From assembly GCF_000009365.1 (NCBI RefSeq), contig NC_008260.1:717501-781500 (forward strand): a stretch of DNA of 64,000 nt, read 5' to 3'. A program made the position numbers and the translations under genes. Source of the stretch: Alcanivorax borkumensis SK2 (GTDB lineage: Bacteria; Pseudomonadota; Gammaproteobacteria; Pseudomonadales; Alcanivoracaceae). Positions 1 to 64,000 of this stretch are shown here, piece after piece (the first letter of the stretch is position 1; the number at the start of each line of letters is the position of its first letter). The notes beneath the pieces are model-generated. The model was not told the DNA's origin. It saw only the letters and a list, made by a program, of their open reading frames with translations, and did not search any database.

Positions 1-241
1 TCTAACATGATGACTAGTGAGTCAGAGTACAGTGGAAATCCGGGTTTGCGTATACGTGGCAGAGCGAATTCGGTCAGGAAAGTGCAACAGAGTTTGAAAG
101 TGAAAGGGGATGTTTCGGGATGAGGCTCGGCAGTAATCGTTGTTGGGAGCGGTGGCTCGGGCGCGATTGCCGGTGACGCCGGCCCCGCTTTTCGCTATGG
201 GGCATTGCTCCTGCGGTACGCCGGGTTATTTTTATATACAT

Positions 242-269
242 AAAAAAACGGGGCCTGAAGGCCCCGTTT
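242..269 (-). terminator. Rho-independent terminator of the thiolase gene
   Basis: A G+C-rich hairpin (ACGGGGCCT / AGGCCCCGT) is followed on the minus strand by a run of seven T. It lies about 20 bases after the thiolase stop codon. The 240 bases to its left hold no gene I can support. Confidence 0.85.
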
Positions 270-289
270 GCGTCTGGCGTACTTACACC

Positions 290-1471
290 TTACACCAGCT
301 CAATGGCCACTGCGGTGGCTTCACCGCCGCCAATGCACAGGCTGGCCACACCGCGTTTGCCGCCGGTGCGCTTGAGCGCGTGGATCAAGGTGAGAATGAT
401 GCGTGAACCGGTGGAACCCACCGGGTGGCCCAGGGCACAGGCGCCGCCGTGAATGTTCATCTTTTCGTGGGGAATGCCAAGATCCATCATTGGCAACATC
501 GCTACCATGGCGAAGGCCTCGTTGATTTCGAAAAGGTCCACATCGTCCACACTCCAGCCCACTTTCTTCATTACCGCTTCGGTGGCACCAATCGGGGCAA
601 TGGTGAATTCGCTAGGATGCTTGCTGTTGGTGGCATGGGCGAGGATGCGCGCCAGTGGCTGCAGGCCACGCTCGTTGGCAACGGATTCGCTGGCCAGTAC
701 CAAAGCCGAACCGCCATCAGAGATGGAGCTGGCATTGGCGGCGGTGACGGTGCCGTCTTTGGCGAAGGCTGGACGCAGGCTAGGGATCTTGTCGATCCGG
801 GCGTTAGCCGGCTGTTCGTCGGTATCGACCACTGTTTCACCCTTGCGGGTCTTCACGGTCACCGGCACGATTTCATCCTTGAACCAACCATTGTCGACTG
901 CGGCATTGGCCCGGTTTAAGGATTCGATGGCGTAGTTGTCCATGTCTTCGCGGGTGATACTGCGCTTGTCGGCCACTTCCTGGGCAAAGGAGCCCATCAG
1001 ACGGCCAGTTTCTGCATCTTCAAGGCCATCCAGGAACATGTGGTCCATAACTTGACCATGGCCCATGCGCATGCCGCCGCGCGCGTTCTCCAGCAGGTAA
1101 GGGGCGTTAGTCATGGACTCCATGCCGCCGGACACCACGATTTCGTTGGTGCCAGCCTTGATGGAGTCGTAGGCGAACATGGTGGCTTTCATGCCGGAGC
1201 CACACAGCTTGTTGATGGTGGTGGCACCGATGCTGTCTGGCAAGCCGGCCAGGCGCATGGCCTGGCGGGCTGGGCCTTGTTTCAGGCCAGCGGGGAGCAC
1301 ACAGCCCATGATGACTTCCTGCACGTCTTCAGGTTTCAGACCCGCACGGGCTACGGCTTCGCGGATAGACGCGGCGCCCAGTTCCGGGGCGCTGACAGCG
1401 GACAAGGCACCCTGGAAACCGCCCATGGCGGTACGGGCACCGTTTACAATCACTACGGCATCATCAGACAT
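290..1471 (-). CDS. Acetyl-CoA acetyltransferase (thiolase family)
   Basis: This 393-residue protein joins two acetyl-CoA units or cleaves acetoacyl-CoA (short-chain beta-oxidation or acetoacetyl-CoA supply) in the cytoplasm. The thiolase landmarks are all present: the acylated Cys90 in the NKLCGSG motif, the NEAF motif, the GHPVGSTG active-site histidine and the C-terminal CIGGGEA cysteine. The start at 1471 was chosen because AGGAGA lies just upstream; the frame stays open another 36 codons, but that stretch is not thiolase-like. The gene stands alone with its own terminator. Whether it is biosynthetic (PhaA/AtoB-like) or degradative cannot be decided from sequence alone. The neighbours do not form a beta-oxidation operon. 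Confidence 0.93.
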   Translation of the reverse strand: MSDDAVVIVNGARTAMGGFQGALSAVSAPELGAASIREAVARAGLKPEDVQEVIMGCVLPAGLKQGPARQAMRLAGLPDSIGATTINKLCGSGMKATMFAYDSIKAGTNEIVVSGGMESMTNAPYLLENARGGMRMGHGQVMDHMFLDGLEDAETGRLMGSFAQEVADKRSITREDMDNYAIESLNRANAAVDNGWFKDEIVPVTVKTRKGETVVDTDEQPANARIDKIPSLRPAFAKDGTVTAANASSISDGGSALVLASESVANERGLQPLARILAHATNSKHPSEFTIAPIGATEAVMKKVGWSVDDVDLFEINEAFAMVAMLPMMDLGIPHEKMNIHGGACALGHPVGSTGSRIILTLIHALKRTGGKRGVASLCIGGGEATAVAIELV

Positions 1472-1795
1472 GTTTTTCTCCTGCCAAACAGTTGAAGGCG
1501 TTAACAGAACGCAAAAGAAACGTCCCGGAACGTAAAAATTGGGGCGCATTGTACTTGAAACAAGGGCATTGCGCCCCATTTGACAAAGACCCGCCGGTCA
1601 CAGGTTGCTGGCAAATGATAGGCTCTGTCTATGATGACGAAAGGCAAAGCCATGCCAGAGTAGAGAACACGACCGGTAGCTTGTTATTATCGTTTGGCCG
1701 TAGACGACCGGCAGGTTGTCTGCGGGGAATTTCTGCCCGTTGTTGTGAGCAAGCAGCTGTGAGCAATGGGACAACATGATGTCAGGGGACAAATT

Positions 1796-2383
1796 ATGGC
1801 TTTTGAATTACCGCCGCTTCCGTTCGAGAAAAATGCACTGGAACCGCATATTTCTGCCGAGACGCTTGAGTACCACCATGGCAAGCACCACAACGCTTAC
1901 GTGACCAAGCTGAACGACATGGTTGCCGGCACAGACAATGAAGGCAAATCCCTGGAAGAAATCATCAAGAGCGCCGAAGGCGGTCTGTTCAACCAGGCAG
2001 CGCAGGTGTGGAACCACACGTTTTACTGGAACAGCCTGAGCCCCAATGGCGGCGGCGCTCCTAGTGGTGATCTGGGCGCAGCCATCGACAAGGCATTTGG
2101 CTCTTTCGACGAGTTCAAAGACCAATTTAATGCTAAAGCGACGGGCAATTTCGGTTCCGGCTGGACATGGCTGGTAAAAAACAGTGATGGCAGCTTGGAA
2201 ATCGTTAACACTGACGACGCGGACACTCCCATTGCCCACGGCAAGGGCCAAACCCCGCTGTTCACCGTAGATGTTTGGGAACACGCGTATTACGTGGACT
2301 ACCGCAATGCCCGTCCTAAGTATCTGGAGTCCATCTGGAACCTGATTAACTGGGATTTCGCCGCTAGCAACTTTGCTGCTTAA
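1796..2383 (+). CDS. sodB: Iron superoxide dismutase
   Basis: This 195-residue enzyme converts superoxide to peroxide and oxygen in the cytoplasm. Metal ligands fit the Fe/Mn-SOD family: His27, His74, Asp159 and His163, the last two inside the DVWEHAYY signature. Gln70 in the AAQVWNH stretch is the glutamine position typical of iron rather than manganese enzymes. The chosen ATG has AGGGGA upstream and gives the usual short N-terminus; ten upstream in-frame codons are not part of the family. It is monocistronic, with a strong terminator directly after it. No convincing Fur box was seen upstream. Confidence 0.95.
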   Translation: MAFELPPLPFEKNALEPHISAETLEYHHGKHHNAYVTKLNDMVAGTDNEGKSLEEIIKSAEGGLFNQAAQVWNHTFYWNSLSPNGGGAPSGDLGAAIDKAFGSFDEFKDQFNAKATGNFGSGWTWLVKNSDGSLEIVNTDDADTPIAHGKGQTPLFTVDVWEHAYYVDYRNARPKYLESIWNLINWDFAASNFAA

Positions 2384-2433
2384 ACCCGATAGGGTAAGCC
2401 TGATGGTGCTGTCAAAGGTACCATTTGAATTAC

Positions 2434-2461
2434 AAAAAAGGCCGCTTTTGCGGCCTTTTTT
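2434..2461 (+). terminator. sodB: Terminator of sodB
   Basis: The hairpin GGCCGC-tttt-GCGGCC is flanked by an A run and followed by a T run of seven, 50 bases after the sodB stop codon. Confidence 0.9.
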
Positions 2462-2574
2462 GTGTCTGTATAGGTGGCCATTTAAGGGTAGGTTTGGTGG
2501 TGTCCTACCCGCTCGGGATGATTGTCGCTAAGTGATCGTCGGCCTCATGATAACGATGACAAAACGGGAGTTGT

Positions 2575-2673
2575 GTGCGTTTTATTGGATTGATAATGTT
2601 GCTCGCAGGCTGTGAACAATGCCGGCTATGGCTACCGAATCAGCCTGTGATAGGCAAGTACTGCAAACAATGA
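2575..2673 (+). CDS. Probable 32-residue lipoprotein (new small gene)
   Basis: A GTG-started reading frame of 32 codons begins five bases after a GGGAG ribosome binding site. It encodes MRFIGLIMLLAGC followed by about 19 residues. The first 12 residues have one positive charge and a hydrophobic core and end in the lipobox LAGC, so signal peptidase II processing at Cys13 is predicted. The mature peptide would be about 20 residues with three cysteines including the lipidated one. It sits alone between the sodB terminator and a coiled-coil membrane protein gene. I do not recognise a family. It resembles very small lipoproteins (entericidin-like in size), but no function should be read from that. 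Chance occurrence of a lipobox plus RBS is possible. Confidence 0.42.
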   Translation: MRFIGLIMLLAGCEQCRLWLPNQPVIGKYCKQ

Positions 2674-3101
2674 GCATTGGTCTTAATTAGGTGAAAACCT
2701 AAAATAATAGGCTATAGAGGTCCTTGCAGATGAATGGGCGCGGACACCGTTTGCAAAGCCTGTCATTGGCAATGGGGAGCGTGAAGTCGCATGATAGCGC
2801 TGTTTTTGCGTCTCCATAAAATCACCAACGCTAATGATGAAAAGGTAGTGGTTCTCGTGGTTTGGGTCATCGGTTCCGTTCGTCCTTAGGAGACTCTTCT
2901 GCCGTTAGTCAAAATGAAAAGGCAAATACGGGCTGAGAGTGAGGGCTTATTTCGCCACCAAGCCGCCATTGTTCGAAAAGTGGCAGAGTAAGAGTGGATG
3001 TTCGCTTGAAGCGTATCGAGTAAACGAAAAATAGAGGCCGTAAATGGTCTTTTTGTATGAGACTTGGAATATTTAGTCGAGGCTCTGATTAGGATTGTGG
3101 A
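2674..3101. other. Intergenic stretch without a recognisable gene
   Basis: About 430 bases with no supported reading frame on either strand. An AGGA ribosome binding site for the next gene lies at its right end. I see no repeat, strong hairpin or recognisable promoter. Confidence 0.4.
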
Positions 3102-3965
3102 ATGACACGAGATCGTGAAGTGAATCTTGGTGACCTGGATGGTGTGACGGTTGATGCACCAGGGACAACCCCCTCCCTTTCGGCTTCTCCGGGTGGAAGG
3201 GACAAAAAAACGCCACCGGGAAGAAAAAAAACGGCCCCTAAGCCGCAAAAGCCGACCCCTTCAGGTGGTGGCAATGGCGGCTGGATGGCTGCTTGTCTAG
3301 TACTGATGGTGCTGATTGCGGTGCTTGGTGTTTGGTTCAGTAAGCAAGTGGCGGGTTTACAAGCGCAGTTGGATAGCCGGTTGACGGAGTCCAGTGAGAA
3401 GATGGGCAATCTCCAGTCCCGCTTATCGGCTACGGACGAAACGCTTAATCAGTCGTCCGGTAAATTGCTGGAGACGGTGCAGTCCTATGGCAAAAAGCTA
3501 GCAGCCAATGAGAATGAAATCCGCAAGCTGTGGGACGTGAGCAACACACTTAATAAAACCACGATTGCCAAGCAGCAAAAAGCATTGAACGCATTGTCTT
3601 TGTCGGTGAAAGAGGTGAAGAAAGGCCAGGCTGGAGTGGATGGAAAATTAAAAAGCATTAGCGTTGATGCGGCTGCGCTTAAAAAACAGATGGAAAGTGC
3701 CGTGGCAGCAGTCAACAAAAGCAGCGATCAATGGCAGAGTCAGATCGGACAAATGCAGACTCGAATGGAAGTGTTGGTTGACAGCATCAAGCAACTGGAG
3801 CGAGAGCAAATTAACCTGAAAAACGGGTTGGCCAAGGTGGAAAAGGCCCAGGGCAAGATTTCGGCGCTGGATGCCTCTGTCGATGATTTGGAAGCTGCAA
3901 TTGCGGCATTTGATGCCTATCGATTGCAGGTCAACAGCCGGCTGGATTCATTGGAAGGTCGTTGA
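3102..3965 (+). CDS. Single-pass membrane protein with long coiled coil
   Basis: This 287-residue protein has a hydrophilic N-terminus rich in Pro, Lys and Gly (residues 20-60, consistent with a disordered cytoplasmic segment). One transmembrane helix lies at about 61-80 (WMAACLVLMVLIAVLGVWF). The rest is a long, heptad-like periplasmic region full of Lys, Gln, Leu and Ser. No enzymatic motif is visible. The start is supported by AGGA seven bases upstream. The architecture resembles membrane-anchored scaffold or division-type proteins, but I do not recognise the family. It is monocistronic by spacing. Function unknown. Confidence 0.75.
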   Translation: MTRDREVNLGDLDGVTVDAPGTTPSLSASPGGRDKKTPPGRKKTAPKPQKPTPSGGGNGGWMAACLVLMVLIAVLGVWFSKQVAGLQAQLDSRLTESSEKMGNLQSRLSATDETLNQSSGKLLETVQSYGKKLAANENEIRKLWDVSNTLNKTTIAKQQKALNALSLSVKEVKKGQAGVDGKLKSISVDAAALKKQMESAVAAVNKSSDQWQSQIGQMQTRMEVLVDSIKQLEREQINLKNGLAKVEKAQGKISALDASVDDLEAAIAAFDAYRLQVNSRLDSLEGR

Positions 3966-4348
3966 TCGTTTAACCTGGCATGGACTGTTTCTCCGAGGGG
4001 TGGGCAGTCTGAGTGACAGATTTAAATTTAAAGAACCCTAGCCCAAAAAATGTTCTGCCATGGTCAGAATATAGCTCTGTTTATTTCTCTAGGCCGGCAA
4101 ACTTGTTAGTCGTTTTGTAAGATGCCACTGCCAACCGTTTTTCAGGTAGAGGCCTGGATGGGACGGTGCCGGTGTAAGGGGGGCTTGTGCTCACTCAGCG
4201 TCAAGCTGCTCTCAGCTTGTCTTTTAGAAGACAGCACAAACAAGCGATTTTCCCCTGGGCAGGCAGCAAAATTGAGTGAGAAAAATCGACAAGGGTCTGC
4301 TGGCGCATTGCCGTATCCCGCGCAGCAGTTTAATAGGTTGCAAGAGGG
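3966..4348. other. Intergenic stretch before tRNA-Leu
   Basis: About 380 bases without a supported gene. A 77-codon frame from 4122 has no ribosome binding site and unlikely composition. An A+T-rich patch (TTTAAATTTAAA) lies near 4021. Confidence 0.4.
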
Positions 4349-4377
4349 CTGGTAATTGTCAGCGAGCCTGCTAGAAT
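4349..4377 (+). promoter_or_regulatory. Likely promoter of tRNA-Leu
   Basis: TAGAAT at 4372-4377 is a good -10 element, 12 bases before the tRNA start. The -35 position holds only a weak CTGGTA. The stretch after the -10 is G+C-rich (GCCGCCC), the discriminator type typical of stringently controlled stable-RNA promoters. Confidence 0.45.
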
Positions 4378-4388
4378 AGCCGCCCATT

Positions 4389-4473
<85 letters not shown>

Positions 4474-4481
4474 TCACAAAG

Positions 4482-4514
4482 AAAGGCCGCAACAGCTTGC
4501 TGTTGCGGCCTTTT
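4482..4514 (+). terminator. Terminator after tRNA-Leu
   Basis: A 14-bp stem (AAAGGCCGCAACAG with CTGTTGCGGCCTTT) around a CTTG loop ends in a short T run, nine bases after the tRNA 3' end. Confidence 0.9.
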
Positions 4515-4661
4515 GCGTTATGGGGGATTGGCGGGCGTCTTGTCATCTATGATTTCTTTGTGCCTACGGGGTTTGAGCCGCTGTCAGATAAGCGGTCAGT
4601 TCTTGCCTTGTGCTTGTCTGGTTGGATGGGTACAACCATAGGAGATCCTGATGGAGGCATG

Positions 4662-4889
4662 ATGCACGACAGCCGCGATGAAAAACTCAACCACAATTCT
4701 CACGGGGACGAATCTGACTCACCAAAACCGCGAGTATTGGAAAAAGAAAAAGTGCTGTTATTGGCTTTGGCCTTGCTGGTGTCGGGGGCTTTGATATTGG
4801 GGGTCTTTGCCCATTCGGAAGGCATTGAGGCACGCACAGCGTTAAAAGATATCCGCTCAACACTGACTGACGCGGCGAATTCCCTGTAA
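4662..4889 (+). CDS. Small single-pass membrane protein, unknown
   Basis: A 75-residue frame starts with two adjacent ATG codons preceded by GGAGG; the second gives the better spacing. Residues 1-30 are hydrophilic and acidic (His/Asp/Ser/Glu-rich), 31-50 form one strongly hydrophobic helix (VLLLALALLVSGALILGVFA), and the last 25 are hydrophilic. The charge pattern does not settle the orientation. No family was recognised. The open frame reads back into the tRNA gene, which is coincidental. Confidence 0.55.
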   Translation: MHDSRDEKLNHNSHGDESDSPKPRVLEKEKVLLLALALLVSGALILGVFAHSEGIEARTALKDIRSTLTDAANSL

Positions 4890-5190
4890 TCCTATCGTTA
4901 CCTCGCCTGCTGTGTTGGGCGCGTGTAAGTGCAACGCCGACTCCACCATTAAGGGGCCGAACGCGGTCAAATCTTACGCATTGGGGGCCAACCAATTATC
5001 ACGTTCACAGCGCTGTCTGCCTGCAGGTTGGTTGTGCCTAAAATTTTCAACAGATGTCGTATTCCAGCGTGCCCCCACAAAAGGTTGATACGGTTAAAGT
5101 GTATCGATAAATGTTTTCTTTAGTTGTGACGGGGGAGTTCAGGTTGGCACAGGGGATTGTTTTCTTGGTAGTTGAAGTACATGCCTGCAG
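4890..5190. other. Intergenic stretch, convergent genes
   Basis: About 300 bases between the small membrane protein and the DUF1289 gene, whose 3' ends face each other. No clear terminator hairpin or reading frame was seen. Confidence 0.35.
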
Positions 5191-5691
5191 TTAGATCAGC
5201 CCTTTCTCCCGAGCGGCTTGCTCTGTGAGTTCGGCGACCAGGGTTACTGGGCGGGCATAGGCGCGGTCGTAATGGGCCTGAGATAGGGCATGACATTCTG
5301 CGCTGATCTGATCGTACAGCTGTCGCGGGGTCATCGTGTCGGTGGGGGGAAGGGCGCGCAAGCCAAAGTGCTCGTAGGAAATAAGTTTGGAGCCGGCAGC
5401 TTTGAGTAACTCCGGCACCCAGCCCTGAGGGGACAGTTGGGTTTGGTAGCGTAGATTTTGGAAATCCAGCTCGGCGGCTAGACGCTTCGCATCTGTTACT
5501 AAAAAATAGTTGTCCACGACTTGGCACAGCAACACATCCAGCCGTCGCCAAACAATGCTTTTTTGTTCGTTGGTGTAGCCATTCCAATGCACTACCTCGT
5601 GGCTGAAACGACGACAGCCACGGCAAACCGTATCACCGAAAACGGTGGAACAGACGCCTATGCAGGGGGTGTGGATTCGATTTGCTGCCAT
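5191..5691 (-). CDS. DUF1289 domain protein
   Basis: This 166-residue protein has the DUF1289 cysteine motif at its N-terminus: Cys10 and Cys14 in TPCIGVC, then Cys23 and Cys26 in TVCRGC, followed by RRFSHEVVHW. Such a four-cysteine set probably binds a metal or Fe-S centre. Many DUF1289 proteins are only about 60-80 residues, so the 100-residue C-terminal extension is long but seems intact. The function of the family is not established. The upstream ribosome binding site is weak. A 168-codon frame overlapping in another phase is a shadow. Confidence 0.8.
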   Translation of the reverse strand: MAANRIHTPCIGVCSTVFGDTVCRGCRRFSHEVVHWNGYTNEQKSIVWRRLDVLLCQVVDNYFLVTDAKRLAAELDFQNLRYQTQLSPQGWVPELLKAAGSKLISYEHFGLRALPPTDTMTPRQLYDQISAECHALSQAHYDRAYARPVTLVAELTEQAAREKGLI

Positions 5692-5863
5692 GAAGGAATG
5701 CTAACAGAAAACCCTGGTTCTGGGAGAGGCGTGCCGGTCGGTTGCTGGTAATTTGAGCGCTTGGCTGAGCATGGCGTAACGCCATGGCCTACATTCACTG
5801 TCTGACTATTCGCTGGGTAATATGTCTGCCCCGTGTTGTTGCTTATAGCTTACAGCGGGGCTT

Positions 5864-6388
5864 CTAGCCATTTTCCGTCAACCGTCGCTTGGTCTGCAGC
5901 AATAGTTTCCATTGCTCTACATATTCAGGCAAGGGCGGCGAGGTCAGATTCATTCCGGTCATTTCTTGTACGGTCTGAGGGCTGACGGATTTGCCACCAT
6001 AAACGTTGGCCACACGCAGCAGGGCATGGGTGTGCAGTTTGCGCTGGGACTCGAAACGTTGATCGTAGTAAAGGTATTTTTCGTCCCAGCCAAGAACTTG
6101 GGTGTGAAGCTGGAAGTGCTGATAAGGGCGTAGTTCGCGGATGTAAGCAATTTCGGTATTGGCCACCACGCCGTTGCAGCGAGCTTCAAACATACGATTG
6201 AGTAGCCCAGTAACCACGGCGTGTTCCAGCCGGCTGCGATCCATGAACTTCAGGTATTTTGCATTGTTCAGATGCATGTTCAGGTCGATATCCAGCAGGC
6301 CAACCCGGAACTCCATGGTGACCACATCAAAAAGCTGGTGCGTAGGCGGCCGTTTACGGCGGCGCGCAGCGCTGATCAGTTCAAGCAT
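5864..6388 (-). CDS. Hotdog-fold acyl-CoA thioesterase family protein
   Basis: This 174-residue single hotdog domain is of the 4-hydroxybenzoyl-CoA thioesterase / THEM6-like type. The segment around residues 28-55 (LLDIDLNMHLNNAKYLKFMDRSR) carries the Asp and Asn-His pattern that starts the central hotdog helix. The expected reaction is hydrolysis of an acyl-CoA to free acid and CoA in the cytoplasm; the substrate cannot be told. It is a single gene, with a perfect inverted repeat (6465-6484) about 80 bases upstream of its start. Confidence 0.78.
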   Translation of the reverse strand: MLELISAARRRKRPPTHQLFDVVTMEFRVGLLDIDLNMHLNNAKYLKFMDRSRLEHAVVTGLLNRMFEARCNGVVANTEIAYIRELRPYQHFQLHTQVLGWDEKYLYYDQRFESQRKLHTHALLRVANVYGGKSVSPQTVQEMTGMNLTSPPLPEYVEQWKLLLQTKRRLTENG

Positions 6389-6462
6389 CCGATTTCCCTA
6401 TGCCACGGTTATCGCCGCAGCCCCTCTTATATTATCGTTGGAATACACGCACAGAAAAACGC

Positions 6463-6486
6463 GGTCCAGTATAACGATACTGGATC
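6463..6486. repeat. Perfect inverted repeat upstream of the thioesterase gene
   Basis: TCCAGTATAACGATACTGGA (6465-6484) has 8-bp arms around a 4-base centre and extends by a G-T and a G-C pair. No T run follows on either strand, so it looks more like an operator or weak hairpin than an intrinsic terminator. It lies between the thioesterase start and the egtD stop. Confidence 0.6.
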
Positions 6487-6530
6487 GGGTTCACACTATT
6501 AGCCTTGGTGGGGGGCTACAGCTTTTACGT

Positions 6531-7559
6531 TCAGGCCTGAGCAAGGTGCAGACTGAACAGGTTTTGTGGGTCGGTCCAGCAGTTTAATGGCTTAAAGCCG
6601 GCAGCGATCAACTCAGCACTGAAGCTTTGTTCTGTGAATTTGTAGGAATTCTCGGTATGGATGCGCGTGCCGCTATTCAGAATGAGGCTGCGTTCGCCGA
6701 GTTGGATGTGCTGGTCGCACAGGCACTCTAAGTGCATTTCGATGCGCTGATGGTCGCTATTATAGAAGGCGACATGGCGCATGTTGGCCGTGTCGAACTG
6801 GCAGTCCAATTTGCGGTTCAGGTGATGCAGTGCGTTCAGATTGAACGCCGCTGTGAGGCCTTCGGCATCATTATAAGCAGCATTCAGCTGTGTATTCGCT
6901 TTCTGTAAATCCGCACCAATCAGCAGCGCACCACCGGCTCCGGCCAGATTATGCAGCCCCTTAAGGAAATCGGCTCGGGCGGAGGGCTCGAAATTGCCAA
7001 TGGTGGAACCGGGGAAAAACACCACCTGGCCCGATTGTTTCAACGCGTCGGGCATGGCTATGGTTTGACAGTAGTCAGCGCATACGGCGCTGATGTGTAC
7101 ATTGGGGAAGTCTCCGGCCAGTTGTCGTGAGGCATCAAGCAGGCATTCGCGGGAAATTTCCACCGGCATGTAGTGACGGGGTTGCCAAGCATCCAGCAGC
7201 AGGCGCACTTTTTCACAACTGCCGGCACCGGGTTCGGCGATGATTTGTGGCTGCCCAAGGCGCGCGTGGATTTCTTCGGCGTAGTCGGTAAGCAATCCGG
7301 TTTCCGTGCGGGTGGGGTAGTACTCGGGGCTACGCGTGATGCGGTCAAACAGGGCCGACCCGGTTTCATCGTAAAAATACTTGGGGTGCAGGGAAGGGTT
7401 AGCGCCCGACAAGGACTGGCTGACTTCGGCAAGCATGTCTTTGGTGGGGGGGTACAAATCATAAAAGGTCAAATTGGGACGAAGCTGTTGTTGGTTCAAC
7501 GGGGTCTGTTGATGCTTCATCATCGCCTCGATAGAAAATGCAGTATGTTGTTCAGGCAT
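6531..7559 (-). CDS. egtD: L-histidine N(alpha)-methyltransferase EgtD
   Basis: This 342-residue SAM-dependent enzyme makes N-alpha-trimethylhistidine (hercynine), the first step of ergothioneine synthesis. The EgtD hallmarks are the N-terminal PKYFYDETGSALFDRI stretch, the EYYPTRTE segment, the SAM loop EPGAGSCEK and the FFPGSTIGNF motif. The start at 7559 has GAGGA upstream and overlaps the end of egtB by 8 bases, as expected for translational coupling. Internal starts at 7523 and 7520 also have a GAGG nearby and cannot be excluded. The longer open frame antisense-extending into egtB is not coding. Confidence 0.92.
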   Translation of the reverse strand: MPEQHTAFSIEAMMKHQQTPLNQQQLRPNLTFYDLYPPTKDMLAEVSQSLSGANPSLHPKYFYDETGSALFDRITRSPEYYPTRTETGLLTDYAEEIHARLGQPQIIAEPGAGSCEKVRLLLDAWQPRHYMPVEISRECLLDASRQLAGDFPNVHISAVCADYCQTIAMPDALKQSGQVVFFPGSTIGNFEPSARADFLKGLHNLAGAGGALLIGADLQKANTQLNAAYNDAEGLTAAFNLNALHHLNRKLDCQFDTANMRHVAFYNSDHQRIEMHLECLCDQHIQLGERSLILNSGTRIHTENSYKFTEQSFSAELIAAGFKPLNCWTDPQNLFSLHLAQA

Positions 7560-8817
7560 GCTTCGTCCTCGGGTTGCTGGCGAGTCGAATCCCACTGAAT
7601 TGCCAGCGCAAATGGGGGTAGAAAAAATTGCGGTAGCTGGCGCGCAGGTGGCTGGCGCTGCTGGCGCAGGAACCGCCGCGCAGTACCATTTGATTACACA
7701 TAAACTTGCCGTTGTATTCGCCCACGGCCCCGCTTTCGGCTTGAAAGCCCGGATAGGGCAGGTAGGCGCTGGCGGTCCATTCCCAAACGTCGCCAAATAA
7801 GTGAGAAAGGGCTGAGTTACGGACCGTACCGGGCTGGAACAGGCCCTCGTCGGCAAAGTTGCCGGCGATCGCTTGGGCGCGGGCAGCATGCTCCCATTCC
7901 TGCTCTGTGGGCAGCCGCTTGCCTGCCCAGCGGGCGTAGGCGTCGGCCTCGTAGTAATTCACATGGGCAAGAATCTGGTTATCAGCAAGCGGTTGTTCAC
8001 CGGCCAGAGTGAAGTGGTGGCTCAACGCTGCGTTCCAGTACAGCGGGCGTTCAATACCTTTCTGTTGCACCCAGCTCCAGCCATCGGAGAGCCACAGGTC
8101 TGAATTGCGATAGCCACCATCCTGAATAAAGGTGCGAAATTCTCCCTGGGTAACGGGCCGATTGGCTAATTGAAATGGTTCTAGCCAAGCCTTGTGCCGG
8201 GGAGTTTCATTATCGAACGCGAAGCCGCTATGGGCGCCAATGTCCACCAGTCCTCCTTCGAAGCACTGAAACGTTAGCGCTGGCGTGCTTTCGTTGGCCT
8301 GATTCGTGGTGTTGATGGGGCGGCTGATACGCGGTGATAGTGGGTTGAAAGAGAGGCTGTATTTCAGATCTGTGAGCAGCAGTTCCTGGTGTTGTTGTTC
8401 GTGGTTGATGCCTAGCTGCATTAGTCCATTGAGGTTATCGGTCTGCGTTAGCAACGTGTCTATGGCCGCGTCTACCAGATGGCGCCAGGCCATTACCTCG
8501 TCGTTGGTGGGCCGCGATAGCAGGTGTCGCTGGGGGCGAGGGTACTGTTCACCGATGCCGTTGTAATAACTGTTAAAGAGGTATTCGAACGCGGGGTTGT
8601 GTGGCCGATAACCTGGCAGGTGCGGTTTGAGCAGAAAAGTTTCAAAGAACCAGGTGGTATGTGCGAGATGCCAGCGTGGCGGGCTGGTCTCCGGGCAGGC
8701 TTGCAGGCCCATGTCTTCGGCGAGCAGGGGGGCACATAATTGCTCGCTGAATTGTCGGGTTCGCCGGTACGTGGCGGCGAGCCAGGAGGTATCGTCCTGT
8801 TTGGCGGTATCTGGCAA
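7552..8817 (-). CDS. egtB: Ergothioneine-type sulfoxide synthase EgtB
   Basis: A DinB-like helical domain is fused to a formylglycine-generating-enzyme (FGE) domain. EgtB is a non-heme iron enzyme that joins hercynine to a thiol compound with oxygen to give a sulfoxide. Likely iron ligands are the His of HLAHTTWFFE and both His of GINHEQQHQE; the FGE core RGGSCASSASHLRASYRN lies near the C-terminus. I placed the start at a TTG (8817) because GGGAGGG lies six bases upstream. A GTG at 8844 and ATG at 8832 lack such a site; product length is 421 to 430 residues. It overlaps egtD. No egtA, egtC or egtE is nearby, so the sulfur donor and C-S lyase are unknown. Confidence 0.9.
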   Translation of the reverse strand: MPDTAKQDDTSWLAATYRRTRQFSEQLCAPLLAEDMGLQACPETSPPRWHLAHTTWFFETFLLKPHLPGYRPHNPAFEYLFNSYYNGIGEQYPRPQRHLLSRPTNDEVMAWRHLVDAAIDTLLTQTDNLNGLMQLGINHEQQHQELLLTDLKYSLSFNPLSPRISRPINTTNQANESTPALTFQCFEGGLVDIGAHSGFAFDNETPRHKAWLEPFQLANRPVTQGEFRTFIQDGGYRNSDLWLSDGWSWVQQKGIERPLYWNAALSHHFTLAGEQPLADNQILAHVNYYEADAYARWAGKRLPTEQEWEHAARAQAIAGNFADEGLFQPGTVRNSALSHLFGDVWEWTASAYLPYPGFQAESGAVGEYNGKFMCNQMVLRGGSCASSASHLRASYRNFFYPHLRWQFSGIRLASNPRTKHA

Positions 8818-9005
8818 GGCTTTCCCTCCCATGCCGTGGGCCACTGTGCGGTCATAATGAATAATGACTGCAATGACGCAATCTCACCTTAAAGCAGTCC
8901 TGGTTTGAGCGAAAGTAACAATGAGTCGCTTGGCAGGGCTGGGTATACTCCGGGTAATGTTTTATAGATCCGTTACCTTTCTACCTTTCACAAGAAGGAG
9001 AGCAT

Positions 9006-9776
9006 ATGAATATTACCGATAAAGTGGCCGTGATTACTGGTGGTGCTTCAGGCCTGGGCCAGGCGACAGCAGAAGCGATTATTGCCAAGGGTGGCAAGGT
9101 CATGATTTTTGACCGTGACGACAAGCGCGGCCCGGAAGTCGCGGACCAGCTTGGTGATAATGCTGCCTTTACCCAGACTGACGTGACAGACGAAGCTTCC
9201 GTGAAAGCTGCCGTGGATGCCACGATGGCTAAATTCGGTGCCATTCATGTGTGCGTGAATTGCGCTGGTGTGGGCTCGGCCATGAAAGTTGTGGGCCGTG
9301 AGAACAAGCCCCATGACCTGGGTGTGTTCAACATGGTGGTGCAGATCAACCTGGTCGGCACTTTCAACGTGGCCCGTCTCGCGGCAGCTGCTATGGCTGA
9401 GAATGAGCCGGATGAAGACAATGAGCGCGGCCTGATTGTGAACACTGCGTCTGTGGCTGCATTCGATGGTCAGGTTGGCCAGGCCGCTTATGCGGCAACC
9501 AAAGGTGGCGTGGTCGGCATGACGCTTCCCATCGCTCGTGATTTGGCTCCGCTGGGCATTCGTTGTAACACTATCGCCCCAGGTATTTTTAATACCCCGT
9601 TGTTGAATGCGGCACCGGACAAGGTGAAACAGCCGCTGATCGAAATGACTCAGTTCCCGAAGCGCTTGGGACACCCTAAGGAATACGGTCAGCTAGTGTG
9701 TCACATGATCGAGAACACGTTCCTTAACGGTGAAACCATCCGTATCGATGGTGCTATCCGTATGCAGCCGCGGTAA
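9006..9776 (+). CDS. Short-chain dehydrogenase, HSD10-like 3-hydroxyacyl-CoA dehydrogenase
   Basis: This 256-residue classical SDR has the NAD-binding TGGASGLG near residue 11, the NCAGVG motif, and the catalytic Ser-Tyr-Lys (NTAS then YAATKGG). The long insert after NCAG (GRENKPHDL) and the ending GETIRIDGAIRMQPR resemble the HSD17B10 / type II 3-hydroxyacyl-CoA dehydrogenase group. The likely reaction is NAD-dependent oxidation of a 3-hydroxyacyl-CoA in fatty-acid breakdown; substrate range is inference. AAGAAGGAG precedes the ATG. A terminator follows. Confidence 0.88.
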   Translation: MNITDKVAVITGGASGLGQATAEAIIAKGGKVMIFDRDDKRGPEVADQLGDNAAFTQTDVTDEASVKAAVDATMAKFGAIHVCVNCAGVGSAMKVVGRENKPHDLGVFNMVVQINLVGTFNVARLAAAAMAENEPDEDNERGLIVNTASVAAFDGQVGQAAYAATKGGVVGMTLPIARDLAPLGIRCNTIAPGIFNTPLLNAAPDKVKQPLIEMTQFPKRLGHPKEYGQLVCHMIENTFLNGETIRIDGAIRMQPR

Positions 9777-9812
9777 CAAAAGACGCAACATGCGTCATGG
9801 TACCCGCAACAC

Positions 9813-9842
9813 AAAAAAGCCCCGCTTTGCGGGGCTTTTTTG
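9813..9842. terminator. Bidirectional terminator between SDR and ppnN
   Basis: The hairpin GCCCCGC-ttt-GCGGGGC has an A run before and a T run after, so it can serve both converging genes. Confidence 0.9.
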
Positions 9843-9863
9843 TGTCAATGTAGCCGCTACCTG

Positions 9864-11231
9864 TTAGCTCACTAACTCATAGCATGGTTCGTAATGGCTG
9901 CCAGGCAGTTTCATGCGTTGTTGTTCTACAAAAGCTTTAAGTAGCTCGTCCAAATGAATCATTAGCGCGTTAGGGGCGTGAAGCTTGTAGGGGCCGTGTT
10001 TTTCTATGGCCTGAATTCCATGCTCTTTAACATTACCGGCGACGATGCCGGAGAAGGCACGGCGCAGGTTGGCGGCCAGTTCGTGAACCGGCTGATCGGT
10101 GCTAAGGTTCAACGCTGCCATGGCCTCGTGGGTGGGCAAGAAGGGGTGCTGAAATTCCAGCGGCACATTAAGGCGCCAATTAAAGTAAAAGGCATCATCA
10201 TTATCCCGGCGGAATAAGGTTAAGCGGTCCATGCCGTGGCACATGTCCAAAGCCACCGCTTCCGGATCATCAATAATGATTTTATAACGTTCCGTTGCTT
10301 TTTCACCCAAGGTATAGCGAATAAAGGCATCGACTTGCCGGAAGTAGTCGGCGCTGCTGGCTGGGCCGGTGAGCACCATGGGCAGCGGTATATCCGCATT
10401 GTCTGGGTGCAGCAGTACGCCTAATAAATAAAGAATTTCTTCGGTGGTGCCAACCCCGCCGGGAAAGATAATGATGCCGTGGGCCAGTCGCAAAAACGCT
10501 TCCAGTCGCTTTTCGATATCCGGCATAATGACCAGCTCGTTAACGATGGGGTTGGGCGCTTCGGCGGCAATAATGCCGGGCTCGGAAATGCCCAGATAGC
10601 GGCCTTCTTTTTCCCGTTGTTTGGCATGAGCCACGTGCGCCCCTTTCATGGGGCCTTTCATGGCTCCAGGGCCGCAACCGGTGCAGATGTCTTTGTGCCG
10701 TAGCCCTAGCTGGTAGCCCACGCTCTTGCTGTAATCGTATTCGTGGCGTGAGATGCTGTGCCCGCCCCAGCAGACCACGATATTCGGCGATGACCCGGCT
10801 TTAAGTACCCCAGCGTTACGCAGAATATGGAACACTGCATTGGTAATTCCTTCGCTGCTGGTCAGGTTGAAACGGTCATTGTTTTGAATCTCGTTGGCCA
10901 CGTAAACGATATCGCGCAACACCGCTGATAGGTGCTCGCGGATACCGCGAATCATGCGCCCGTCCACGAAGGCGCCAGCAGGCGCATTGTCCAGTTTTAG
11001 GCGTAGGCCACGATCTTCCTGAATCACTTCAATTTCAAAGTCGTGATAGGTTTCCAGCACCTGTCGGCTGTCGTCGGTGGGGGTGCCGCAGTTGAGCACG
11101 GCCAGGGCGCAGCGGCGCAGTAAATCGTGTAGCCCGCTACCGGAGGTGTCGCGCAGGCGCTCCACTTCATGCTGGCTAAGCACTTCCAGGCTGCCTTCCG
11201 GCGCCACAATGGTCGATACCGTTTCGGTCAT
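9864..11231 (-). CDS. ppnN: Pyrimidine/purine nucleotide 5'-monophosphate nucleosidase PpnN
   Basis: At 455 residues this matches the length of E. coli PpnN (YgdH). The enzyme hydrolyses nucleoside monophosphates to base and ribose 5-phosphate and is a known (p)ppGpp target. The LOG-type nucleotide-binding core is present: GGHSISRHEYDY, then TGCGPGAMKGPMKGA, then the catalytic FPGGVGTTEEILYLLG. The start at 11231 gives the family N-terminus (MTETVSTIVAPEG); 95 further upstream codons are open but not family-like. The ribosome binding site is weak. The old name AMP nucleosidase-like or LOG family protein may be found for it. Confidence 0.92.
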   Translation of the reverse strand: MTETVSTIVAPEGSLEVLSQHEVERLRDTSGSGLHDLLRRCALAVLNCGTPTDDSRQVLETYHDFEIEVIQEDRGLRLKLDNAPAGAFVDGRMIRGIREHLSAVLRDIVYVANEIQNNDRFNLTSSEGITNAVFHILRNAGVLKAGSSPNIVVCWGGHSISRHEYDYSKSVGYQLGLRHKDICTGCGPGAMKGPMKGAHVAHAKQREKEGRYLGISEPGIIAAEAPNPIVNELVIMPDIEKRLEAFLRLAHGIIIFPGGVGTTEEILYLLGVLLHPDNADIPLPMVLTGPASSADYFRQVDAFIRYTLGEKATERYKIIIDDPEAVALDMCHGMDRLTLFRRDNDDAFYFNWRLNVPLEFQHPFLPTHEAMAALNLSTDQPVHELAANLRRAFSGIVAGNVKEHGIQAIEKHGPYKLHAPNALMIHLDELLKAFVEQQRMKLPGSHYEPCYELVS

Positions 11232-11648
11232 AGGGTCGGTCCGTTGTAAATCGTCAGGTATTTTAAGACACACATAGCGTTCTTTTGGAGCGTCTCTTTC
11301 TGAGAGTCCCGAGAGAGTACCGTAGTCCGGGTGACAAAGGAGTAGTTGGGGTGGGAAACTCGGTTTCAACCAGGGGCAAACCTGGGCGGTTGCGTTTGTC
11401 GGTAGGCTGTGATTTTTACATTTCGGCCGGGAACGACGTGATGACACGTGCGTCGGATATAAATATCGAGGCTGATACGGGTTTTCAGAACTCTGTGTGC
11501 AAAGCTTTCCCGACACAAGCAGTACGATCGGTTACATTGATCTACGACAAGCCGTTGTCATCGAATTGTCGTCATTATCAATCAGGCTTGATCAGTTTCT
11601 AGGGCCGCTGAATAGGCCCTTGTAGAGAGTGAGACTTAGGAGCAAAGC
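11232..11648. other. Intergenic stretch between divergent genes
   Basis: About 420 bases between ppnN and a small plus-strand gene. A 105-codon frame (11285-11602) lacks a ribosome binding site and resembles no protein I know. TTAGGAG for the next gene lies at the right end. Confidence 0.35.
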
Positions 11649-11864
11649 ATGTTGCTCAAATATTTGAACCAACTGGAACAGGCCGTTAGAGCGGCTTGCG
11701 AGCACCCAGACTCGGCTACGGTCACCTATTGCGCCGATTGTGTCGCTACGCTGGATGCCTATTTAGATGGGCAAATGGAGCCGGTACAGCGTCGTGGCCG
11801 AGAGTTGATGGATGGGCTGATCCCGGCGGATTTGCATGACAGGGTTTGTCTGCGGGTGCACTAA
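11649..11864 (+). CDS. Small conserved-looking protein, unknown function
   Basis: The 71-residue product starts at an ATG with TTAGGAG seven bases upstream. It is predicted soluble and helical (MLLKYLNQLEQAVRAACEH at the start) with a CADC pair at residues 28-31 and a further Cys near each end. No signal peptide or membrane helix. The strong ribosome binding site and coding-like composition support a real gene. I do not recognise the family; the cysteines could bind a metal but no set is clear. Confidence 0.6.
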   Translation: MLLKYLNQLEQAVRAACEHPDSATVTYCADCVATLDAYLDGQMEPVQRRGRELMDGLIPADLHDRVCLRVH

Positions 11865-11948
11865 GGACGCAACACGAGGCGCCTATCTACACGCTTGGCC
11901 TTGCTGCCAGCCAAGGGCGTAGGGAGCTGCGCGTTGAGTTTATGAGCG

Positions 11949-11980
11949 CTTAATACAGAAGGCCTCTTAATACAGAAGGC
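11949..11980 (+). repeat. Tandem 15-bp direct repeat
   Basis: CTTAATACAGAAGGC occurs twice exactly (11949-11963 and 11966-11980), separated by two bases. The second copy can pair weakly with the TTCTGT downstream. It lies in the gap between the small gene and dinB, whose 3' ends converge. Confidence 0.8.
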
Positions 11981-12033
11981 TTTGTTTTCTGTAGGGCTGT
12001 GTGGTTGGTTCGTGTTTTGAACTTTTAATGGCT

Positions 12034-13149
12034 TCAAAGCTTATTACGTTGGTTGTGCATAGCCTTGTCCCTTTCTTCCGGGAACAGATCTGGTTGCTGG
12101 GGAGCTTTCAGGTCGCGTAGTCGAGCACCGATGCCCAGTAGCCTGGCGGGGCCTTCCCGACGTTCCCATAACTGGCAAAACAAGGCTTCGAAATGGGCCG
12201 GCTCCAAGTCGGTGCCGGCCTTGTCACAGCTCATGCTGATAAAATCCTGATACTTTACTTTGGCGGTTAGCCCGCTGATCAGGTAATGCTGGTCCAACTT
12301 GGCAAACCGCTCCTTTAACTTTTCAAGCAGCCCCTCCAGCTCTCTCAGCCAGTCGGTGAGGGTGGGCTGATCCTTTTCGTAAGTACGTTCCACAGAAACG
12401 GACTTGCGTCGCCGGCCTGTCTGGATCGGGCGGCTGTCTTCTCCCCGGCACAGATGGTAAAGGCGCTCTCCAAAACTACCGAAATGTTGACCTAATTCCA
12501 GACGGCTCAGCTGTTGCAGGTCGCCACAGGTTTTCAGGTTCAGTCCTTTCATGCGCTCGCCAGTGACCCGGCCCACCCCGGAAATTTTCCCAACAGGCAG
12601 GGCTGTCACAAAGGCTTCAACCTGGGCTGGAGGAATCACGAACAATCCGTCGGGTTTGCGCCAGTCGCTGGCCACCTTGGCCAGAAATTTATTAGGGCCG
12701 ACGCCGGCAGAGACGGTAATCCCCACTTCCCGGCGAACATCTAAGCGTAATGCTTGAGCAATCCGTGTGGCGCTGTTCTCGAATTGTTCGCTGGTGCTTA
12801 CATCTAGATACGCTTCATCCAGGGACAGGGGTTCAATCAGACTGGTATAACGACGGAAAATATCATGAATCTGGGTTGAAACTTTGCGGTATTTATCGAA
12901 ATTCGGAGGCACAATAACCAGCTCTGGGCAGCGCCGTAGAGCCTGGGATGAGGCCATGGCCGAATGCACACCAAATTGCCGGGCCGGGTAATTGCAGGTG
13001 GCAATCACGCCGCGCCGGTGTGGGTCGCCGCCCACCGCCACGGGCCGGCCGCGCAACGCAGGATCATCGCGCATTTCCACGGCGGCATAGAAGCAGTCGC
13101 AGTCCACGTGGATAATTTTGCGCACCGTCGGTGTTGCAGGTTGTGCCAT
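12034..13149 (-). CDS. dinB: DNA polymerase IV (Y family)
   Basis: This 371-residue error-prone translesion polymerase has the Y-family catalytic motifs: HVDCDCFYAAVE with the first metal-binding Asp near residue 15, and SLDEAYLDV with the second acidic pair. A helix-hairpin-helix segment (ISGVGRVTGERM) and the little-finger domain follow. The ending LFPEERD resembles a sliding-clamp-binding QxxLF peptide (QPDLF), which would recruit the enzyme to DnaN. It is a single gene. No clear LexA box was seen upstream. Confidence 0.95.
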   Translation of the reverse strand: MAQPATPTVRKIIHVDCDCFYAAVEMRDDPALRGRPVAVGGDPHRRGVIATCNYPARQFGVHSAMASSQALRRCPELVIVPPNFDKYRKVSTQIHDIFRRYTSLIEPLSLDEAYLDVSTSEQFENSATRIAQALRLDVRREVGITVSAGVGPNKFLAKVASDWRKPDGLFVIPPAQVEAFVTALPVGKISGVGRVTGERMKGLNLKTCGDLQQLSRLELGQHFGSFGERLYHLCRGEDSRPIQTGRRRKSVSVERTYEKDQPTLTDWLRELEGLLEKLKERFAKLDQHYLISGLTAKVKYQDFISMSCDKAGTDLEPAHFEALFCQLWERREGPARLLGIGARLRDLKAPQQPDLFPEERDKAMHNQRNKL

Positions 13150-13322
13150 GATGAACTCGGGTCAAACGTTGCCGTGTTGGCGCGGCTGTTGCAGGCGCTA
13201 CCCATGGGTGTGCCCAAGCGCGCCGTCGAACAAGCCGGATTGCCCCGGGGCCTTTATGCCAACCGGGAGTGACATAAGGAGAGTGTACCATCGCCGTTAC
13301 CGAGAACCGCACAGCGCAGGTA

Positions 13323-14936
13323 TTGATTGTTGGTGCCGGCCCTACTGGGTTGGCGCTGGGTATTGGTTTGCGCCGTCATGGCATTGATTGTTGCATTATT
13401 GACAGGCTGGATGCGCCATCGCCGTATTCGCGCGCCTTGGGGTTACATGCTCGAACGCTGGAGATTTTCGATGCGCTGGAGGTGCTGCCGTCGATTCGTA
13501 AGGTGTCGAGGCGGCTCAAGGCGGTATCAGTGTATGGCGATAAGGGTTTTCTCTTGGAGTTGGATCTCACCACTTTGAAAGCGCCATACCCGTGGGTGCT
13601 CAGTTGCCCGCAATCCGAGGTGGAAACCGTGCTGATTGATCGTTACCGGATGCTGGGGGGGGAATTGATCCGCAGCGCGGAGCTGCTGGATTTTCGTCAG
13701 GATGGTCGCGGCGTCGAGGCGCGTATTCGTCAGGGTTCGGATGTGCAGAAGCTGCAGTGCGAATTGCTGGTCGGTGCCGATGGTGTGGGTTCTATCGTCC
13801 GGGAACAGCTGGGCATTGGTTTCAATGGCGTGGATTATAAGGAACATTTCCTGTTGGCGGATGTGCTCTGGGAGGCCCCTTGGAGTAATGATCGCTCTCA
13901 CGGGTTCCTGCAGGAAGAAGGCTTGTTATTGGCATTGCCGCTGCCGCAGGGCTGGCGGTTGATTATGGCCCGTCGCGAGCCGCCGACATTGCCGTTAAGT
14001 TTAGCTCTCTTCACTGAACGGCTCACGTCGATTCTGGGGGAGGCACCGAATCTGGGTGAACCCCGTTGGCTCAGCCAGTTTTCCGTGCAGCGCCGGCTGG
14101 CCCAGCATTTTCGCCGCAACCGGGTGTTTCTGGCCGGGGATGCGGCCCATGTGCAAAGCCCGCTGGGCGCACAAGGGATGAATACGGGCCTGGCTGATGC
14201 CTTCAACCTGAGCTGGAAACTGGCGTTTTATCTGAAAGGATTTGGGCAGGGCGCTTTGCTAGACAGTTATGAGCAGGAACGGCGCCCGGTGGCGGAGAAA
14301 ATGTTGTACGGCGTGGACATGCTATCGCGGGCTTCATTGGTGAAGTTGCCGATGCTGCGACGCAGCCGGGATTCGCTGCTGAAACTGGCGGGTAGCCGTC
14401 GTAATATCTCCAGTCGTTTGTTGCGCACTGCCAGTCAGTTGAATGTGCACTATCGCAACTCGCCGCTGGTTACCTATGGCCCGGAAGCGGATGTTGGTTG
14501 GCGGCATCAAGGGCCGCTACCGGGGGATCGGCTACCGGATGCGGCGCTGAAATCCGTGCGGACCGGGCATCTGCATCAGTTGCATGGCTTGCTGCGTAAG
14601 CCCGTGCATCATTTGTTATTGCAGCTGAGTGAGAGTCCTGAGCATAACGAGCGGCTGGTGATGTATGCGCTGAGTGAGCGACTCGGGCAAGAGTATCGCG
14701 AAAGCGTGCATCTGACCGTGATTGCGGCGCGTGCCACCGCCGATGATGACGTGCCCCGTGAAGGCACCACCCGTATCTGGCGTGACCATGAGGGCGAGTT
14801 CGCTAGCGCCTTTGGCGATAAAGGCCGGCTTTGGTTGATGCGGCCGGATGGGCATTTAGCGTACCGGGCACCGGTGAGCAATGCGGATGATTTGCTGGGT
14901 TATCTGAGGAGAGTGGTTGGGAAGGCTAACAGCTGA
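13323..14936 (+). CDS. FAD-dependent aromatic hydroxylase-type monooxygenase
   Basis: This protein of about 537 residues belongs to the PheA/MhpA-like group A flavin monooxygenases. The N-terminal dinucleotide-binding motif VGAGPTGLALG begins almost at the first residue. The second FAD motif GDAAHVQSPLGAQGMNTGLADAFNL lies near residue 275. A C-terminal thioredoxin-like domain (about 400-537) ends with GRLWLMRPDGHLAYR. It would hydroxylate an aromatic or similar substrate with NAD(P)H and O2. Start problem: the first usual start codon (TTG 13323) has no ribosome binding site and would clip strand beta-1. AAGGAG at 13276-13281 points to an in-frame ATC at 13290, adding 11 residues. Confidence 0.85.
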   Translation: MIVGAGPTGLALGIGLRRHGIDCCIIDRLDAPSPYSRALGLHARTLEIFDALEVLPSIRKVSRRLKAVSVYGDKGFLLELDLTTLKAPYPWVLSCPQSEVETVLIDRYRMLGGELIRSAELLDFRQDGRGVEARIRQGSDVQKLQCELLVGADGVGSIVREQLGIGFNGVDYKEHFLLADVLWEAPWSNDRSHGFLQEEGLLLALPLPQGWRLIMARREPPTLPLSLALFTERLTSILGEAPNLGEPRWLSQFSVQRRLAQHFRRNRVFLAGDAAHVQSPLGAQGMNTGLADAFNLSWKLAFYLKGFGQGALLDSYEQERRPVAEKMLYGVDMLSRASLVKLPMLRRSRDSLLKLAGSRRNISSRLLRTASQLNVHYRNSPLVTYGPEADVGWRHQGPLPGDRLPDAALKSVRTGHLHQLHGLLRKPVHHLLLQLSESPEHNERLVMYALSERLGQEYRESVHLTVIAARATADDDVPREGTTRIWRDHEGEFASAFGDKGRLWLMRPDGHLAYRAPVSNADDLLGYLRRVVGKANS

Positions 14937-15014
14937 AACGAAGAAGGAGCGAGGTGTTTCTCGTTAGCCCCAAAGGCGTAATCGGACACCTCACTTTATC
15001 GAATACGAGAGCGA

Positions 15015-15824
15015 CTACGCCACACGCCGCCAGCGTTGAATCACAAAATGCCCGTTCATGGGCTTGCCCGCGAGGGTGCCAATGCCAGCCTTAGCTTCGG
15101 GCCGTGCGCGCCAATGGTGAGGCGTCATAGCGAGCAAGTTGCGCAGCTCTTCTTCTGACTCGGGTATCCACTGGCAATGCAGGGTCTCGCTGGAAAGTAG
15201 CTCAAAGCGATTATCTAGAAACTTGCCCGCATCAAAGCCACTCTGGCGCACATCGTCATAGAGGGCTTCGCGTAACGGTAGCAGGTGCGTTTCACCGGTG
15301 CCCACAACCATTAACTCCCCGCCAGGTTGCAGCACCCGGGCGATATCATCCACAAACAGGCGAGTGAACAGTACAAATACTCGTTGCTGGCTGGCATCAA
15401 ACAGAGGCAGGCGCGCGCCGCTCGCCACCAGCCAAGTGACTCGCTTGTTACGCTTAGCGGCGGCATCCACGGCGAACTTGGAAATATCCACGCCCACACC
15501 ATTCACTGCCCCTAGTCGCTGGGCAAACTGATCGCTGTACCAGCCTTCACCGCAGCCAATATCTAGCCAAGCGGGCTCTTCATCTGGCAGGTGGGCCAGC
15601 AGGGCGTCTGCTAGCGGCTGATAACGGCCCAATTCAAGAAATGACGTGCGCGCCTGCACCATGGCTTTGTCGTCCCCAGGAGAACGGGAGCGGCGTTGCT
15701 GTGCTAGTAACAGATTGGTGTAGCCACGTTTGGCGCGGTCAAACTGGTGACCGTTATCGCAGCGCCAGCTGTTATCGGAAAGGCGAAGGGCTTGCTCGCA
15801 ACTAGGGCATTTGAGTGTAGGCAT
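15015..15824 (-). CDS. rlmA: 23S rRNA (guanine-745-N1)-methyltransferase
   Basis: This 269-residue protein has an N-terminal zinc ribbon (Cys6, Cys9, Cys22, His26) typical of RlmA, which methylates G745 of 23S rRNA. The SAM-binding motif LDIGCGEGWYS lies near residue 87, with VGVDISKFAV (motif II) and the ARVLQPGGELMVV segment after it. The length matches the family. It is a single gene on the minus strand. The paralogue RlmA(II) (G748, tylosin resistance) shares the fold, so target base is inference. Confidence 0.92.
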   Translation of the reverse strand: MPTLKCPSCEQALRLSDNSWRCDNGHQFDRAKRGYTNLLLAQQRRSRSPGDDKAMVQARTSFLELGRYQPLADALLAHLPDEEPAWLDIGCGEGWYSDQFAQRLGAVNGVGVDISKFAVDAAAKRNKRVTWLVASGARLPLFDASQQRVFVLFTRLFVDDIARVLQPGGELMVVGTGETHLLPLREALYDDVRQSGFDAGKFLDNRFELLSSETLHCQWIPESEEELRNLLAMTPHHWRARPEAKAGIGTLAGKPMNGHFVIQRWRRVA

Positions 15825-15976
15825 AGCGTACCGTGTTCAGAAGCGTGATGCCGGCAGTGAACCACAGGGCGCAGGGAAAAGGTAGGGTGAATGGGTGAAG
15901 CGCGGCAACCCTAAACTAGAGTGGTGCGCAAACAGGGTGTTGTAGATATTCGAATTAGCAGCCTTCGATTGCTCAG

Positions 15977-16318
15977 TTATATTTGTTTTTCAATTGCACG
16001 CTGTAGCTTTTCAAGTTCATCTAAAATCTCCATGAATTTTTCTCCAAATACAGTGACCTTGTACTCAACTCTAGGAGGTACTTCGTTATAAGAAACGCGC
16101 TCAAGAATGCCGAACTCAATATTTCTTTTTAAGCACTGATTAAGCACCTTTGTCGTTAAGCCTTCAACGCTACGTACCATTTCTCCCGGCCTATTAATGC
16201 CTCTGGCAAGTAATTGGTATACGGTAAGAGACCATTTGCAGCCATAGATTGCCTCAACCATCTGGGCGCTTTTGTGTGGAGCCTCTGTTCTTGAGAATTT
16301 TTTTTCTTTATCTTTCAT
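15977..16318 (-). CDS. HxlR-family transcriptional regulator
   Basis: A 113-residue winged-helix protein with the HxlR pattern: GCKWSLTVYQLLARG near residue 30 (usual G.KW...IL..L..G), the recognition region GLTTKVLNQCLKRNIEFGILER, and the wing PPRVEYKVTVFGEKF. There is no N-terminal cysteine of the redox-sensing type; the single Cys precedes KWSL. The start at 16318 was preferred because the longer frame from 16351 runs through operator-like repeats. It is divergent from an SDR gene, so it probably controls that gene and itself. Base composition is A+T-richer than the surroundings. Confidence 0.85.
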   Translation of the reverse strand: MKDKEKKFSRTEAPHKSAQMVEAIYGCKWSLTVYQLLARGINRPGEMVRSVEGLTTKVLNQCLKRNIEFGILERVSYNEVPPRVEYKVTVFGEKFMEILDELEKLQRAIEKQI

Positions 16319-16327
16319 GAAGATATA

Positions 16328-16365
16328 CCCAAAAGTGCCTACCTTACCCAAAGGTGCTTACTTTC
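16328..16365 (+). promoter_or_regulatory. Tandem 19-bp direct repeat, likely HxlR operator
   Basis: CCCAAAAGTGCCTACCTTA and CCCAAAGGTGCTTACTTTC follow each other directly and match at 15 of 19 positions. They lie between the divergent hxlR and SDR genes. The B. subtilis HxlR protein is known to bind direct repeats, which makes an operator likely here. Confidence 0.5.
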
Positions 16366-16425
16366 TTATTGTCTCAATGATTGTCTAAATTGTCTCTATC
16401 AAATAACACCTCTAGGAGATATGAC

Positions 16426-17196
16426 ATGAAAAATTCTAGTATTGCTTTGATTATTGGTGGATCCAGTGGCATAGGCCTGGCAACCGCAAAGCAATTAGTC
16501 GCTCAGGGTATCAAGACGGTCATTTTGGGAAGAAATGAGGCGAAGCTGAAAGCGGCTAAAGCAGAGCTTGAGACCATTGCTAATAGCGATGCGGTAGAAA
16601 CAATACAGGCTAATCTCTATGATCAAAGTGATGTAGATGCCGTTAATAACAAAATAAACAACGAGGAGCGGCACATAAAATACCTTGTAAACGCTGCGGG
16701 ATATTTTAACCCTAAGCCATTTATTGAGCACACAGTAGATGACTATGATACTTATTCTGTAGTAAATCGCGCTATGTTTTTTATCAGTCAATCCGTCACA
16801 AGGAACATGATCGATAACGGTGGTGGGGCTGTTGTGAATGTTGGTTCTATGTGGGCTAAGCAAGCGATTAAAGCAACACCTTCTTCTGCGTACTCAATGG
16901 CTAAAGCTGGTTTGCATGCTTTAACGCAACATATGGCAATGGAACTCGCTGAATACAATATTAGAGTTAACGCCGTCTCTCCTGCGGTGGTAAAAACGCC
17001 CATTTATGAAGCATTTATTGACCCCGCGGAAATGGATGATGCCTTAGCAGGATTTAATGACTTTCATCCGATCGGTCGAATAGGGTCACCCGATGATATT
17101 GCGAATAGCATTATGTTTCTCTTAAATTCTGGATCCAGCTGGGTAACTGGCGCTATTTGGGATGTAGATGGGGGCGTTATGGCGGGTAGGAACTAA
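16426..17196 (+). CDS. Short-chain dehydrogenase/reductase
   Basis: This 256-residue classical SDR has the Rossmann motif IGGSSGIGLA (residues 10-19), the NAAG motif near 89, catalytic Ser141, Tyr156 and Lys160 (YSMAK), and the ending GAIWDVDGGVMAG typical of 3-oxoacyl-ACP-reductase-like members. TAGGAG lies seven bases before the chosen ATG; the TTG at 16381 lacks such a site. The first glycine-motif residue is Ile-Gly rather than Thr-Gly. The substrate is unknown. It is the first gene of a two-gene unit with the cupin protein and is divergent from hxlR. Codon use and composition are A+T-richer than the region. Confidence 0.85.
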   Translation: MKNSSIALIIGGSSGIGLATAKQLVAQGIKTVILGRNEAKLKAAKAELETIANSDAVETIQANLYDQSDVDAVNNKINNEERHIKYLVNAAGYFNPKPFIEHTVDDYDTYSVVNRAMFFISQSVTRNMIDNGGGAVVNVGSMWAKQAIKATPSSAYSMAKAGLHALTQHMAMELAEYNIRVNAVSPAVVKTPIYEAFIDPAEMDDALAGFNDFHPIGRIGSPDDIANSIMFLLNSGSSWVTGAIWDVDGGVMAGRN

Positions 17197-17217
17197 AAAA
17201 TAGGTTAGGCACGCAAC

Positions 17218-17880
17218 ATGACGATACGAATAAATGCAGATTTTTCACAACGCATCGTGGTTCAACCTAGTGACTATCACTGGGTTGAATCCCCGATGCC
17301 GGGTGTGCAACGAATGATGCTCGATAGGGTGGGTGGCGAAACTGCACGTGCCACATCGATCGTTCGCTATGAGCCTTTTAGTGAGTTCTCGCCACATATT
17401 CATTCCGGTGGAGAAGAGTTTTTTGTGCTTGAAGGCGTGTTCTCTGATGAGCATCAACGCTATGGCAAAGGCAGTTATGTACGCAACCCTATTGGCTCAT
17501 CACACACCCCTAAAATCGGTAAGGAGGGGGCGACTATTTTCGTTAAATTGCAGCAGTTCGACGAAAAAGATACAGAGCAAAAGGTGATCGATACTCAAAC
17601 GCAACCATGGTTTCAGGGGCTAGTCGGTGGCCTAAAAGTGATGCCATTGCATGAATTTGAAAGTGAACACGTCGCTTTGGTGAAGTGGGCGCCAAACACA
17701 CAATTTACTGCTCATCAGCATTGGGGTGGAGAAGAAATTTTTGTGTTAGAGGGTACTTTCCATGATGAGCATGGACGCTATCCTAAAGGCTCATGGCTAC
17801 GTAGCCCTCATCTAAGCCGGCATAGTCCCTTCACCAAAGAAGAGGGGGCTTTGATTTACGTAAAGACGGGGCATCTGTAA
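17218..17880 (+). CDS. Tandem ChrR-like cupin protein
   Basis: The 220-residue protein is two copies of one cupin unit. Each carries a metal-binding motif: HIHSGGEEFFVLEG near residue 60 and HQHWGGEEIFVLEG near 162, each followed by an FxDEHxRYxKGS strand. This matches the ChrR-like cupin family (cupin part of the anti-sigma factor ChrR), but without an N-terminal anti-sigma domain. It probably binds zinc or another divalent metal; any enzymatic role is unknown. It follows the SDR gene by 21 bases, so both are probably cotranscribed and under HxlR. Confidence 0.82.
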   Translation: MTIRINADFSQRIVVQPSDYHWVESPMPGVQRMMLDRVGGETARATSIVRYEPFSEFSPHIHSGGEEFFVLEGVFSDEHQRYGKGSYVRNPIGSSHTPKIGKEGATIFVKLQQFDEKDTEQKVIDTQTQPWFQGLVGGLKVMPLHEFESEHVALVKWAPNTQFTAHQHWGGEEIFVLEGTFHDEHGRYPKGSWLRSPHLSRHSPFTKEEGALIYVKTGHL

Positions 17881-18067
17881 CTATAATGCCGCCAATTTTT
17901 CGACTCATTGAAGCGGCGTATGTTTAGCCTGGGTAAAATAATGACACTTTATTGGTTGTTATTTCGCCGATAAATAAACGAGATTTGAGCCGAGAATTTT
18001 ACTTTCACCGTTTCAGGATAGGATGAATTCCGTGATTCTTCAGTGATCGCTTGAGGGAAAGCTGTAC

Positions 18068-18431
18068 GGACATTTTGGCGTTGCCAAGCATGGCATTAGC
18101 ATTAGGCTGGCCTGCGAGGTCTATCGCATCAAGTGAGGTTACCCCGGCGAGCTCAATGTGTCCACGGCCCTGAACCGTCAATGTGATCGACGACTACAAC
18201 CTCGAGGGATTGGGTATTGAGGCCGACTTGTCGCTACCGTCGGTTTGGTTAATACGGCCTTTTGCCCCGGCCATTGAATGGCGCGGTAAGCCCGCAGCCC
18301 TTTGCTGTGATAACGGCCCGGAGTACATACCACAGGACTTGGTAGAGTGGGCAACCGAAAAGCGGATAACGCTGATTTAGTCCAGCCTGGGAAGCCAACA
18401 CAACGCTTACATTGAACGATTCAATCGCTGA
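18068..18431 (+). pseudogene. Decayed IS3-family transposase (orfB) remnant
   Basis: Reading frames on the plus strand carry short blocks that match IS3-family OrfB. From 18083: KHGISIRLACEVYRIK, then a stop. From about 18175: VNVIDDYNLEGLGIEADLSLP, then EWRGKPAALCCDNGPEYI with the second DDE aspartate (CDNGPEY), then after a stop NAYIERFNR with the catalytic glutamate. At least two in-frame stops and a large internal deletion show it is dead. The homology ends at about 18431, exactly where the AraC-type protein becomes recognisable. No inverted repeats were found. Confidence 0.75.
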
Positions 18432-19377
18432 AGACTTGGGCGTGCCTACCGCCGCTTGGTTGGAGCATCTTGGGATCAATCCCGACAAATTCGTAAAACC
18501 CCAGATTACGATGCCTTGGCTTACTTTCCGGCAATTGGTGTTGGATGCAGGCCGTTTTAGCAATGACAAGACCTTAGGGCTGATGGTTGGAGAGCGGTTG
18601 CTCATCAATACTCACGGTATTGTTGGCTATGCTGCACTGAGTAGCGGATCTGTGCGGCAACTTGTTGATTTATTGCAGCACTATCTGGTTCTTCGAACCG
18701 ACCTGCTCACCGTGGGAACTTCTGAACGAGACGGGGAGTTTAGGCTTGATTTTTTTGAGAACCGCCCCCTGGAAGATGTTCGGCGCTCGATAATAGAGGC
18801 CACTGTTTTGGCGATTCGCAACGTTCTGGATTTCACCACCATGGGCACGAGTGAAATCCGCGAAGTTACCTTTCCTTTTGACGGTGATGAAAGGCTGGCC
18901 GAAAGTGTGTTTCGCTGCCCCGTTGCTTATAACCGGGATCTGGCTGGTTTTACCCTTCCGTTAGCGGCCATCGACACTCCTCTTAAAATGGCCAATAAGA
19001 TCAGTTTTCAGGAAGCCCTGAAAGTGTGCCAACAGGAGCTTGATCAGCTATCTACCGAGCAGACTTGGTCGGCCCGGGTGCGTCGGCTAATGTTGCAGAG
19101 CCGTCATGGTTTCCCTTCCCTCGAGATGACTGCTCGGCGTTTTCATATCACCCCAAGAACCCTACACCGTCGGCTGGTTGATGAAGGAACCTCTTATCGG
19201 GCAGTGCTAGAGGGGGTTCGTCATCAACTTGCCATTCAGTATCTGGAAAGTGGCCAGATGTCCATTCAGGAGATTTCGTTTGCCCTGGGTTACTCCGACA
19301 TCGCCAATTTCCGTAAAGCATTCAAACGCTGGGAAATGCTTGCCCCCTCTGAATATCTGAATGCTCACCGACAGTAA
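18412..19377 (+). CDS. AraC-family regulator with N-terminus replaced by IS remnant
   Basis: The product, up to 321 residues, has the arabinose-binding-like N-domain (PF12625 type, as in OruR/ArgR-like regulators) and a C-terminal AraC helix-turn-helix pair: MTARRFHITPRTLHRRLVDEGTSY then IQEISFALGYSDIANFRKAFKRW. Homologues normally have about 20 more residues before the AWLEHLGINPDKF segment. Here the frame opens at a TTG inside the transposase remnant, and the first six codons are IS-derived. No ribosome binding site is visible. The gene may be inactive or expressed from a new start. It faces the 3' end of the Rieske operon. Confidence 0.75.
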   Translation: MNDSIAEDLGVPTAAWLEHLGINPDKFVKPQITMPWLTFRQLVLDAGRFSNDKTLGLMVGERLLINTHGIVGYAALSSGSVRQLVDLLQHYLVLRTDLLTVGTSERDGEFRLDFFENRPLEDVRRSIIEATVLAIRNVLDFTTMGTSEIREVTFPFDGDERLAESVFRCPVAYNRDLAGFTLPLAAIDTPLKMANKISFQEALKVCQQELDQLSTEQTWSARVRRLMLQSRHGFPSLEMTARRFHITPRTLHRRLVDEGTSYRAVLEGVRHQLAIQYLESGQMSIQEISFALGYSDIANFRKAFKRWEMLAPSEYLNAHRQ

Positions 19378-19485
19378 AGTGCCCTCCTTTGTTTGCCCTT
19401 TTTATAGTGTCGTTGGTGTCCTGATTCATTAGACCGCTACTGCTTAGTTGAAACCGAGTGGCTCTGATGAATAAAGACACCGGCT

Positions 19486-21912
19486 CTAACTCGTCTTTGG
19501 GTTACACATCACCGTTTTATTGCTCCCAAACGTGGCGCTTCCCGCTGTGTCTGTGGGGGACGTGCTCTTGGCCTCGATGGGGGGCTGCATGACGATAAAT
19601 CTCGGTTTGAACATCAGGATCAACGCCGGGATTAACACCAAGGCGGTGAGCGCAGACACGGCCATCCACAGCGCGATTAACAACCCCATTTCCGCTTGGA
19701 ATCGCAAGGAAGAAAAAGCAAACCAGAACAGCATGCTGGTGATCATGGTCGCCGCGGTAATCAGCACTCCGCGGCCCGCGGTAGCGAGGGCGAATCGGAC
19801 ACTGTCGCGCAGATCACCAGACACCAGATACCGTTCGCGCACACGGTCGACGATGTAAAATCCGTAGTCTACGCCGAGCCCGATGCCGAGTGCTGCCACT
19901 GGCAGCGTGTTGATATTGAGGCCAATGCCGTAATGAGCCATGAATGCGAAGGTGCTGAGGTTGGATATCAACACAAGGGGTAGAAAAAACAAGCCCGCTT
20001 GAGGTGAGCGGTAGGCGAGGGCACAGAATAGGAAGAGCACCAACAGGGCGAGGGCGATGCTTTGTACTTGAGTCGACAGGATGACCTGATTCACCGCAGC
20101 AATGACCCCCACCACGCCTCCGGCAAGCTGATATTGCGCGCCCTCCAGAGGGTGATCGGTGATGTAGTCTTCCAGCCTAGCGATAGTGTTGCGAATGGTG
20201 TCGCCGCGTTTGTCTGTCAGCAGAAGATGGATGGCACCGTTACTGTAATCGGTGTCGGCGTAGCGCTCGATGTCACCGGGGTCGGAGCTGGCGAGATAGG
20301 TGTAGATTAACTCACTGTTGATCTCTGGCACTTTGCCAATGTCTGCGAACCTTGGATTGCCTTCATGCAGGCTGACGTTCACCTGGCGCACGATATCAGC
20401 GATTGAGACATTTGCGGCGACTTCCGGAAAGAGGCCTATCTCCCGCTGAAAATCCGACATGTGTTGCAACACTGCCGGTTGCTTGAGCGTGTCGGGCTCA
20501 TCGCCTGCCACCGCGACGAACAGGTGGTCTGCGCCGAGGAAGCGCTGGGTAATCGCTGCTGCATCCTGGTTGTATTCCGAGTCCTGCCAAAATACTGTCG
20601 AGCCTGGGCTTGCATCCCCGATTTGAATGCCCTGAGCATAGTAAGCGGTGGCCAGCATTAGTAACACGCAAGCACCTAACACGACTGCGGGGCCACGGCG
20701 GTGGTTGACCATATCGGCGATTCGGCTCAAGCCACGCTCCATGAGCGCGTTGGTATCCCGGTTATAGACGCGTACTCGTGCCCGCTCCACCGGAGCGTTG
20801 ACCCAGGACAGCAGTAAGGGAACCAGCGTTAGAACACAAAACAACATGACGCCGATCCAGATGGTGCCGATGAGCGCCACCTTCTGCAAGAAGGGGATGG
20901 GGGTGGCGGCAACCACCAGAATTGCCCCCGCATCGGTAGCAAGACCCAGCATACCGGGGCGAAACAGTTTGGAAAGTACGGCGACTGCAGCGGACTCTGG
21001 TTCCAGATTGCCTGCCAGTCGTTCCTGTTCGAAGGCAGAGGTGAATTGCACCGCGTGAGAGAGTGCTCGGGCAGAGACTACAAAGCTGATCACGATGGCT
21101 AATGGGTTCAAACTGAAACCCAGGAGCGACACAATGCCAAGCGCCCAAATGCCGGACACGAGGGCTGCGGTAAGGGGCAATAACATGCCCCGGTAGGTGC
21201 GCATTGCCAGCAACAGCAGCACCGCCACCGCGCCTACAATCGCCAACGAAATACGCATGGTTTCGGGCAGTTTCTGCAGCACCAGGCTATTGATCACGGG
21301 CTCTCCCACCACGCGCACCTGCAGCGTTGGGGAGCGGTAGGGCTCGGTGAGTTGCTGCACGTCGTTGGCCAGCGATTCGGTATCGATTAAGTGATCGAAG
21401 AAGTCGACGGTGATCAGCGCCGCCGTTAAATCCCGCGAGACATAACGTCCATGCACCAGTGGGTTGCCAATAACCTGGCTACGTAACTCGGCGATCTCCC
21501 GCGGCGTGGAGGGCAGGTCGGGCCACATCAGGGGCTGTGACTCGATGCCATAGGTGGAGGCGCGAATGGATTTCAGCTTCTTTGAGGCCAGGGAGGTGAT
21601 TTGCAGGGGGTTCACCCCTGGTATCTTGCGCAGCCCGTCGGTAATCCCTTTTATGGCCGCGAGCACATCGGGTTCGAACAGGTCTCCTTCGTTGACCTCG
21701 AGCATAATGCTGACCAGGTTTTCACTGCCGAAGCCTGCTTTGAATCGATTGTTGGTGTCGATGTAAGAGTGACCGCTTGGCTGCAGGTCCGAGAACTCGG
21801 TGCCAATTTCCAGGCGTGTAGCGCTCCACAGGAAACCGATGGTCATCAACACGGTCAATGCCATTAGGATGCGGCGGTGACGAATGCTCCATTGCGCGAA
21901 TGCGTTTATCAT
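19486..21912 (-). CDS. MMPL/RND-family transporter
   Basis: This 808-residue inner-membrane protein has 12 predicted helices in two repeats: TM1 near residue 15, a large periplasmic loop (about 40-215), five helices (about 220-370), a second helix and loop (about 400-605), then five more to about 770. The sterol-sensing-like sequence GLGVDYGFYIVDR in the second half is the usual MMPL/RND proton-relay region. It is a hydrophobe-exporter (HAE2) or MmpL-type pump, alone without membrane-fusion or OMP partners. The ATG at 21912 has GGGAA upstream. It is the last gene of the Rieske operon, 24 bases after the YCF48 gene; such transporters often accompany DUF1302/DUF1329 genes. Confidence 0.88.
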   Translation of the reverse strand: MINAFAQWSIRHRRILMALTVLMTIGFLWSATRLEIGTEFSDLQPSGHSYIDTNNRFKAGFGSENLVSIMLEVNEGDLFEPDVLAAIKGITDGLRKIPGVNPLQITSLASKKLKSIRASTYGIESQPLMWPDLPSTPREIAELRSQVIGNPLVHGRYVSRDLTAALITVDFFDHLIDTESLANDVQQLTEPYRSPTLQVRVVGEPVINSLVLQKLPETMRISLAIVGAVAVLLLLAMRTYRGMLLPLTAALVSGIWALGIVSLLGFSLNPLAIVISFVVSARALSHAVQFTSAFEQERLAGNLEPESAAVAVLSKLFRPGMLGLATDAGAILVVAATPIPFLQKVALIGTIWIGVMLFCVLTLVPLLLSWVNAPVERARVRVYNRDTNALMERGLSRIADMVNHRRGPAVVLGACVLLMLATAYYAQGIQIGDASPGSTVFWQDSEYNQDAAAITQRFLGADHLFVAVAGDEPDTLKQPAVLQHMSDFQREIGLFPEVAANVSIADIVRQVNVSLHEGNPRFADIGKVPEINSELIYTYLASSDPGDIERYADTDYSNGAIHLLLTDKRGDTIRNTIARLEDYITDHPLEGAQYQLAGGVVGVIAAVNQVILSTQVQSIALALLVLFLFCALAYRSPQAGLFFLPLVLISNLSTFAFMAHYGIGLNINTLPVAALGIGLGVDYGFYIVDRVRERYLVSGDLRDSVRFALATAGRGVLITAATMITSMLFWFAFSSLRFQAEMGLLIALWMAVSALTALVLIPALILMFKPRFIVMQPPIEAKSTSPTDTAGSATFGSNKTVMCNPKTS

Positions 21913-21936
21913 AGTCGGTTTTCCCAAGTAGTTTGG

Positions 21937-22953
21937 CTATCGCCGTGATATCAGAGAGGAGGTGTCTGGGATCGCGCTAACGATGGCGTCTCCAACCACC
22001 AGTAGCTTGTCGCCCGCCGCTTGTATGTCAGTGAACCAGGCTGCGCTCGATCCGGTTTCAAGCCGTTGGGTTTGCGCTAGGCCTGTGGTGGGCTCGGGTA
22101 AGTCAATTTGTATGAGCGCGCCGTGCTCGCCGGTGATCCACCAGCGGTTGTCCGCTGTGGCAACGGCGAACCAGTGGAGAGAAGCCGTCGCATCCTGCAT
22201 CCCAGGCAGTTCAAAAGGTTGCCAGCGACCGTTGAATAGACGTAGCACCGTTCCCTGTAAACCAACCGCCAGGCCTTGGCATGCGTTGTCCAAGCCAATC
22301 GAGGTAAGGGTGATATCTGTGGCGCTCGGCATCGTCACCCAGGTGGTTCCAGCGTCGATGGAGGAGAGAATCTGACCGAACTCACCGACGACCATGAGCT
22401 GCCTGCCGTGATCACAGCTGCTTACCCCATGCCAGGTGATATCTTCCATCTCCACCATGGCTTCCCAGTGCTTGCCAACGTCAGCACTACGCAAAATGGC
22501 ACCACCGGCGCCCACGGCCCAGGCCGTGCCGCTAGCATCCAGGTGGACTTGCAGTAGCTTGTTGTTCCACTGAGACTTTGGAACCTCCCTTACGGATGAC
22601 CAGTTTAGGCCGCCATCCTCGCTGCGGATGATTTGGTTGTCATTGCCAACGGCAATGATTTGCTTGGCATCCCATGCCGCCACCGCCTGCAAGTCGGGGT
22701 GCCCATAGCCGCGTTGCACTGTCCAGTTGTCACCTCCGTCGATGGAGTGCAGCACCTTGCCGCCGTCGCCCACCACCCAGGTGTTGCCCTGGACAGCGGT
22801 GATGCCGTAGTAGCGATCGGTTGGCACCTGCGCGGGCTGGCTGATGGGCGGAGGGGACACTTTGGGTTGATAAAAGGCCGCAACGGCGAGTAATCCGCTC
22901 GTCAGCCCCAAGGACACGCATAACTCGATTAGACGTTGGGTTCGGGAGGTCAT
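21937..22953 (-). CDS. YCF48/BNR-repeat beta-propeller protein
   Basis: This 338-residue protein starts with a signal anchor or signal peptide (hydrophobic residues 11-28) followed by a proline-rich linker. A beta-propeller of the YCF48/HCF136 type follows, with repeats of the form WVVGDGGKVLHSIDGGDNW, IIRSEDGGLNW, ILRSADVGKHW and ILSSIDAGTTW. It is likely periplasmic and a partner of the RND protein encoded next. Homologues occur with MMPL and DUF1302/DUF1329 genes in clusters for hydrophobic compounds. The biochemical role is unknown. It begins three bases after the hydrolase stop. Confidence 0.85.
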   Translation of the reverse strand: MTSRTQRLIELCVSLGLTSGLLAVAAFYQPKVSPPPISQPAQVPTDRYYGITAVQGNTWVVGDGGKVLHSIDGGDNWTVQRGYGHPDLQAVAAWDAKQIIAVGNDNQIIRSEDGGLNWSSVREVPKSQWNNKLLQVHLDASGTAWAVGAGGAILRSADVGKHWEAMVEMEDITWHGVSSCDHGRQLMVVGEFGQILSSIDAGTTWVTMPSATDITLTSIGLDNACQGLAVGLQGTVLRLFNGRWQPFELPGMQDATASLHWFAVATADNRWWITGEHGALIQIDLPEPTTGLAQTQRLETGSSAAWFTDIQAAGDKLLVVGDAIVSAIPDTSSLISRR

Positions 22954-22956
22954 GGT

Positions 22957-23802
22957 CTATTCACTCAGGTAGCTGAGCACAACGCGATTGAAGCGCTCGG
23001 GTAGTTCGGTCTGCCAGTGGTGAGCGCCCTGTCCTTCGATAAACAATTGAGCGTTTGCAAACTGGTTGAGAAACAGCAGGGGCACGTCCGGGCCGCCAAA
23101 CCAGTCGTGCAGACCCCACAGGCAAAGGGTGGGGACGACATTGCGGTGCAAGTCACCGAGCAGCGATTCGGGTTGCCCCATGAAACCGGGAGTGCGGGCG
23201 ACTTCAAGCAGTTCCGGGTCTGTGCTGTTGGCAAAGCGATCGTTCACCGTCCAGTCAGTGAGCTTGCTGTCATCGTGCATCTCGTAATCGGCCAGTAAAC
23301 GTCGCATCTTTTCTGGGGTCGGACCTTCGCCCCCGTAGTAGTCGAGGATAATGTTGGCCGCGTGTTTGCTCATCAGTTTCAATGGATCAATAACCCCGCC
23401 AAACATCGGCTGGGCGCCCATCAATACCAGTTTATTGACGCGCTCAGGGTGGTCGATCGCCAGTTTGATGGCCGCACAGCCGCCGAAGGACTGACAGACC
23501 AGGTGCGCTCGCGGGATGCCGACCAGGTCCATGAATTCAGCGAGCATGCTGGCGTGGAAGCTGTACATCGGCGCCTCAACCACTAACTTGCTGGATTGGC
23601 CGTAGCCGGGCATGTTGTAGAAGAAACACTGGTACTGTTCCAGGAACGCCGGTGCGTTGTAGTAGAAGTTGCCGAAGCTGGTGGCTCCGGGGCCACCACC
23701 GTGGAGGAAAATCAGCGGCTCGCCAGTACCCGCGCTTTGGTAGTGCAGCTGGTAGCCGGCTTCGGTAGTAACAAATTGGTCCTCAAGTTCAAGTGGTTCC
23801 AT
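22957..23802 (-). CDS. Alpha/beta hydrolase, meta-cleavage-product type
   Basis: The 281-residue single-domain hydrolase has the oxyanion loop LHGGGPGATSFGNF near residue 33, which is typical of C-C bond hydrolases such as BphD, CarC and HsaD. The nucleophile Ser105 is in CQSFGG (usual N/C-S-MGG), the acid is in GLHDWFGG and the catalytic His in GAHHWQTE. It may hydrolyse a carbon-carbon bond of a ring-opened product or an ester. No extradiol dioxygenase is encoded in the operon to make the classic substrate, so the reaction is open. AGGAG precedes the ATG. Confidence 0.88.
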   Translation of the reverse strand: MEPLELEDQFVTTEAGYQLHYQSAGTGEPLIFLHGGGPGATSFGNFYYNAPAFLEQYQCFFYNMPGYGQSSKLVVEAPMYSFHASMLAEFMDLVGIPRAHLVCQSFGGCAAIKLAIDHPERVNKLVLMGAQPMFGGVIDPLKLMSKHAANIILDYYGGEGPTPEKMRRLLADYEMHDDSKLTDWTVNDRFANSTDPELLEVARTPGFMGQPESLLGDLHRNVVPTLCLWGLHDWFGGPDVPLLFLNQFANAQLFIEGQGAHHWQTELPERFNRVVLSYLSE

Positions 23803-23843
23803 GCGTGACTCCTGCTGAAGAGTTGGAGTGTGGATACGAGTAA

Positions 23844-25178
23844 CTATTGGTACTGCTGGGTGATTTCGATGGGGCGGCTACAGGTGTCGATGGCGCTACG
23901 GATCAGCACCTGAATCAAGCGGTAGCAATCGTCCAGGTGTACCCGATTCATCGGCAAGCTATCTTCCGGGTCCGGCTCCTGATGGCGGAAGGGCACGCCC
24001 AGGCGAGCTGCCGGAACGCCCCATTGGCGGATGACCGACAGATCGGTGTAACCACTCATATTCAGGAAGGGTTCGTGCGGGGTTTGCTCCACGTCTTCCC
24101 AGGCTCGGATCATCGATTGAATGATCCAGTTATCCGGCGAAGTGGTGGCCCCGGGAATCGCAAGGGTTGCCTCAAGCTCTGTGACCACGTCGGGGTGTTG
24201 CTGCGATAGCTCGGTCAACATGGCTTGTAATTCGCGTTTTACTTGTACCGGATCGGTGCGGGGGCTGGGTCTGATATCCACGTGCAATACCACATCGGCG
24301 GTGGTGATGATGGGCTTGTGTGGCCATCCACCCTCAATGGCGGAAATGCCTCCCTGGGGGGCGACCAGCCCTGACGTGTGCCGGGCAGTGTAGGTGGGAA
24401 ACCAGGCTTCAAGGGCTTCGATGACCTTGGCCACCTGTGGGAAGGGGTTTTGATCCTGCGGCATCATATGGCGCACGCCAACGTAGCCCATGGCGCCTTT
24501 GACACGGATGGTGAAGTTGCAAATACCGACCTCTTCCCAGGCGACCGCGTACACCGGTTTGCACATGACGCAGTAGTCAGGCCGATAGCCACGCTGCAAC
24601 ATAAACATAACCCCGGCGCCGTGGCCGATATTGCGGCGACTGAATCCCGGTCTGGACAGCGCGGTCATGCCGCCCGCGCCCAACCCGACGGTGAGTTCGC
24701 CGGGTAATTCCAAGCCCGCCTTGGCGATGCAGGTGGCGGCGGTGGTCACACAGGCGGCGTAGGCTTTGGGGTTTTCTGCACCGAGCCCGCTGATCTCATC
24801 GCCTTCAAGGCGGGCTTGTGGGCGCAGCATGCTGGGCAAGGGCTGTCCTGCCCAGCGCTCCTCTTCGTCGGAGCCACCGAGGTGGGTATCAAAGGAGGCA
24901 TACAGTAGAAGTTCCGGCCCTTGTTTGCTGCGAGAGGGCAGTTTCCCAATGGCATTCGCCTGTTGGTCGTCCAAGTATTGGGTTTGCCCCTGGAGGCCGT
25001 TGGCCGTCATATGGTCGGCCATGTAGCGGGCCAGCTCGGCTTCTTCCCCGGTGGGGCTTGGGATGTTAACCATGTCCATGAGGAGCTGTTTGAATTGCTC
25101 GCGATCGAATTGGGATTCGGCGGCGTGCACCATGTCTTGATACCCCTCGACGGGGGCCGGTGGCTGTTGTTGGCTCAT
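23844..25178 (-). CDS. M20-fold (ArgE/DapE-like) protein without usual metal ligands
   Basis: This 444-residue protein follows the M20 peptidase/deacetylase layout: N-terminal half domain, dimerisation domain (about 205-320), C-terminal half. The metal-binding and catalytic positions look changed. The usual HxD reads SFD (95-97), the DxK site reads ENPK (135-138), the Glu-Glu pair reads Gly-Gly (169-170), and the GEP site reads CKP. The end is conserved enough to align (RHQEPDPEDSLPMNRVHLDD). It may be a pseudo-enzyme, or use other residues. It starts three bases after the reductase stop. My alignment is by eye. Confidence 0.75.
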   Translation of the reverse strand: MSQQQPPAPVEGYQDMVHAAESQFDREQFKQLLMDMVNIPSPTGEEAELARYMADHMTANGLQGQTQYLDDQQANAIGKLPSRSKQGPELLLYASFDTHLGGSDEEERWAGQPLPSMLRPQARLEGDEISGLGAENPKAYAACVTTAATCIAKAGLELPGELTVGLGAGGMTALSRPGFSRRNIGHGAGVMFMLQRGYRPDYCVMCKPVYAVAWEEVGICNFTIRVKGAMGYVGVRHMMPQDQNPFPQVAKVIEALEAWFPTYTARHTSGLVAPQGGISAIEGGWPHKPIITTADVVLHVDIRPSPRTDPVQVKRELQAMLTELSQQHPDVVTELEATLAIPGATTSPDNWIIQSMIRAWEDVEQTPHEPFLNMSGYTDLSVIRQWGVPAARLGVPFRHQEPDPEDSLPMNRVHLDDCYRLIQVLIRSAIDTCSRPIEITQQYQ

Positions 25179-25181
25179 GGG

Positions 25182-26216
25182 TTATATGCCCTCCTGGGCT
25201 GGAATGAAGGATTCGAAATGAATGTGGGCAGGGGGAATGCCGCGTGCTTCGAGCGAGCTGACGGCGGCGTCTACCATCGGCGGCGGGCCACATAGAAAGA
25301 CCTCGGTGTCGGGTCCCAATGCCGCATCGGGCACCCCCTCGGTGGCGTACCCCAGCGCGCCTTGCCAATCGGTGTGGGGCTCTACTAGCGTGACCCGCAG
25401 ATTCAGATTGGGTAGCCATTCAAGTCGCGCGGCTAGTTCGTCGAGATAAAACAGCTCGCTTAGCCGGTTCACCCCGAAATGCAAGTGGATGGGGTGCGCC
25501 CGCCAGCGCATTTCCGCAAGAGTGTCGAGGATCGACAGCACCGGCGCGAGGCCAGTGCCTCCGGCGATCAGCACCACGGGGCCTTGCGGCGGCTGCTGCA
25601 TTTTGAATGCACCATGGGGGCCGTCGATCTCCAACTCCGCATCAATGGCGCATTCTTTCTCCAGGTAGGTCGACATCGCGCCGTCGTCGAGCAGCCGAAT
25701 CAGAAAGCGCATGGATGGCAGCTGCTCCACGGTCGAGCTCATGGAATAGGGCCGCCAAATGTCGGTGTTGGGCACCCGCAACAGGTAGTACATCCCCGGA
25801 AGAAACTGAGCATCGCGTTCGGCTTCGTCGACCTCCAGGGTCAGCTCAACCACCGAGTCATTGAGCCGATGAATGTCTTCGACCCAAGCGCGGAAGCGCT
25901 GGGGTCGATACCGCTGTAGCTCATTGAACCCGTAGTCCATGCGGATATGCGCATCATTTTCTGGCTGCGCCAGGCAGGTGAGTACCTTGCGCTGCTCGAT
26001 CTCGCGGGGAAGCAGTGCAATGCTGGTGTCGCTGCGCATGCGCACCACACCGTTCTCTACGGTGCCGACGCAGGAACCACAACTGCCGGTTTTGCACTGG
26101 TGAAACAGTTGCAGTCCGGCGTCAAGCGCAGCCTGCAGCACCGTCTGGTCTGGCGCTACTTCGATGCGCCGGGTGGTGTCGTCGGCGAACTGGATCAGCA
26201 CTTGGGGGTTCGTCAT
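25182..26216 (-). CDS. Ferredoxin-NAD(P)H reductase of Rieske oxygenase
   Basis: The 344-residue electron-transfer protein has an N-terminal plant-type [2Fe-2S] domain (Cys41, Cys46, Cys49 and Cys81, in CKTGSCGSC and LTCLAQ). An FAD domain follows (RPYSMSS at 155-161), then an NAD domain (AGGTGLAPVLSI and FLCGPPPMVD). This is the BenC/CarAd-like class IB layout. It would pass electrons from NAD(P)H to one or both neighbouring Rieske proteins without a separate ferredoxin, since none is encoded here. It starts three bases after the first oxygenase stop. Confidence 0.92.
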   Translation of the reverse strand: MTNPQVLIQFADDTTRRIEVAPDQTVLQAALDAGLQLFHQCKTGSCGSCVGTVENGVVRMRSDTSIALLPREIEQRKVLTCLAQPENDAHIRMDYGFNELQRYRPQRFRAWVEDIHRLNDSVVELTLEVDEAERDAQFLPGMYYLLRVPNTDIWRPYSMSSTVEQLPSMRFLIRLLDDGAMSTYLEKECAIDAELEIDGPHGAFKMQQPPQGPVVLIAGGTGLAPVLSILDTLAEMRWRAHPIHLHFGVNRLSELFYLDELAARLEWLPNLNLRVTLVEPHTDWQGALGYATEGVPDAALGPDTEVFLCGPPPMVDAAVSSLEARGIPPAHIHFESFIPAQEGI

Positions 26217-26219
26217 CTT

Positions 26220-27458
26220 TTATCTCCGTCGCTTGGTCCCAAGCTCCATGGGGGGTGTTTGAATACCTCGTGCATGACGGGCCACTAGCTTTCTCCAGGC
26301 CACAATTACGGCATCCATCGCGCAGAGCTTTTCTTCAGCGAAGCCGACATCGTTTTCATAAAACGGCTGCATTGAATCCCGCGCCCACAGATCGTCGTCG
26401 TTGAAATCGTGAAAGACGGCGTCACGCAGGTAGTTTTCGTATTGGTCGGTAAATTCATCGCGCTCGGTTTTGGTCGGTGCGGTTTTGACCAATAGCTCCC
26501 AGTACTCGTAACTTTTGTCATCAATGGGAACGTACATTTCGTGGGCGGTGATCCCCGGAAATGGAAAGTTTTCCACTTTGAGCACGCCGGGCAGCCACAT
26601 GGAGGTGCGTAGTCCGAGTGCTGGGGTCCCGCCGGAAGCCCGCACGTTGAGCATGGTGTTCTCGAAAATGGGTTCGTAGTGGGAGTGGCCGTCGGCATCG
26701 GGCGGGTACATGTTCATCATGCCCTTGGGGCCATCGGGGTCTTCGAATGCTTTGACGGCACCGTCTGAGGTGGGTTTGAATCCCAGCGGTATCGCCATGT
26801 CGTGGGCATAGACGAGCGGTGATTTCCAGTGGATGAGTACATGCCCGGGATCGAAACCGTTCTCGACCGCTAGGCGCCAGTTGGATTCGCCTTTGCGGCG
26901 AATACCGAGAACGATGGCGTCATCATCGGTGAGGTTAGGGCTGTAGTGGGCGTAGTCCTTGGACTCTTGTGGTGGCAGGTCGGATTCCAGCGGTGGAATG
27001 GGCGCATAGTCTGCATCGCCGACAAACACCCAGATGATCGAGTATTTCTCTACGATCGGGTAGGTTTTGATCGATGCGTTGCCGATCAGAGGGTCATCGG
27101 GTGCGGCGAGAATGGTCTTGAGCTCGCCATCGTTCAAGCCGTAGGTGTAGCCGTGGTACCAGCAGGTAACCATCCCTTCTTTAAAGCAGTAGGGTTTTTT
27201 CGACAGCGGCACACCACGGTGGCAGCAGCGGTCTTCGAGTGCGTAGAGCTGGTTATTCTCTCGTCGTAGCAGAATGGGTTCGCCGCAGATTTTGGTGGAA
27301 CCGAAAGCGCCTTCTTCCAGCTCGTGGCTAAACAGTGCCGGATACCAGTGGTTCTTCAATCCCCACTTGGCATCGACATAGGGCTGGTAGCTCTTGGCAG
27401 CGGTTGCGCCTTGGGCTGGAGGGGTGACTTGGGATTGGGTTGGGTCGGGTGTGCTCAT
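26220..27458 (-). CDS. Rieske non-heme iron oxygenase alpha subunit, copy 1
   Basis: This 412-residue protein has a Rieske [2Fe-2S] centre (Cys78 and His80 in RCCHRG, Cys99 and His102 in CWYHGYTY) and a mononuclear iron site (Asp203, His206 and His210 in ENGFDPGHVLIH). The D-P-G-H spacing and single-subunit layout resemble homotrimeric CarAa / 2-oxoquinoline 8-monooxygenase-like enzymes; no beta subunit is encoded. AGGAG precedes the start. It shares long identical blocks with the next gene upstream in the operon (copy 2), so the pair arose by duplication. The substrate is unknown. Confidence 0.92.
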   Translation of the reverse strand: MSTPDPTQSQVTPPAQGATAAKSYQPYVDAKWGLKNHWYPALFSHELEEGAFGSTKICGEPILLRRENNQLYALEDRCCHRGVPLSKKPYCFKEGMVTCWYHGYTYGLNDGELKTILAAPDDPLIGNASIKTYPIVEKYSIIWVFVGDADYAPIPPLESDLPPQESKDYAHYSPNLTDDDAIVLGIRRKGESNWRLAVENGFDPGHVLIHWKSPLVYAHDMAIPLGFKPTSDGAVKAFEDPDGPKGMMNMYPPDADGHSHYEPIFENTMLNVRASGGTPALGLRTSMWLPGVLKVENFPFPGITAHEMYVPIDDKSYEYWELLVKTAPTKTERDEFTDQYENYLRDAVFHDFNDDDLWARDSMQPFYENDVGFAEEKLCAMDAVIVAWRKLVARHARGIQTPPMELGTKRRR

Positions 27459-27508
27459 AGCATGTACTCCTGGGGTATGAACGTGATGGTTGTCACTGTG
27501 ATGTTGTG

Positions 27509-28744
27509 TTATAGGGTGCGTGATTTACGTGGTCGAGAGAGCTCCTTGGGCGGGCTTTGGATGCCACGCGCGTAGCCTGCCACCAGCTTTCTCCAGCCAA
27601 TGATGACGGCGTCGAGTGAGCACAATTGCTCAGCGGACCAGCCGGCATCCTGCGCGTAGAACGGTTGCATGGCGTCACGGGCAACCAGGTCCTGGTCGTT
27701 AAAATCATTAAACATGGCTTTTTTGAGGTAGTTTTCGTACTGGTCGACGAAGGCTGTCTCGTCTTCGGGGGTTGGCGTTTCGCAGGCGATGAGCTCCCAG
27801 TACTGGTAGGTCTGGTCATCAATGGGCACATACATCTCGTACATGGACATGCCTGGGTAGGGCGCGTTCTCTACCAGCAAGACGCCGGGAAGCCACATGG
27901 AGGTACGCAGCCCTGCGGGAACGTTTTGCCCCCCAAATGCTGAGACGTCGAGCATTTCGTTGTGCATCACCGGCTCGTAGTGGGCGACGCCATCGGCGCC
28001 AGGCACATACTCATTAAGGATGCCGCGCGGTGCGTTGTTCTCAACAAAGGTGGTGGTCGCGTGTTCGGTTACTGGTCGAAAACCAAGTGGCAGAGCCCAG
28101 TCCTGGGCGTACACCCAGGGAGAATCCTGATGTACCAGGACATGCCCCGGATCAAAACCATTCTCGGAGGCCAGGCGCCAGTTAGCGGCACCTTGGCGAC
28201 GGATGCCACGTACGGTGGTATTGGGGTTAAGCAGGTGGGCGCAGTAGTGATCTTCTCCGGCTGCGCGTAGCTGCGGGGGCAAGTCGTGGGAAAGTGGTGG
28301 GGGCTCGCCAAAGTCGGCGTCTCCGACGAACACGAAGATCATGCCTGCCGCCTCAGTGACCGGATAAGTTTTGATGCTGGCATTGCCAATCAACGGGTCA
28401 TCAGGGCTGCCGATGATGGTTTTCAGCTCGCCGTCACCGAGCCCGTAGGTGTAGCCGTGGTACCAGCAGGTGACCGTGCCTTCCTTGAAGCAGTAAGGTT
28501 TTTTTGACAGCGGCACGCCGCGGTGGCAACAGCGGTCCTCCAGCGCGTGTACCTGGCCCGCCTCGCGGCGCAGCAAAATGGGTTCACCACAGAGAGTGGT
28601 TGCATCGAACTCACCCTCTTTAAGTTCTTCGCTGAATAGCGCCGGAAACCAATGGTTTTTGAGCCCCCAGCGGGCCTTGATATAGGGCGCGTAACTGCTA
28701 TGGCCTGTTGCGGCCGGCCTGTTGTTGGATATGGATGCGTTCAT
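27509..28744 (-). CDS. Rieske non-heme iron oxygenase alpha subunit, copy 2
   Basis: This 411-residue paralogue of copy 1 keeps every catalytic position: Cys72 and His74, Cys93 and His96 for the Rieske cluster; Asp198, His201 and His205 for the catalytic iron. The stretch CCHRGVPLSKKPYCFKEG is the same in both copies. Differences gather in the C-terminal catalytic half (for example QDSPWVYAQDW against WKSPLVYAHDM), consistent with a different substrate or hetero-oligomer formation. GGGAG lies seven bases before the start at 28744; the 90-codon longer frame is not coding. It comes before copy 1 in the transcript with a 50-base gap. Confidence 0.92.
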   Translation of the reverse strand: MNASISNNRPAATGHSSYAPYIKARWGLKNHWFPALFSEELKEGEFDATTLCGEPILLRREAGQVHALEDRCCHRGVPLSKKPYCFKEGTVTCWYHGYTYGLGDGELKTIIGSPDDPLIGNASIKTYPVTEAAGMIFVFVGDADFGEPPPLSHDLPPQLRAAGEDHYCAHLLNPNTTVRGIRRQGAANWRLASENGFDPGHVLVHQDSPWVYAQDWALPLGFRPVTEHATTTFVENNAPRGILNEYVPGADGVAHYEPVMHNEMLDVSAFGGQNVPAGLRTSMWLPGVLLVENAPYPGMSMYEMYVPIDDQTYQYWELIACETPTPEDETAFVDQYENYLKKAMFNDFNDQDLVARDAMQPFYAQDAGWSAEQLCSLDAVIIGWRKLVAGYARGIQSPPKELSRPRKSRTL

Positions 28745-28794
28745 GTCATGACTCCCTTGGGTGTGTGACCGATTGTCCCAGTGCGGTGGCTTGC

Positions 28795-30081
28795 TCAGTA
28801 AAGGCCCTGCTTGCCGGTGGCCAGTCGTTGCATGATCCGTGGAGAGAGCATTTCCTCTTTGAACTGAGGGTCGTTCTGCACCATGATGCCGGTGCCGTCG
28901 ATGAACGTGGCGCGTTGGGCTTTCAGGTCGATGGCTTGTACGTAGTTGGCGGAGGGAATGGTGTAGCCATCCGGTGTTGTCGACTGGGTGATCCACAGCC
29001 GCCACATGCGCCACAGTTCGTCGTTCTTGTCGTAGAACTCACCGGCGTAGGGCTGCGGGTAGTCAGTGCCGACATAGAGAATTTTTCGGCCGTAGGGGTG
29101 CTCTGAAGGCGGGGTGCCTTCCAGTACGAAGACTTCGGTGGGACGCCAGACCACATGTTCGGGGTTTGGGTTGATCCAGGGCGCAGACTGCTCGATCAAG
29201 TCTTCGTAGTGCTTGGTCATCATGGGCTCGAGGTAGGAAACCGCGAGGATGGTGCGTTTGCCCAGTATGCGGAAATCGGAATACCACAAGGGGTAACTGT
29301 CTATCCCATTGTTGTCGTCATTGAGCATGTCCATCTGCGGTTGGTTATCCATCCAGACGGCGGCGCCTGCGGTGCGTTTGATGCGTCGGATGGACTTGAC
29401 GTAAACGTAGGCTTCGTCTGCCTTCCCCTGCGCAGACTGCACGGTGTACACACCGAGACCAGCCAGATCATAGGGTGCGCTCAGTGCCACCACGGACTTT
29501 TGCTTGATGGTGCCATCGCCACGGTGTCCGGGCTGCTCATCGGTGTAGCGCCCAACCATGCGGAACTTGTAGTTGTCACCCACAAACTGGCGAACTATCC
29601 CTTTATCGAAGCCAGCGATGGTGATGGGGCCGCCCACTGCACTGTTGTCGGCATTGGTGGGAATCGCATAAAACAAATTCCATGCGAGCTTCCAGCCAGC
29701 GTGTGGGTCTGCCAGATCCAGTTTTGGAAACGGAATGCCCGCAACGTAACCTGTTGGGGTCTTGGTTTGGGTATCGAAGCCCACTTTTGGCGCGTAGGTT
29801 TTTGTGGCAGCAATATAGCGGGAGTCGGGCTGCATCGGCCTTGCCGGCGCGAGCTTTATGCGCAATCCGTGTTCGCGAATACGCATAATGAGGTGTTCGG
29901 TTAGCAGCTCCTTGAGTGGGGTGCCCTGATAATGATCGTCCAGGTGCTCGTCAAGGTTCTGCGCCGACAGCACAAACCCGGTTGGAACCTCCTCTGCCAG
30001 TGCTGGCAGAGCGGTTATCCCCAGTGAGAGGATCAGAGCGGCCTGAGCATTGCGCAGTGCGCGAAGAAATTGATAAATCAT
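28795..30081 (-). CDS. DUF1329 periplasmic protein
   Basis: The 428-residue protein has a cleavable signal peptide (about 29 residues, ending LPALAEE) and the DUF1329 fold, which is related to the LolA/LolB lipoprotein-carrier family and so may bind a hydrophobic molecule in the periplasm. Characteristic pieces are VGFDTQTKTPTGYVAGIPFP and the C-terminal WRMWRLWITQS. DUF1329 and DUF1302 genes are usually neighbours, as here (56-base gap). The proposed role is carriage of a hydrophobic substrate between membranes; this is inference. AGGAG precedes the ATG. Confidence 0.9.
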   Translation of the reverse strand: MIYQFLRALRNAQAALILSLGITALPALAEEVPTGFVLSAQNLDEHLDDHYQGTPLKELLTEHLIMRIREHGLRIKLAPARPMQPDSRYIAATKTYAPKVGFDTQTKTPTGYVAGIPFPKLDLADPHAGWKLAWNLFYAIPTNADNSAVGGPITIAGFDKGIVRQFVGDNYKFRMVGRYTDEQPGHRGDGTIKQKSVVALSAPYDLAGLGVYTVQSAQGKADEAYVYVKSIRRIKRTAGAAVWMDNQPQMDMLNDDNNGIDSYPLWYSDFRILGKRTILAVSYLEPMMTKHYEDLIEQSAPWINPNPEHVVWRPTEVFVLEGTPPSEHPYGRKILYVGTDYPQPYAGEFYDKNDELWRMWRLWITQSTTPDGYTIPSANYVQAIDLKAQRATFIDGTGIMVQNDPQFKEEMLSPRIMQRLATGKQGLY

Positions 30082-30137
30082 TGTGTGCTCCTGTCTACCG
30101 TTGTCATACCGCTGGGCAGCGGGGGTTGGGTTTAGAT

Positions 30138-31688
30138 TTAGAACTGGTAGGTGATACGTGCCATGGCTTGGTCGCTGTTGTGAAACGCGCCGATCAAGCT
30201 TTGACCCTGTGGATCCGTGGGGTCGCTTTTGTAGCGCCCACCGTTGAAGAAATCGGCTTCGAACATCAGCCGCCAGTGATCTCCGAACGACAGGCTTACA
30301 CCGGGTACGAGGATGGTGCCGTCGTATGCTAGGTCGTAGATCGCTGCGAAGGAGAGGTTCACCGAATCATGCCGAAATGGCATCATTATCAGAGCGGTCA
30401 GGATGCTGGAGTGCTCCTTTTTGGGAGAGCCGAAATCCACCACTTGTTCGCTGTCTTTGTGATCGATAATCCAGGTGTCGAACAGCTGCAGGCTGATCGA
30501 CGTGGGCGCGCTGGTGCCGAGCCAACTCTGGGTGCGTAGGGGTTTGTCCAGGCCGATCATTGAGCGCAGAGTGTCTTTTTCAATGATGCCATTGCCTCCG
30601 GCAGACGGGGTGTTGGCGAAACCAAAGTTGTAAGGTTTGTCTGGTGTATAGGCCAGTTCCGCACGGAACGTGGCATTGATGTTTTCCAGGTAGCCATTGA
30701 GTGTGGCACCGAAGATGTCTATCTCTGGGTAGATAAACTCGGCAAATCCATTCTCCGGGGCGTCGCCATAAGCCTGAAACGCCGGGTTGAAGCCACCACT
30801 GAGGTCCGCGAAGTTCACCACAGGGTCCTGGCTCAAGGTGTGGTAATAGTTGAGGGTATAGCTGACACCTAAGGCTGTGCCCGACCAGCGAATGCCGTAC
30901 GAGGGATCATCTGCATCCGCCTTGGAGTGATCGTAGTTCACCGGAATCAGCCCCGCGGTATTGAATCCGCGGCTGCCATTGAGGCTCCAACGCCCACCGA
31001 AGGTATCCAGGCTGTTGCCCATGGCGTCGTCATCATCGATCCCAGGCCGCAGCACAAGTTGTAAAGAATTGTCCGAATTGACCGAAAAGTATTGCAGGTT
31101 GGCCAACCATAGTGGCTTGCGCCACTCCTCGTTCTCCGGTTCCAGAAAAGCGCGCCAGGTCTGGTCGTAGCCGTGAATTACATCCATTGCCTGGAAGAAA
31201 TCGGTTTCCCCCCACACCACCTGCTGTTTGCCGATGCGGGCTGAAAACTGCGAGCCCATCGGGATGTCCAAGTAGGCCTCGCGCAGTTCTTCGTCGCTGT
31301 AGTCGTTTTCAAAGTCTGAGCGAGGTAGAGGGGGGGTATTCATTGATCCAGTTACTGCAGTGAGGTCTTCCAAGCGATCGAGGTAGTTGGTCATGTATTC
31401 GCGGGTCAAGCGGCCTATTGCGACCCCATAGGCCCAGCCCAAATCGGCATCGACTTGCAGCAGTAAGGTGGTTCTAGCCATAGCCAGGTCGTACTTATCG
31501 TCTTCTTGAGTTTCCGGCACGTCGTTGAGATTAGTGGCGAGGTGCTGTCGCAGATAACCGGAGGTACGAATGTCTGCGGCGTGGACAATAGAGGGGGCAA
31601 TGAGGGCGCTAGTGGTCACGGCACAAAGGAGGGGCACCATTGCGAACCTTAGAGGGTGACCTGTAGCGACTATGGGCGTTTTTTGCAT
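30138..31688 (-). CDS. DUF1302 outer-membrane protein
   Basis: The 516-residue protein has a signal peptide (cleavage after IVHA near residue 37), alternating beta strands typical of an outer-membrane barrel, and a terminal phenylalanine (TYQF), the barrel-assembly signature. The motif QQVVWGETDFFQAMDVI is typical of DUF1302. It is likely a porin or channel for the operon's substrate, acting with DUF1329 and the MMPL protein. TGGAG precedes the start. It is the first gene of the nine-gene operon and lies just behind the TetR-controlled promoter. Confidence 0.9.
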   Translation of the reverse strand: MQKTPIVATGHPLRFAMVPLLCAVTTSALIAPSIVHAADIRTSGYLRQHLATNLNDVPETQEDDKYDLAMARTTLLLQVDADLGWAYGVAIGRLTREYMTNYLDRLEDLTAVTGSMNTPPLPRSDFENDYSDEELREAYLDIPMGSQFSARIGKQQVVWGETDFFQAMDVIHGYDQTWRAFLEPENEEWRKPLWLANLQYFSVNSDNSLQLVLRPGIDDDDAMGNSLDTFGGRWSLNGSRGFNTAGLIPVNYDHSKADADDPSYGIRWSGTALGVSYTLNYYHTLSQDPVVNFADLSGGFNPAFQAYGDAPENGFAEFIYPEIDIFGATLNGYLENINATFRAELAYTPDKPYNFGFANTPSAGGNGIIEKDTLRSMIGLDKPLRTQSWLGTSAPTSISLQLFDTWIIDHKDSEQVVDFGSPKKEHSSILTALIMMPFRHDSVNLSFAAIYDLAYDGTILVPGVSLSFGDHWRLMFEADFFNGGRYKSDPTDPQGQSLIGAFHNSDQAMARITYQF

Positions 31689-31727
31689 TTTGTGAACTCC
31701 ATACTATGAACTAGGCCACCGCGGGCA

Positions 31728-31760
31728 TTATAAGGATCAACCAAACGTTTGTTTGGGAAT
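31728..31760 (-). promoter_or_regulatory. Promoter of the nine-gene Rieske operon
   Basis: On the minus strand a perfect TATAAT (31728-31733) sits about 40 bases before the DUF1302 start codon. The -35 position (about 31751-31756) has no good consensus and lies within operator site A, so repression by the bound regulator would be direct. Confidence 0.55.
31741..31756. promoter_or_regulatory. TetR-type operator, site A
   Basis: CCAAACGTTTGTTTGG contains half sites CCAAAC and GTTTGG around GTTT, plus the 10-bp palindrome CAAACGTTTG. It overlaps the -35 region of the operon promoter. Confidence 0.65.
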
Positions 31761-31860
31761 GCGATAGGCGTGCCAATTGTTGTTGTTTCTAAAAAATAGA
31801 CTTATAAAACAATCGGGTAGCAACACAGTTAGCGTTTGCCGAGAAATCGTGGGAACGTCA

Positions 31861-31872
31861 TTGGTGCACCAA
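31861..31872. repeat. Perfect 12-bp palindrome
   Basis: TTGGTGCACCAA lies two bases before operator site B in the divergent promoter region. It may be a site for a second regulator. Confidence 0.5.
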
Positions 31873-31874
31873 AA

Positions 31875-31890
31875 CCAAACAAACGTTTGA
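31875..31890. promoter_or_regulatory. TetR-type operator, site B
   Basis: CCAAACAAACGTTTGA equals the reverse complement of site A at 15 of 16 positions. It overlaps TTGACG (31887-31892), a candidate -35 for the tetR gene, so it fits autoregulation. Confidence 0.65.
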
Positions 31891-31959
31891 CGGGGGCACT
31901 GGAGTGGTGCAGCATCTGGGTGAGGCCTGCACTTTTGCAGCTACAGGGAGTTTTGCCTG

Positions 31960-32658
31960 ATGACAGATCGATCCGCAGTGCCGGTTGATAGCCCGGCTGG
32001 AAGTACACGCACCGTAATTCTTGAAAAAGCGTTAGAGTTGTTCGCAGAGACCGGCTTCAACGGCGTATCAATGCGACGCATTGCGCAAGAGGTTGGCATC
32101 AATCCAGCGACGCTTTACCACCATTTTGTCCACAAAGAAGATTTGTATGAGCAGGTACTGCGTTTCGCCTACGCAGAGCAGGCTGCGCATTTTTCAGCAT
32201 TGGTATCCATTGAAGGAACACCCCAGAGCCAGCTCGGTGAGTTCATTCGAGAGTTCGCGTTTTACATAGCTAAGGATCAGCATTTTTTTCGGCTGGTGAA
32301 GCGAGAGCAGCTGGAAGGTAACAGCGAACGTCTGAAGATGCTGGTGGATCTATTGTTTGGTAAACAGTACGAGGCGATGGTGCGAAGCGTTGGCCGAGTA
32401 ACCCAGGCTTTCGATACCCACATGCTAGTGACGTCGCTTCTGGGCTTGGTGTTGCACCACTACGAAACTCGCCACATGCGCCAGTTTTTTGTTGAATATA
32501 TGCCTTCACAAGATGACCCCGAGGTCGTTGCTGACCATTGCTGTCGGTTGTTCTTTTTTGGTATTCAGGGGACGGGAGCGGCCCAAGAGGTGCCTTATCG
32601 TTCGGAGCAGAGTCTCCTATCCGCTGACGGCGAGCATTCGCGCGATGGGGCTGGTTGA
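31960..32658 (+). CDS. TetR-family regulator of the Rieske operon
   Basis: The 232-residue protein has an N-terminal TetR helix-turn-helix (about 20-65): ILEKALELFAETGFNGVSMRRIAQEVGINPATLYHHF. The rest is the helical ligand-binding domain, with a region rich in aromatic and hydrophobic residues. It is divergent from the nine-gene operon, and the shared 270-base region holds two matching operator-like sites. It most likely represses the operon and itself until the substrate or a CoA ester of it binds. GGGAG lies nine bases upstream of the ATG. Confidence 0.9.
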   Translation: MTDRSAVPVDSPAGSTRTVILEKALELFAETGFNGVSMRRIAQEVGINPATLYHHFVHKEDLYEQVLRFAYAEQAAHFSALVSIEGTPQSQLGEFIREFAFYIAKDQHFFRLVKREQLEGNSERLKMLVDLLFGKQYEAMVRSVGRVTQAFDTHMLVTSLLGLVLHHYETRHMRQFFVEYMPSQDDPEVVADHCCRLFFFGIQGTGAAQEVPYRSEQSLLSADGEHSRDGAG

Positions 32659-32855
32659 GCGCGGATTTCTTGGGCGGCTACTTCAATCTTTCCTTGGTGC
32701 TAGCGGTACATCCTGTCGCTGGAAATCAAACCGCGGGTCGCATTAGCATGAGCCCGTGGTGCGGCTATACGGCCTGAATCGTGTAGGTTACTTTGTTGAC
32801 GTGAATCTTCGGGTTTAACACCATTCATAGTGCCGGCGTTATGGGAGTATGCATT

Positions 32856-33857
32856 TTGTCTGTAAGCGTACCGTTTTCATTGCTGGAGCTAGCGTCGATC
32901 CGTGAGGGAGACTCCGTTGGGCAGACGTTGGCTAACAGTGTGGCTTATGCACGCCATGCAGAGTCGTTGGGGTTTCAGCGGTTTTGGCTGGCGGAGCACC
33001 ATAATATGCAGGGGATCAGCAGTGCAGCTACCTCGGTGCTGGTTGGGCATATTGCCGGCGCCACCGAGTCCATTCGGGTCGGGTCTGGCGGGGTGATGTT
33101 GCCGAATCACCCGCCGTTAGTGATTGCGGAGCAATTTGGAACGCTGGAGATTTTGTACCCCGGTCGGATTGATTTGGGGTTGGGCCGCGCACCGGGAACC
33201 GACCCGATGACCAGCCGCGCCCTGCGCCGTGAAGGTCTTGGGGCTGAGCAGTTCCCCGATGATGTGGCCGAGCTACAGCGCTTGCTGGGGCCACTGGATA
33301 CGTCACAGGGGGTTAATGCGATTCCCGGCGCTGGCACTCAGGTACCGATCTGGCTACTGGGCTCCAGTTTGTACAGCGCCAAGCTGGCAGCGCAGCGGGG
33401 GTTGCCCTATGCCTTTGCCGGGCATTTTGCGCCGCGACTGTACCGTGAGGCGCTGCGTATCTATCGGGATCAATTTCAGCCCTCTGCCCAGCTGAGCAAA
33501 CCCTACGCCATGTTGGCGTTGCCTGCGGTGCCGGCGGACTCCGACGAAGAGGCTCATTACCTGACCACCACCAGTTACCAACGTATTCTTGCTTTGTTTC
33601 GTGGCCAGCCGTTATGGATGAAACCGCCGGTGCAAAGCATGGACGGCTTGTGGAATCCACAAGAGGAAGCAGGGGTAAAAGATTTCCTGGGCTTACAGTT
33701 GCTGGGAACGGCAGCCTCCATGCAGGGGCAGCTGGATCAGCTGCTGGACTCCGTGGAGGTGGATGAGTTGATGGTGACGGTGGATCTTTATGATCCGGTG
33801 AAGCGTCGTCATGCGTTGGATATTCTGGCGTCGTTGGCGCAGTTTCAGGCGGTGTGA
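32856..33857 (+). CDS. Luciferase-like flavin-dependent monooxygenase (MsnO8-type LLM)
   Basis: The protein of about 333 residues is a bacterial-luciferase-like TIM barrel. Landmarks are [14 protein letters not shown] at the start, [39 protein letters not shown] and [15 protein letters not shown]. It would use reduced flavin and O2; the substrate is unknown. I placed the start at a TTG (32856) with GGGAG eight bases upstream; an in-frame ATG 15 bases earlier lacks a ribosome binding site. It stands alone and may be unrelated to the neighbouring operon. Confidence 0.85.
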
Positions 33858-34001
33858 TGCGTTTTAGTTTTCACTAAGGGCGCTTGTGAGGTCGTATTAC
33901 CCCTTTCGCGCTCTCGGTGCCCTTGGGTCAATCTGGCCTACGGTCTGCGGCTGCTGATCGAGCCCGGTTCGCGCATCGAGAGGTGTTCGTGCAAAAGTGG
34001 G

Positions 34002-35774
34002 TTATTTCTCCGATGAAGTTAACGGGTTGCCGAAGCGCTTCAGGTATTCCTGCCCGATTTCAATCCCGCCCACGTTATTTAAGTGACTTTCATCGCGGTA
34101 GAGTGGGATGCCGTTCAGGACGGTTTGGCAGCGGGTGGCATCACAGAGAACTTTGCGTGGATTGATCCACTGCACGTCCGGGTAACGCTGCTGTGCGTTC
34201 TGCTTGAAACGATAGAAATTGGCCAGTGATTTCTTCACATCCTCAGCGCTGATGGAGCAATCGTCCATGTTTTTCAGTAGACATTCCGCGTAAGAAGAAG
34301 AGGGCAGTTCTGGCACGTCTTCCATCACGATGACGGTGTGGCCGTGCGCTTTCAGCCAGCCGATGGTGTCCACAAAGTAGCGTTGGTAGTGTTCAGATTT
34401 GAGGTAAGCGCTCCACCAGGCACCGATGAAAACCGTCATGGGGCGTTGGCTCAGGTAGTCGCTGAGGGCTTGGTTACGGGCCACTTTGGTCGGATCAGAG
34501 GCCTGGGCTTTTTCCGCAATGGCGGGGGGCAGGAACGGGGTTGAGGCTCGGGTGACCATCAGCACGGAATAGTCTGTGCCTTTGAGTAGTTGTTCAATAA
34601 ACCCGATCTGGGCGATGGCGTGGGAGTCGCCAATCAACATGCTGTTGGGCTGTCCGTCGGCGGGTTTTGCTCCGAACAGGCAAGCGTCGCTCTGGTTAAA
34701 TTCAACCGGTTTGCCTTTGAAGCAACGTTTGTATAGATCCGCCGGGTTGTTGTTGGCGATGATTTTGTACAGTTCGCGGCGCTCTTCGGGGATGCGGAAG
34801 CTGGTGTCGTCGGCGATGCGGATGGTGGACTGGATCGCCCAGATGACGATCAGCGGGGCCAGAATAAAGATCAGGAACGATTTCGTGAAGCTCCAGTCCC
34901 GGTGGCGGTAGCGGTTTTCCACAAAACGAAAGCTGAACCAAGAGAGGGCCACGACACCCGCTATGAGCAATAATCGGTTCAGCCAGGTCAGCTCGATCAG
35001 CTGGTAATGCATCAAAGCTACTGGTGGCCAATGCCACAGGTACAGGGAATAGGAAATGCCTCCCAGAAAAACCATCACCGGCAGGCTCAGTAGGCGTGCG
35101 GTGAAGGTGGCCGGCTGATGCAGGCCGGCGTAGATGACCATGGCGGTGCCGAGGGTGGGCCACAGGGCGTTATAGCCGGGGAAGTGATCGTGTTTGGTGA
35201 TCAGCAGGGCGCTGGCCATATACACGGATAATACAAAGGTGGCGACCAAGGTAATGCGAAACGGCCAGTGGGCCGTGCGCCCTTTACCGAAGCGATAGGC
35301 CAGGTACAGCGAAGCAGGCCAGAGCAAGTAGAACTGTTCTTCCACGGCCAGCGACCAGGTATGGAGCAGGGAAAGCGACAGGGTTTCCGGGGCGAAATAT
35401 TGGCTCAGCTCGTTGAAATAATAGAGGTTACTCAGCCCGATCAGCGAGGCCAGCCAGCTTTTGGCAAAAATATAGTAGGCGTCACCGATATAGAATGGCG
35501 AGATCATCAAGAATGTGGCGGTGGATACCAGTAAAAATACCGGCACCAGGCGACGAATTCGGCGGGCATAGAAATCGCGAAAGCGGAATGTGTCTTTCTG
35601 GAAGGCCCGTTCCAGCAGCTGTGTGATCACGAAACCGGAGATCACAAAGAACACATCGACACCGATAAAGCCGCCACTGATGCCCGGTACCTGATAGTGA
35701 TACAGAATCACCAGGATCACGGCCAGGGCGCGCAGGCCTTCGATGTCGGCGCGGTAACTCGGCTTGGCCTTCAC
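34002..35774 (-). CDS. Membrane acyltransferase with C-terminal SGNH domain (OafA-like)
   Basis: The 590-residue protein has an acyltransferase-3 domain with about ten helices (1-345), starting YRADIEGLRALAVILV and including the HxWSLAVEEQFYLLWP-type block. A C-terminal SGNH hydrolase-like domain (about 385-590) carries MLIGDSHA and the DESHLN catalytic motif. Such proteins O-acetylate cell-surface sugars (LPS O-antigen, peptidoglycan). The GTG at 35774 was chosen because GGGGGAA precedes it and the family N-terminus begins there. No polysaccharide genes are adjacent, so the acceptor is unknown. Confidence 0.9.
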   Translation of the reverse strand: MKAKPSYRADIEGLRALAVILVILYHYQVPGISGGFIGVDVFFVISGFVITQLLERAFQKDTFRFRDFYARRIRRLVPVFLLVSTATFLMISPFYIGDAYYIFAKSWLASLIGLSNLYYFNELSQYFAPETLSLSLLHTWSLAVEEQFYLLWPASLYLAYRFGKGRTAHWPFRITLVATFVLSVYMASALLITKHDHFPGYNALWPTLGTAMVIYAGLHQPATFTARLLSLPVMVFLGGISYSLYLWHWPPVALMHYQLIELTWLNRLLLIAGVVALSWFSFRFVENRYRHRDWSFTKSFLIFILAPLIVIWAIQSTIRIADDTSFRIPEERRELYKIIANNNPADLYKRCFKGKPVEFNQSDACLFGAKPADGQPNSMLIGDSHAIAQIGFIEQLLKGTDYSVLMVTRASTPFLPPAIAEKAQASDPTKVARNQALSDYLSQRPMTVFIGAWWSAYLKSEHYQRYFVDTIGWLKAHGHTVIVMEDVPELPSSSYAECLLKNMDDCSISAEDVKKSLANFYRFKQNAQQRYPDVQWINPRKVLCDATRCQTVLNGIPLYRDESHLNNVGGIEIGQEYLKRFGNPLTSSEK

Positions 35775-35840
35775 GTGGATTCCCCCGGTGAGCATATTGG
35801 TAAACCGGCAAGAATAAAGGCGCAATGACAGGCAGACAAG

Positions 35841-37532
35841 TTAGTTGCGTTGTCGGCGCACTCCCAGCACCAGTGCGATTAGCCCCAGCCACAGTGAGGC
35901 CCCTCCTCCGCTGCCACCGCCAGCCGCTGAACTAACGGTGGCGTTGTACTTGTACTGCACGGTGACATCCACTTGCATGTCAGTGTCGCCAGGGATGTTG
36001 TTGTCTTCGGTGGGGAGCCCTTTAAAGGTAAAAAGTTGGCTGATGCCGGTGTCGGTGGCGAATTTCAGTGTCAAGGTGTGGCTTTGCTCGGTGCCCAAGC
36101 CACCAATGGGGCAATATATCGGGTTGCCTTGCTGGCAGCCGAGCTCGGGGCCGTTGAGCAGTTGGGTGTTGGTCGGGAGCGAGAAGCTGATGCCGGTGTT
36201 GGTGGCGGCGAACAAGGGCGAGTGGTTGCTCAATGTCACCGCGACGCTGGCCTGGGAGCGGCTGCTGGTCTGTTGGACGGCGGATAGGGCCAAATCAGGA
36301 TTGTCGGAGAAGGCGATTTCATGAATCAGGCTATTGTTACGGCGGCGGTAGTCGTTTTCGTCTGCACTGGCGCTGAGTGTTAGCGTCACCAGCTGATCGG
36401 TTCCGCTGCTGTCAGTGACGTCAAGGTTGCCCGTGCGGGACGCACTAGCGGCCAAGCTGCTGGCCACGGTGCAGCGTGTCACGGAGGGCAAGGTGCTGCA
36501 GCCGGTCCAGTTAAAGCGGGCGCTGGTGGCTATGCTGCCGCTGAAAGAGCGACTTATAGCCGGGTTGGTAGCGGTGTTGTTGATACTATTATTGCGTAGG
36601 GTGATCGGGATGGCCTGGGTGCCGTTAATGCGCTGATAGTATCGTTTCGTCTCGCCGTTGATGGTCATGTCCACCAAGGGAGCATTGCCCTGCGTGGTCA
36701 GGCGCTCCACTTCTGCAATTTCAGCGGTGACATGGGTATAGCCGGCAGGAGCGCCGGTGGCACAGTCTTGCAGCCCGAAGCTGGTGAGCCCGATTAGCCA
36801 GGGGTTGCCCTCTTCGCCGATGAACAGAGGGCCACCGCTGTCACCGAAGCAGGTGTCCTGATTAATGCCATTGACCGGATTGAGCTCTGCCGCGCAGATG
36901 GTGGAATCGGGAATGCTCAAAGTGGATAGTTGCTTGCACTCCTCTCTGGGAATGAAGTCCAGTTGCACCTCGCGCAGCACAGTGCTTCGCTCACCGCTGC
37001 CCGTCTGGCCCCAACCCAGGGCGGTTACCGCTTCGTCACGTTGGCTTAACGGGCGGTTTTTCAGCTCATTAAAAACGTCGTCGTCTGCCAAGCTGGGCCA
37101 TAGCCTGTTGCTGGTGGCAGGAATGCGCAGTAGGGCGAGGTCGTGGGCAAAGGAAAAATTGTCGAAGCGCTGTTGGTTCTTATAAATTCCCTCCACCGTG
37201 ATGCGACCTTCTGGAGGTAATAGTAGTTTGTTCTCTGTTTCACCGATATAAACGAACAGCCGGTCAGCGGTGGCCGGGTCACCGTTCAGGTACTGGGTGC
37301 AGTGGTAGGCGGTAAGAACCCAGCGGGGGCTGAGATGGCTGGCGCCGCAGAAAGAGGGGCTGCCGGAAGGCTCTTTAATAATGATTTGTGCCATCCACGG
37401 CCAACGGTCGGCGGCCGGGCTGCCGCCAACAATGCGTGGGCTGGGGGCGTCGGCCGCCTGTGTGAGCATGCTTAAACCGAGCAGCGGGCTGGCGATGGCG
37501 AACAGGGTTAGAAAAACGGTGCGAATTGGCAT
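35841..37532 (-). CDS. Secreted trypsin-like serine protease with GlyGly-CTERM tail
   Basis: This 563-residue preproprotein has a signal peptide (about 1-27), activation-type junction RIVGG (33-37) and an S1 peptidase domain with His77 (TAYHC), Asp131 (HDLALLRI) and Ser232 (GDSGGP). Asp226, six residues before the serine, predicts cleavage after Arg or Lys. Two beta-sandwich-like segments follow (about 300-535). The tail GGGSGGGASLWLGLIALVLG plus RRQRN is a GlyGly-CTERM sorting signal, normally cleaved by rhombosortase for type II secretion and surface anchoring. The first 13 codons of the longest frame lack a ribosome binding site. Confidence 0.9.
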   Translation of the reverse strand: MPIRTVFLTLFAIASPLLGLSMLTQAADAPSPRIVGGSPAADRWPWMAQIIIKEPSGSPSFCGASHLSPRWVLTAYHCTQYLNGDPATADRLFVYIGETENKLLLPPEGRITVEGIYKNQQRFDNFSFAHDLALLRIPATSNRLWPSLADDDVFNELKNRPLSQRDEAVTALGWGQTGSGERSTVLREVQLDFIPREECKQLSTLSIPDSTICAAELNPVNGINQDTCFGDSGGPLFIGEEGNPWLIGLTSFGLQDCATGAPAGYTHVTAEIAEVERLTTQGNAPLVDMTINGETKRYYQRINGTQAIPITLRNNSINNTATNPAISRSFSGSIATSARFNWTGCSTLPSVTRCTVASSLAASASRTGNLDVTDSSGTDQLVTLTLSASADENDYRRRNNSLIHEIAFSDNPDLALSAVQQTSSRSQASVAVTLSNHSPLFAATNTGISFSLPTNTQLLNGPELGCQQGNPIYCPIGGLGTEQSHTLTLKFATDTGISQLFTFKGLPTEDNNIPGDTDMQVDVTVQYKYNATVSSAAGGGSGGGASLWLGLIALVLGVRRQRN

Positions 37533-37626
37533 AGGGGCTGCCTTGTCGTTGTTTGGTCCAGTGTAGCGCATTTGCCGACAAGGCAGTGTGACAAAGATCG
37601 CCTGATGAATTGGTGGTGTAATAGGC

Positions 37627-38571
37627 TCAATTTATCGGCGGTGCGTGGGCCAGCCAGTGATTGTCTTCTTCTGTGGTGCGGGCCATGGAGGCCTGCAGGT
37701 GAGAGAGTGCTTGCTCAAGGGCGGCGTCACCATTGGCCAGGGTCATCATGGCCGCACGCAGCCCCTGGTGCCGGGTGCGTAAATCATTGAGCAGTTGTTC
37801 CGCCGCCGCGGTGGCGGTGCAGGGCAGCAGTAGAGCCAGGTGTTGTTCATCGTAGCGAGCGGCCACATCGCTGCGGCGAATGCGCTGGGCTACTCGGTCG
37901 GCGAGTAACGGTAATTCATGGTGCCGCACTAATACTAAGGTTAATGGCGAGGAAATGCGGTCGTGCAGAGGCACCAGCCAGCCGGCGGTGCTTACCAAGG
38001 CTTCGCGGCTAATGAAATCAGTATCTGGGTCGCGCCAAGTGGCTTCTAGCGCCGCTCGGGATAGGTGTTGGTTACGCCAGATCATCAAGCCGAAATACAA
38101 CATGCAGGCGCTGAGTGCCGCGACCAGAAGTAGGCTGGCAGAGGCGCTGGCCGCGTCGCTGTAACTCAAGCGGATAGGGAGCACGAAGGCCAATACGATT
38201 TCAGCTCCGGCAAGCATGATGAGAAAACGTTTGAGGCCATGCAGTAGGCCGTTACTGAGCACAGCAATGAACAGCAGCGCCATGGTGGGAGGCGGGTCAC
38301 CAGCATCCAATAACAACACGATACCCAGAGTCAGCAGGTCTAGCGCGGAGGCGAAGGCGTCGGCATTGACTGGGCGCCAGATCAATAGCAGAAGTTGAAT
38401 GCCCACGTAAGCACTGAATAACAGCCACGGGGTTGCTTGGGGCAAGTTAAAGAAAAAGTGGTCTGCATAGTGGAAATATATCACCGCAAGCCCAGCAAAC
38501 AGGGTCCGCGCCAGATATTGCATCAGCACTACACCCTGATCCGAGGTAATACGGCGTGAGGTGTTCATCAT
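37627..38571 (-). CDS. Membrane protein with degenerate GGDEF domain
   Basis: The product of about 314 residues has roughly five to six N-terminal helices (residues 20-165). A C-terminal domain follows that keeps the GGDEF-domain outline: DPDTDFISREAL at the start (usual DxLTGLxNR), then LTLVLVRHHEL and VAQRIRRSDVAARYDEQHLALLLP. The signature (usually RxGGEEF) reads RYDEQHL, so cyclic-di-GMP synthesis is not expected. It could be a sensor or scaffold. The ribosome binding site is weak and either of two adjacent ATGs (38571, 38568) may be used. It is divergent from ppc. Confidence 0.75.
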   Translation of the reverse strand: MMNTSRRITSDQGVVLMQYLARTLFAGLAVIYFHYADHFFFNLPQATPWLLFSAYVGIQLLLLIWRPVNADAFASALDLLTLGIVLLLDAGDPPPTMALLFIAVLSNGLLHGLKRFLIMLAGAEIVLAFVLPIRLSYSDAASASASLLLVAALSACMLYFGLMIWRNQHLSRAALEATWRDPDTDFISREALVSTAGWLVPLHDRISSPLTLVLVRHHELPLLADRVAQRIRRSDVAARYDEQHLALLLPCTATAAAEQLLNDLRTRHQGLRAAMMTLANGDAALEQALSHLQASMARTTEEDNHWLAHAPPIN

Positions 38572-38752
38572 TGAGTCGATCCCAAGTTTGTTAGGGGGTC
38601 TATGTTGCGGCACGGCGGCAGCGGAATAAAGGTGTCCAGCAGTGTAATCTTGTTAAAACTGCAATTTGAACAGCATTTGTTGGTTATGGCACCGACTTGA
38701 AGAGCGAGTATGGTAGGCGCCGGCAACGATTCCTGAACGGTAAGGAGGCACA

Positions 38753-41419
38753 GTGGATCACAATGTAAATGCACCATTGCGTGATGATGTCCGGTTATTG
38801 GGTGATTTGTTGGGCGAGTGCCTGCGCCAGCAGGCGGGCGATTCCATTTACGAGACGGTGGAAAAAATCCGCCAAGCCTCGGTGGCGACCCGCACCGAAG
38901 GGGGGGCGTCACTGGCCTCGTTGCGCGATTTATTATCGCCGCTGGATGACGCGACTCTGCTGGAGGTCGCGCGTGCGTTCAGTCAGTTTCTTAACTTGAG
39001 CAATATTGCCGAGCAACATCACCGGGAGCGGTTGCATCGTCAACACCAGCGCTATCCGGGGGATGCGGGTACTGATCAGGGGTTGCAGGAGGTGCTGCAG
39101 CGCCTGGCCGATAATGACATTGCCAAAGAGCAAATTTCGGGAACGCTTGAGCAGCTTTCTGTCGAGCTGGTGCTGACGGCCCACCCCACCGAGGTGACCC
39201 GCCGTACGTTGATTCGCAAGTATGACCAAATGGCCGATCTGCTCAGTGAGCTGGATCGCCCAGACTTCAATGAAGACGAGCGTGAGTTGCGCCGCGAACG
39301 TCTGCGCCGGGTGATTCTGGCGGCCTGGTGCACCGATGAAATTCGTCGTGAAAAGCCGACCCCGGTGGACGAAGCCAAATGGGGCTTTGCCACCATTGAA
39401 CAATCCCTGTGGCAGGCGGTGCCCGATGTTCTGCGCCAACTGGAAGCACAGCTGGCCGACCGGGGGCTGCCTGCGCCCCCCTCCGACTGGGCGCCGGTGA
39501 AGTTGGCGTCGTGGATGGGCGGTGACCGGGATGGTAACCCCAATGTGACCGCCCCGGTGACTCGGGAAGTGTTGCTGCTGGCCCGCTGGATGGCGGCAGA
39601 CCTGTATCTTCGCGATGTGGAGAACTTGCTGGCGGACCTGTCGATGAAGTCGGCCAGTGAGGAATTACTGGCGGCCACTGGCCCAACCCATGAACCTTAC
39701 CGTGTGCTGCTGCGCGAAGTGCGTAGCCGCTTACGCCTGACTCGTCGCCAGATGGAAGCACAAGTAGAAGGCTTACCGGTGCCGGAGGGCCAAGCCTATT
39801 TACGCCGTGAAGAGTTGATGGCGCCGTTACAGTTGCTCGACCGTTCATTGCGTGCCGTGGGCCTAAGTGACATTGCCGATGGCGATTTAAAAAATACTCT
39901 TCGCCGCCTGAACTGTTTCGGTATCACCCTGCTACGGCTGGATATTCGTCAGGAATCGACCCGTCACAGTGATGTGTTGGATGCCATCACCCGTTATCTG
40001 CAGTTGGGTCGTTACAGCGATTGGGATGAGGCGGCGCGCCAAGCGTTTCTGGTTGATGAGCTGCAGGCACGTCGACCGCTGATTGATGCCGCTTTCCGCG
40101 ACAGCGAACACTGCACTGCCGAAGTCGCAGAGGTATTGGCAACGTGTGAGGTGATTGCCGAGCAAGGCAGCGAAGGGCTAGGTGCCTATGTGATTTCCAT
40201 GGCCACTACCCCGTCTGATGTGATGGCGGTGATGTTGTTGCAGAAGATAGCCGGGGTTCGTGAACCCATGCGCGTGGTGCCGCTGTTCGAGACCTTGGAC
40301 GATTTGGATGGTGCCGAGCAAACCATGTCAGCGTTGTTAGCGCTGCCGTTCTATCGAGAGCGAGTGGCTGCCGGGCAGGAAATCATGATTGGCTATTCAG
40401 ATTCCGCCAAGGACGCGGGCTTTCTCGGCGCGGCCTGGGCCCAATATCGGGCACAGGAAAAGCTCACGGCCCTGTTTGCCGATAACGGCATTCCGCTCAC
40501 ACTGTTTCATGGCCGAGGTGGCTCCATTTCCCGAGGCGGATCGCCCACCCGCATGGCGCTGTTATCACAGCCGCCGGGCTCGGTGGCCGGGCGTATACGG
40601 GTGACGGAGCAGGGGGAGGTGATTCGGTTTAAATACGGTCGCCCGTCGGTGGCGGTGTTTAACCTGGAGCAGTATGTGGCGGCCACTTTAGAAGCAACCT
40701 TGTTGCCACCCCAGGCGGCACGGCCGGAGTGGCGCCAACAGATGCAGGCCCTGACGGATACCTCCGTGGCGGGCTATCGCGGGGTGGTGCGCGATGAGCC
40801 TGAGCTGGTGCGCTACCTGCGTACCGTTACGCCAGAAACGGAGTTGTCGCGGCTAGCGCTGGGCAGCCGCCCTGCGCGGCGCAAGTCGGATCAAGGTATC
40901 AGCTCTCTGCGGGCGATCCCTTGGGTGTTTGCTTGGACCCAGATTCGGTTAATGCTGCCTGCCTGGTTAGGCACCGGCGCCGCTCTGGAAGATGCTCAGA
41001 ACGATGCCGCGCAGCATGCTATGGTGCGGGAAATGGCTAGCGAGTGGCCTTTTTTCCAGGGCGTGGTGGATATGCTGGAGATGGTACTGGCGAAATCGGA
41101 TTTGCGTGTGGCCGCTTGGTATGAAGAGCGTTTGGCGGGGGACGATCCCGGGTTAATGCGTCTTGGTGAAGTGCTGCGCGAGCGGCTCACCGCCACGGTG
41201 AGCGCCTTGTCTGCCCTCACTGGTCGAGAAGACTTGCTGGATAACAATCCGGTGATGCGCTGGTCGATTCGGGTGCGTGACCCTTACACCGACCCCCTGC
41301 ACCTGTTGCAGGCGGAGCTGATGGCAAGGCTGCGCCAACAGGATGGCGATGAGACCTTGGAGAGTGCACTGATGGTAACCATTGCGGGTATTGCAGCGGG
41401 CTTACGCAATACAGGATAG
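38753..41419 (+). CDS. ppc: Phosphoenolpyruvate carboxylase
   Basis: At 888 residues this is a full-length bacterial PEP carboxylase, which makes oxaloacetate from PEP and bicarbonate to refill the TCA cycle. Signatures are VLTAHPTEVTRRT (first catalytic His, near residue 143), GYSDSAKDAGFLGAAWA, the glycine loop FHGRGGSISRGGSP, and the conserved C-terminal NTG. The GTG start is nine bases after the beginning of a strong TAAGGAGG site. It is monocistronic. Confidence 0.97.
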   Translation: MDHNVNAPLRDDVRLLGDLLGECLRQQAGDSIYETVEKIRQASVATRTEGGASLASLRDLLSPLDDATLLEVARAFSQFLNLSNIAEQHHRERLHRQHQRYPGDAGTDQGLQEVLQRLADNDIAKEQISGTLEQLSVELVLTAHPTEVTRRTLIRKYDQMADLLSELDRPDFNEDERELRRERLRRVILAAWCTDEIRREKPTPVDEAKWGFATIEQSLWQAVPDVLRQLEAQLADRGLPAPPSDWAPVKLASWMGGDRDGNPNVTAPVTREVLLLARWMAADLYLRDVENLLADLSMKSASEELLAATGPTHEPYRVLLREVRSRLRLTRRQMEAQVEGLPVPEGQAYLRREELMAPLQLLDRSLRAVGLSDIADGDLKNTLRRLNCFGITLLRLDIRQESTRHSDVLDAITRYLQLGRYSDWDEAARQAFLVDELQARRPLIDAAFRDSEHCTAEVAEVLATCEVIAEQGSEGLGAYVISMATTPSDVMAVMLLQKIAGVREPMRVVPLFETLDDLDGAEQTMSALLALPFYRERVAAGQEIMIGYSDSAKDAGFLGAAWAQYRAQEKLTALFADNGIPLTLFHGRGGSISRGGSPTRMALLSQPPGSVAGRIRVTEQGEVIRFKYGRPSVAVFNLEQYVAATLEATLLPPQAARPEWRQQMQALTDTSVAGYRGVVRDEPELVRYLRTVTPETELSRLALGSRPARRKSDQGISSLRAIPWVFAWTQIRLMLPAWLGTGAALEDAQNDAAQHAMVREMASEWPFFQGVVDMLEMVLAKSDLRVAAWYEERLAGDDPGLMRLGEVLRERLTATVSALSALTGREDLLDNNPVMRWSIRVRDPYTDPLHLLQAELMARLRQQDGDETLESALMVTIAGIAAGLRNTG

Positions 41420-41436
41420 GTTGTCAGCAAGGGTTC

Positions 41437-41700
41437 TCATCGGTGGCCGGTGCTTTTTCCTTTGAGCGCCACATGGCTGCCATCGCAGATCATCCCTGTG
41501 TTGCTGTGTTTACAGCCACAGAAAAACACAATTTGGTCTTTGTGTGCCGTGTAGGGCACCGGTGAGAAGCGGGTGTCCTTGTGGCTGCCATCACAATACG
41601 GTTGCGTCTGACTCAGGCCACAGGCACACCAGTACACCGTATCGCCTTTTTTGACGGGCAACGGAAACGGGACGGTGTCGGCAATGTGCGGGGCGTCCAT
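41437..41700 (-). CDS. Double CDGSH iron-sulfur protein
   Basis: The 87-residue protein has two CDGSH-type [2Fe-2S] motifs: CACGLSQTQPYCDGSH (first half) and CGCKHSNTGMICDGSH (second half). Each has three Cys and one His as cluster ligands. Tandem bacterial CDGSH proteins are small soluble redox or cluster-transfer proteins; the partner is unknown. GAGAGAGCC precedes the ATG. It converges with ppc (17-base gap) and is divergent from the ornithine-lipid gene. Confidence 0.92.
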   Translation of the reverse strand: MDAPHIADTVPFPLPVKKGDTVYWCACGLSQTQPYCDGSHKDTRFSPVPYTAHKDQIVFFCGCKHSNTGMICDGSHVALKGKSTGHR

Positions 41701-41753
41701 GGCTCTCTCCTTCTCGTTTTTTATTTTTTAGGCTCTCTGGGTGTGTCGCGCAA

Positions 41754-41771
41754 ATGTCACGCAAGTGTCAC
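41754..41771 (+). promoter_or_regulatory. Candidate Pho box upstream of olsB
   Basis: ATGTCAC-GCAA-GTGTCAC fits the PhoB box layout of two 7-bp half sites with a 4-base spacer (TGTCA-N6-TGTCA). It lies 54 bases before the olsB start, oriented toward it. Ornithine-lipid synthesis is a known phosphate-starvation response. Confidence 0.6.
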
Positions 41772-41824
41772 TGCCTTGCCATGGTCGCTGACGACACTGG
41801 CTGAAACTGCCAGTGGAGCACACT

Positions 41825-42685
41825 ATGCTTGCGCAAGCCGCAGGAAAGATCAAAGCGTTGAGCCCGCAATGGAAAGGAGCGTTCGCTAAGCCGTTCGTTG
41901 CCACTGCCGAGATTCTTCGCTTTCCTCGGGAAATGACAACGGATAGAGAAGCCCAGGCGCAGGGTCGCTTCAGTGCTTACTTCACCCGTTCGCGTCGTGA
42001 AATTCTAAAAATTCAACGTTTACGCTATCGCATTTTCTCCCAGGAATACGGCGCGAGTTTCAGTGCGCCGTTCGGGCTGGATCGTGATCGTTTTGACCGC
42101 CACTGCTTGCACTTGGTGGTGCGCGACAATCGCAGCGGCGACATTGTTGGTTACACTCGGGTATTGCCCGGTGACAGGCTGCAACGTACTGGTGGATTCT
42201 ATTCCAGTGGTGAGTTTGATCTCACCATGCTTGGGCGTCTGGAGGGCAAGCTGGCGGAGATCGGGCGCACCTGCATTCATCCGGATCACCGTAACGGGGC
42301 GGTGATAAGTGTGCTGTGGGCACGGCTGGCGCAATACATGCTGGAAAATGATGTGCGCTACCTGCTGGGCTGCGCCAGCATTGCGTTGAGTGAAGGCTAT
42401 AACGTGGCGGCGGTCAACGAGCGCATTCAGGGGCGCCATTTAAGCCGGGCCGAGCATCGAGTGCAGCCTCACTTACGGTTGCAGGCATTGCCCGGCGATG
42501 CACAAGCGGAGGGTGTGAAGATGCCGCCGTTGCTGAAGGCTTATTTGCGCATGGGCGCGCAGGTATGTGGTGAGCCATGCTGGGACCCGGATTTTAATTG
42601 CTTGGACTTCTTTGTGCTGATGGCGGTGGAAAACCTGCCCGCTCGCTATGTGCAGCACTTCATGCAGCCCGCCCAGGCAGTGTAA
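41825..42685 (+). CDS. olsB: L-ornithine N(alpha)-acyltransferase (OlsB-like)
   Basis: This 286-residue GNAT-fold enzyme is of the OlsB/hemolysin-like acyltransferase group (Pfam Acetyltransf_5). Typical parts are ILKIQRLRYRIFSQEYG, FDRHCLHLVVRDNRSGDIVGYTRVL and EIGRTCIHPDHRNGAVISVLW. It would transfer 3-hydroxyacyl groups from ACP to ornithine, giving lyso-ornithine lipid. The next gene encodes the PlsC-type partner. The ATG at 41825 was chosen for its GGAG six bases upstream. A Pho box candidate precedes it. Confidence 0.87.
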   Translation: MLAQAAGKIKALSPQWKGAFAKPFVATAEILRFPREMTTDREAQAQGRFSAYFTRSRREILKIQRLRYRIFSQEYGASFSAPFGLDRDRFDRHCLHLVVRDNRSGDIVGYTRVLPGDRLQRTGGFYSSGEFDLTMLGRLEGKLAEIGRTCIHPDHRNGAVISVLWARLAQYMLENDVRYLLGCASIALSEGYNVAAVNERIQGRHLSRAEHRVQPHLRLQALPGDAQAEGVKMPPLLKAYLRMGAQVCGEPCWDPDFNCLDFFVLMAVENLPARYVQHFMQPAQAV

Positions 42686-42735
42686 ACAATGGGTAGTGGA
42701 TAATTGACAGCTAGCAGACTGTATACAGGAGCGAT

Positions 42736-43521
42736 ATGAATCATAGCGTCAGTGTTGGTACCTATCCCGAGAGAGGGGTCTGGCCGCAACTGCGTCGAGT
42801 GTGGCGAGTTGCCGGTGTTGTGCTCTATCTATTGTGGGGCTTTGTGCTGGCGTTTTTTCTTGGCGCGTTCTGGTCACCCTATCGGCCCGTGATATTGAAG
42901 GCAAAGCAACGATGGTGCCGGCGATTTCTGCGTATCTTGGGTGTGGAATTGACCGTTACAGGTAGCAGGGTCGAGACGCCCGTATTTTTGGTGAGTAATC
43001 ATGTTTCGTGGTTGGATATTCCTGTTATTGCCAGCCAGCGACATCTGTATTTTCTTTCCAAGGCTGAGGTCGGTGCCTGGCCGCTGATAGGCATGCTGGC
43101 TCGTGCCATGGGCACCCTGTTTATCAAGCGGGGTAGCGGTGAGTCCGTTCGCGTGGCTCAAGAAATTGCCGGTCGTCTAAAGCGCGGGCATACGGTGCTG
43201 GTGTTCCCGGAAGGCACCACGACGGATGGTACCGGGCTGCGTCGCTTTTTCCCGCAGTTGTTTGATGCGCCCTTGTTAGCGCAGGTGCCGGTTCAGCCAC
43301 TGGCGATTCGCTACTTGGACAGCATGGGCGCGGCGGACCAAAGTTTGGCGTTTATTGGTGACGATGAGTTCCATCATCACATGTGGAGCATATTGTTACG
43401 CCGAAAAATTCGTGTTCGCCTGCATTTTTGTGAGCCTCTTGATGGGGAAGGCATGAACCGTAAGGCATTGTGTTCCCTGGCGTACGAACGGCTTGAGGGG
43501 CAGTTGAAAGTTCAACGTTAA
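42736..43521 (+). CDS. olsA: 1-acyl-glycerol-phosphate acyltransferase family, OlsA-like
   Basis: The 261-residue PlsC-type enzyme has an N-terminal membrane helix (about 25-50), the catalytic NHVSWLD block (HX4D, near residue 90), LFIKRGSGE and the substrate motif FPEGTTTDG. Next to olsB it most likely acylates lyso-ornithine lipid (OlsA role). It could also act on lysophosphatidate. AGGAG lies five bases before the ATG; the gap to olsB is 50 bases, consistent with one transcript. Confidence 0.83.
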   Translation: MNHSVSVGTYPERGVWPQLRRVWRVAGVVLYLLWGFVLAFFLGAFWSPYRPVILKAKQRWCRRFLRILGVELTVTGSRVETPVFLVSNHVSWLDIPVIASQRHLYFLSKAEVGAWPLIGMLARAMGTLFIKRGSGESVRVAQEIAGRLKRGHTVLVFPEGTTTDGTGLRRFFPQLFDAPLLAQVPVQPLAIRYLDSMGAADQSLAFIGDDEFHHHMWSILLRRKIRVRLHFCEPLDGEGMNRKALCSLAYERLEGQLKVQR

Positions 43522-43570
43522 AAGTTGAAAAGCAAACCCTTGGGAATTTCCCGGCTCTCTCTATCTATCT

Positions 43571-43598
43571 TTGCAGCTTGCAGCTTGCAGCTTGCAGC
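43571..43598 (+). repeat. Four exact tandem copies of TTGCAGC
   Basis: The 7-base unit is repeated four times in the gap between the olsA-like gene and efpL, about 50 bases before the efpL start. It is preceded by a short CTAT repeat (about 43561-43570). Copy number could vary by slippage. Confidence 0.85.
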
Positions 43599-43647
43599 GG
43601 CTCTTTGTTGTAGCATTGGCGCATCGACATTTCAGGAAGCCTTTTCC

Positions 43648-44214
43648 ATGACCCGCGCCAGTGAGCTGAAAAAATCCGACGTTATTGAAGTTAACGGCAC
43701 CTTGTATGCCATTCGCCAGATCGAGGTGCAGTCTCCCTCTGCCCGGGGGGCGGCCACATTGTACCGGGTGAAGGCCAGTGCGGTTGGTGGTGGCCCCAAG
43801 TTTGAAGAGCGCTTCAAGGGCGATGACGACGTGGCCACGGTGGCATTGCAGCGCCGTGCGGTGCAGTTCTCCTATGTGGATGGGGATGACTACATCTTTA
43901 TGGATAACGAGGACTTTTCCCAGTATTTGCTCAAGCAGGACGATATCCGTGATGAGCTGGCGTTCATCACGGAAGAGACGCAAGGCGTGCTGGCTCTGAA
44001 AGTAGAAGAGTCGGTTATCGGCCTAGAGCTGCCAGCGTCGGTAGTGCTGGACGTGACTGAAACCACGCCGGCCATGAAGGCTGCTTCCTCCTCGGCTCGT
44101 ACCAAACCTGCCACCTTGAATACCGGCTTGGTGGTGCAAGTGCCGGAATATATCGTAGCGGGTGAAAAGGTGCGGGTGAATACCGCCGAACGCAAGTTCA
44201 TGTCTCGGGCCTGA
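43648..44214 (+). CDS. efpL: Elongation factor P-like protein EfpL (YeiP)
   Basis: The 188-residue paralogue of EF-P relieves ribosome stalling at proline-rich motifs. The three-domain EF-P layout is complete. The loop [17 protein letters not shown] carries Arg33 where EF-P has a modified lysine, and this longer loop is the EfpL mark. The ATG at 43648 has AGGAA nine bases upstream. A longer frame back to 43525 would run through a heptamer repeat and is not family-like. The stop overlaps the next start (TGATG). Confidence 0.92.
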
Positions 44215-45266
44215 TGCCGACGCTGTTTCGTTTTTCCCTGTTATGTTTTTGGCTGCCATGGGTATTGGCAGGCTGCCAGCTGGGCTATTACAGCCAGGCC
44301 ATTGGCGGTCATTGGTCGTTGATGGGTGAGCGCGAGCCGGTGGAGCAGGTGCTGGCAGATCCTGAAACACCGCAATCGTTGGTCGAGAAATTGCAATTCA
44401 GCCAGCAGCTGGTGAGCTGGGCGGGAATTCATTTGGGGCTGCCGGCTGATGATGTCTACCATCAATATGTGGCGTTGGAGCAGGATGCGGTGGTGTGGAA
44501 TGTGCTGGCGGCACCGCCTTGGTCGCTGACGCAAAAAACCTGGTGTTATCCGTTGGTGGGTTGTGTCAGCTATCGCGGTTTTTTCCAGCGGCAACGGGCA
44601 GAAAAAGCAGCGGCGAAATTACAGGCTGACGGCATGGATACTTGGGTGGGGGGCGCTATAGCCTATTCCACCCTAGGCTGGTTTGCGGATCCCCTCACTA
44701 CGCCCATGATCCAGCGGTCAAAGCCTTCACTGGCTGAGTTGCTGATTCACGAATTGGCTCACCGCAAGCTGTATATCAAGGGTGATACTCGCTTCAACGA
44801 ATCTTTGGCAACCATGGTGGGGCGGGAGGGCGCAAAGCAGTACTTTTTGGCAACCGGAGAGCCACTGCCGAATGGCTACTGGGATCGTAGAGAGCAGGTG
44901 GAGGATGCTTTTCTAAGTATCATTGCTGATACTCGTAAGGCGCTAGCAAGGCTGTATGAGTCGACTTCGAAGTCCTCGCGATTGGCTCGCGAAAAGGCTC
45001 GCATTCAGCAACAGGCCCGAGACCGGTTCGCTGATGAAAGCCAGCGTTTGCCGGGCTTAAAAGGCTACAAACCTTTTTTCGATGGTCCGTTGAACAATGC
45101 CCAATTGAATACGGTCAGTGATTATAATGATTATGTGCCGGCTTTTAGCCGGCTTTTTTCACAGTGCCAGCAGCAATGGGGCTGTTTCTGGCAGCAGGTA
45201 GATAACTTGTCTGATTTGGATGATGTACAACGCAAGCAAGCCCTGGAGGCACTGGCATGGAACTGA
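44214..45266 (+). CDS. Putative zinc aminopeptidase lipoprotein (PF10023)
   Basis: This 350-residue protein has a lipoprotein signal peptide with lipobox LAGC (Cys21) and the conserved HELAH zinc motif near residue 181, followed by FNESLATMVGREG with the third ligand Glu. It belongs to the Pfam Aminopep (DUF2265) family of predicted aminopeptidases. It is probably anchored to a membrane on the periplasmic side. Its start overlaps the efpL stop, and its end overlaps glpG by 10 bases, so the three genes are probably translated from one transcript. Confidence 0.87.
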   Translation: MPTLFRFSLLCFWLPWVLAGCQLGYYSQAIGGHWSLMGEREPVEQVLADPETPQSLVEKLQFSQQLVSWAGIHLGLPADDVYHQYVALEQDAVVWNVLAAPPWSLTQKTWCYPLVGCVSYRGFFQRQRAEKAAAKLQADGMDTWVGGAIAYSTLGWFADPLTTPMIQRSKPSLAELLIHELAHRKLYIKGDTRFNESLATMVGREGAKQYFLATGEPLPNGYWDRREQVEDAFLSIIADTRKALARLYESTSKSSRLAREKARIQQQARDRFADESQRLPGLKGYKPFFDGPLNNAQLNTVSDYNDYVPAFSRLFSQCQQQWGCFWQQVDNLSDLDDVQRKQALEALAWN

Positions 45267-46078
45267 TTCGTACCCCCCAGGTAGAGCTGGCGAATCTGAT
45301 CGAACGCACCCTGAAACGCAATGGTTTTCAGGTGCACCGTCATGAGGATGAAGGTCAGTTCGTGCTGAGTGTGCCTGATGCTGAGCAATATCCCCATGCG
45401 CGAACACTGACCGCAGAGCTGATTGCCGACCTGAAACGGGGGCAGGACCGACAAGCTGTGGAGCCTCTCACCGGCCAGCCACAGCCCTTGCTGTCTGGTG
45501 GCTGGCTGGCCAGCATGGGTTGGGTGACCAAGCTTGGGCTGGGGTTGTGTGTGGCCATCTTCTTGACGCCTTATCTAATGGGCGACGGGGTCTATCTTGC
45601 CCTGTTGTTTCCCGCGACCATGGAGGGGTTGACCAGCCAGCCATGGCGGTTGATCACTCCTATGCTGATGCACTTCTCCCTTCTCCATATCATTTTCAAC
45701 TTGCTGTGGTGGGCAGATCTGGGGCGTCTGATTGAACGCCATCAATCGTCTGCCCAGCTGTTGCTGGTCACCCTGGTGACCTCAGCGGTTTCCAATGTGG
45801 CTCAGTTCTTATACAGCGGGCCCATGTTCGGTGGCTTGTCCGGAGTGGTGTACGGTTTGTTGGGCTACCTATGGATCTTCGGGTGGCTGAATCCGGGTGC
45901 CGGGTTTGCCCTGCGTCGGCAGATTGTGGTTTTTATGCTGGTATGGATGGTGATTTGTTTCGTAGGGCTATCGGATGTGGTGGCGAATGCGGCACATCTG
46001 GCAGGGCTGGTAAGCGGTTGTTTGTTGGGCGGCATTTTCGGCATGGTGCGGCGCAGCCAGAAGCAAGGAGCAGTTTGA
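45257..46078 (+). CDS. glpG: Rhomboid intramembrane protease GlpG
   Basis: The 273-residue protein has an N-terminal cytoplasmic GlpG domain (about 1-70) and six membrane helices with the rhomboid catalytic dyad: Ser in GGLSGVVYGLLGY and His in NAAHLAGLVSG. It cleaves membrane-spanning segments of substrate proteins. The presence of the GlpG N-domain argues against its being the rhombosortase that would process the GlyGly-CTERM protease in this window. It overlaps the preceding lipoprotein gene by 10 bases. Confidence 0.92.
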   Translation: MELIRTPQVELANLIERTLKRNGFQVHRHEDEGQFVLSVPDAEQYPHARTLTAELIADLKRGQDRQAVEPLTGQPQPLLSGGWLASMGWVTKLGLGLCVAIFLTPYLMGDGVYLALLFPATMEGLTSQPWRLITPMLMHFSLLHIIFNLLWWADLGRLIERHQSSAQLLLVTLVTSAVSNVAQFLYSGPMFGGLSGVVYGLLGYLWIFGWLNPGAGFALRRQIVVFMLVWMVICFVGLSDVVANAAHLAGLVSGCLLGGIFGMVRRSQKQGAV

Positions 46079-46130
46079 GTTACCCCCGGTGGACTGCTAT
46101 AAAGACAGCCAAAACGATGACGTTACAACA

Positions 46131-47003
46131 ATGAAAGGATGTCAGCGACCTATGCAGTGGCGCTCTGTACCCTATTGGGTACCTTCTCTATTTTTCGCAG
46201 CGGTGGTTGCCCTGCAAGGCTGTTCTCTGGCCCATGTTGACGACAACCTGCCCTATGGTGTCCTCAATAACAATGACCTGCAGCTGGTCGAAGACGGCCT
46301 GCCTACCTATTTGCTGATGGTCGATGGTCTGATCGAAAACTGGCCGAAAAGCGAATCGCTGTTGAGCAGTGGTGCGGACCTTTATGGCGCCTACGCAGGC
46401 CTGTTCGTGAAAGAGCCGGAACGTGCCCGCAAGCTCAGCATTAAGGCTCTGGATTACGGTTTCCGTGCCGCCTGTGCCCACGATAAGGATTACTGCGACT
46501 TACGTAGCTTGTCTGTCCCTGAATTCGAGGCCCTGCTGGAAGACGCGAACAAAGGTGATGTGCCCGTGTTGTTTTCCTTGGGTGGAGCCTGGGCGGGTTA
46601 TATCCAGCAAAACACCAATGATTGGAACGCGGTGGCTGAACTGGGCCGGGTAGAAGCCATCATGGAGCGAATTGTTGCGCTGGATGAGCACTATCAGTAT
46701 GGCCAGGCACACATGTATCTGGGCGTGCTAAACAGCATCTTACCGGCGTCGCTCGGTGGCAACCCTGAACTGGCGAAAACTCATTTTGAACAGGCGGTGC
46801 AGTTGGCCGACGGTAAAAACTTGTTGGCCCAGGTGCTTTACGCGGAAAAATATGCGCGTCTGTTGTTTGATCGGGAGCTGCATGACAGCTTGCTCAACGA
46901 GGTGCTGGCGGCGGATCCTGATGTCCACGGCCTGACCCTGCAAAATACCTATGCGCAGCAGCAGGCTGAAGCCCTGCTTGCCGACGCGGATGATTATTTC
47001 TAG
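46131..47003 (+). CDS. TRAP-transporter accessory lipoprotein TatT
   Basis: The protein of about 290 residues has a lipoprotein signal (LQGC) and an all-helical TPR-like fold of the TatT family, first described as Treponema Tp0956, a trimer that docks with the TRAP binding protein. Start choice is uncertain: ATG 46131 lacks a clear ribosome binding site and ATG 46152 has AAGGA about 13 bases upstream. It is followed at once by dctP, dctQ and dctM genes, which confirms the assignment. Confidence 0.85.
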   Translation: MKGCQRPMQWRSVPYWVPSLFFAAVVALQGCSLAHVDDNLPYGVLNNNDLQLVEDGLPTYLLMVDGLIENWPKSESLLSSGADLYGAYAGLFVKEPERARKLSIKALDYGFRAACAHDKDYCDLRSLSVPEFEALLEDANKGDVPVLFSLGGAWAGYIQQNTNDWNAVAELGRVEAIMERIVALDEHYQYGQAHMYLGVLNSILPASLGGNPELAKTHFEQAVQLADGKNLLAQVLYAEKYARLLFDRELHDSLLNEVLAADPDVHGLTLQNTYAQQQAEALLADADDYF

Positions 47004-47011
47004 GAGTGTTT

Positions 47012-48001
47012 ATGCTGCGCCTTGCCACGATTCTGATCGTGTTGTTCCCGCTGGTTGCCACCGCTGCGACCACCCTGAAAATTTCCACTCTGTACCCGGA
47101 TGGCACCACCATTGTTTCTGGGCTAAAAAAAGCCGGTAAAGATATTGCTGCGCAAACCGATGGCCGAGTGAAACTGAAAATTTATCCCGGCGGGGTGATG
47201 GGCGATGACCGCGCGGTTGAACGCAAAATCCGTATTGGCCAGCTCCACGGCCTGGTGGCCCAAGGCGGGGCTTTTTCCTCCGCGTACAAAGACAGCCAGA
47301 TTCTCAATGTCCCGTTGGCTTTTAATAATTACGATGAAGTGGATGCGGTACGCAGTGAACTGGACCCGGTAATTCAAAAGGGCCTGGAAGACGGTGGCTG
47401 GGTCAGCTTCGGTTTGCTGGATGGCGGGTTTGCTTATGTGATGTCTGAGCAGCCGGTAAAAAGTATTGCCGATTTGCGTGAACAAAAACTGTGGTTGCCG
47501 GCGAATGATGAAGCCTCTGCTAAGGCGGCCAAGGCTTTCGAGCTGTCACCGATTATGCTCAATATTGGCTCTGTGCTGACCTCCCTGCAAACCGGTGCGG
47601 TGAATGCTTTTGCTGCGCCCCCTGTCGCGGCGCTGACTCTGCAGTGGTACTCCCGAGTAAACTATCTGACCGACATGCCGCTGCTCTATACCTTTGGCAT
47701 GCTGGGTATCCACGAAAAGTACTTTAAACGCATCAGCGCGGAAGACCAGAAAGTGGTTCGCGCCATACTGGATGGCACCTTTGACACCCTGAATGCGAAA
47801 AGTCGCGAGGAAAACCTAAGCGCTTTTGCCGCTGTTCAACAACAGGGGTTGGAAGTGATCAAACCGAACGAAGAACAGCGCAAGGAATGGCACCGTTATG
47901 CCGAGCACGCCACCGCTGAACTGGTGGAAGAGGGCGAAATCAGCCAAGCCATGCTGGATCGGCTTAATGGCATTCTTGCCAAGCAACGCGACGGGCAATG
48001 A
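47012..48001 (+). CDS. TRAP transporter substrate-binding protein, TatP/DctP type
   Basis: The 329-residue periplasmic protein has a short signal peptide (cleavage after ATAA near residue 19) and the DctP fold: LKISTLYPDGTTI, KLKIYPGGVMGDDRAVERKIRIGQLHG, and a segment ADLREQKLWLPAND. The Arg that pairs with a substrate carboxylate in classic DctP proteins is not obvious at the usual place. This fits the TatP branch, proposed to bind hydrophobic ligands. TAGGAG precedes ATG 47012. Its end overlaps dctQ by 4 bases. Confidence 0.88.
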   Translation: MLRLATILIVLFPLVATAATTLKISTLYPDGTTIVSGLKKAGKDIAAQTDGRVKLKIYPGGVMGDDRAVERKIRIGQLHGLVAQGGAFSSAYKDSQILNVPLAFNNYDEVDAVRSELDPVIQKGLEDGGWVSFGLLDGGFAYVMSEQPVKSIADLREQKLWLPANDEASAKAAKAFELSPIMLNIGSVLTSLQTGAVNAFAAPPVAALTLQWYSRVNYLTDMPLLYTFGMLGIHEKYFKRISAEDQKVVRAILDGTFDTLNAKSREENLSAFAAVQQQGLEVIKPNEEQRKEWHRYAEHATAELVEEGEISQAMLDRLNGILAKQRDGQ

Positions 48002-48507
48002 TGGCTGCACTATTACGTAGGGTGCATCGCGCCCTTCATCATATCGAGGACGGCCTTATTGTGGCCGTTCTTTTGTTTATGATTCTGCTGGCTGTGGCGC
48101 AAATTGTGTTGCGTAACTTTTTTGGTACCAGCTTGGTATGGATTGAGCCCTTACTGCAGAACGCGGTGCTGTGGATTGGTTTGTTAGGAGCCATGATCGC
48201 TTCACGTAATGATGAGCACATTCGCATTGATGTGGCTTCATCGTTATTGCCAGAAAAATATCACCCGTTCCTGACTACATTTGTAGACCTGTTTACCGCC
48301 TTTATCTGTTTGTTGGTTGCTTGGTACAGCGTGCAATTCGTGATTGAAGAATATGAGTACGCCACGCCAGCGTTTGCCAGTGTGCCCAGCTGGTTGTTGC
48401 AAGCGATTATTCCAGTGGGCTTCTCGGTCATGGCCTTGCGCTATGTGGTGTTGTTTGCGATGGGGTTGATTGGTAAACGGCCGAAGATGCAGGAGCTGAC
48501 GCCATGA
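47998..48507 (+). CDS. TRAP transporter small permease (DctQ)
   Basis: The 169-residue inner-membrane protein has four helices, with the DctQ pattern HHIEDGLIVAVLLFMILLAVAQIVLRN and WIGLLGAMIASRNDEHIRIDV. It is the small subunit that pairs with DctM. The start overlaps the dctP stop (ATGATG) and its stop overlaps dctM by 4 bases. Confidence 0.9.
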   Translation: MMAALLRRVHRALHHIEDGLIVAVLLFMILLAVAQIVLRNFFGTSLVWIEPLLQNAVLWIGLLGAMIASRNDEHIRIDVASSLLPEKYHPFLTTFVDLFTAFICLLVAWYSVQFVIEEYEYATPAFASVPSWLLQAIIPVGFSVMALRYVVLFAMGLIGKRPKMQELTP

Positions 48508-49793
48508 TTACAGCGGCGATTATCCTGCTGGTGGTATTGGCGTTAATGGGCGCGCCTTTGTTTGCCATTATTCTTGGCGCGGCAGCACTGGGGTTTTATA
48601 CCCTAGAGATTGAGTTGGCAGTGCTGCACATCGATATCTATCAGCTCAGCAATTCTGTGGTGCTGATGGCATTGCCATTGTTTACGTTTGCGGGTTTTCT
48701 GCTGAGTGAATCGAAAACCGCTGATCGTATGTTGCGGCTAAGCCAAGCCGCCTTCGGCTGGATGCCCGGTGGCATGGCTTTTGTAGCGTTGATTGCCTGT
48801 GCTTTTTTTACCGCTTTAACCGGCGGCTCTGGCGTCACTATTGTGGCATTAGGGGCGCTGTTGCTGCCCGCGCTGGTGAAAGGCAATTACCCGGAAAAAT
48901 TTAGCTTGGGTCTGGTGACCTCTTCAGGGAGTTTGGGCTTGCTATTGGTGCCGTCTGTGCCCCTGTTGATCTACGGCATTATTGCTCAGCAAATGTCTCA
49001 GCAATTGGACATGCCCACAGTGGAGATTGTCGATCTGTATCTGGCTGGCCTATTGCCCGCATTGCTGATGATCGTGCTACTTTACGGCTACTGTGTGTGG
49101 GCTACCCGCGGCACCGATGTACCCCGGCAGGCGTTTGATTTCCGTGAACTGGTGGATGCGTTATGGCAGGCTCGTTGGGAGCTGCCATTACCATTGGTGG
49201 TGCTGGGCGGAATCTTCTCCGGCTTTTTAGTCATTAGTGAGGCGGCGGCGGTGACGGCGCTGTATGTGCTGGTGGCGGAGGTGTTTCTGTATCGGGAAAT
49301 TTCCCTGCGCAAGCTGCCGACAATTATGCGTGATTCCATGATCATGGTAGGCGGCATATTGTTGATTTTGGCGGTGGCGCAGGCGTTTTCTGACTACTTG
49401 GTGTATGCCGGTGTGCCAGAGGAGCTATTTGCTCTAATCCAAACGCATGTGGAAAGCAAAATCACCTTCCTGATCCTGCTTAATATTTTGCTGCTGTTAT
49501 TGGGCGCGTTACTGGATATTTTTGCGGCGCTGGTGATCATGGTGCCACTGATTTTGCCGGTGGCGTTGCGCTACGGTATTGACCCTGTGCATCTGGGGAT
49601 TATCTTCGTGGCGAACATGCAGATTGGCTATATCACCCCGCCGGTGGGTATGAATCTGTTTATTGCCAGTTACCGCTTCAAGAAGAAAGTTACGGAGCTG
49701 TTCGCGGCAACCATTCCTTTCATGCTGATATTGATTATCGCTTTGTTAATGATTACCTATGTACCGCAGTTGAGCTTGTGGCTGGTGCGCTGA
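48504..49793 (+). CDS. TRAP transporter large permease (DctM)
   Basis: The 429-residue protein with about 12 membrane helices is the sodium-coupled large subunit of the TRAP transporter. The DctM core is visible: ALTGGSGVTIVALGALLLPAL in the first half and NMQIGYITPPVGMNLFIASYR near the C-terminus. It is the last gene of the four-gene TRAP operon and is followed by a strong hairpin. Confidence 0.92.
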   Translation: MITAAIILLVVLALMGAPLFAIILGAAALGFYTLEIELAVLHIDIYQLSNSVVLMALPLFTFAGFLLSESKTADRMLRLSQAAFGWMPGGMAFVALIACAFFTALTGGSGVTIVALGALLLPALVKGNYPEKFSLGLVTSSGSLGLLLVPSVPLLIYGIIAQQMSQQLDMPTVEIVDLYLAGLLPALLMIVLLYGYCVWATRGTDVPRQAFDFRELVDALWQARWELPLPLVVLGGIFSGFLVISEAAAVTALYVLVAEVFLYREISLRKLPTIMRDSMIMVGGILLILAVAQAFSDYLVYAGVPEELFALIQTHVESKITFLILLNILLLLLGALLDIFAALVIMVPLILPVALRYGIDPVHLGIIFVANMQIGYITPPVGMNLFIASYRFKKKVTELFAATIPFMLILIIALLMITYVPQLSLWLVR

Positions 49794-49859
49794 TTTAAGC
49801 GGCACGTTGAGAGTGAAAAGTTGAAACGCGATCAGATTTTTTGCTGAGGCAGAGGTCAA

Positions 49860-49892
49860 AGAGGCCGCGCTCATTCTCCGAGCGCGGCCTCT
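49860..49892. terminator. Hairpin between the TRAP operon and the NYN gene
   Basis: A 13-bp perfect stem, AGAGGCCGCGCTC with GAGCGCGGCCTCT, surrounds a 7-base loop. The T tract after it is weak on both strands, but its place between two converging genes fits a shared terminator. Confidence 0.75.
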
Positions 49893-49924
49893 TGCGTTGT
49901 TTCTTTGCTGAAAGGCTAGCGGCG

Positions 49925-50683
49925 TTATTTGCGCAGGGTTTTGACCTGAATGCTTTTGCCTTGCCCTTTCTGGATTTGGAACCATTTGGGATAGGCGCGG
50001 ATCATGTCACTGAGTTTTTTGTGGCCGAACAGACGGGTGTCAAAGTCGGGTTTACGCTTGCTTAAATGTTGGCCTAGGGTGCCAAGATTCGCCCAATCCT
50101 CTTCATCAGAAATATCATCGATAACGTTGGCGATAAGCTGAAGTGGTGGATCCTCTTTATTAACGGGTTCTTCGCAGGATTGGGGTTTGTCGGGCGTATG
50201 TTGCGGGGCATGGTCTGAGCGTAATACTTCGGTATAGATAAACTTATCACAAGCGGCCACAAACGGGCCGGGTGTTTTACGCTCCCCGAAACCGTACACG
50301 GTCAGTCCTTCTTCCCTTAACCTCGCCGCTAGGCGAGTAAAATCGCTGTCACTTGATACTAGGCAGAAACCAGATAGTTGCTTGCTATAGAGCAGATCCA
50401 TGGCATCGATGATCATGCTGCAATCGGTAGCATTTTTCCCCTGGGTGTAGGCGAATTGCTGGATAGGCTGTATCGAATGTTTCAGTAGTACGCTTTTCCA
50501 ACCTCCAAGGTTAGGTTTGGTCCAGTCGCCGTAGATGCGCTTGACACTGGCGGTGCCGAACTTGGCAATCTCTTCGAACAGGCCGTCGACAATCTTGGGC
50601 GGTGTGTTGTCTGCATCAATAAGCACGGCCAGAGACGTGGTGGTCAACTGAGAGGAGTGTGTTTCTATGTTTGTGCCTGTCAT
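49925..50683 (-). CDS. NYN domain ribonuclease-like protein with LOTUS/OST-HTH domain
   Basis: The 252-residue protein starts its NYN (PIN-like) domain at AVLIDADNTPPKI, with other acidic positions in NATDCSMIIDAMDLL and LVSSDSDFTRLA. These are the usual metal-binding aspartates. A C-terminal OST-HTH/LOTUS domain (about 185-250, LGTLGQHLSKRKPDFDTRLFGHKKLSDMI) is a predicted RNA-binding module. Cytoplasmic RNA cleavage or processing is expected; targets are unknown. It is a single gene. Confidence 0.9.
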   Translation of the reverse strand: MTGTNIETHSSQLTTTSLAVLIDADNTPPKIVDGLFEEIAKFGTASVKRIYGDWTKPNLGGWKSVLLKHSIQPIQQFAYTQGKNATDCSMIIDAMDLLYSKQLSGFCLVSSDSDFTRLAARLREEGLTVYGFGERKTPGPFVAACDKFIYTEVLRSDHAPQHTPDKPQSCEEPVNKEDPPLQLIANVIDDISDEEDWANLGTLGQHLSKRKPDFDTRLFGHKKLSDMIRAYPKWFQIQKGQGKSIQVKTLRK

Positions 50684-51079
50684 GGTTCATTCCTTTTGCC
50701 TGTTATACGACAACATGATGGATTCGGCACAGTGGTAATATCAAGGAATGATCAAGGCGACAGCGCGTTGGGTGGCAACTTCGCCAACACTAATAAGGTA
50801 CGAGACCCTTGAGCCGCTACCTGCCTTTCAGTGGCTGATTGGGTGTGAAGCATAGGCTGTTATGTAGCGACAAAAAAACGGCCGTCGGGTAACGGCCTAA
50901 GGGGGAAAATACCGGATCTAACAAACCTAAGGTTTATAACCACAGAATGAGTGCAATATGATTGAGTGGCTAAAGAAAAGGGCTTCAACGATAAAGTAAC
51001 TATAGCGGGGGCTTTCTGAGCAAACCAGGGGGATGGCTCGACCGGTTTAATCAGATTATTTGATCGATAACATCCGGGA
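50684..51079. other. Intergenic stretch with one terminator
   Basis: About 400 bases without a supported gene. It holds a minus-strand terminator (50872-50898) and an A+T-rich part near 50940-51000. Confidence 0.4.
50872..50898 (-). terminator. Terminator downstream of the GNAT gene
   Basis: On the minus strand the hairpin GGCCGT / ACGGCC is followed by a run of seven T. It lies about 180 bases after the GNAT stop codon. Confidence 0.7.
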
Positions 51080-51685
51080 TCAGATCAGAGGCTTGCGCAT
51101 GGGGTAGCGGGCTAGGCTGACGCCGTTGCGTTCGGCTTCTTCTTGCCCTTCGCTGGTGAAGCCCATGAAATGGAAGAAGCCGTGGGCGGTGAGGCTGACG
51201 TGGGCGGCGAGTTCAGTGATGCCTTCCATCCGGGCGCCGTCTTCCAAGTGTTGGTAGAGTAGAGTGGCGATGCCCTCGCGGCCAGCATTCGGGTGTACGA
51301 ACAGCATGTTGATGTAGTCGTTGATCCGGTGGGCAAAGCCCACCAGAACGTTATCCCATTCGGCCACTACCGCTTCGCCTTCACTGAGAGCGGAAATCAG
51401 GCTCTCATGGCTTTGTGCTCGGCTCCAGGCATCCCGTTGTTGTTGGTCGTATTGATCGGCGGCACTGACCTGAATGGCTTGGCGGAACACTCCCAGCAGT
51501 TCGCCCAAGTCGCCACTGTCCATGGGCCGAATCTGAAACGGTCGCAATAGGACCTGTGGGCCGTTACTAGTATTCGCTGTGTCCTGGGCCCTGATTTCGT
51601 CCGGAGTGTGCCGTGTCGCCGTGCGGGTAGGTGCAATAGGGTGTTGGTTACGACGGAGCAATTGCTCCAACCATTTTCGAATCAT
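51080..51685 (-). CDS. GNAT-family N-acetyltransferase
   Basis: The 201-residue protein has a variable, Arg-rich 45-residue N-terminal part and one GNAT domain (about 47-195). The acetyl-CoA-binding motif A reads INMLFVHPNAGREGIATLLYQHLE, and motif B includes FFHFMGF. The substrate is unknown. Its ATG overlaps the stop of the upstream coiled-coil gene (TAATG), so translation is probably coupled. Confidence 0.88.
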   Translation of the reverse strand: MIRKWLEQLLRRNQHPIAPTRTATRHTPDEIRAQDTANTSNGPQVLLRPFQIRPMDSGDLGELLGVFRQAIQVSAADQYDQQQRDAWSRAQSHESLISALSEGEAVVAEWDNVLVGFAHRINDYINMLFVHPNAGREGIATLLYQHLEDGARMEGITELAAHVSLTAHGFFHFMGFTSEGQEEAERNGVSLARYPMRKPLI

Positions 51686-51975
51686 TATGGTGTGTCTTTG
51701 TGCGTGTAAGGAGTGGGGGTGTTTGCCTGTTTGATTGCCTTGATTTGAGCACGCAGGGCTTTCAGATATTGGTCTTGCTGGTCCAGCAGTTCGCGGGTGG
51801 TTTCTTGCTGGGCTTGCAGATCGTTGGTGCGGGCTTCCAGTTCCTGTTGTTCACGTAGGCGCGCATCGCGTTGTTCTGCGTTTAGCAAATCGGTGTCGTT
51901 GGTTGGTGGTTGGGCGATGGCATGGTGGCCTAGGTTGCTCAACGCGAAGATGAAAATCAGCAATACGATACGCAC
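51685..51975 (-). CDS. Small exported coiled-coil protein
   Basis: The 96-residue product starts at a GTG with GGGGGAA four bases upstream. It has a signal peptide (about 21 residues ending HHAIAQ), then a charged, Gln/Glu/Arg-rich helix (LREQQELEARTNDLQAQQETTRELLDQQ type) that should form a coiled coil. No domain was recognised. A 28-codon longer frame lacks a signal-peptide-like start. It is translationally coupled to the GNAT gene. Confidence 0.65.
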   Translation of the reverse strand: MRIVLLIFIFALSNLGHHAIAQPPTNDTDLLNAEQRDARLREQQELEARTNDLQAQQETTRELLDQQDQYLKALRAQIKAIKQANTPTPYTHKDTP

Positions 51976-52220
51976 GGAGTTCCCCCGAAACTCAGTGTGG
52001 TGAAAAGCCAGCATAGCAAAAAACGGTCGGCAAACGCTACACGCGGTTCGCCTGCTCATGCGGGGCAGGCGCGCACTGCGTCGTTGTTTCGTTGCGTACG
52101 CAGGCTTCGCTAGGTAACAACGTAAGCGGCGTCGCTGAAGGTGAGGCGCGAGTGTCGGGTTCGCGTTCTCAGCCTGTCTGTGTCATTGGGTAAATGCGAT
52201 CTACCATGGTTACAAAAATG

Positions 52221-52257
52221 CAGAAGGCCGCGCCCGGTGTTTGGATGCGGCCTTCTG
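52221..52257 (-). terminator. acnA: Terminator downstream of acnA
   Basis: An 11-bp stem, CAGAAGGCCGC with GCGGCCTTCTG, encloses a 15-base loop and is followed on the minus strand by a short T run. It lies about 60 bases after the acnA stop. Confidence 0.75.
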
Positions 52258-52313
52258 GGTTTGGTGCATGCAGAACAGGTTGCCGGCACCATTGCATGCG
52301 GTGTGGAGCGTCT

Positions 52314-55061
<2,748 letters not shown>

Positions 55062-55373
55062 TACACACCTCCTGGGCTCTGATGGGAGTTCCGCGCTGGC
55101 GGATAGAGTGACCGCCAGAGGGAACACTGGCGCAGGATCAATACAGCATAGCCACAAACCGCGGCACTAGTGATCCTGCGTTATGACGTTAAGTCATTTC
55201 ATACTACGCCCTTATGGCGGGGACATGAAACGGCTGAGATGAACGTTTCAGGGTTAAAGCCGCCTGTAATGTAAATGCTTGTTGAATAAAGAGGTTTTGG
55301 GATTGGCGCGGTCGTTAGCAGGAGCATGGGTAACGCTGAGGAGGCGGAATCGTCCTTCGCCGGAAAGACGGCT
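55062..55373. other. Upstream region of acnA
   Basis: About 310 bases between acnA and the YgjP-like gene. It holds the acnA ribosome binding site and an imperfect dyad, ATGAC-GTTAA-GTCAT (55183-55197), at about 125 bases from the acnA start. No promoter could be assigned with confidence. Confidence 0.35.
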
Positions 55374-55871
55374 TTAGCTGTTGTCGGTATCTTGCCAGAG
55401 TAACCAGAGCCGGGTGTCCAGTTCCAGTTGATGGTAGTCCGGTTCCATATGTGAACACAGTTGATAGAACGCTTTGTTGTGCTCGGTTTCTTTGAAATGA
55501 GCCAGCTCGTGAATCACGATCATGCGTAAAAAAGCTTCCGGGGCCGTTTTGAATTGGCTCGCGATACGCAAGCTATTATGGCTGCGCAGTTTGTTACCGT
55601 GAATGCGGGTTTGCCGGGTATGCATCCCCAATGCTTGGCTAACCGTTTTCAGCTTGGCGTCGTAATAGGCCTTGCTCAGAGGCGGAGCTTTGCGAAGGTA
55701 TTGCTGTTTAAGGTTAGTCGCGTATTGGAACAGTGCTTTGTCACCTTGAATATCATGTTTTTCTGGATAGCGTTGATGCAGATACGTTCCCAGTTTTCCC
55801 TGATCCAGAAGGACTTGTGCTTGCTGCTGAATTTGAGTGGGATAGCCTGTGATATAACGCAGGGAATTCAT
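55374..55871 (-). CDS. YgjP-like metallopeptidase domain protein
   Basis: The 165-residue protein has a WLM/YgjP-type zinc site: HELAHFKETEHNKAFY, where two His and Glu of HELAH plus the later His form the site. The preceding TRIHGNKLRSHNSLRIASQF is the matching beta hairpin. E. coli YgjP has been linked to UTP pyrophosphatase activity; here a peptidase or that role are both possible. The start at 55871 gives the best N-terminus, but its ribosome binding site is weak. Confidence 0.82.
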   Translation of the reverse strand: MNSLRYITGYPTQIQQQAQVLLDQGKLGTYLHQRYPEKHDIQGDKALFQYATNLKQQYLRKAPPLSKAYYDAKLKTVSQALGMHTRQTRIHGNKLRSHNSLRIASQFKTAPEAFLRMIVIHELAHFKETEHNKAFYQLCSHMEPDYHQLELDTRLWLLWQDTDNS

Positions 55872-55969
55872 GGGCGGATCATCACTTTGTAAGAACGTTG
55901 GGCATACGTTGGGCATTAGTGCCAATGCAGTCTTTCAGTCGCGTGGGTATGATCGCTGCTCTTTTTGTA

Positions 55970-56611
55970 ATGGACAATCCCATGTCATCACCCTCGGATT
56001 CTGATTACCCCCGTAGGGGCAATACGTTCTCTCGGTCTCTGGCGAGCGGTTTTCTGCGCCTAGCGGGGTGGCGGGTAACCAACCCCATGCCGGCGGTGCC
56101 CAAGGCGGTGATTATTGGTGGGCCGCATACCTCCAACTGGGATGGTATCTACACCTTAGCAGCGATGATGCAGCTGGGGTTAGATGCCCATGTGATGATC
56201 AAGGATAGCGCCTTCAAGGGGCCCTTTGGGACGATGCTGCGCTGGATGGGGGCGTTGCCCATTGCCCGGCATAAGGCGGGCAGTGTCGTTGAGCAGACCG
56301 TGGAGCAGTTTAATCGTCACGATAAGTTGGTGATGGTAGTGGCACCAGAGGGCACTCGAGGTGGTGCGGCACAGTGGAAAACTGGCTTTTACCGTATCGC
56401 TCAGAAGGCGGGCGTGCCCATTGTGGTAGCCACCGCGGATTATGCTAAAAAAGAAATTACCTTTGCCCGTGTTATCGAACCGTGCGGGGATGTGGAAAAA
56501 GACCTAACCGAAATTTTTGAATGCTATGCCGCTATTCACCCGCGTCATCCAGATAAGTTATCCGCGCCGTTGAAAGCCATTCGTGATAGAGAGAAGAGTG
56601 TTGGGCGCTAA
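55970..56611 (+). CDS. PlsC-like acyltransferase
   Basis: The protein of about 213 residues has the lysophospholipid acyltransferase core in modified form: GGPHTSNWDG (HX4D motif as HTSNWD) near residue 50, GALPIARHKAGS, and APEGTRGGAAQWKTGFYRIA. It lacks an N-terminal membrane helix. This subgroup is common in proteobacteria and its substrate is unknown. No ribosome binding site clearly favours any of several in-frame ATGs (55952, 55970, 55982). It is divergent from the YgjP-like gene with a short gap. Confidence 0.82.
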   Translation: MDNPMSSPSDSDYPRRGNTFSRSLASGFLRLAGWRVTNPMPAVPKAVIIGGPHTSNWDGIYTLAAMMQLGLDAHVMIKDSAFKGPFGTMLRWMGALPIARHKAGSVVEQTVEQFNRHDKLVMVVAPEGTRGGAAQWKTGFYRIAQKAGVPIVVATADYAKKEITFARVIEPCGDVEKDLTEIFECYAAIHPRHPDKLSAPLKAIRDREKSVGR

Positions 56612-57193
56612 AGGCTTGATGCCTGTATGTGTTGCCGGAGAGGAGGAGGGGATCGGTTACAGGCGCTAGCGTTGGTGTAGCGGCTGTCTGCCACATTGTT
56701 GATCCACTGATCTATCGCGGTGGCTTCGCCACTGTGCAACGTTGCGGGCGATGGGGTCCCATCATTTTCTGCGGATCATCTTTTGCAGCGAGGCGACAAG
56801 AGACGATGGAAGTGTCTGCGTCGCCGGGTACCAGTACATGCTGGCGACCACAGGCAGTGATTCCCTAGTCCGCAATTTGACGGCCTTGCCAGGCGGTTTT
56901 TTCAATCGCCTTGATGCAGCCTTCGACCACGGCAATCCAGGCCTTCGGCCCACTGTCTTGCTGTTTTCGTTCAGCAAAATCATTGAGCGGCTGCTAGTTT
57001 GACGCCTGACCAGATTGCGCTGGGAAGTGCATATTGTCGTTTTGCGCTGATGTGGCTCGCATGAGAACGAGCCCTCCACAGTATTTGTGTGTAAATGTTC
57101 ACAAGATGCTGTGGATAAGGAAGCTCGGTAAGGAAAAACTGAACAAGCGTTCCTTTTTTTGACAATGCTCTTGTTTGGCCGCAAATTTGTTGC
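56612..57193. other. Apparently decaying intergenic region
   Basis: About 580 bases with no intact gene. On the minus strand, about 56770-57000, one frame reads like a former protein (segments LNDFAERKQQDSGPKAW, IAVVEGCIKAIEKTAWQGR, VLVPGDADTSIVSCRL) but has an in-frame stop after QIAD and no start. The family was not recognised. The region borders a broken LuxR gene. Confidence 0.35.
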
Positions 57194-57834
57194 CTATGAA
57201 AGGGCTCTGACCAGCATGGGGACTAGTTCTGTCTGTTTTCGGTACCCGTTTTTGGATAGCAAATCTTTGATGTGCTGGCGAGCTGTGTGAATAGAGATGC
57301 CATTCTTATCTGCGATTTTAGTGGCATTGAGGCCGTGGATTAATTCGGCTGCAATGCTGGCTTCGTCCGGGGTGCAGTGGAACATGGATTGCAGCTTACG
57401 CAGATTCGGTTACATGTTGCTGTCGTAGCGGAACAGTTCGGCAAGCACGCCGTTACGCTCTATTGCTATCGTTTTGTTGGCATGACCAACATGTCAGCGC
57501 TGTCACCTATGCCCACGGATTCTGCCCAAGGGTGACTTTCTGCGCTGAGCATGTCGAGAATGTTCTTGTCGGGATCACCGTGGAGGAGGGAATCGAATTG
57601 TCAGGGTGGCAGCGCAGTGTAGCGAGCTAGAGCTTCATCCCGCTCTGGCAGGTCTCGGTGGATGAGCCTCCCCTCAAAACCTTCCGGATAGCCGAAGGTT
57701 CAGCCTACATCATCTGCCGAGGCTGGAATGCGGGCAGCCATAGAGCGTGCTCACTAACTGGTTGAAGCGGTGCAGCTCGTCGTGGCTAAGCGATGGTGCC
57801 TGTGGGGCCGATGGTTGCGATTTTTCCTGAGCAT
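57194..57834 (-). pseudogene. Broken LuxR-family regulator
   Basis: The C-terminal end is intact: LQSMFHCTPDEASIAAELI, then HGLNATKIADKNGISIHTAR, a LuxR helix-turn-helix of the type that lacks a sensor kinase partner. Upstream fragments are recognisable in different frames: QPSAPQAPSLSHDELHRFNQ, RDLPERDEALARYTALPP then a stop, FDSLLHGDPDKNILDMLSAE, then after a frameshift IAIERNGVLAELFRYDSNM and another stop. At least three stops and one or more frameshifts show that the gene is dead. The last 63 codons remain open but have no ribosome binding site. Confidence 0.75.
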
Positions 57835-58051
57835 GGATCAGCTAATGGGTCTGGAAGACATGGGCTATTTCCCCTGAAAAAAGCCGATACTGGCGTCCGC
57901 CACGATGACAGGCTGTCTATGCCATTATCCGGGGCTATCGGGTCTATTTTATTGATCAAATAGTTGTTGGTTAGCTTGTTGTATTGCGAGGCTGCCCGCA
58001 AGTGCACTGGCCCGCAGAGAGGCAGCCGCTAGTCTTGTTCAGTTTGTGGGT

Positions 58052-60004
58052 TTAGCCTCCCAGCAAGCGGACTTCGGCGGCTTCCACAGCTTCCAGGGGG
58101 CCATAGAGAATCACTGTGTCTCCCTGCTCCAGCCGCAAGGTGTCGTCCGGTCTTTCCCGGGTTTGTTCATTGCGTTTTACTGCGCGGATTTCCACATCCC
58201 GCAAGGCGCAATCATGGATGCTCAAGCCAATGCTGCGGGCTTTATCGCTCAAGGTCACCGCGTGCAGTAGCCGGTAGGGTTTGCCGGCGCTGTCGCTGGT
58301 GGGAAAAGAGTCGCCATGGTAATAGCCCTGCAGCATGCGGTAACGATCACGGCGGGTTTTGCGCAGCATTGCAAGCACCCTTTCAAAAGGTACGTCTAGC
58401 ATCATCAGGGCGTGGGCCACCAGCATCAGGGAGGCTTCCAGCACTTCGGGAACTACCTCGGCGGCGCCGGCGGCGGTGAGTGTGTCCAGGTGGGTGTCAT
58501 CGCGGGTACGCACCAGAACCCGCACCTTGCTATTCAGGTCCCGGCAGCTATGGATGATACGCTCTGCCAGACGGGCATCATCAAAGGTCACCACCAACAG
58601 GCGGGCACGATGAATGCCGGCGCGCTCAAGGATATCCTTGCGGCTGGCGTCGCCGAACAGGATATGTTCCCCGGCGGCGCTGGCTTCCTGCAGGCGCACC
58701 AGATCCATGTCTACCGCCACGCCTTTGAGATGGAAACGGTTCAGGTAACGCATCAGATTCTGACCTACCCGGCCGTAGCCGCACAGGATGACATGGCCGG
58801 TGATATCGTCGGAGACCGGGCTGTCTTTGGGGATGTCCATCCAGGGGCGTAGCAGGCGGCGGCTCAGTTTGCCGCTGTGTTGCAGCAGCCCCGGGGTTAC
58901 CGCCATGGTCAGCACGGTAATAGAAACCAGTAGACCGGCTTTCCCCGGTGACATAACCTGATGCGACACCGCCAGGGCCACCAGTACAAAGCCGAACTCG
59001 CCACACTGGGATAAAACCAGGCCACTACGAGTCGCGGTGTCGGTGGGTTCACCCAACAGGCGTAGCAAGGCAAAGATTAGCACCGCCTTGAACAGCATTA
59101 GGGACACGGCCGCGAGGATGATCCAGTGCCATTGCTCGGCGAACAGGTTTGGGTCTACCAGCATGCCCACACTGATAAAAAATAGCCCCAGCAGCAGATC
59201 GCGGAAGGGGCGCAGGTCTGCTTCGATCTGGTGGCGAAAATGGCTTTCCCCCAACATCATGCCAGCCAGAAAAGCGCCTAGCGCCATGGATAGACCCATC
59301 AAGTGAGTGACCCAGGCGGCCACCAGTGCCAGTAACAGGGCGGTCATCACAAAGACTTCATCGGAGCGGGTGCGGCCGGTTTCTTCCAGCAGTCGTGGCA
59401 GTATCCATTTGCCCACCACGTAAATGCCGGCAAACAGCAGAAGGGATTTTCCCAGGGTGATACCGGTCATGGTCCACAGGGCGTTGCCGTTGCTGGTGCT
59501 GATCACGGGGAGCATCACCAGCATGATCACCGCCGCCAGATCCTGAAACAGCAGGATGCCGGTGGAGGCTCGTCCGTAACCGGTATTTACGGCGCCACGG
59601 CCGATCAGGTCACGGATCACAATGGCGGTGGAGGACAGTGCCAGGGCCCCGGCGGTAATCCCGGCGGTCATGGGCTGAAAACCCAACAGGCGCATCACCG
59701 CGAATACCGCCGCTGCGGTCAGAACCACTTGCAGTGGCCCGGCGCCAAACACAATGCGGCGCAAGGTCAACAGGCGGGGGATGGAAAATTCCAGCCCCAG
59801 GGTGAACAGCAAAAAGACGATGCCGAATTCCGCCAGATGCTGAATGCCTTCCACATCGTTGATCCAGCCAAAGCCGAATGGCCCAGCGGCCAGACCGGAC
59901 AGCAGGTAGGCAAGAATGGGCGGCATGCCCAGACGGCGAAAAAGCACCACGGCTACCACCGCGCTGCTGAGTAGGACCACAGTAAGTGTCAGGGTGTCAT
60001 GCAT
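58052..60004 (-). CDS. CPA2-family cation/proton antiporter, KefB/KefC-like
   Basis: The 650-residue protein has 12-13 membrane helices (about 1-385), then a TrkA-N Rossmann domain starting VILCGYGRVGQNLMRYL (about 408-530) and a TrkA-C domain at the end (about 560-645, ALRDVEIRAVKRNEQ, LRLEQGDTVILYG). It would exchange K+ or Na+ for protons under control of bound nucleotide. No KefF/KefG-type ancillary oxidoreductase is adjacent, so glutathione control is unproven. It is a single gene. Confidence 0.92.
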   Translation of the reverse strand: MHDTLTLTVVLLSSAVVAVVLFRRLGMPPILAYLLSGLAAGPFGFGWINDVEGIQHLAEFGIVFLLFTLGLEFSIPRLLTLRRIVFGAGPLQVVLTAAAVFAVMRLLGFQPMTAGITAGALALSSTAIVIRDLIGRGAVNTGYGRASTGILLFQDLAAVIMLVMLPVISTSNGNALWTMTGITLGKSLLLFAGIYVVGKWILPRLLEETGRTRSDEVFVMTALLLALVAAWVTHLMGLSMALGAFLAGMMLGESHFRHQIEADLRPFRDLLLGLFFISVGMLVDPNLFAEQWHWIILAAVSLMLFKAVLIFALLRLLGEPTDTATRSGLVLSQCGEFGFVLVALAVSHQVMSPGKAGLLVSITVLTMAVTPGLLQHSGKLSRRLLRPWMDIPKDSPVSDDITGHVILCGYGRVGQNLMRYLNRFHLKGVAVDMDLVRLQEASAAGEHILFGDASRKDILERAGIHRARLLVVTFDDARLAERIIHSCRDLNSKVRVLVRTRDDTHLDTLTAAGAAEVVPEVLEASLMLVAHALMMLDVPFERVLAMLRKTRRDRYRMLQGYYHGDSFPTSDSAGKPYRLLHAVTLSDKARSIGLSIHDCALRDVEIRAVKRNEQTRERPDDTLRLEQGDTVILYGPLEAVEAAEVRLLGG

Positions 60005-60096
60005 AACACTGCATTCCGAATGGGCGAAATGGCAGTGTAGCAGCCCACGTTGCCGGGAGTAGTCTTAGTATCTGATGGTGTGTTTTGCGGGGCGAG

Positions 60097-60897
60097 TTAG
60101 TCGCAGCTAAAGCGGTAACTGTCGTCCAGCGCCACTGGCAGGGTCAGCGAGCGATAGCCCAAGCTGCCCATATGTTGACAATGGATGGCATGGCCATCGG
60201 GGTCTTGACTGTAGATATAGTCGATATGAAACACTGGTTTGCCGGCCTCCACGAATGGCAATAGCCGGTGGCATTCTTGCCATTCGTGACAGGATTCGTT
60301 CACTGCAAAATCTACATAGTCGATCAGGTCTGCGACCTGTTCCACGTCGTTTTTCAGTGATACCGCCAGGCCCATGGATTGAGCCTGGTTAAACAAGAAA
60401 CGATTGTAATCCAGCTGGCTGTCATAGGTGAGGGGAAAGCCGGTTTGGTTGCTGTAACCATCAACGTTGTCTGGGTCTACTCCGTCGCAACCTTTCTCCG
60501 CCGCCAGTGTTAGGCGATCCACCATGATGCTGCGGACATTGGTAGAGCGGGTATTCAACCAGCGTTCGCCGGGCCAGTTGTCCAGCTGGCCTCCTTTGTC
60601 TGCCGCAGTGAAACGCCCTTCATCTTCTCGCCATTCTTCATAGGTGCCCGCCGAGAAGTAGCAGATTACCTTACGACCGCTGGCCTGCAGGTCAGTGATG
60701 ACGGATTGCGGGGTGTCGAATAGATCGAGTATATACAGGTCGGCTTGGTAACCGGTATTGGTGGCGCCTTGCAGTTGGATTTGCCAGGTGGTTTCCACTG
60801 TTGGCTGGTAACGTGGCTGTGCCACTTCCTGCGGGTCCAGCAGGCTGGTAATCGCGCCTGTTAACAGGCCTAGAGATGTACTCATTTGATACCACAC
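60097..60897 (-). CDS. GH114-like (endo-alpha-1,4-polygalactosaminidase family) protein
   Basis: The 266-residue protein follows the GH114 (DUF297) TIM barrel: WQIQLQGATNTGYQADLYILDLFDTP, VICYFSAGTYEEWREDEGRF, the catalytic region KGCDGVDPDNVDGYSNQTGF and NESCHEW. The predicted role is cleavage of galactosamine-containing polysaccharide, possibly biofilm Pel-like polymer. Only a short hydrophobic N-terminus is encoded after the GTG at 60897, so the export signal is incomplete or the start is further upstream at a non-standard codon. Single gene. Confidence 0.83.
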   Translation of the reverse strand: MWYQMSTSLGLLTGAITSLLDPQEVAQPRYQPTVETTWQIQLQGATNTGYQADLYILDLFDTPQSVITDLQASGRKVICYFSAGTYEEWREDEGRFTAADKGGQLDNWPGERWLNTRSTNVRSIMVDRLTLAAEKGCDGVDPDNVDGYSNQTGFPLTYDSQLDYNRFLFNQAQSMGLAVSLKNDVEQVADLIDYVDFAVNESCHEWQECHRLLPFVEAGKPVFHIDYIYSQDPDGHAIHCQHMGSLGYRSLTLPVALDDSYRFSCD

Positions 60898-61172
60898 CCA
60901 TACACGCCATAGTTTCTTGATTATAGGATGGGTTCAGGCAAAAGAATACGGCGTAATCATGTTATTTGTGTAAGTCAGTATGAAAAGATGAACATCCAGA
61001 TGCCGTTTATGGAAAGCTGCGCCCTTCGAGCCTTTCAGGCTAGTTCTCTCATTGTTGCCTTTCTCCATAGGCAACCGGCATGCCCTCAAAAATGCGCCTT
61101 CTGTGCCCTGAATGAGCACCGATTGCGAATCGGTTTGAGAGACTGAGCATGCAAGGGATGTTCATAGGCTTG

Positions 61173-62114
61173 CTAAAACTCAATGTCTACGGTGATGGTA
61201 TCCGTGTAATTACCCGGAGGGGTGGAGGGGGCGGCGGGAATGCGGCCAAATACACTCATCATGATACTGGTGCTAGTGCCAAGCCCCGTGGCCCCTTTGC
61301 GATTTGTGGTGCTGTCCCAGGGAATGCTTCTGGCGGCGTCCTGGAACAGACCGTAGCTGACGAACTGGCTGCCGTCGCGCATTCTTCGCGAGCCGCCGGA
61401 GGGGTTCAGTCCGTCGCTTAACCCGACCGTAAACGGGCTGGTATTGGTGCAGCGCACATCAATAAACGTGTCACTGTCCGTCTGTGGCAGAGGTGAACTT
61501 TGGGTGCCAAAATTTAGGTCATTGGCGGTTATGCTGCATTGGTTCTGGATGGCTAGATTTGCATTCAGAGTGTAGTTCGTCAGCGGTAAACCGCTAGTAG
61601 TGTTACATGACTGATTGGTGCCGATGCGGGTGACCTGTGAATTTACCATACTGGCTCTGTTTTCGCCTGCAAGGGCATTGCCGGGCAGTGGGCCGGGGAC
61701 AATTCCGAAAATATTGACAGTGTCGCTGTCTGAATACTGGAAAGCTCTGGACATGTCTACTTGAACTTCAATGGCGTTTGTCGATGGCTGGATAATGGTA
61801 CCGCCGACAAGCAAAGTGTAAACATTAAAAGGGATGGCCGGGCCAGGATTGGCCGGCCTGAGGTTGCGTGGAAGGATGCCGCCATCGTTGTCTGCAGCCA
61901 CATAAATGCACATTTTAAAAGGGATGCTCTCAAGAACTCCAATCCCCCGAGAACATGACCACTGGATCTGGGTGTTGGCGTTGAGGGGGCCGGCCATGAA
62001 CGGATCCGTAGCACCAAAATCAAGGGTTGGTGAGTTATCAATACTGCACTGAATAGCCGCGAGCAATTTAAGTGGTGCTATCAGGAAAAAGAGCGCCAAC
62101 ATTAACCGTTTCAT
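61173..62114 (-). CDS. Two-domain spore coat U (SCPU) pilus protein, tip-adhesin-like
   Basis: The 313-residue protein has a signal peptide (cleavage near LLAA, residue 20) and two SCPU domains, starting IQCSIDNSPTLDFG and QCSITANDLNFGTQ. The second ends in YTDTITVDIEF, the typical donor-strand end. Two-domain SCPU proteins at the end of archaic (CsuE-like) chaperone-usher operons act as tip adhesins. Its ATG overlaps the stop of the chaperone gene by four bases (ATGA). Confidence 0.87.
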   Translation of the reverse strand: MKRLMLALFFLIAPLKLLAAIQCSIDNSPTLDFGATDPFMAGPLNANTQIQWSCSRGIGVLESIPFKMCIYVAADNDGGILPRNLRPANPGPAIPFNVYTLLVGGTIIQPSTNAIEVQVDMSRAFQYSDSDTVNIFGIVPGPLPGNALAGENRASMVNSQVTRIGTNQSCNTTSGLPLTNYTLNANLAIQNQCSITANDLNFGTQSSPLPQTDSDTFIDVRCTNTSPFTVGLSDGLNPSGGSRRMRDGSQFVSYGLFQDAARSIPWDSTTNRKGATGLGTSTSIMMSVFGRIPAAPSTPPGNYTDTITVDIEF

Positions 62115-62818
62115 TTCGGGCTATCCTTCACCAAGAGGGTGAATGGGGTTCCATTGATTGATGCTGAAAAAGAGGCAACGGTGCTCTCTGCTGGAACGGT
62201 TTCAATTGGGAGGAGCAATTCCCTGCCAGGCAGCACATAACCCACAAGGCCCTCTTGGATAGCAAACTTCTTATCTTGGTTGGGGGCTTGCCAGTAGGCA
62301 TTTGATACTCGCGCGTGGGCGGTTCCTGTGTTGCGTATGCGTAGGGTGCCATCCTGGAGCGACACGCTAAGAGTATGATTTTGTTCTGGTGTGCCAACAA
62401 ATAGCGGCAAGGACATGCGCAGCAGAACTTTGAGGTTGGCTCCTTGATCGGACTCGGTGTCCGGCACTTCACTGATGACCAGACGGTAGCTCTTCTCACT
62501 ATCGGATGGTTGCGGGTTTTTCTGGATTACTCTGACTAGTTGCTCTTCGTTACCTGGAATAAGGGTCACCGGGGGAGTGATGATCAGATCGTCTTGTTGT
62601 AGCAAGCGGTTTTCTCCATCGTCTCCTTGTTCCCAAGCAAAAAGCTGGATTTGGTAAAAGCCGTCTTGGGACGAACCGTTCTTGAGTTTATAGGCGGCAT
62701 TAGGCTGCGATGGAGACATCTTCATGATTAGGGGCGAAACGGTGAGCTGGCCACACAGCGCAGCAGAAGGTAACAGCGTGAATAGAGAGAGAAATAGCGC
62801 CTTGGTAAATATCTTCAT
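62111..62818 (-). CDS. Archaic-type fimbrial chaperone
   Basis: The 235-residue periplasmic chaperone has a signal peptide ending near ALCG and a PapD-like N-domain: LTVSPLIMKMSPSQPNAAYKLKNG. The SDSEKSYRLVISEVP strand and the SLPLFVGTP G1 strand follow. It would bind pilus subunits by donor-strand complementation and bring them to the usher. It sits 15 bases after the usher stop. Confidence 0.88.
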   Translation of the reverse strand: MKIFTKALFLSLFTLLPSAALCGQLTVSPLIMKMSPSQPNAAYKLKNGSSQDGFYQIQLFAWEQGDDGENRLLQQDDLIITPPVTLIPGNEEQLVRVIQKNPQPSDSEKSYRLVISEVPDTESDQGANLKVLLRMSLPLFVGTPEQNHTLSVSLQDGTLRIRNTGTAHARVSNAYWQAPNQDKKFAIQEGLVGYVLPGRELLLPIETVPAESTVASFSASINGTPFTLLVKDSPK

Positions 62819-62833
62819 GGTACACAGTCCTTT

Positions 62834-64000
62834 TTAACGCGCTGACGGTGGCAAACATTGATAAGGGCCAAGTCGAGGCAGGGTGCCCGGCTTTGCGGCG
62901 AAGTTGAATATCACCGTACATAATTCGCCGTTGCTAATGATGTCTATTTCATTTTTACCTTCGGTTATGCCCTGCAAGAATACCTCCCCATCATAGCCCA
63001 CAACTGTGGCGTCTGCGTCTGCCAGCAGGGCTTTGGCTCCTGCCGGAACAGGTTTCCCCTGGGCGTTATGAATCACCACAATGGCACTGTTCTGCCGGGC
63101 AATGTCAAACCGGGCGGTTACCCCGGTAAGCTCTGCGGGTTTGATGGTTAGCGTCCTGGCACCACTTTGTGCATCCACCGGTAGGTCATCAATATCGATG
63201 GCGAGCTCGTTTTCAGTAAAGGGAATGATGTCAGGTAGTAGCAACCTGCCTTTGTGATTGGTTTTGCCGATCACGCGATTCGACTGGCGCACCGGTATGC
63301 CGGCATAGCCACCGGTATCGACGATGGCAAAGCTGTTGTTCATGGTGTTCGCGGCGAACAGGTCTTGGTAGTTGGAGACCAGTGAACCACTTAGGCTGGC
63401 AAAGCTATTGTTCTCGCCATCCTGACCATACACCCCAGCCTGAATGTCGCCATAGGGAGTCCACCAGCGGCCTCTTGCCTGGCGGGTACCGTTGGCGTCG
63501 GGACTATAGGCCAAGTCCCAGCCAAGATCCCAGAAATCCCGCACATGCTGGCGCAATGTGAGCAGTGTTTCGGTTTTTTCGGTTTTTTCGTTGTGGTTAA
63601 TGCGCGCCCCGGCCTGAATCGGTCGGTCGCTGGGCTTGTCCAGGCGGTAGGTAAAGCCGGCCAGCCAGGTTCTGTCGCTGGAGGCTTCCAGGTTTTGGTT
63701 AACGCTCAAGGTCAGTGAAAGTTGCTGCCACAGGCTTCGGCTATGGCCCAGTACTAGAAACCGGGTGTCGGGGCCGTTGAAAAGTCGGGTTTCTAGGTAG
63801 CTTACGTTCAGGTTTCCTTGTTGCCCGAAGCTGACGCTGCCGTTCAATTGTGTGCTGCTCTTAATAGGTATGCGCAGGTCGATGCTGTTGGATAAATCTT
63901 TGTAGCCACGGGTGCGCTCGGTGTATTGGCCGCTGATACTGTAACGTTGTGTGCGAAATTCATGACCAGCAACCCACTGGTTTCCCTGATCGTCGTTATC
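62834..64000 (-). CDS. Fimbrial outer-membrane usher, 3' part only
   Basis: The frame is open from its stop at 62834 to the window edge, so the 5' half of the gene lies outside; 388 codons are present. The visible part covers late beta-barrel strands (YSISGQYTERTRGYKD, SVSFGQQGNLNVSYLETR), a plug-proximal end and the C-terminal domains, including FAIVDTGGYAGIPVRQSNRVIG, GRLLLPDIIPFTENELAID and a terminal YQCLPP. It belongs to the archaic usher group that works with SCPU subunits. The order usher, chaperone, SCPU adhesin differs from the csu order, in which the chaperone precedes the usher. Confidence 0.9.
   Translation of the reverse strand, partial: DNDDQGNQWVAGHEFRTQRYSISGQYTERTRGYKDLSNSIDLRIPIKSSTQLNGSVSFGQQGNLNVSYLETRLFNGPDTRFLVLGHSRSLWQQLSLTLSVNQNLEASSDRTWLAGFTYRLDKPSDRPIQAGARINHNEKTEKTETLLTLRQHVRDFWDLGWDLAYSPDANGTRQARGRWWTPYGDIQAGVYGQDGENNSFASLSGSLVSNYQDLFAANTMNNSFAIVDTGGYAGIPVRQSNRVIGKTNHKGRLLLPDIIPFTENELAIDIDDLPVDAQSGARTLTIKPAELTGVTARFDIARQNSAIVVIHNAQGKPVPAGAKALLADADATVVGYDGEVFLQGITEGKNEIDIISNGELCTVIFNFAAKPGTLPRLGPYQCLPPSAR

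Follow-up and report, generated by a model that had tools for sequence, protein, structure and literature searches.

AmeABCD of Castellaniella defragrans was described as a tetrapartite HAE3 exporter, with AmeA as its DUF1302 protein and a cassette of conserved composition and organisation (PMC6394551). 2-Oxo-1,2-dihydroquinoline 8-monooxygenase (OMO, or OxoO; PDB code 1z01) combines a PF11723 catalytic domain with a Rieske domain, and carbazole 1,9a-dioxygenase (CarAa) is a PF11723-type oxygenase. The mechanism of 5-nitroanthranilate aminohydrolase was counted in another article (PMC11903332) among those that depend on metal hydroxide or on a covalent aryl ester.

Gene organisation, regulation and origin

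The window, that is, the whole 64,000-nt stretch of DNA from Alcanivorax borkumensis SK2 that was analysed, contained nine uninterrupted and contiguous minus-strand open reading frames at 19486..31688, with intergenic gaps of 56, 50, 50, 3, 3, 41, 3 and 9 bases in operon order. The nine adjacent genes, 3 to 56 bases apart, were thus placed correctly in the preliminary description, and Pfam, NCBIfam and PDB searches agreed with its family calls (DUF1302, DUF1329, two Rieske proteins, reductase, hydrolase, YCF48 and MMPL). As in AmeABCD (PMC6394551), the DUF1302, DUF1329, COG4447/YCF48-like and HAE3 RND families occur in one operon; the cassette differs in being split, as the B-like gene is separated from the C-like gene by the five catalytic genes. 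The AmeA-like DUF1302 outer-membrane protein (30138..31688, minus strand; PF06980, E = 8e-23) has a hydrophobic N-terminus as judged by eye, and is followed by the AmeB-like DUF1329/LolA-like periplasmic protein (28795..30081, minus; PF07044, E = 2.5e-40). The AmeC-like YCF48-type propeller (21937..22953, minus; PF14870, E = 2.4e-12) and the AmeD-like MMPL/HAE3-type RND transporter (19486..21927, minus; PF03176, E = 2.3e-31; TIGR00921 (HAE3) 178.7 bits, below cut-off) close the operon.

A TetR-family regulator (31960..32658, plus strand; PF00440, E = 3.5e-17) is divergent from the DUF1302 gene. Their intergenic region holds a pair of putative operators: an exact copy of CCAAACAAACGTTTGG on the minus strand (31741..31756) and an inverted copy with one mismatch, 15 nt being identical, on the plus strand (31875..31890). 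By chance, 0.06 such sites were expected in the window, and the only two exact copies of CAAACAAACGTTTG genome-wide lie inside the putative operators. Moreover, locus L005 has a TetR gene in the same divergent position, 85% identical to that of the window, and two sites that match the putative operators with 2 mismatches each. The pair in the shared TetR/DUF1302 promoter region supports the earlier proposal of one inducible unit, and the nine genes are predicted from these sites to form an operon under TetR control, presumably by repression. Counts over the whole region and both strands (3 promoter-like sites versus a shuffle mean of 7.6, and 21 terminator-like sites versus 16.2) were uninformative on operon splitting.

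The M20 gene was missing from all 16 congeners, and a congener locus (L079) had the flanking gene order without the operon, which was probably acquired laterally. A luciferase-like mono-oxygenase (32841-33857) and an FAD mono-oxygenase (13323-14936) were rejected as pathway members, being near rlmA, dinB and an SGNH gene in the operon-free L079. The SDR, cupin and AraC genes (16381-19377) were not supported as pathway members; they are on the opposite strand, with a G+C content of 47.7% versus 57.7% in the operon.

Ring cleavage and transport direction

The operon contains neither a ring-cleavage dioxygenase nor a CoA ligase, as had been noted earlier. For the ring-cleavage families tested, the absence extends to the whole genome: PF02900 (LigB), PF22632 (BphC_D1) and PF00775 (intradiol) had no members, and the glyoxalase family PF00903 gave 5 matches, every one of them in a short frame (128-240 aa). 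Because LigB, BphC-type and intradiol genes are absent from the genome, the operon is read as a system for partial oxidation and export, hence detoxification. With a 2-quinolinone-like lactam as substrate, this reading is a real but tentative possibility, in which the substrate, the order of steps and the direction of transport are all deduced. Since no tested ring-cleavage family occurs in the genome, ring carbon is probably not assimilated.

The α/β hydrolase (22957..23802, minus; HGGGPG/CQSFGG/AHHW type) was nearest to HsaD/BphD in the Pfam, NCBIfam and PDB searches, with NCBIfam scores below cut-off, and has the Ser-Asp-His triad positions. Its motifs CQSFGG and AHHW differ from those of the LigB-linked hydrolase type, and in many actinobacterial loci the HGGGPG-type hydrolase adjoins a separate second hydrolase next to LigB. 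Owing to this co-occurrence, the window hydrolase, earlier designated C-C-type, may have a substrate other than a ring-cleavage product. An activity like that of the cofactor-free quinolone dioxygenases (HOD type) was also considered and may still apply, although none of the 23 PDB matches at E<=1e-10 carries that name.

The preliminary description had assigned uptake to the envelope set, which is not supported, the characterised relative AmeABCD being described as an exporter (PMC6394551); by analogy with this one relative and its shared families, the set may export the substrate or products. Coupling of envelope and catalytic genes was seen again in locus L072, from another genome of the same taxonomic order, where the four envelope families stand beside a PF11723 Rieske gene whose product is 64% identical to OMO; that no M20 match was present within the 18 kb fetched counts against the preferred reading. 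The same locus favours the alternative that a hydrophobic ring compound is imported through the envelope set and assimilated, its ring being cleaved by some enzyme encoded elsewhere that escaped recognition. In L072, the envelope set and Rieske gene accompany a BphC-like dioxygenase, a 2-oxopent-4-enoate hydratase, an acetaldehyde dehydrogenase and an HOA aldolase, all belonging to a meta-cleavage route. Furthermore, a transposon insertion in ameB of C. defragrans impaired growth on several monoterpenes, but export was concluded in the same paper (PMC6394551). Given also that the genome lacks LigB, BphC_D1 and intradiol members and has glyoxalase-family frames of short length only, import with assimilation is unlikely.

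Rieske oxygenases and related loci

The Rieske alpha subunits RO1 (27509..28744, minus; PF11723, E = 2.4e-117) and RO2 (26220..27458, minus; PF11723, E = 1.5e-90) each have the PF11723 catalytic domain and a Rieske domain, and are 62% identical to each other. RO1 starts at the ATG at 28744; the mechanical frame with a GTG start overlaps the DUF1329 gene, and the PF11723 score was obtained on the version with the longer start. For both proteins, the best PDB match was OMO (365 bits for RO1 and 389 for RO2, versus 322 and 323 for the best CarAa). When aligned with 1z01 and CarAa, the Rieske CxH/CxxH motifs and the active-site His-His-Asp, which we take to be iron-binding, were intact, and C72, H74, C93, H96, H201, H205, D350 and D352 were invariant across an alignment of five Rieske proteins. 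In the Rieske tree, a clade with support of 100/99 (25 of 34 rows) held OMO, RO1 and RO2 and excluded both CarAa rows. The window differs from OMO in having two tandem copies, which lie in a sister clade to OMO and are not its orthologues. Against the preferred reading, their identity to OMO is no higher than 44% and 46%, so that the substrate may differ, and this reading gives no reason for the duplication. The earlier proposal that a ring compound, probably a hydrophobic one, is oxidised is supported.

A Rieske gene was near the M20-family gene in 34 of 35 loci. Four proteobacterial loci from two lineages (L039, L040, L075 and L076) combined the M20 family with an amidase gene and with a Rieske protein that shares 79-82% of its residues with OMO; as a point against the preferred reading, their M20 proteins were only 35-36% identical to that of the window and formed a separate long branch. 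The earlier statement that the catalytic set matches no nameable pathway was too strong, as its Rieske, reductase and M20-like genes have counterparts in these clusters. In all 30 other fetched loci (L006-L035; Actinomycetota, one Chloroflexota and one deltaproteobacterial MAG), a LigB dioxygenase lay within 9 kb, and the one LigB typed was 3-carboxyethylcatechol-dioxygenase-like. These clusters resemble the window in their M20 family, a Rieske match (29/30), an HGGGPG-type hydrolase (21/30) and PF11723 in all four Rieske proteins scanned (L006, L007, L011 and L028), whereas they differ in LigB itself, in a second, GESLGG-type hydrolase (25/30) and in having no match to the envelope set. Two observations on the Rieske tree weigh against the preferred reading. 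The five Rieske proteins of non-proteobacterial type that were compared (L006, L007, L011, L013 and L028) branched far from OMO, with which they share 29-32% identity. M20 linkage was scattered on the tree (10 changes, with 175 of 500 shuffles as low; label known for some rows only). Literature searches, weak evidence as they covered few subscription journals, returned no described system like the Rieske-hydrolase-M20-LigB clusters, no combination of DUF1302, DUF1329 and Rieske, and none of Rieske, meta-cleavage, M20, hydrolase and MMPL. The OMO-like Rieske and amidase loci, together with the LigB loci, tie the M20 family to quinoline/8-hydroxycoumarin chemistry.

Another improbable alternative is a hydrophobic substrate that is not an N-heterocycle (terpenoid, steroid-like or alkyl-aromatic), with the M20 protein as an amide- or ester-processing or binding protein. 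It agrees with the envelope families shared with the monoterpene-linked exporter (PMC6394551) and with the steroid enzyme HsaD as nearest relative of the hydrolase, but within PF11723 both RO1 and RO2 group with OMO, and in two lineages genes of the M20 family occur together with Rieske genes 79-82% identical to OMO. Carbazole-type angular dioxygenation by the Rieske pair, with the hydrolase acting on the meta-cleavage product, is very improbable: CarAa is among the PF11723 relatives as second-best PDB match and the hydrolase is nearest HsaD/BphD, but both CarAa rows are outside the clade of the window proteins and OMO, the incomplete gene table of the car locus L046 (pCAR3), with 16 features, includes two meta-cleavage enzyme subunits but names no M20 product, and LigB and BphC_D1 were not found in the genome.

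The M20-fold protein and the proposed route

The protein at 23844..25178 (minus) had no Pfam match and only ArgE/DapE-type NCBIfam matches below cut-off; its structure model nevertheless has the M20 fold, consistent with its earlier label. The nearest structure to the model was 5-nitroanthranilate aminohydrolase (5k8m-5k8p; 406 residues aligned), a stretch of which was the reference for a 44-member M20 alignment. In M20 enzymes, His/Asp/Glu motif residues are the metal ligands. Metal-motif residues were lost in 44/44 members, the window protein included. The active-site motif Asp and Asn (D97, N136) are kept as in the aminohydrolase, whereas the HxD His position is Ser, Ala, Gly, Asn or Pro, the GE Glu and AE Glu positions are replaced by Gly and an invariant Lys207, and the Arg289 position is not conserved. 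This loss relative to the aminohydrolase counts against the preferred reading. At E<=1e-60, the protein had no match, its own genome aside, in samples of 369 genomes of the class and 398 of the phylum; 26 plasmid records matched, and among the 20 matches listed only Cupriavidus necator C39 exceeded 26% identity.

In the proposed oxidation and export of a lactam, one or both OMO-like oxygenases would introduce a hydroxyl group into an N-heteroaromatic lactam resembling 2-quinolinone, as their nearest relatives suggest, with electrons fed by the single Fer2-FAD-NAD reductase (25182..26216, minus; BenC/AntC/MmoC-like; PF00111, PF00970 and PF00175, with NF045803 and NF040810 below cut-off). The α/β hydrolase would open the lactam, a step that the amidase-signature enzyme may perform in OMO-type clusters, and the M20-fold protein, lacking the usual metal site, would then either remove the nitrogen or rearrange the product of ring opening. 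An AmeABCD-type pump would, by analogy, expel the substrate, the hydroxylated product or both. It is conceivable, though rather doubtful, that the M20-fold proteins are a new metal-free hydrolase family that releases the ring nitrogen of hydroxylated 2-quinolinone-type compounds as ammonia after lactam opening, with the invariant K207 at a former M20 metal-ligand position; this would account for an unassigned step from 2,8-dihydroxyquinoline to 8-hydroxycoumarin/2,3-dihydroxyphenylpropionate.

The uncharacterised M20-fold family, with an amidase or α/β hydrolase partner, is a candidate for the deamination step in the 8-hydroxycoumarin route of quinoline breakdown, and such a metal-free hydrolase, if real, would have members in Actinomycetota, Chloroflexota and Proteobacteria. 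That the AmeABCD-type cassette encloses an oxidation module, while the genome has no member of the tested ring-cleavage families, points to oxidising and expelling rather than to a food pathway. If this is true, heterocycle handling would be added to the model alkane specialist Alcanivorax borkumensis SK2.

Operon organization and regulation

Nine uninterrupted minus-strand genes were found at 31688-19486, with gaps of 56, 50, 50, 3, 3, 41, 3 and 9 bases in order. The names of eight of the nine were confirmed by domain searches, and the first Rieske gene started at 28744. The ORFs, gaps and domain searches bore out the gene set of the preliminary description. A domain search placed a TetR gene (31960-32658) divergent from the operon. 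Two mutually inverted copies of operator-like CCAAACAAACGTTTGG lay between TetR and DUF1302, at 31741-31756 (exact) and 31875-31890 (one mismatch); the chance expectation for copies in the window was 0.06. In the genome, exact CAAACAAACGTTTG was confined to these two intergenic copies, five more matches had one mismatch (one overlapping copy 1), and the reversed-pattern control gave no match. Gene order was the same in the MAG locus L005, from TetR through DUF1302, DUF1329, the Rieske pair (its second member split in two) and the reductase into the M20 gene, within which the contig stops. The matched segments showed 85-94% identity to the window. The locus also held a pair of operator-like sites, each with two mismatches, a number reached in 1 of 200 shuffles. 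The operator pair, together with the conservation of order and sites in L005, makes a single TetR-controlled transcript likely. Elsewhere in the genome, L055 (about 5208-8283) combined a LolA-like gene and a 434-aa gene without assignment with a TetR gene, directly upstream of which lay a copy of the operator-like site with one mismatch.

Genomic context

The M20 gene was found in none of the 16 same-genus genomes searched, and in one of 36 genomes in the relatives search, own genome aside (G031, 36% identity). Few genomes of the order had PF11723 (10 of 341, own counted and one marginal). Among four congener loci fetched, L077, L078 and L080 held a single flank, and L079 held both flanks together (Luc and SGNH; rlmA, FAD mono-oxygenase and dinB) without the operon. 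The Luc-rlmA distance was about 2.2 kb in L079, with one trypsin-like match between them, versus about 17 kb in the window. The operon was probably acquired laterally, as judged from sequence comparison. The adjoining SDR, cupin_7 and AraC genes (16381-19377; 47.7% G+C) apparently differ from it in origin. Overlapping histidine-specific methyltransferase and FGE-sulfatase-type genes on the minus strand (6531-8844) resemble an EgtD/EgtB-like pair.

Catalytic genes and proposed pathway

The best PDB match of both Rieske proteins was 2-oxo-1,2-dihydroquinoline 8-monooxygenase (OMO, 1z01; 365 and 389 bits), and their best carbazole dioxygenase matches scored 322 and 323 bits. In a 34-row tree, both belonged to an 11-row clade (100/99) nested in a 25-row clade (100/99) with OMO among its members; both CarAa rows lay outside the larger clade. 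With 44% and 46% identity to OMO, the two proteins are OMO-like, though they are not its orthologues. In G991 (locus L072), a Rieske gene whose product had 64% identity to OMO was accompanied by matches to the window's DUF1302 (39%), DUF1329 (33%), MMPL (47%) and YCF48 (32%, truncated where the fetched stretch stops); this is thus a second arrangement in which the same envelope families stand next to an OMO-like Rieske gene. The locus also encoded two hydrolases, a reductase and a BphC-like dioxygenase, followed by 2-oxopent-4-enoate hydratase, acetaldehyde dehydrogenase and HOA aldolase genes.

The M20-fold protein matched no Pfam family, and its NCBIfam matches all fell below the cut-off; its predicted structure showed the M20 fold (mean pLDDT 87.1, pTM 0.89). 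The 5-nitroanthranilate mechanism is unlikely to carry over, because the metal site is missing. Metal-free hydrolysis of the imine tautomer of an ortho-aminophenol product is conceivable, as a suggestion only.

A published route of quinoline breakdown leads from 2-hydroxyquinoline by hydroxylation to 2,8-dihydroxyquinoline, which yields 8-hydroxycoumarin with ammonium release and then 2,3-dihydroxyphenylpropionate, the compound that undergoes meta-cleavage (PMC9029321). Compared with this route, the M20-family clusters supply an OMO-type hydroxylase and an aminohydrolase-fold protein, their amidase or alpha/beta hydrolase is a candidate for lactam opening, and those of other genomes hold a dihydroxyphenylpropionate-type dioxygenase. 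In the window, hydroxylation would be followed by lactam opening and nitrogen removal. The next step, ring cleavage, is missing from the window: family searches of the genome gave zero hits for LigB, BphC_D1 and intradiol dioxygenases, and just five short glyoxalase-family frames (128-240 aa). Near the OMO-type cluster on the Cupriavidus necator C39 plasmid (L040 3096-9380) were AtuA-like and luciferase-like genes and ABC-transporter components. Zinc alcohol dehydrogenase, Asp/Glu/hydantoin racemase, cyclase-family and CoA-transferase III genes lay beside the OMO-amidase-M20 cluster of G031 (L039 11125-15964).

Direction of transport and operon function

The four envelope genes belong to the same families as AmeABCD, reported to be an exporter that serves the detoxification of monoterpenes (PMC6394551). 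Unlike that set, the window cassette was split around the catalytic genes. A second set in the genome (L054 896-7966) was contiguous, DUF1302-DUF1329-YCF48-MMPL, with MMPL and YCF48 only 26-27% identical to those of the window. Oxidation and export fit better than uptake and growth, because no ring-cleavage gene was found. The regulated oxidation operon of the preliminary description stood in this analysis, whereas uptake by the envelope set was not borne out, given an exporter relative and a genome without a ring-cleavage gene of the families searched.

No description of the combination of Rieske, envelope and metal-motif-less M20 families was found in the literature searched. To our knowledge, the gene combination has no precedent, above all the metal-motif-less M20 family beside OMO genes. 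The Rieske and envelope families were already known; the chief new element is this M20 family tied to OMO genes. Our tentative reading, with slightly less than even confidence, is that of an acquired operon under regulation which oxidizes and exports a compound, most likely a 2-quinolinone-like lactam.
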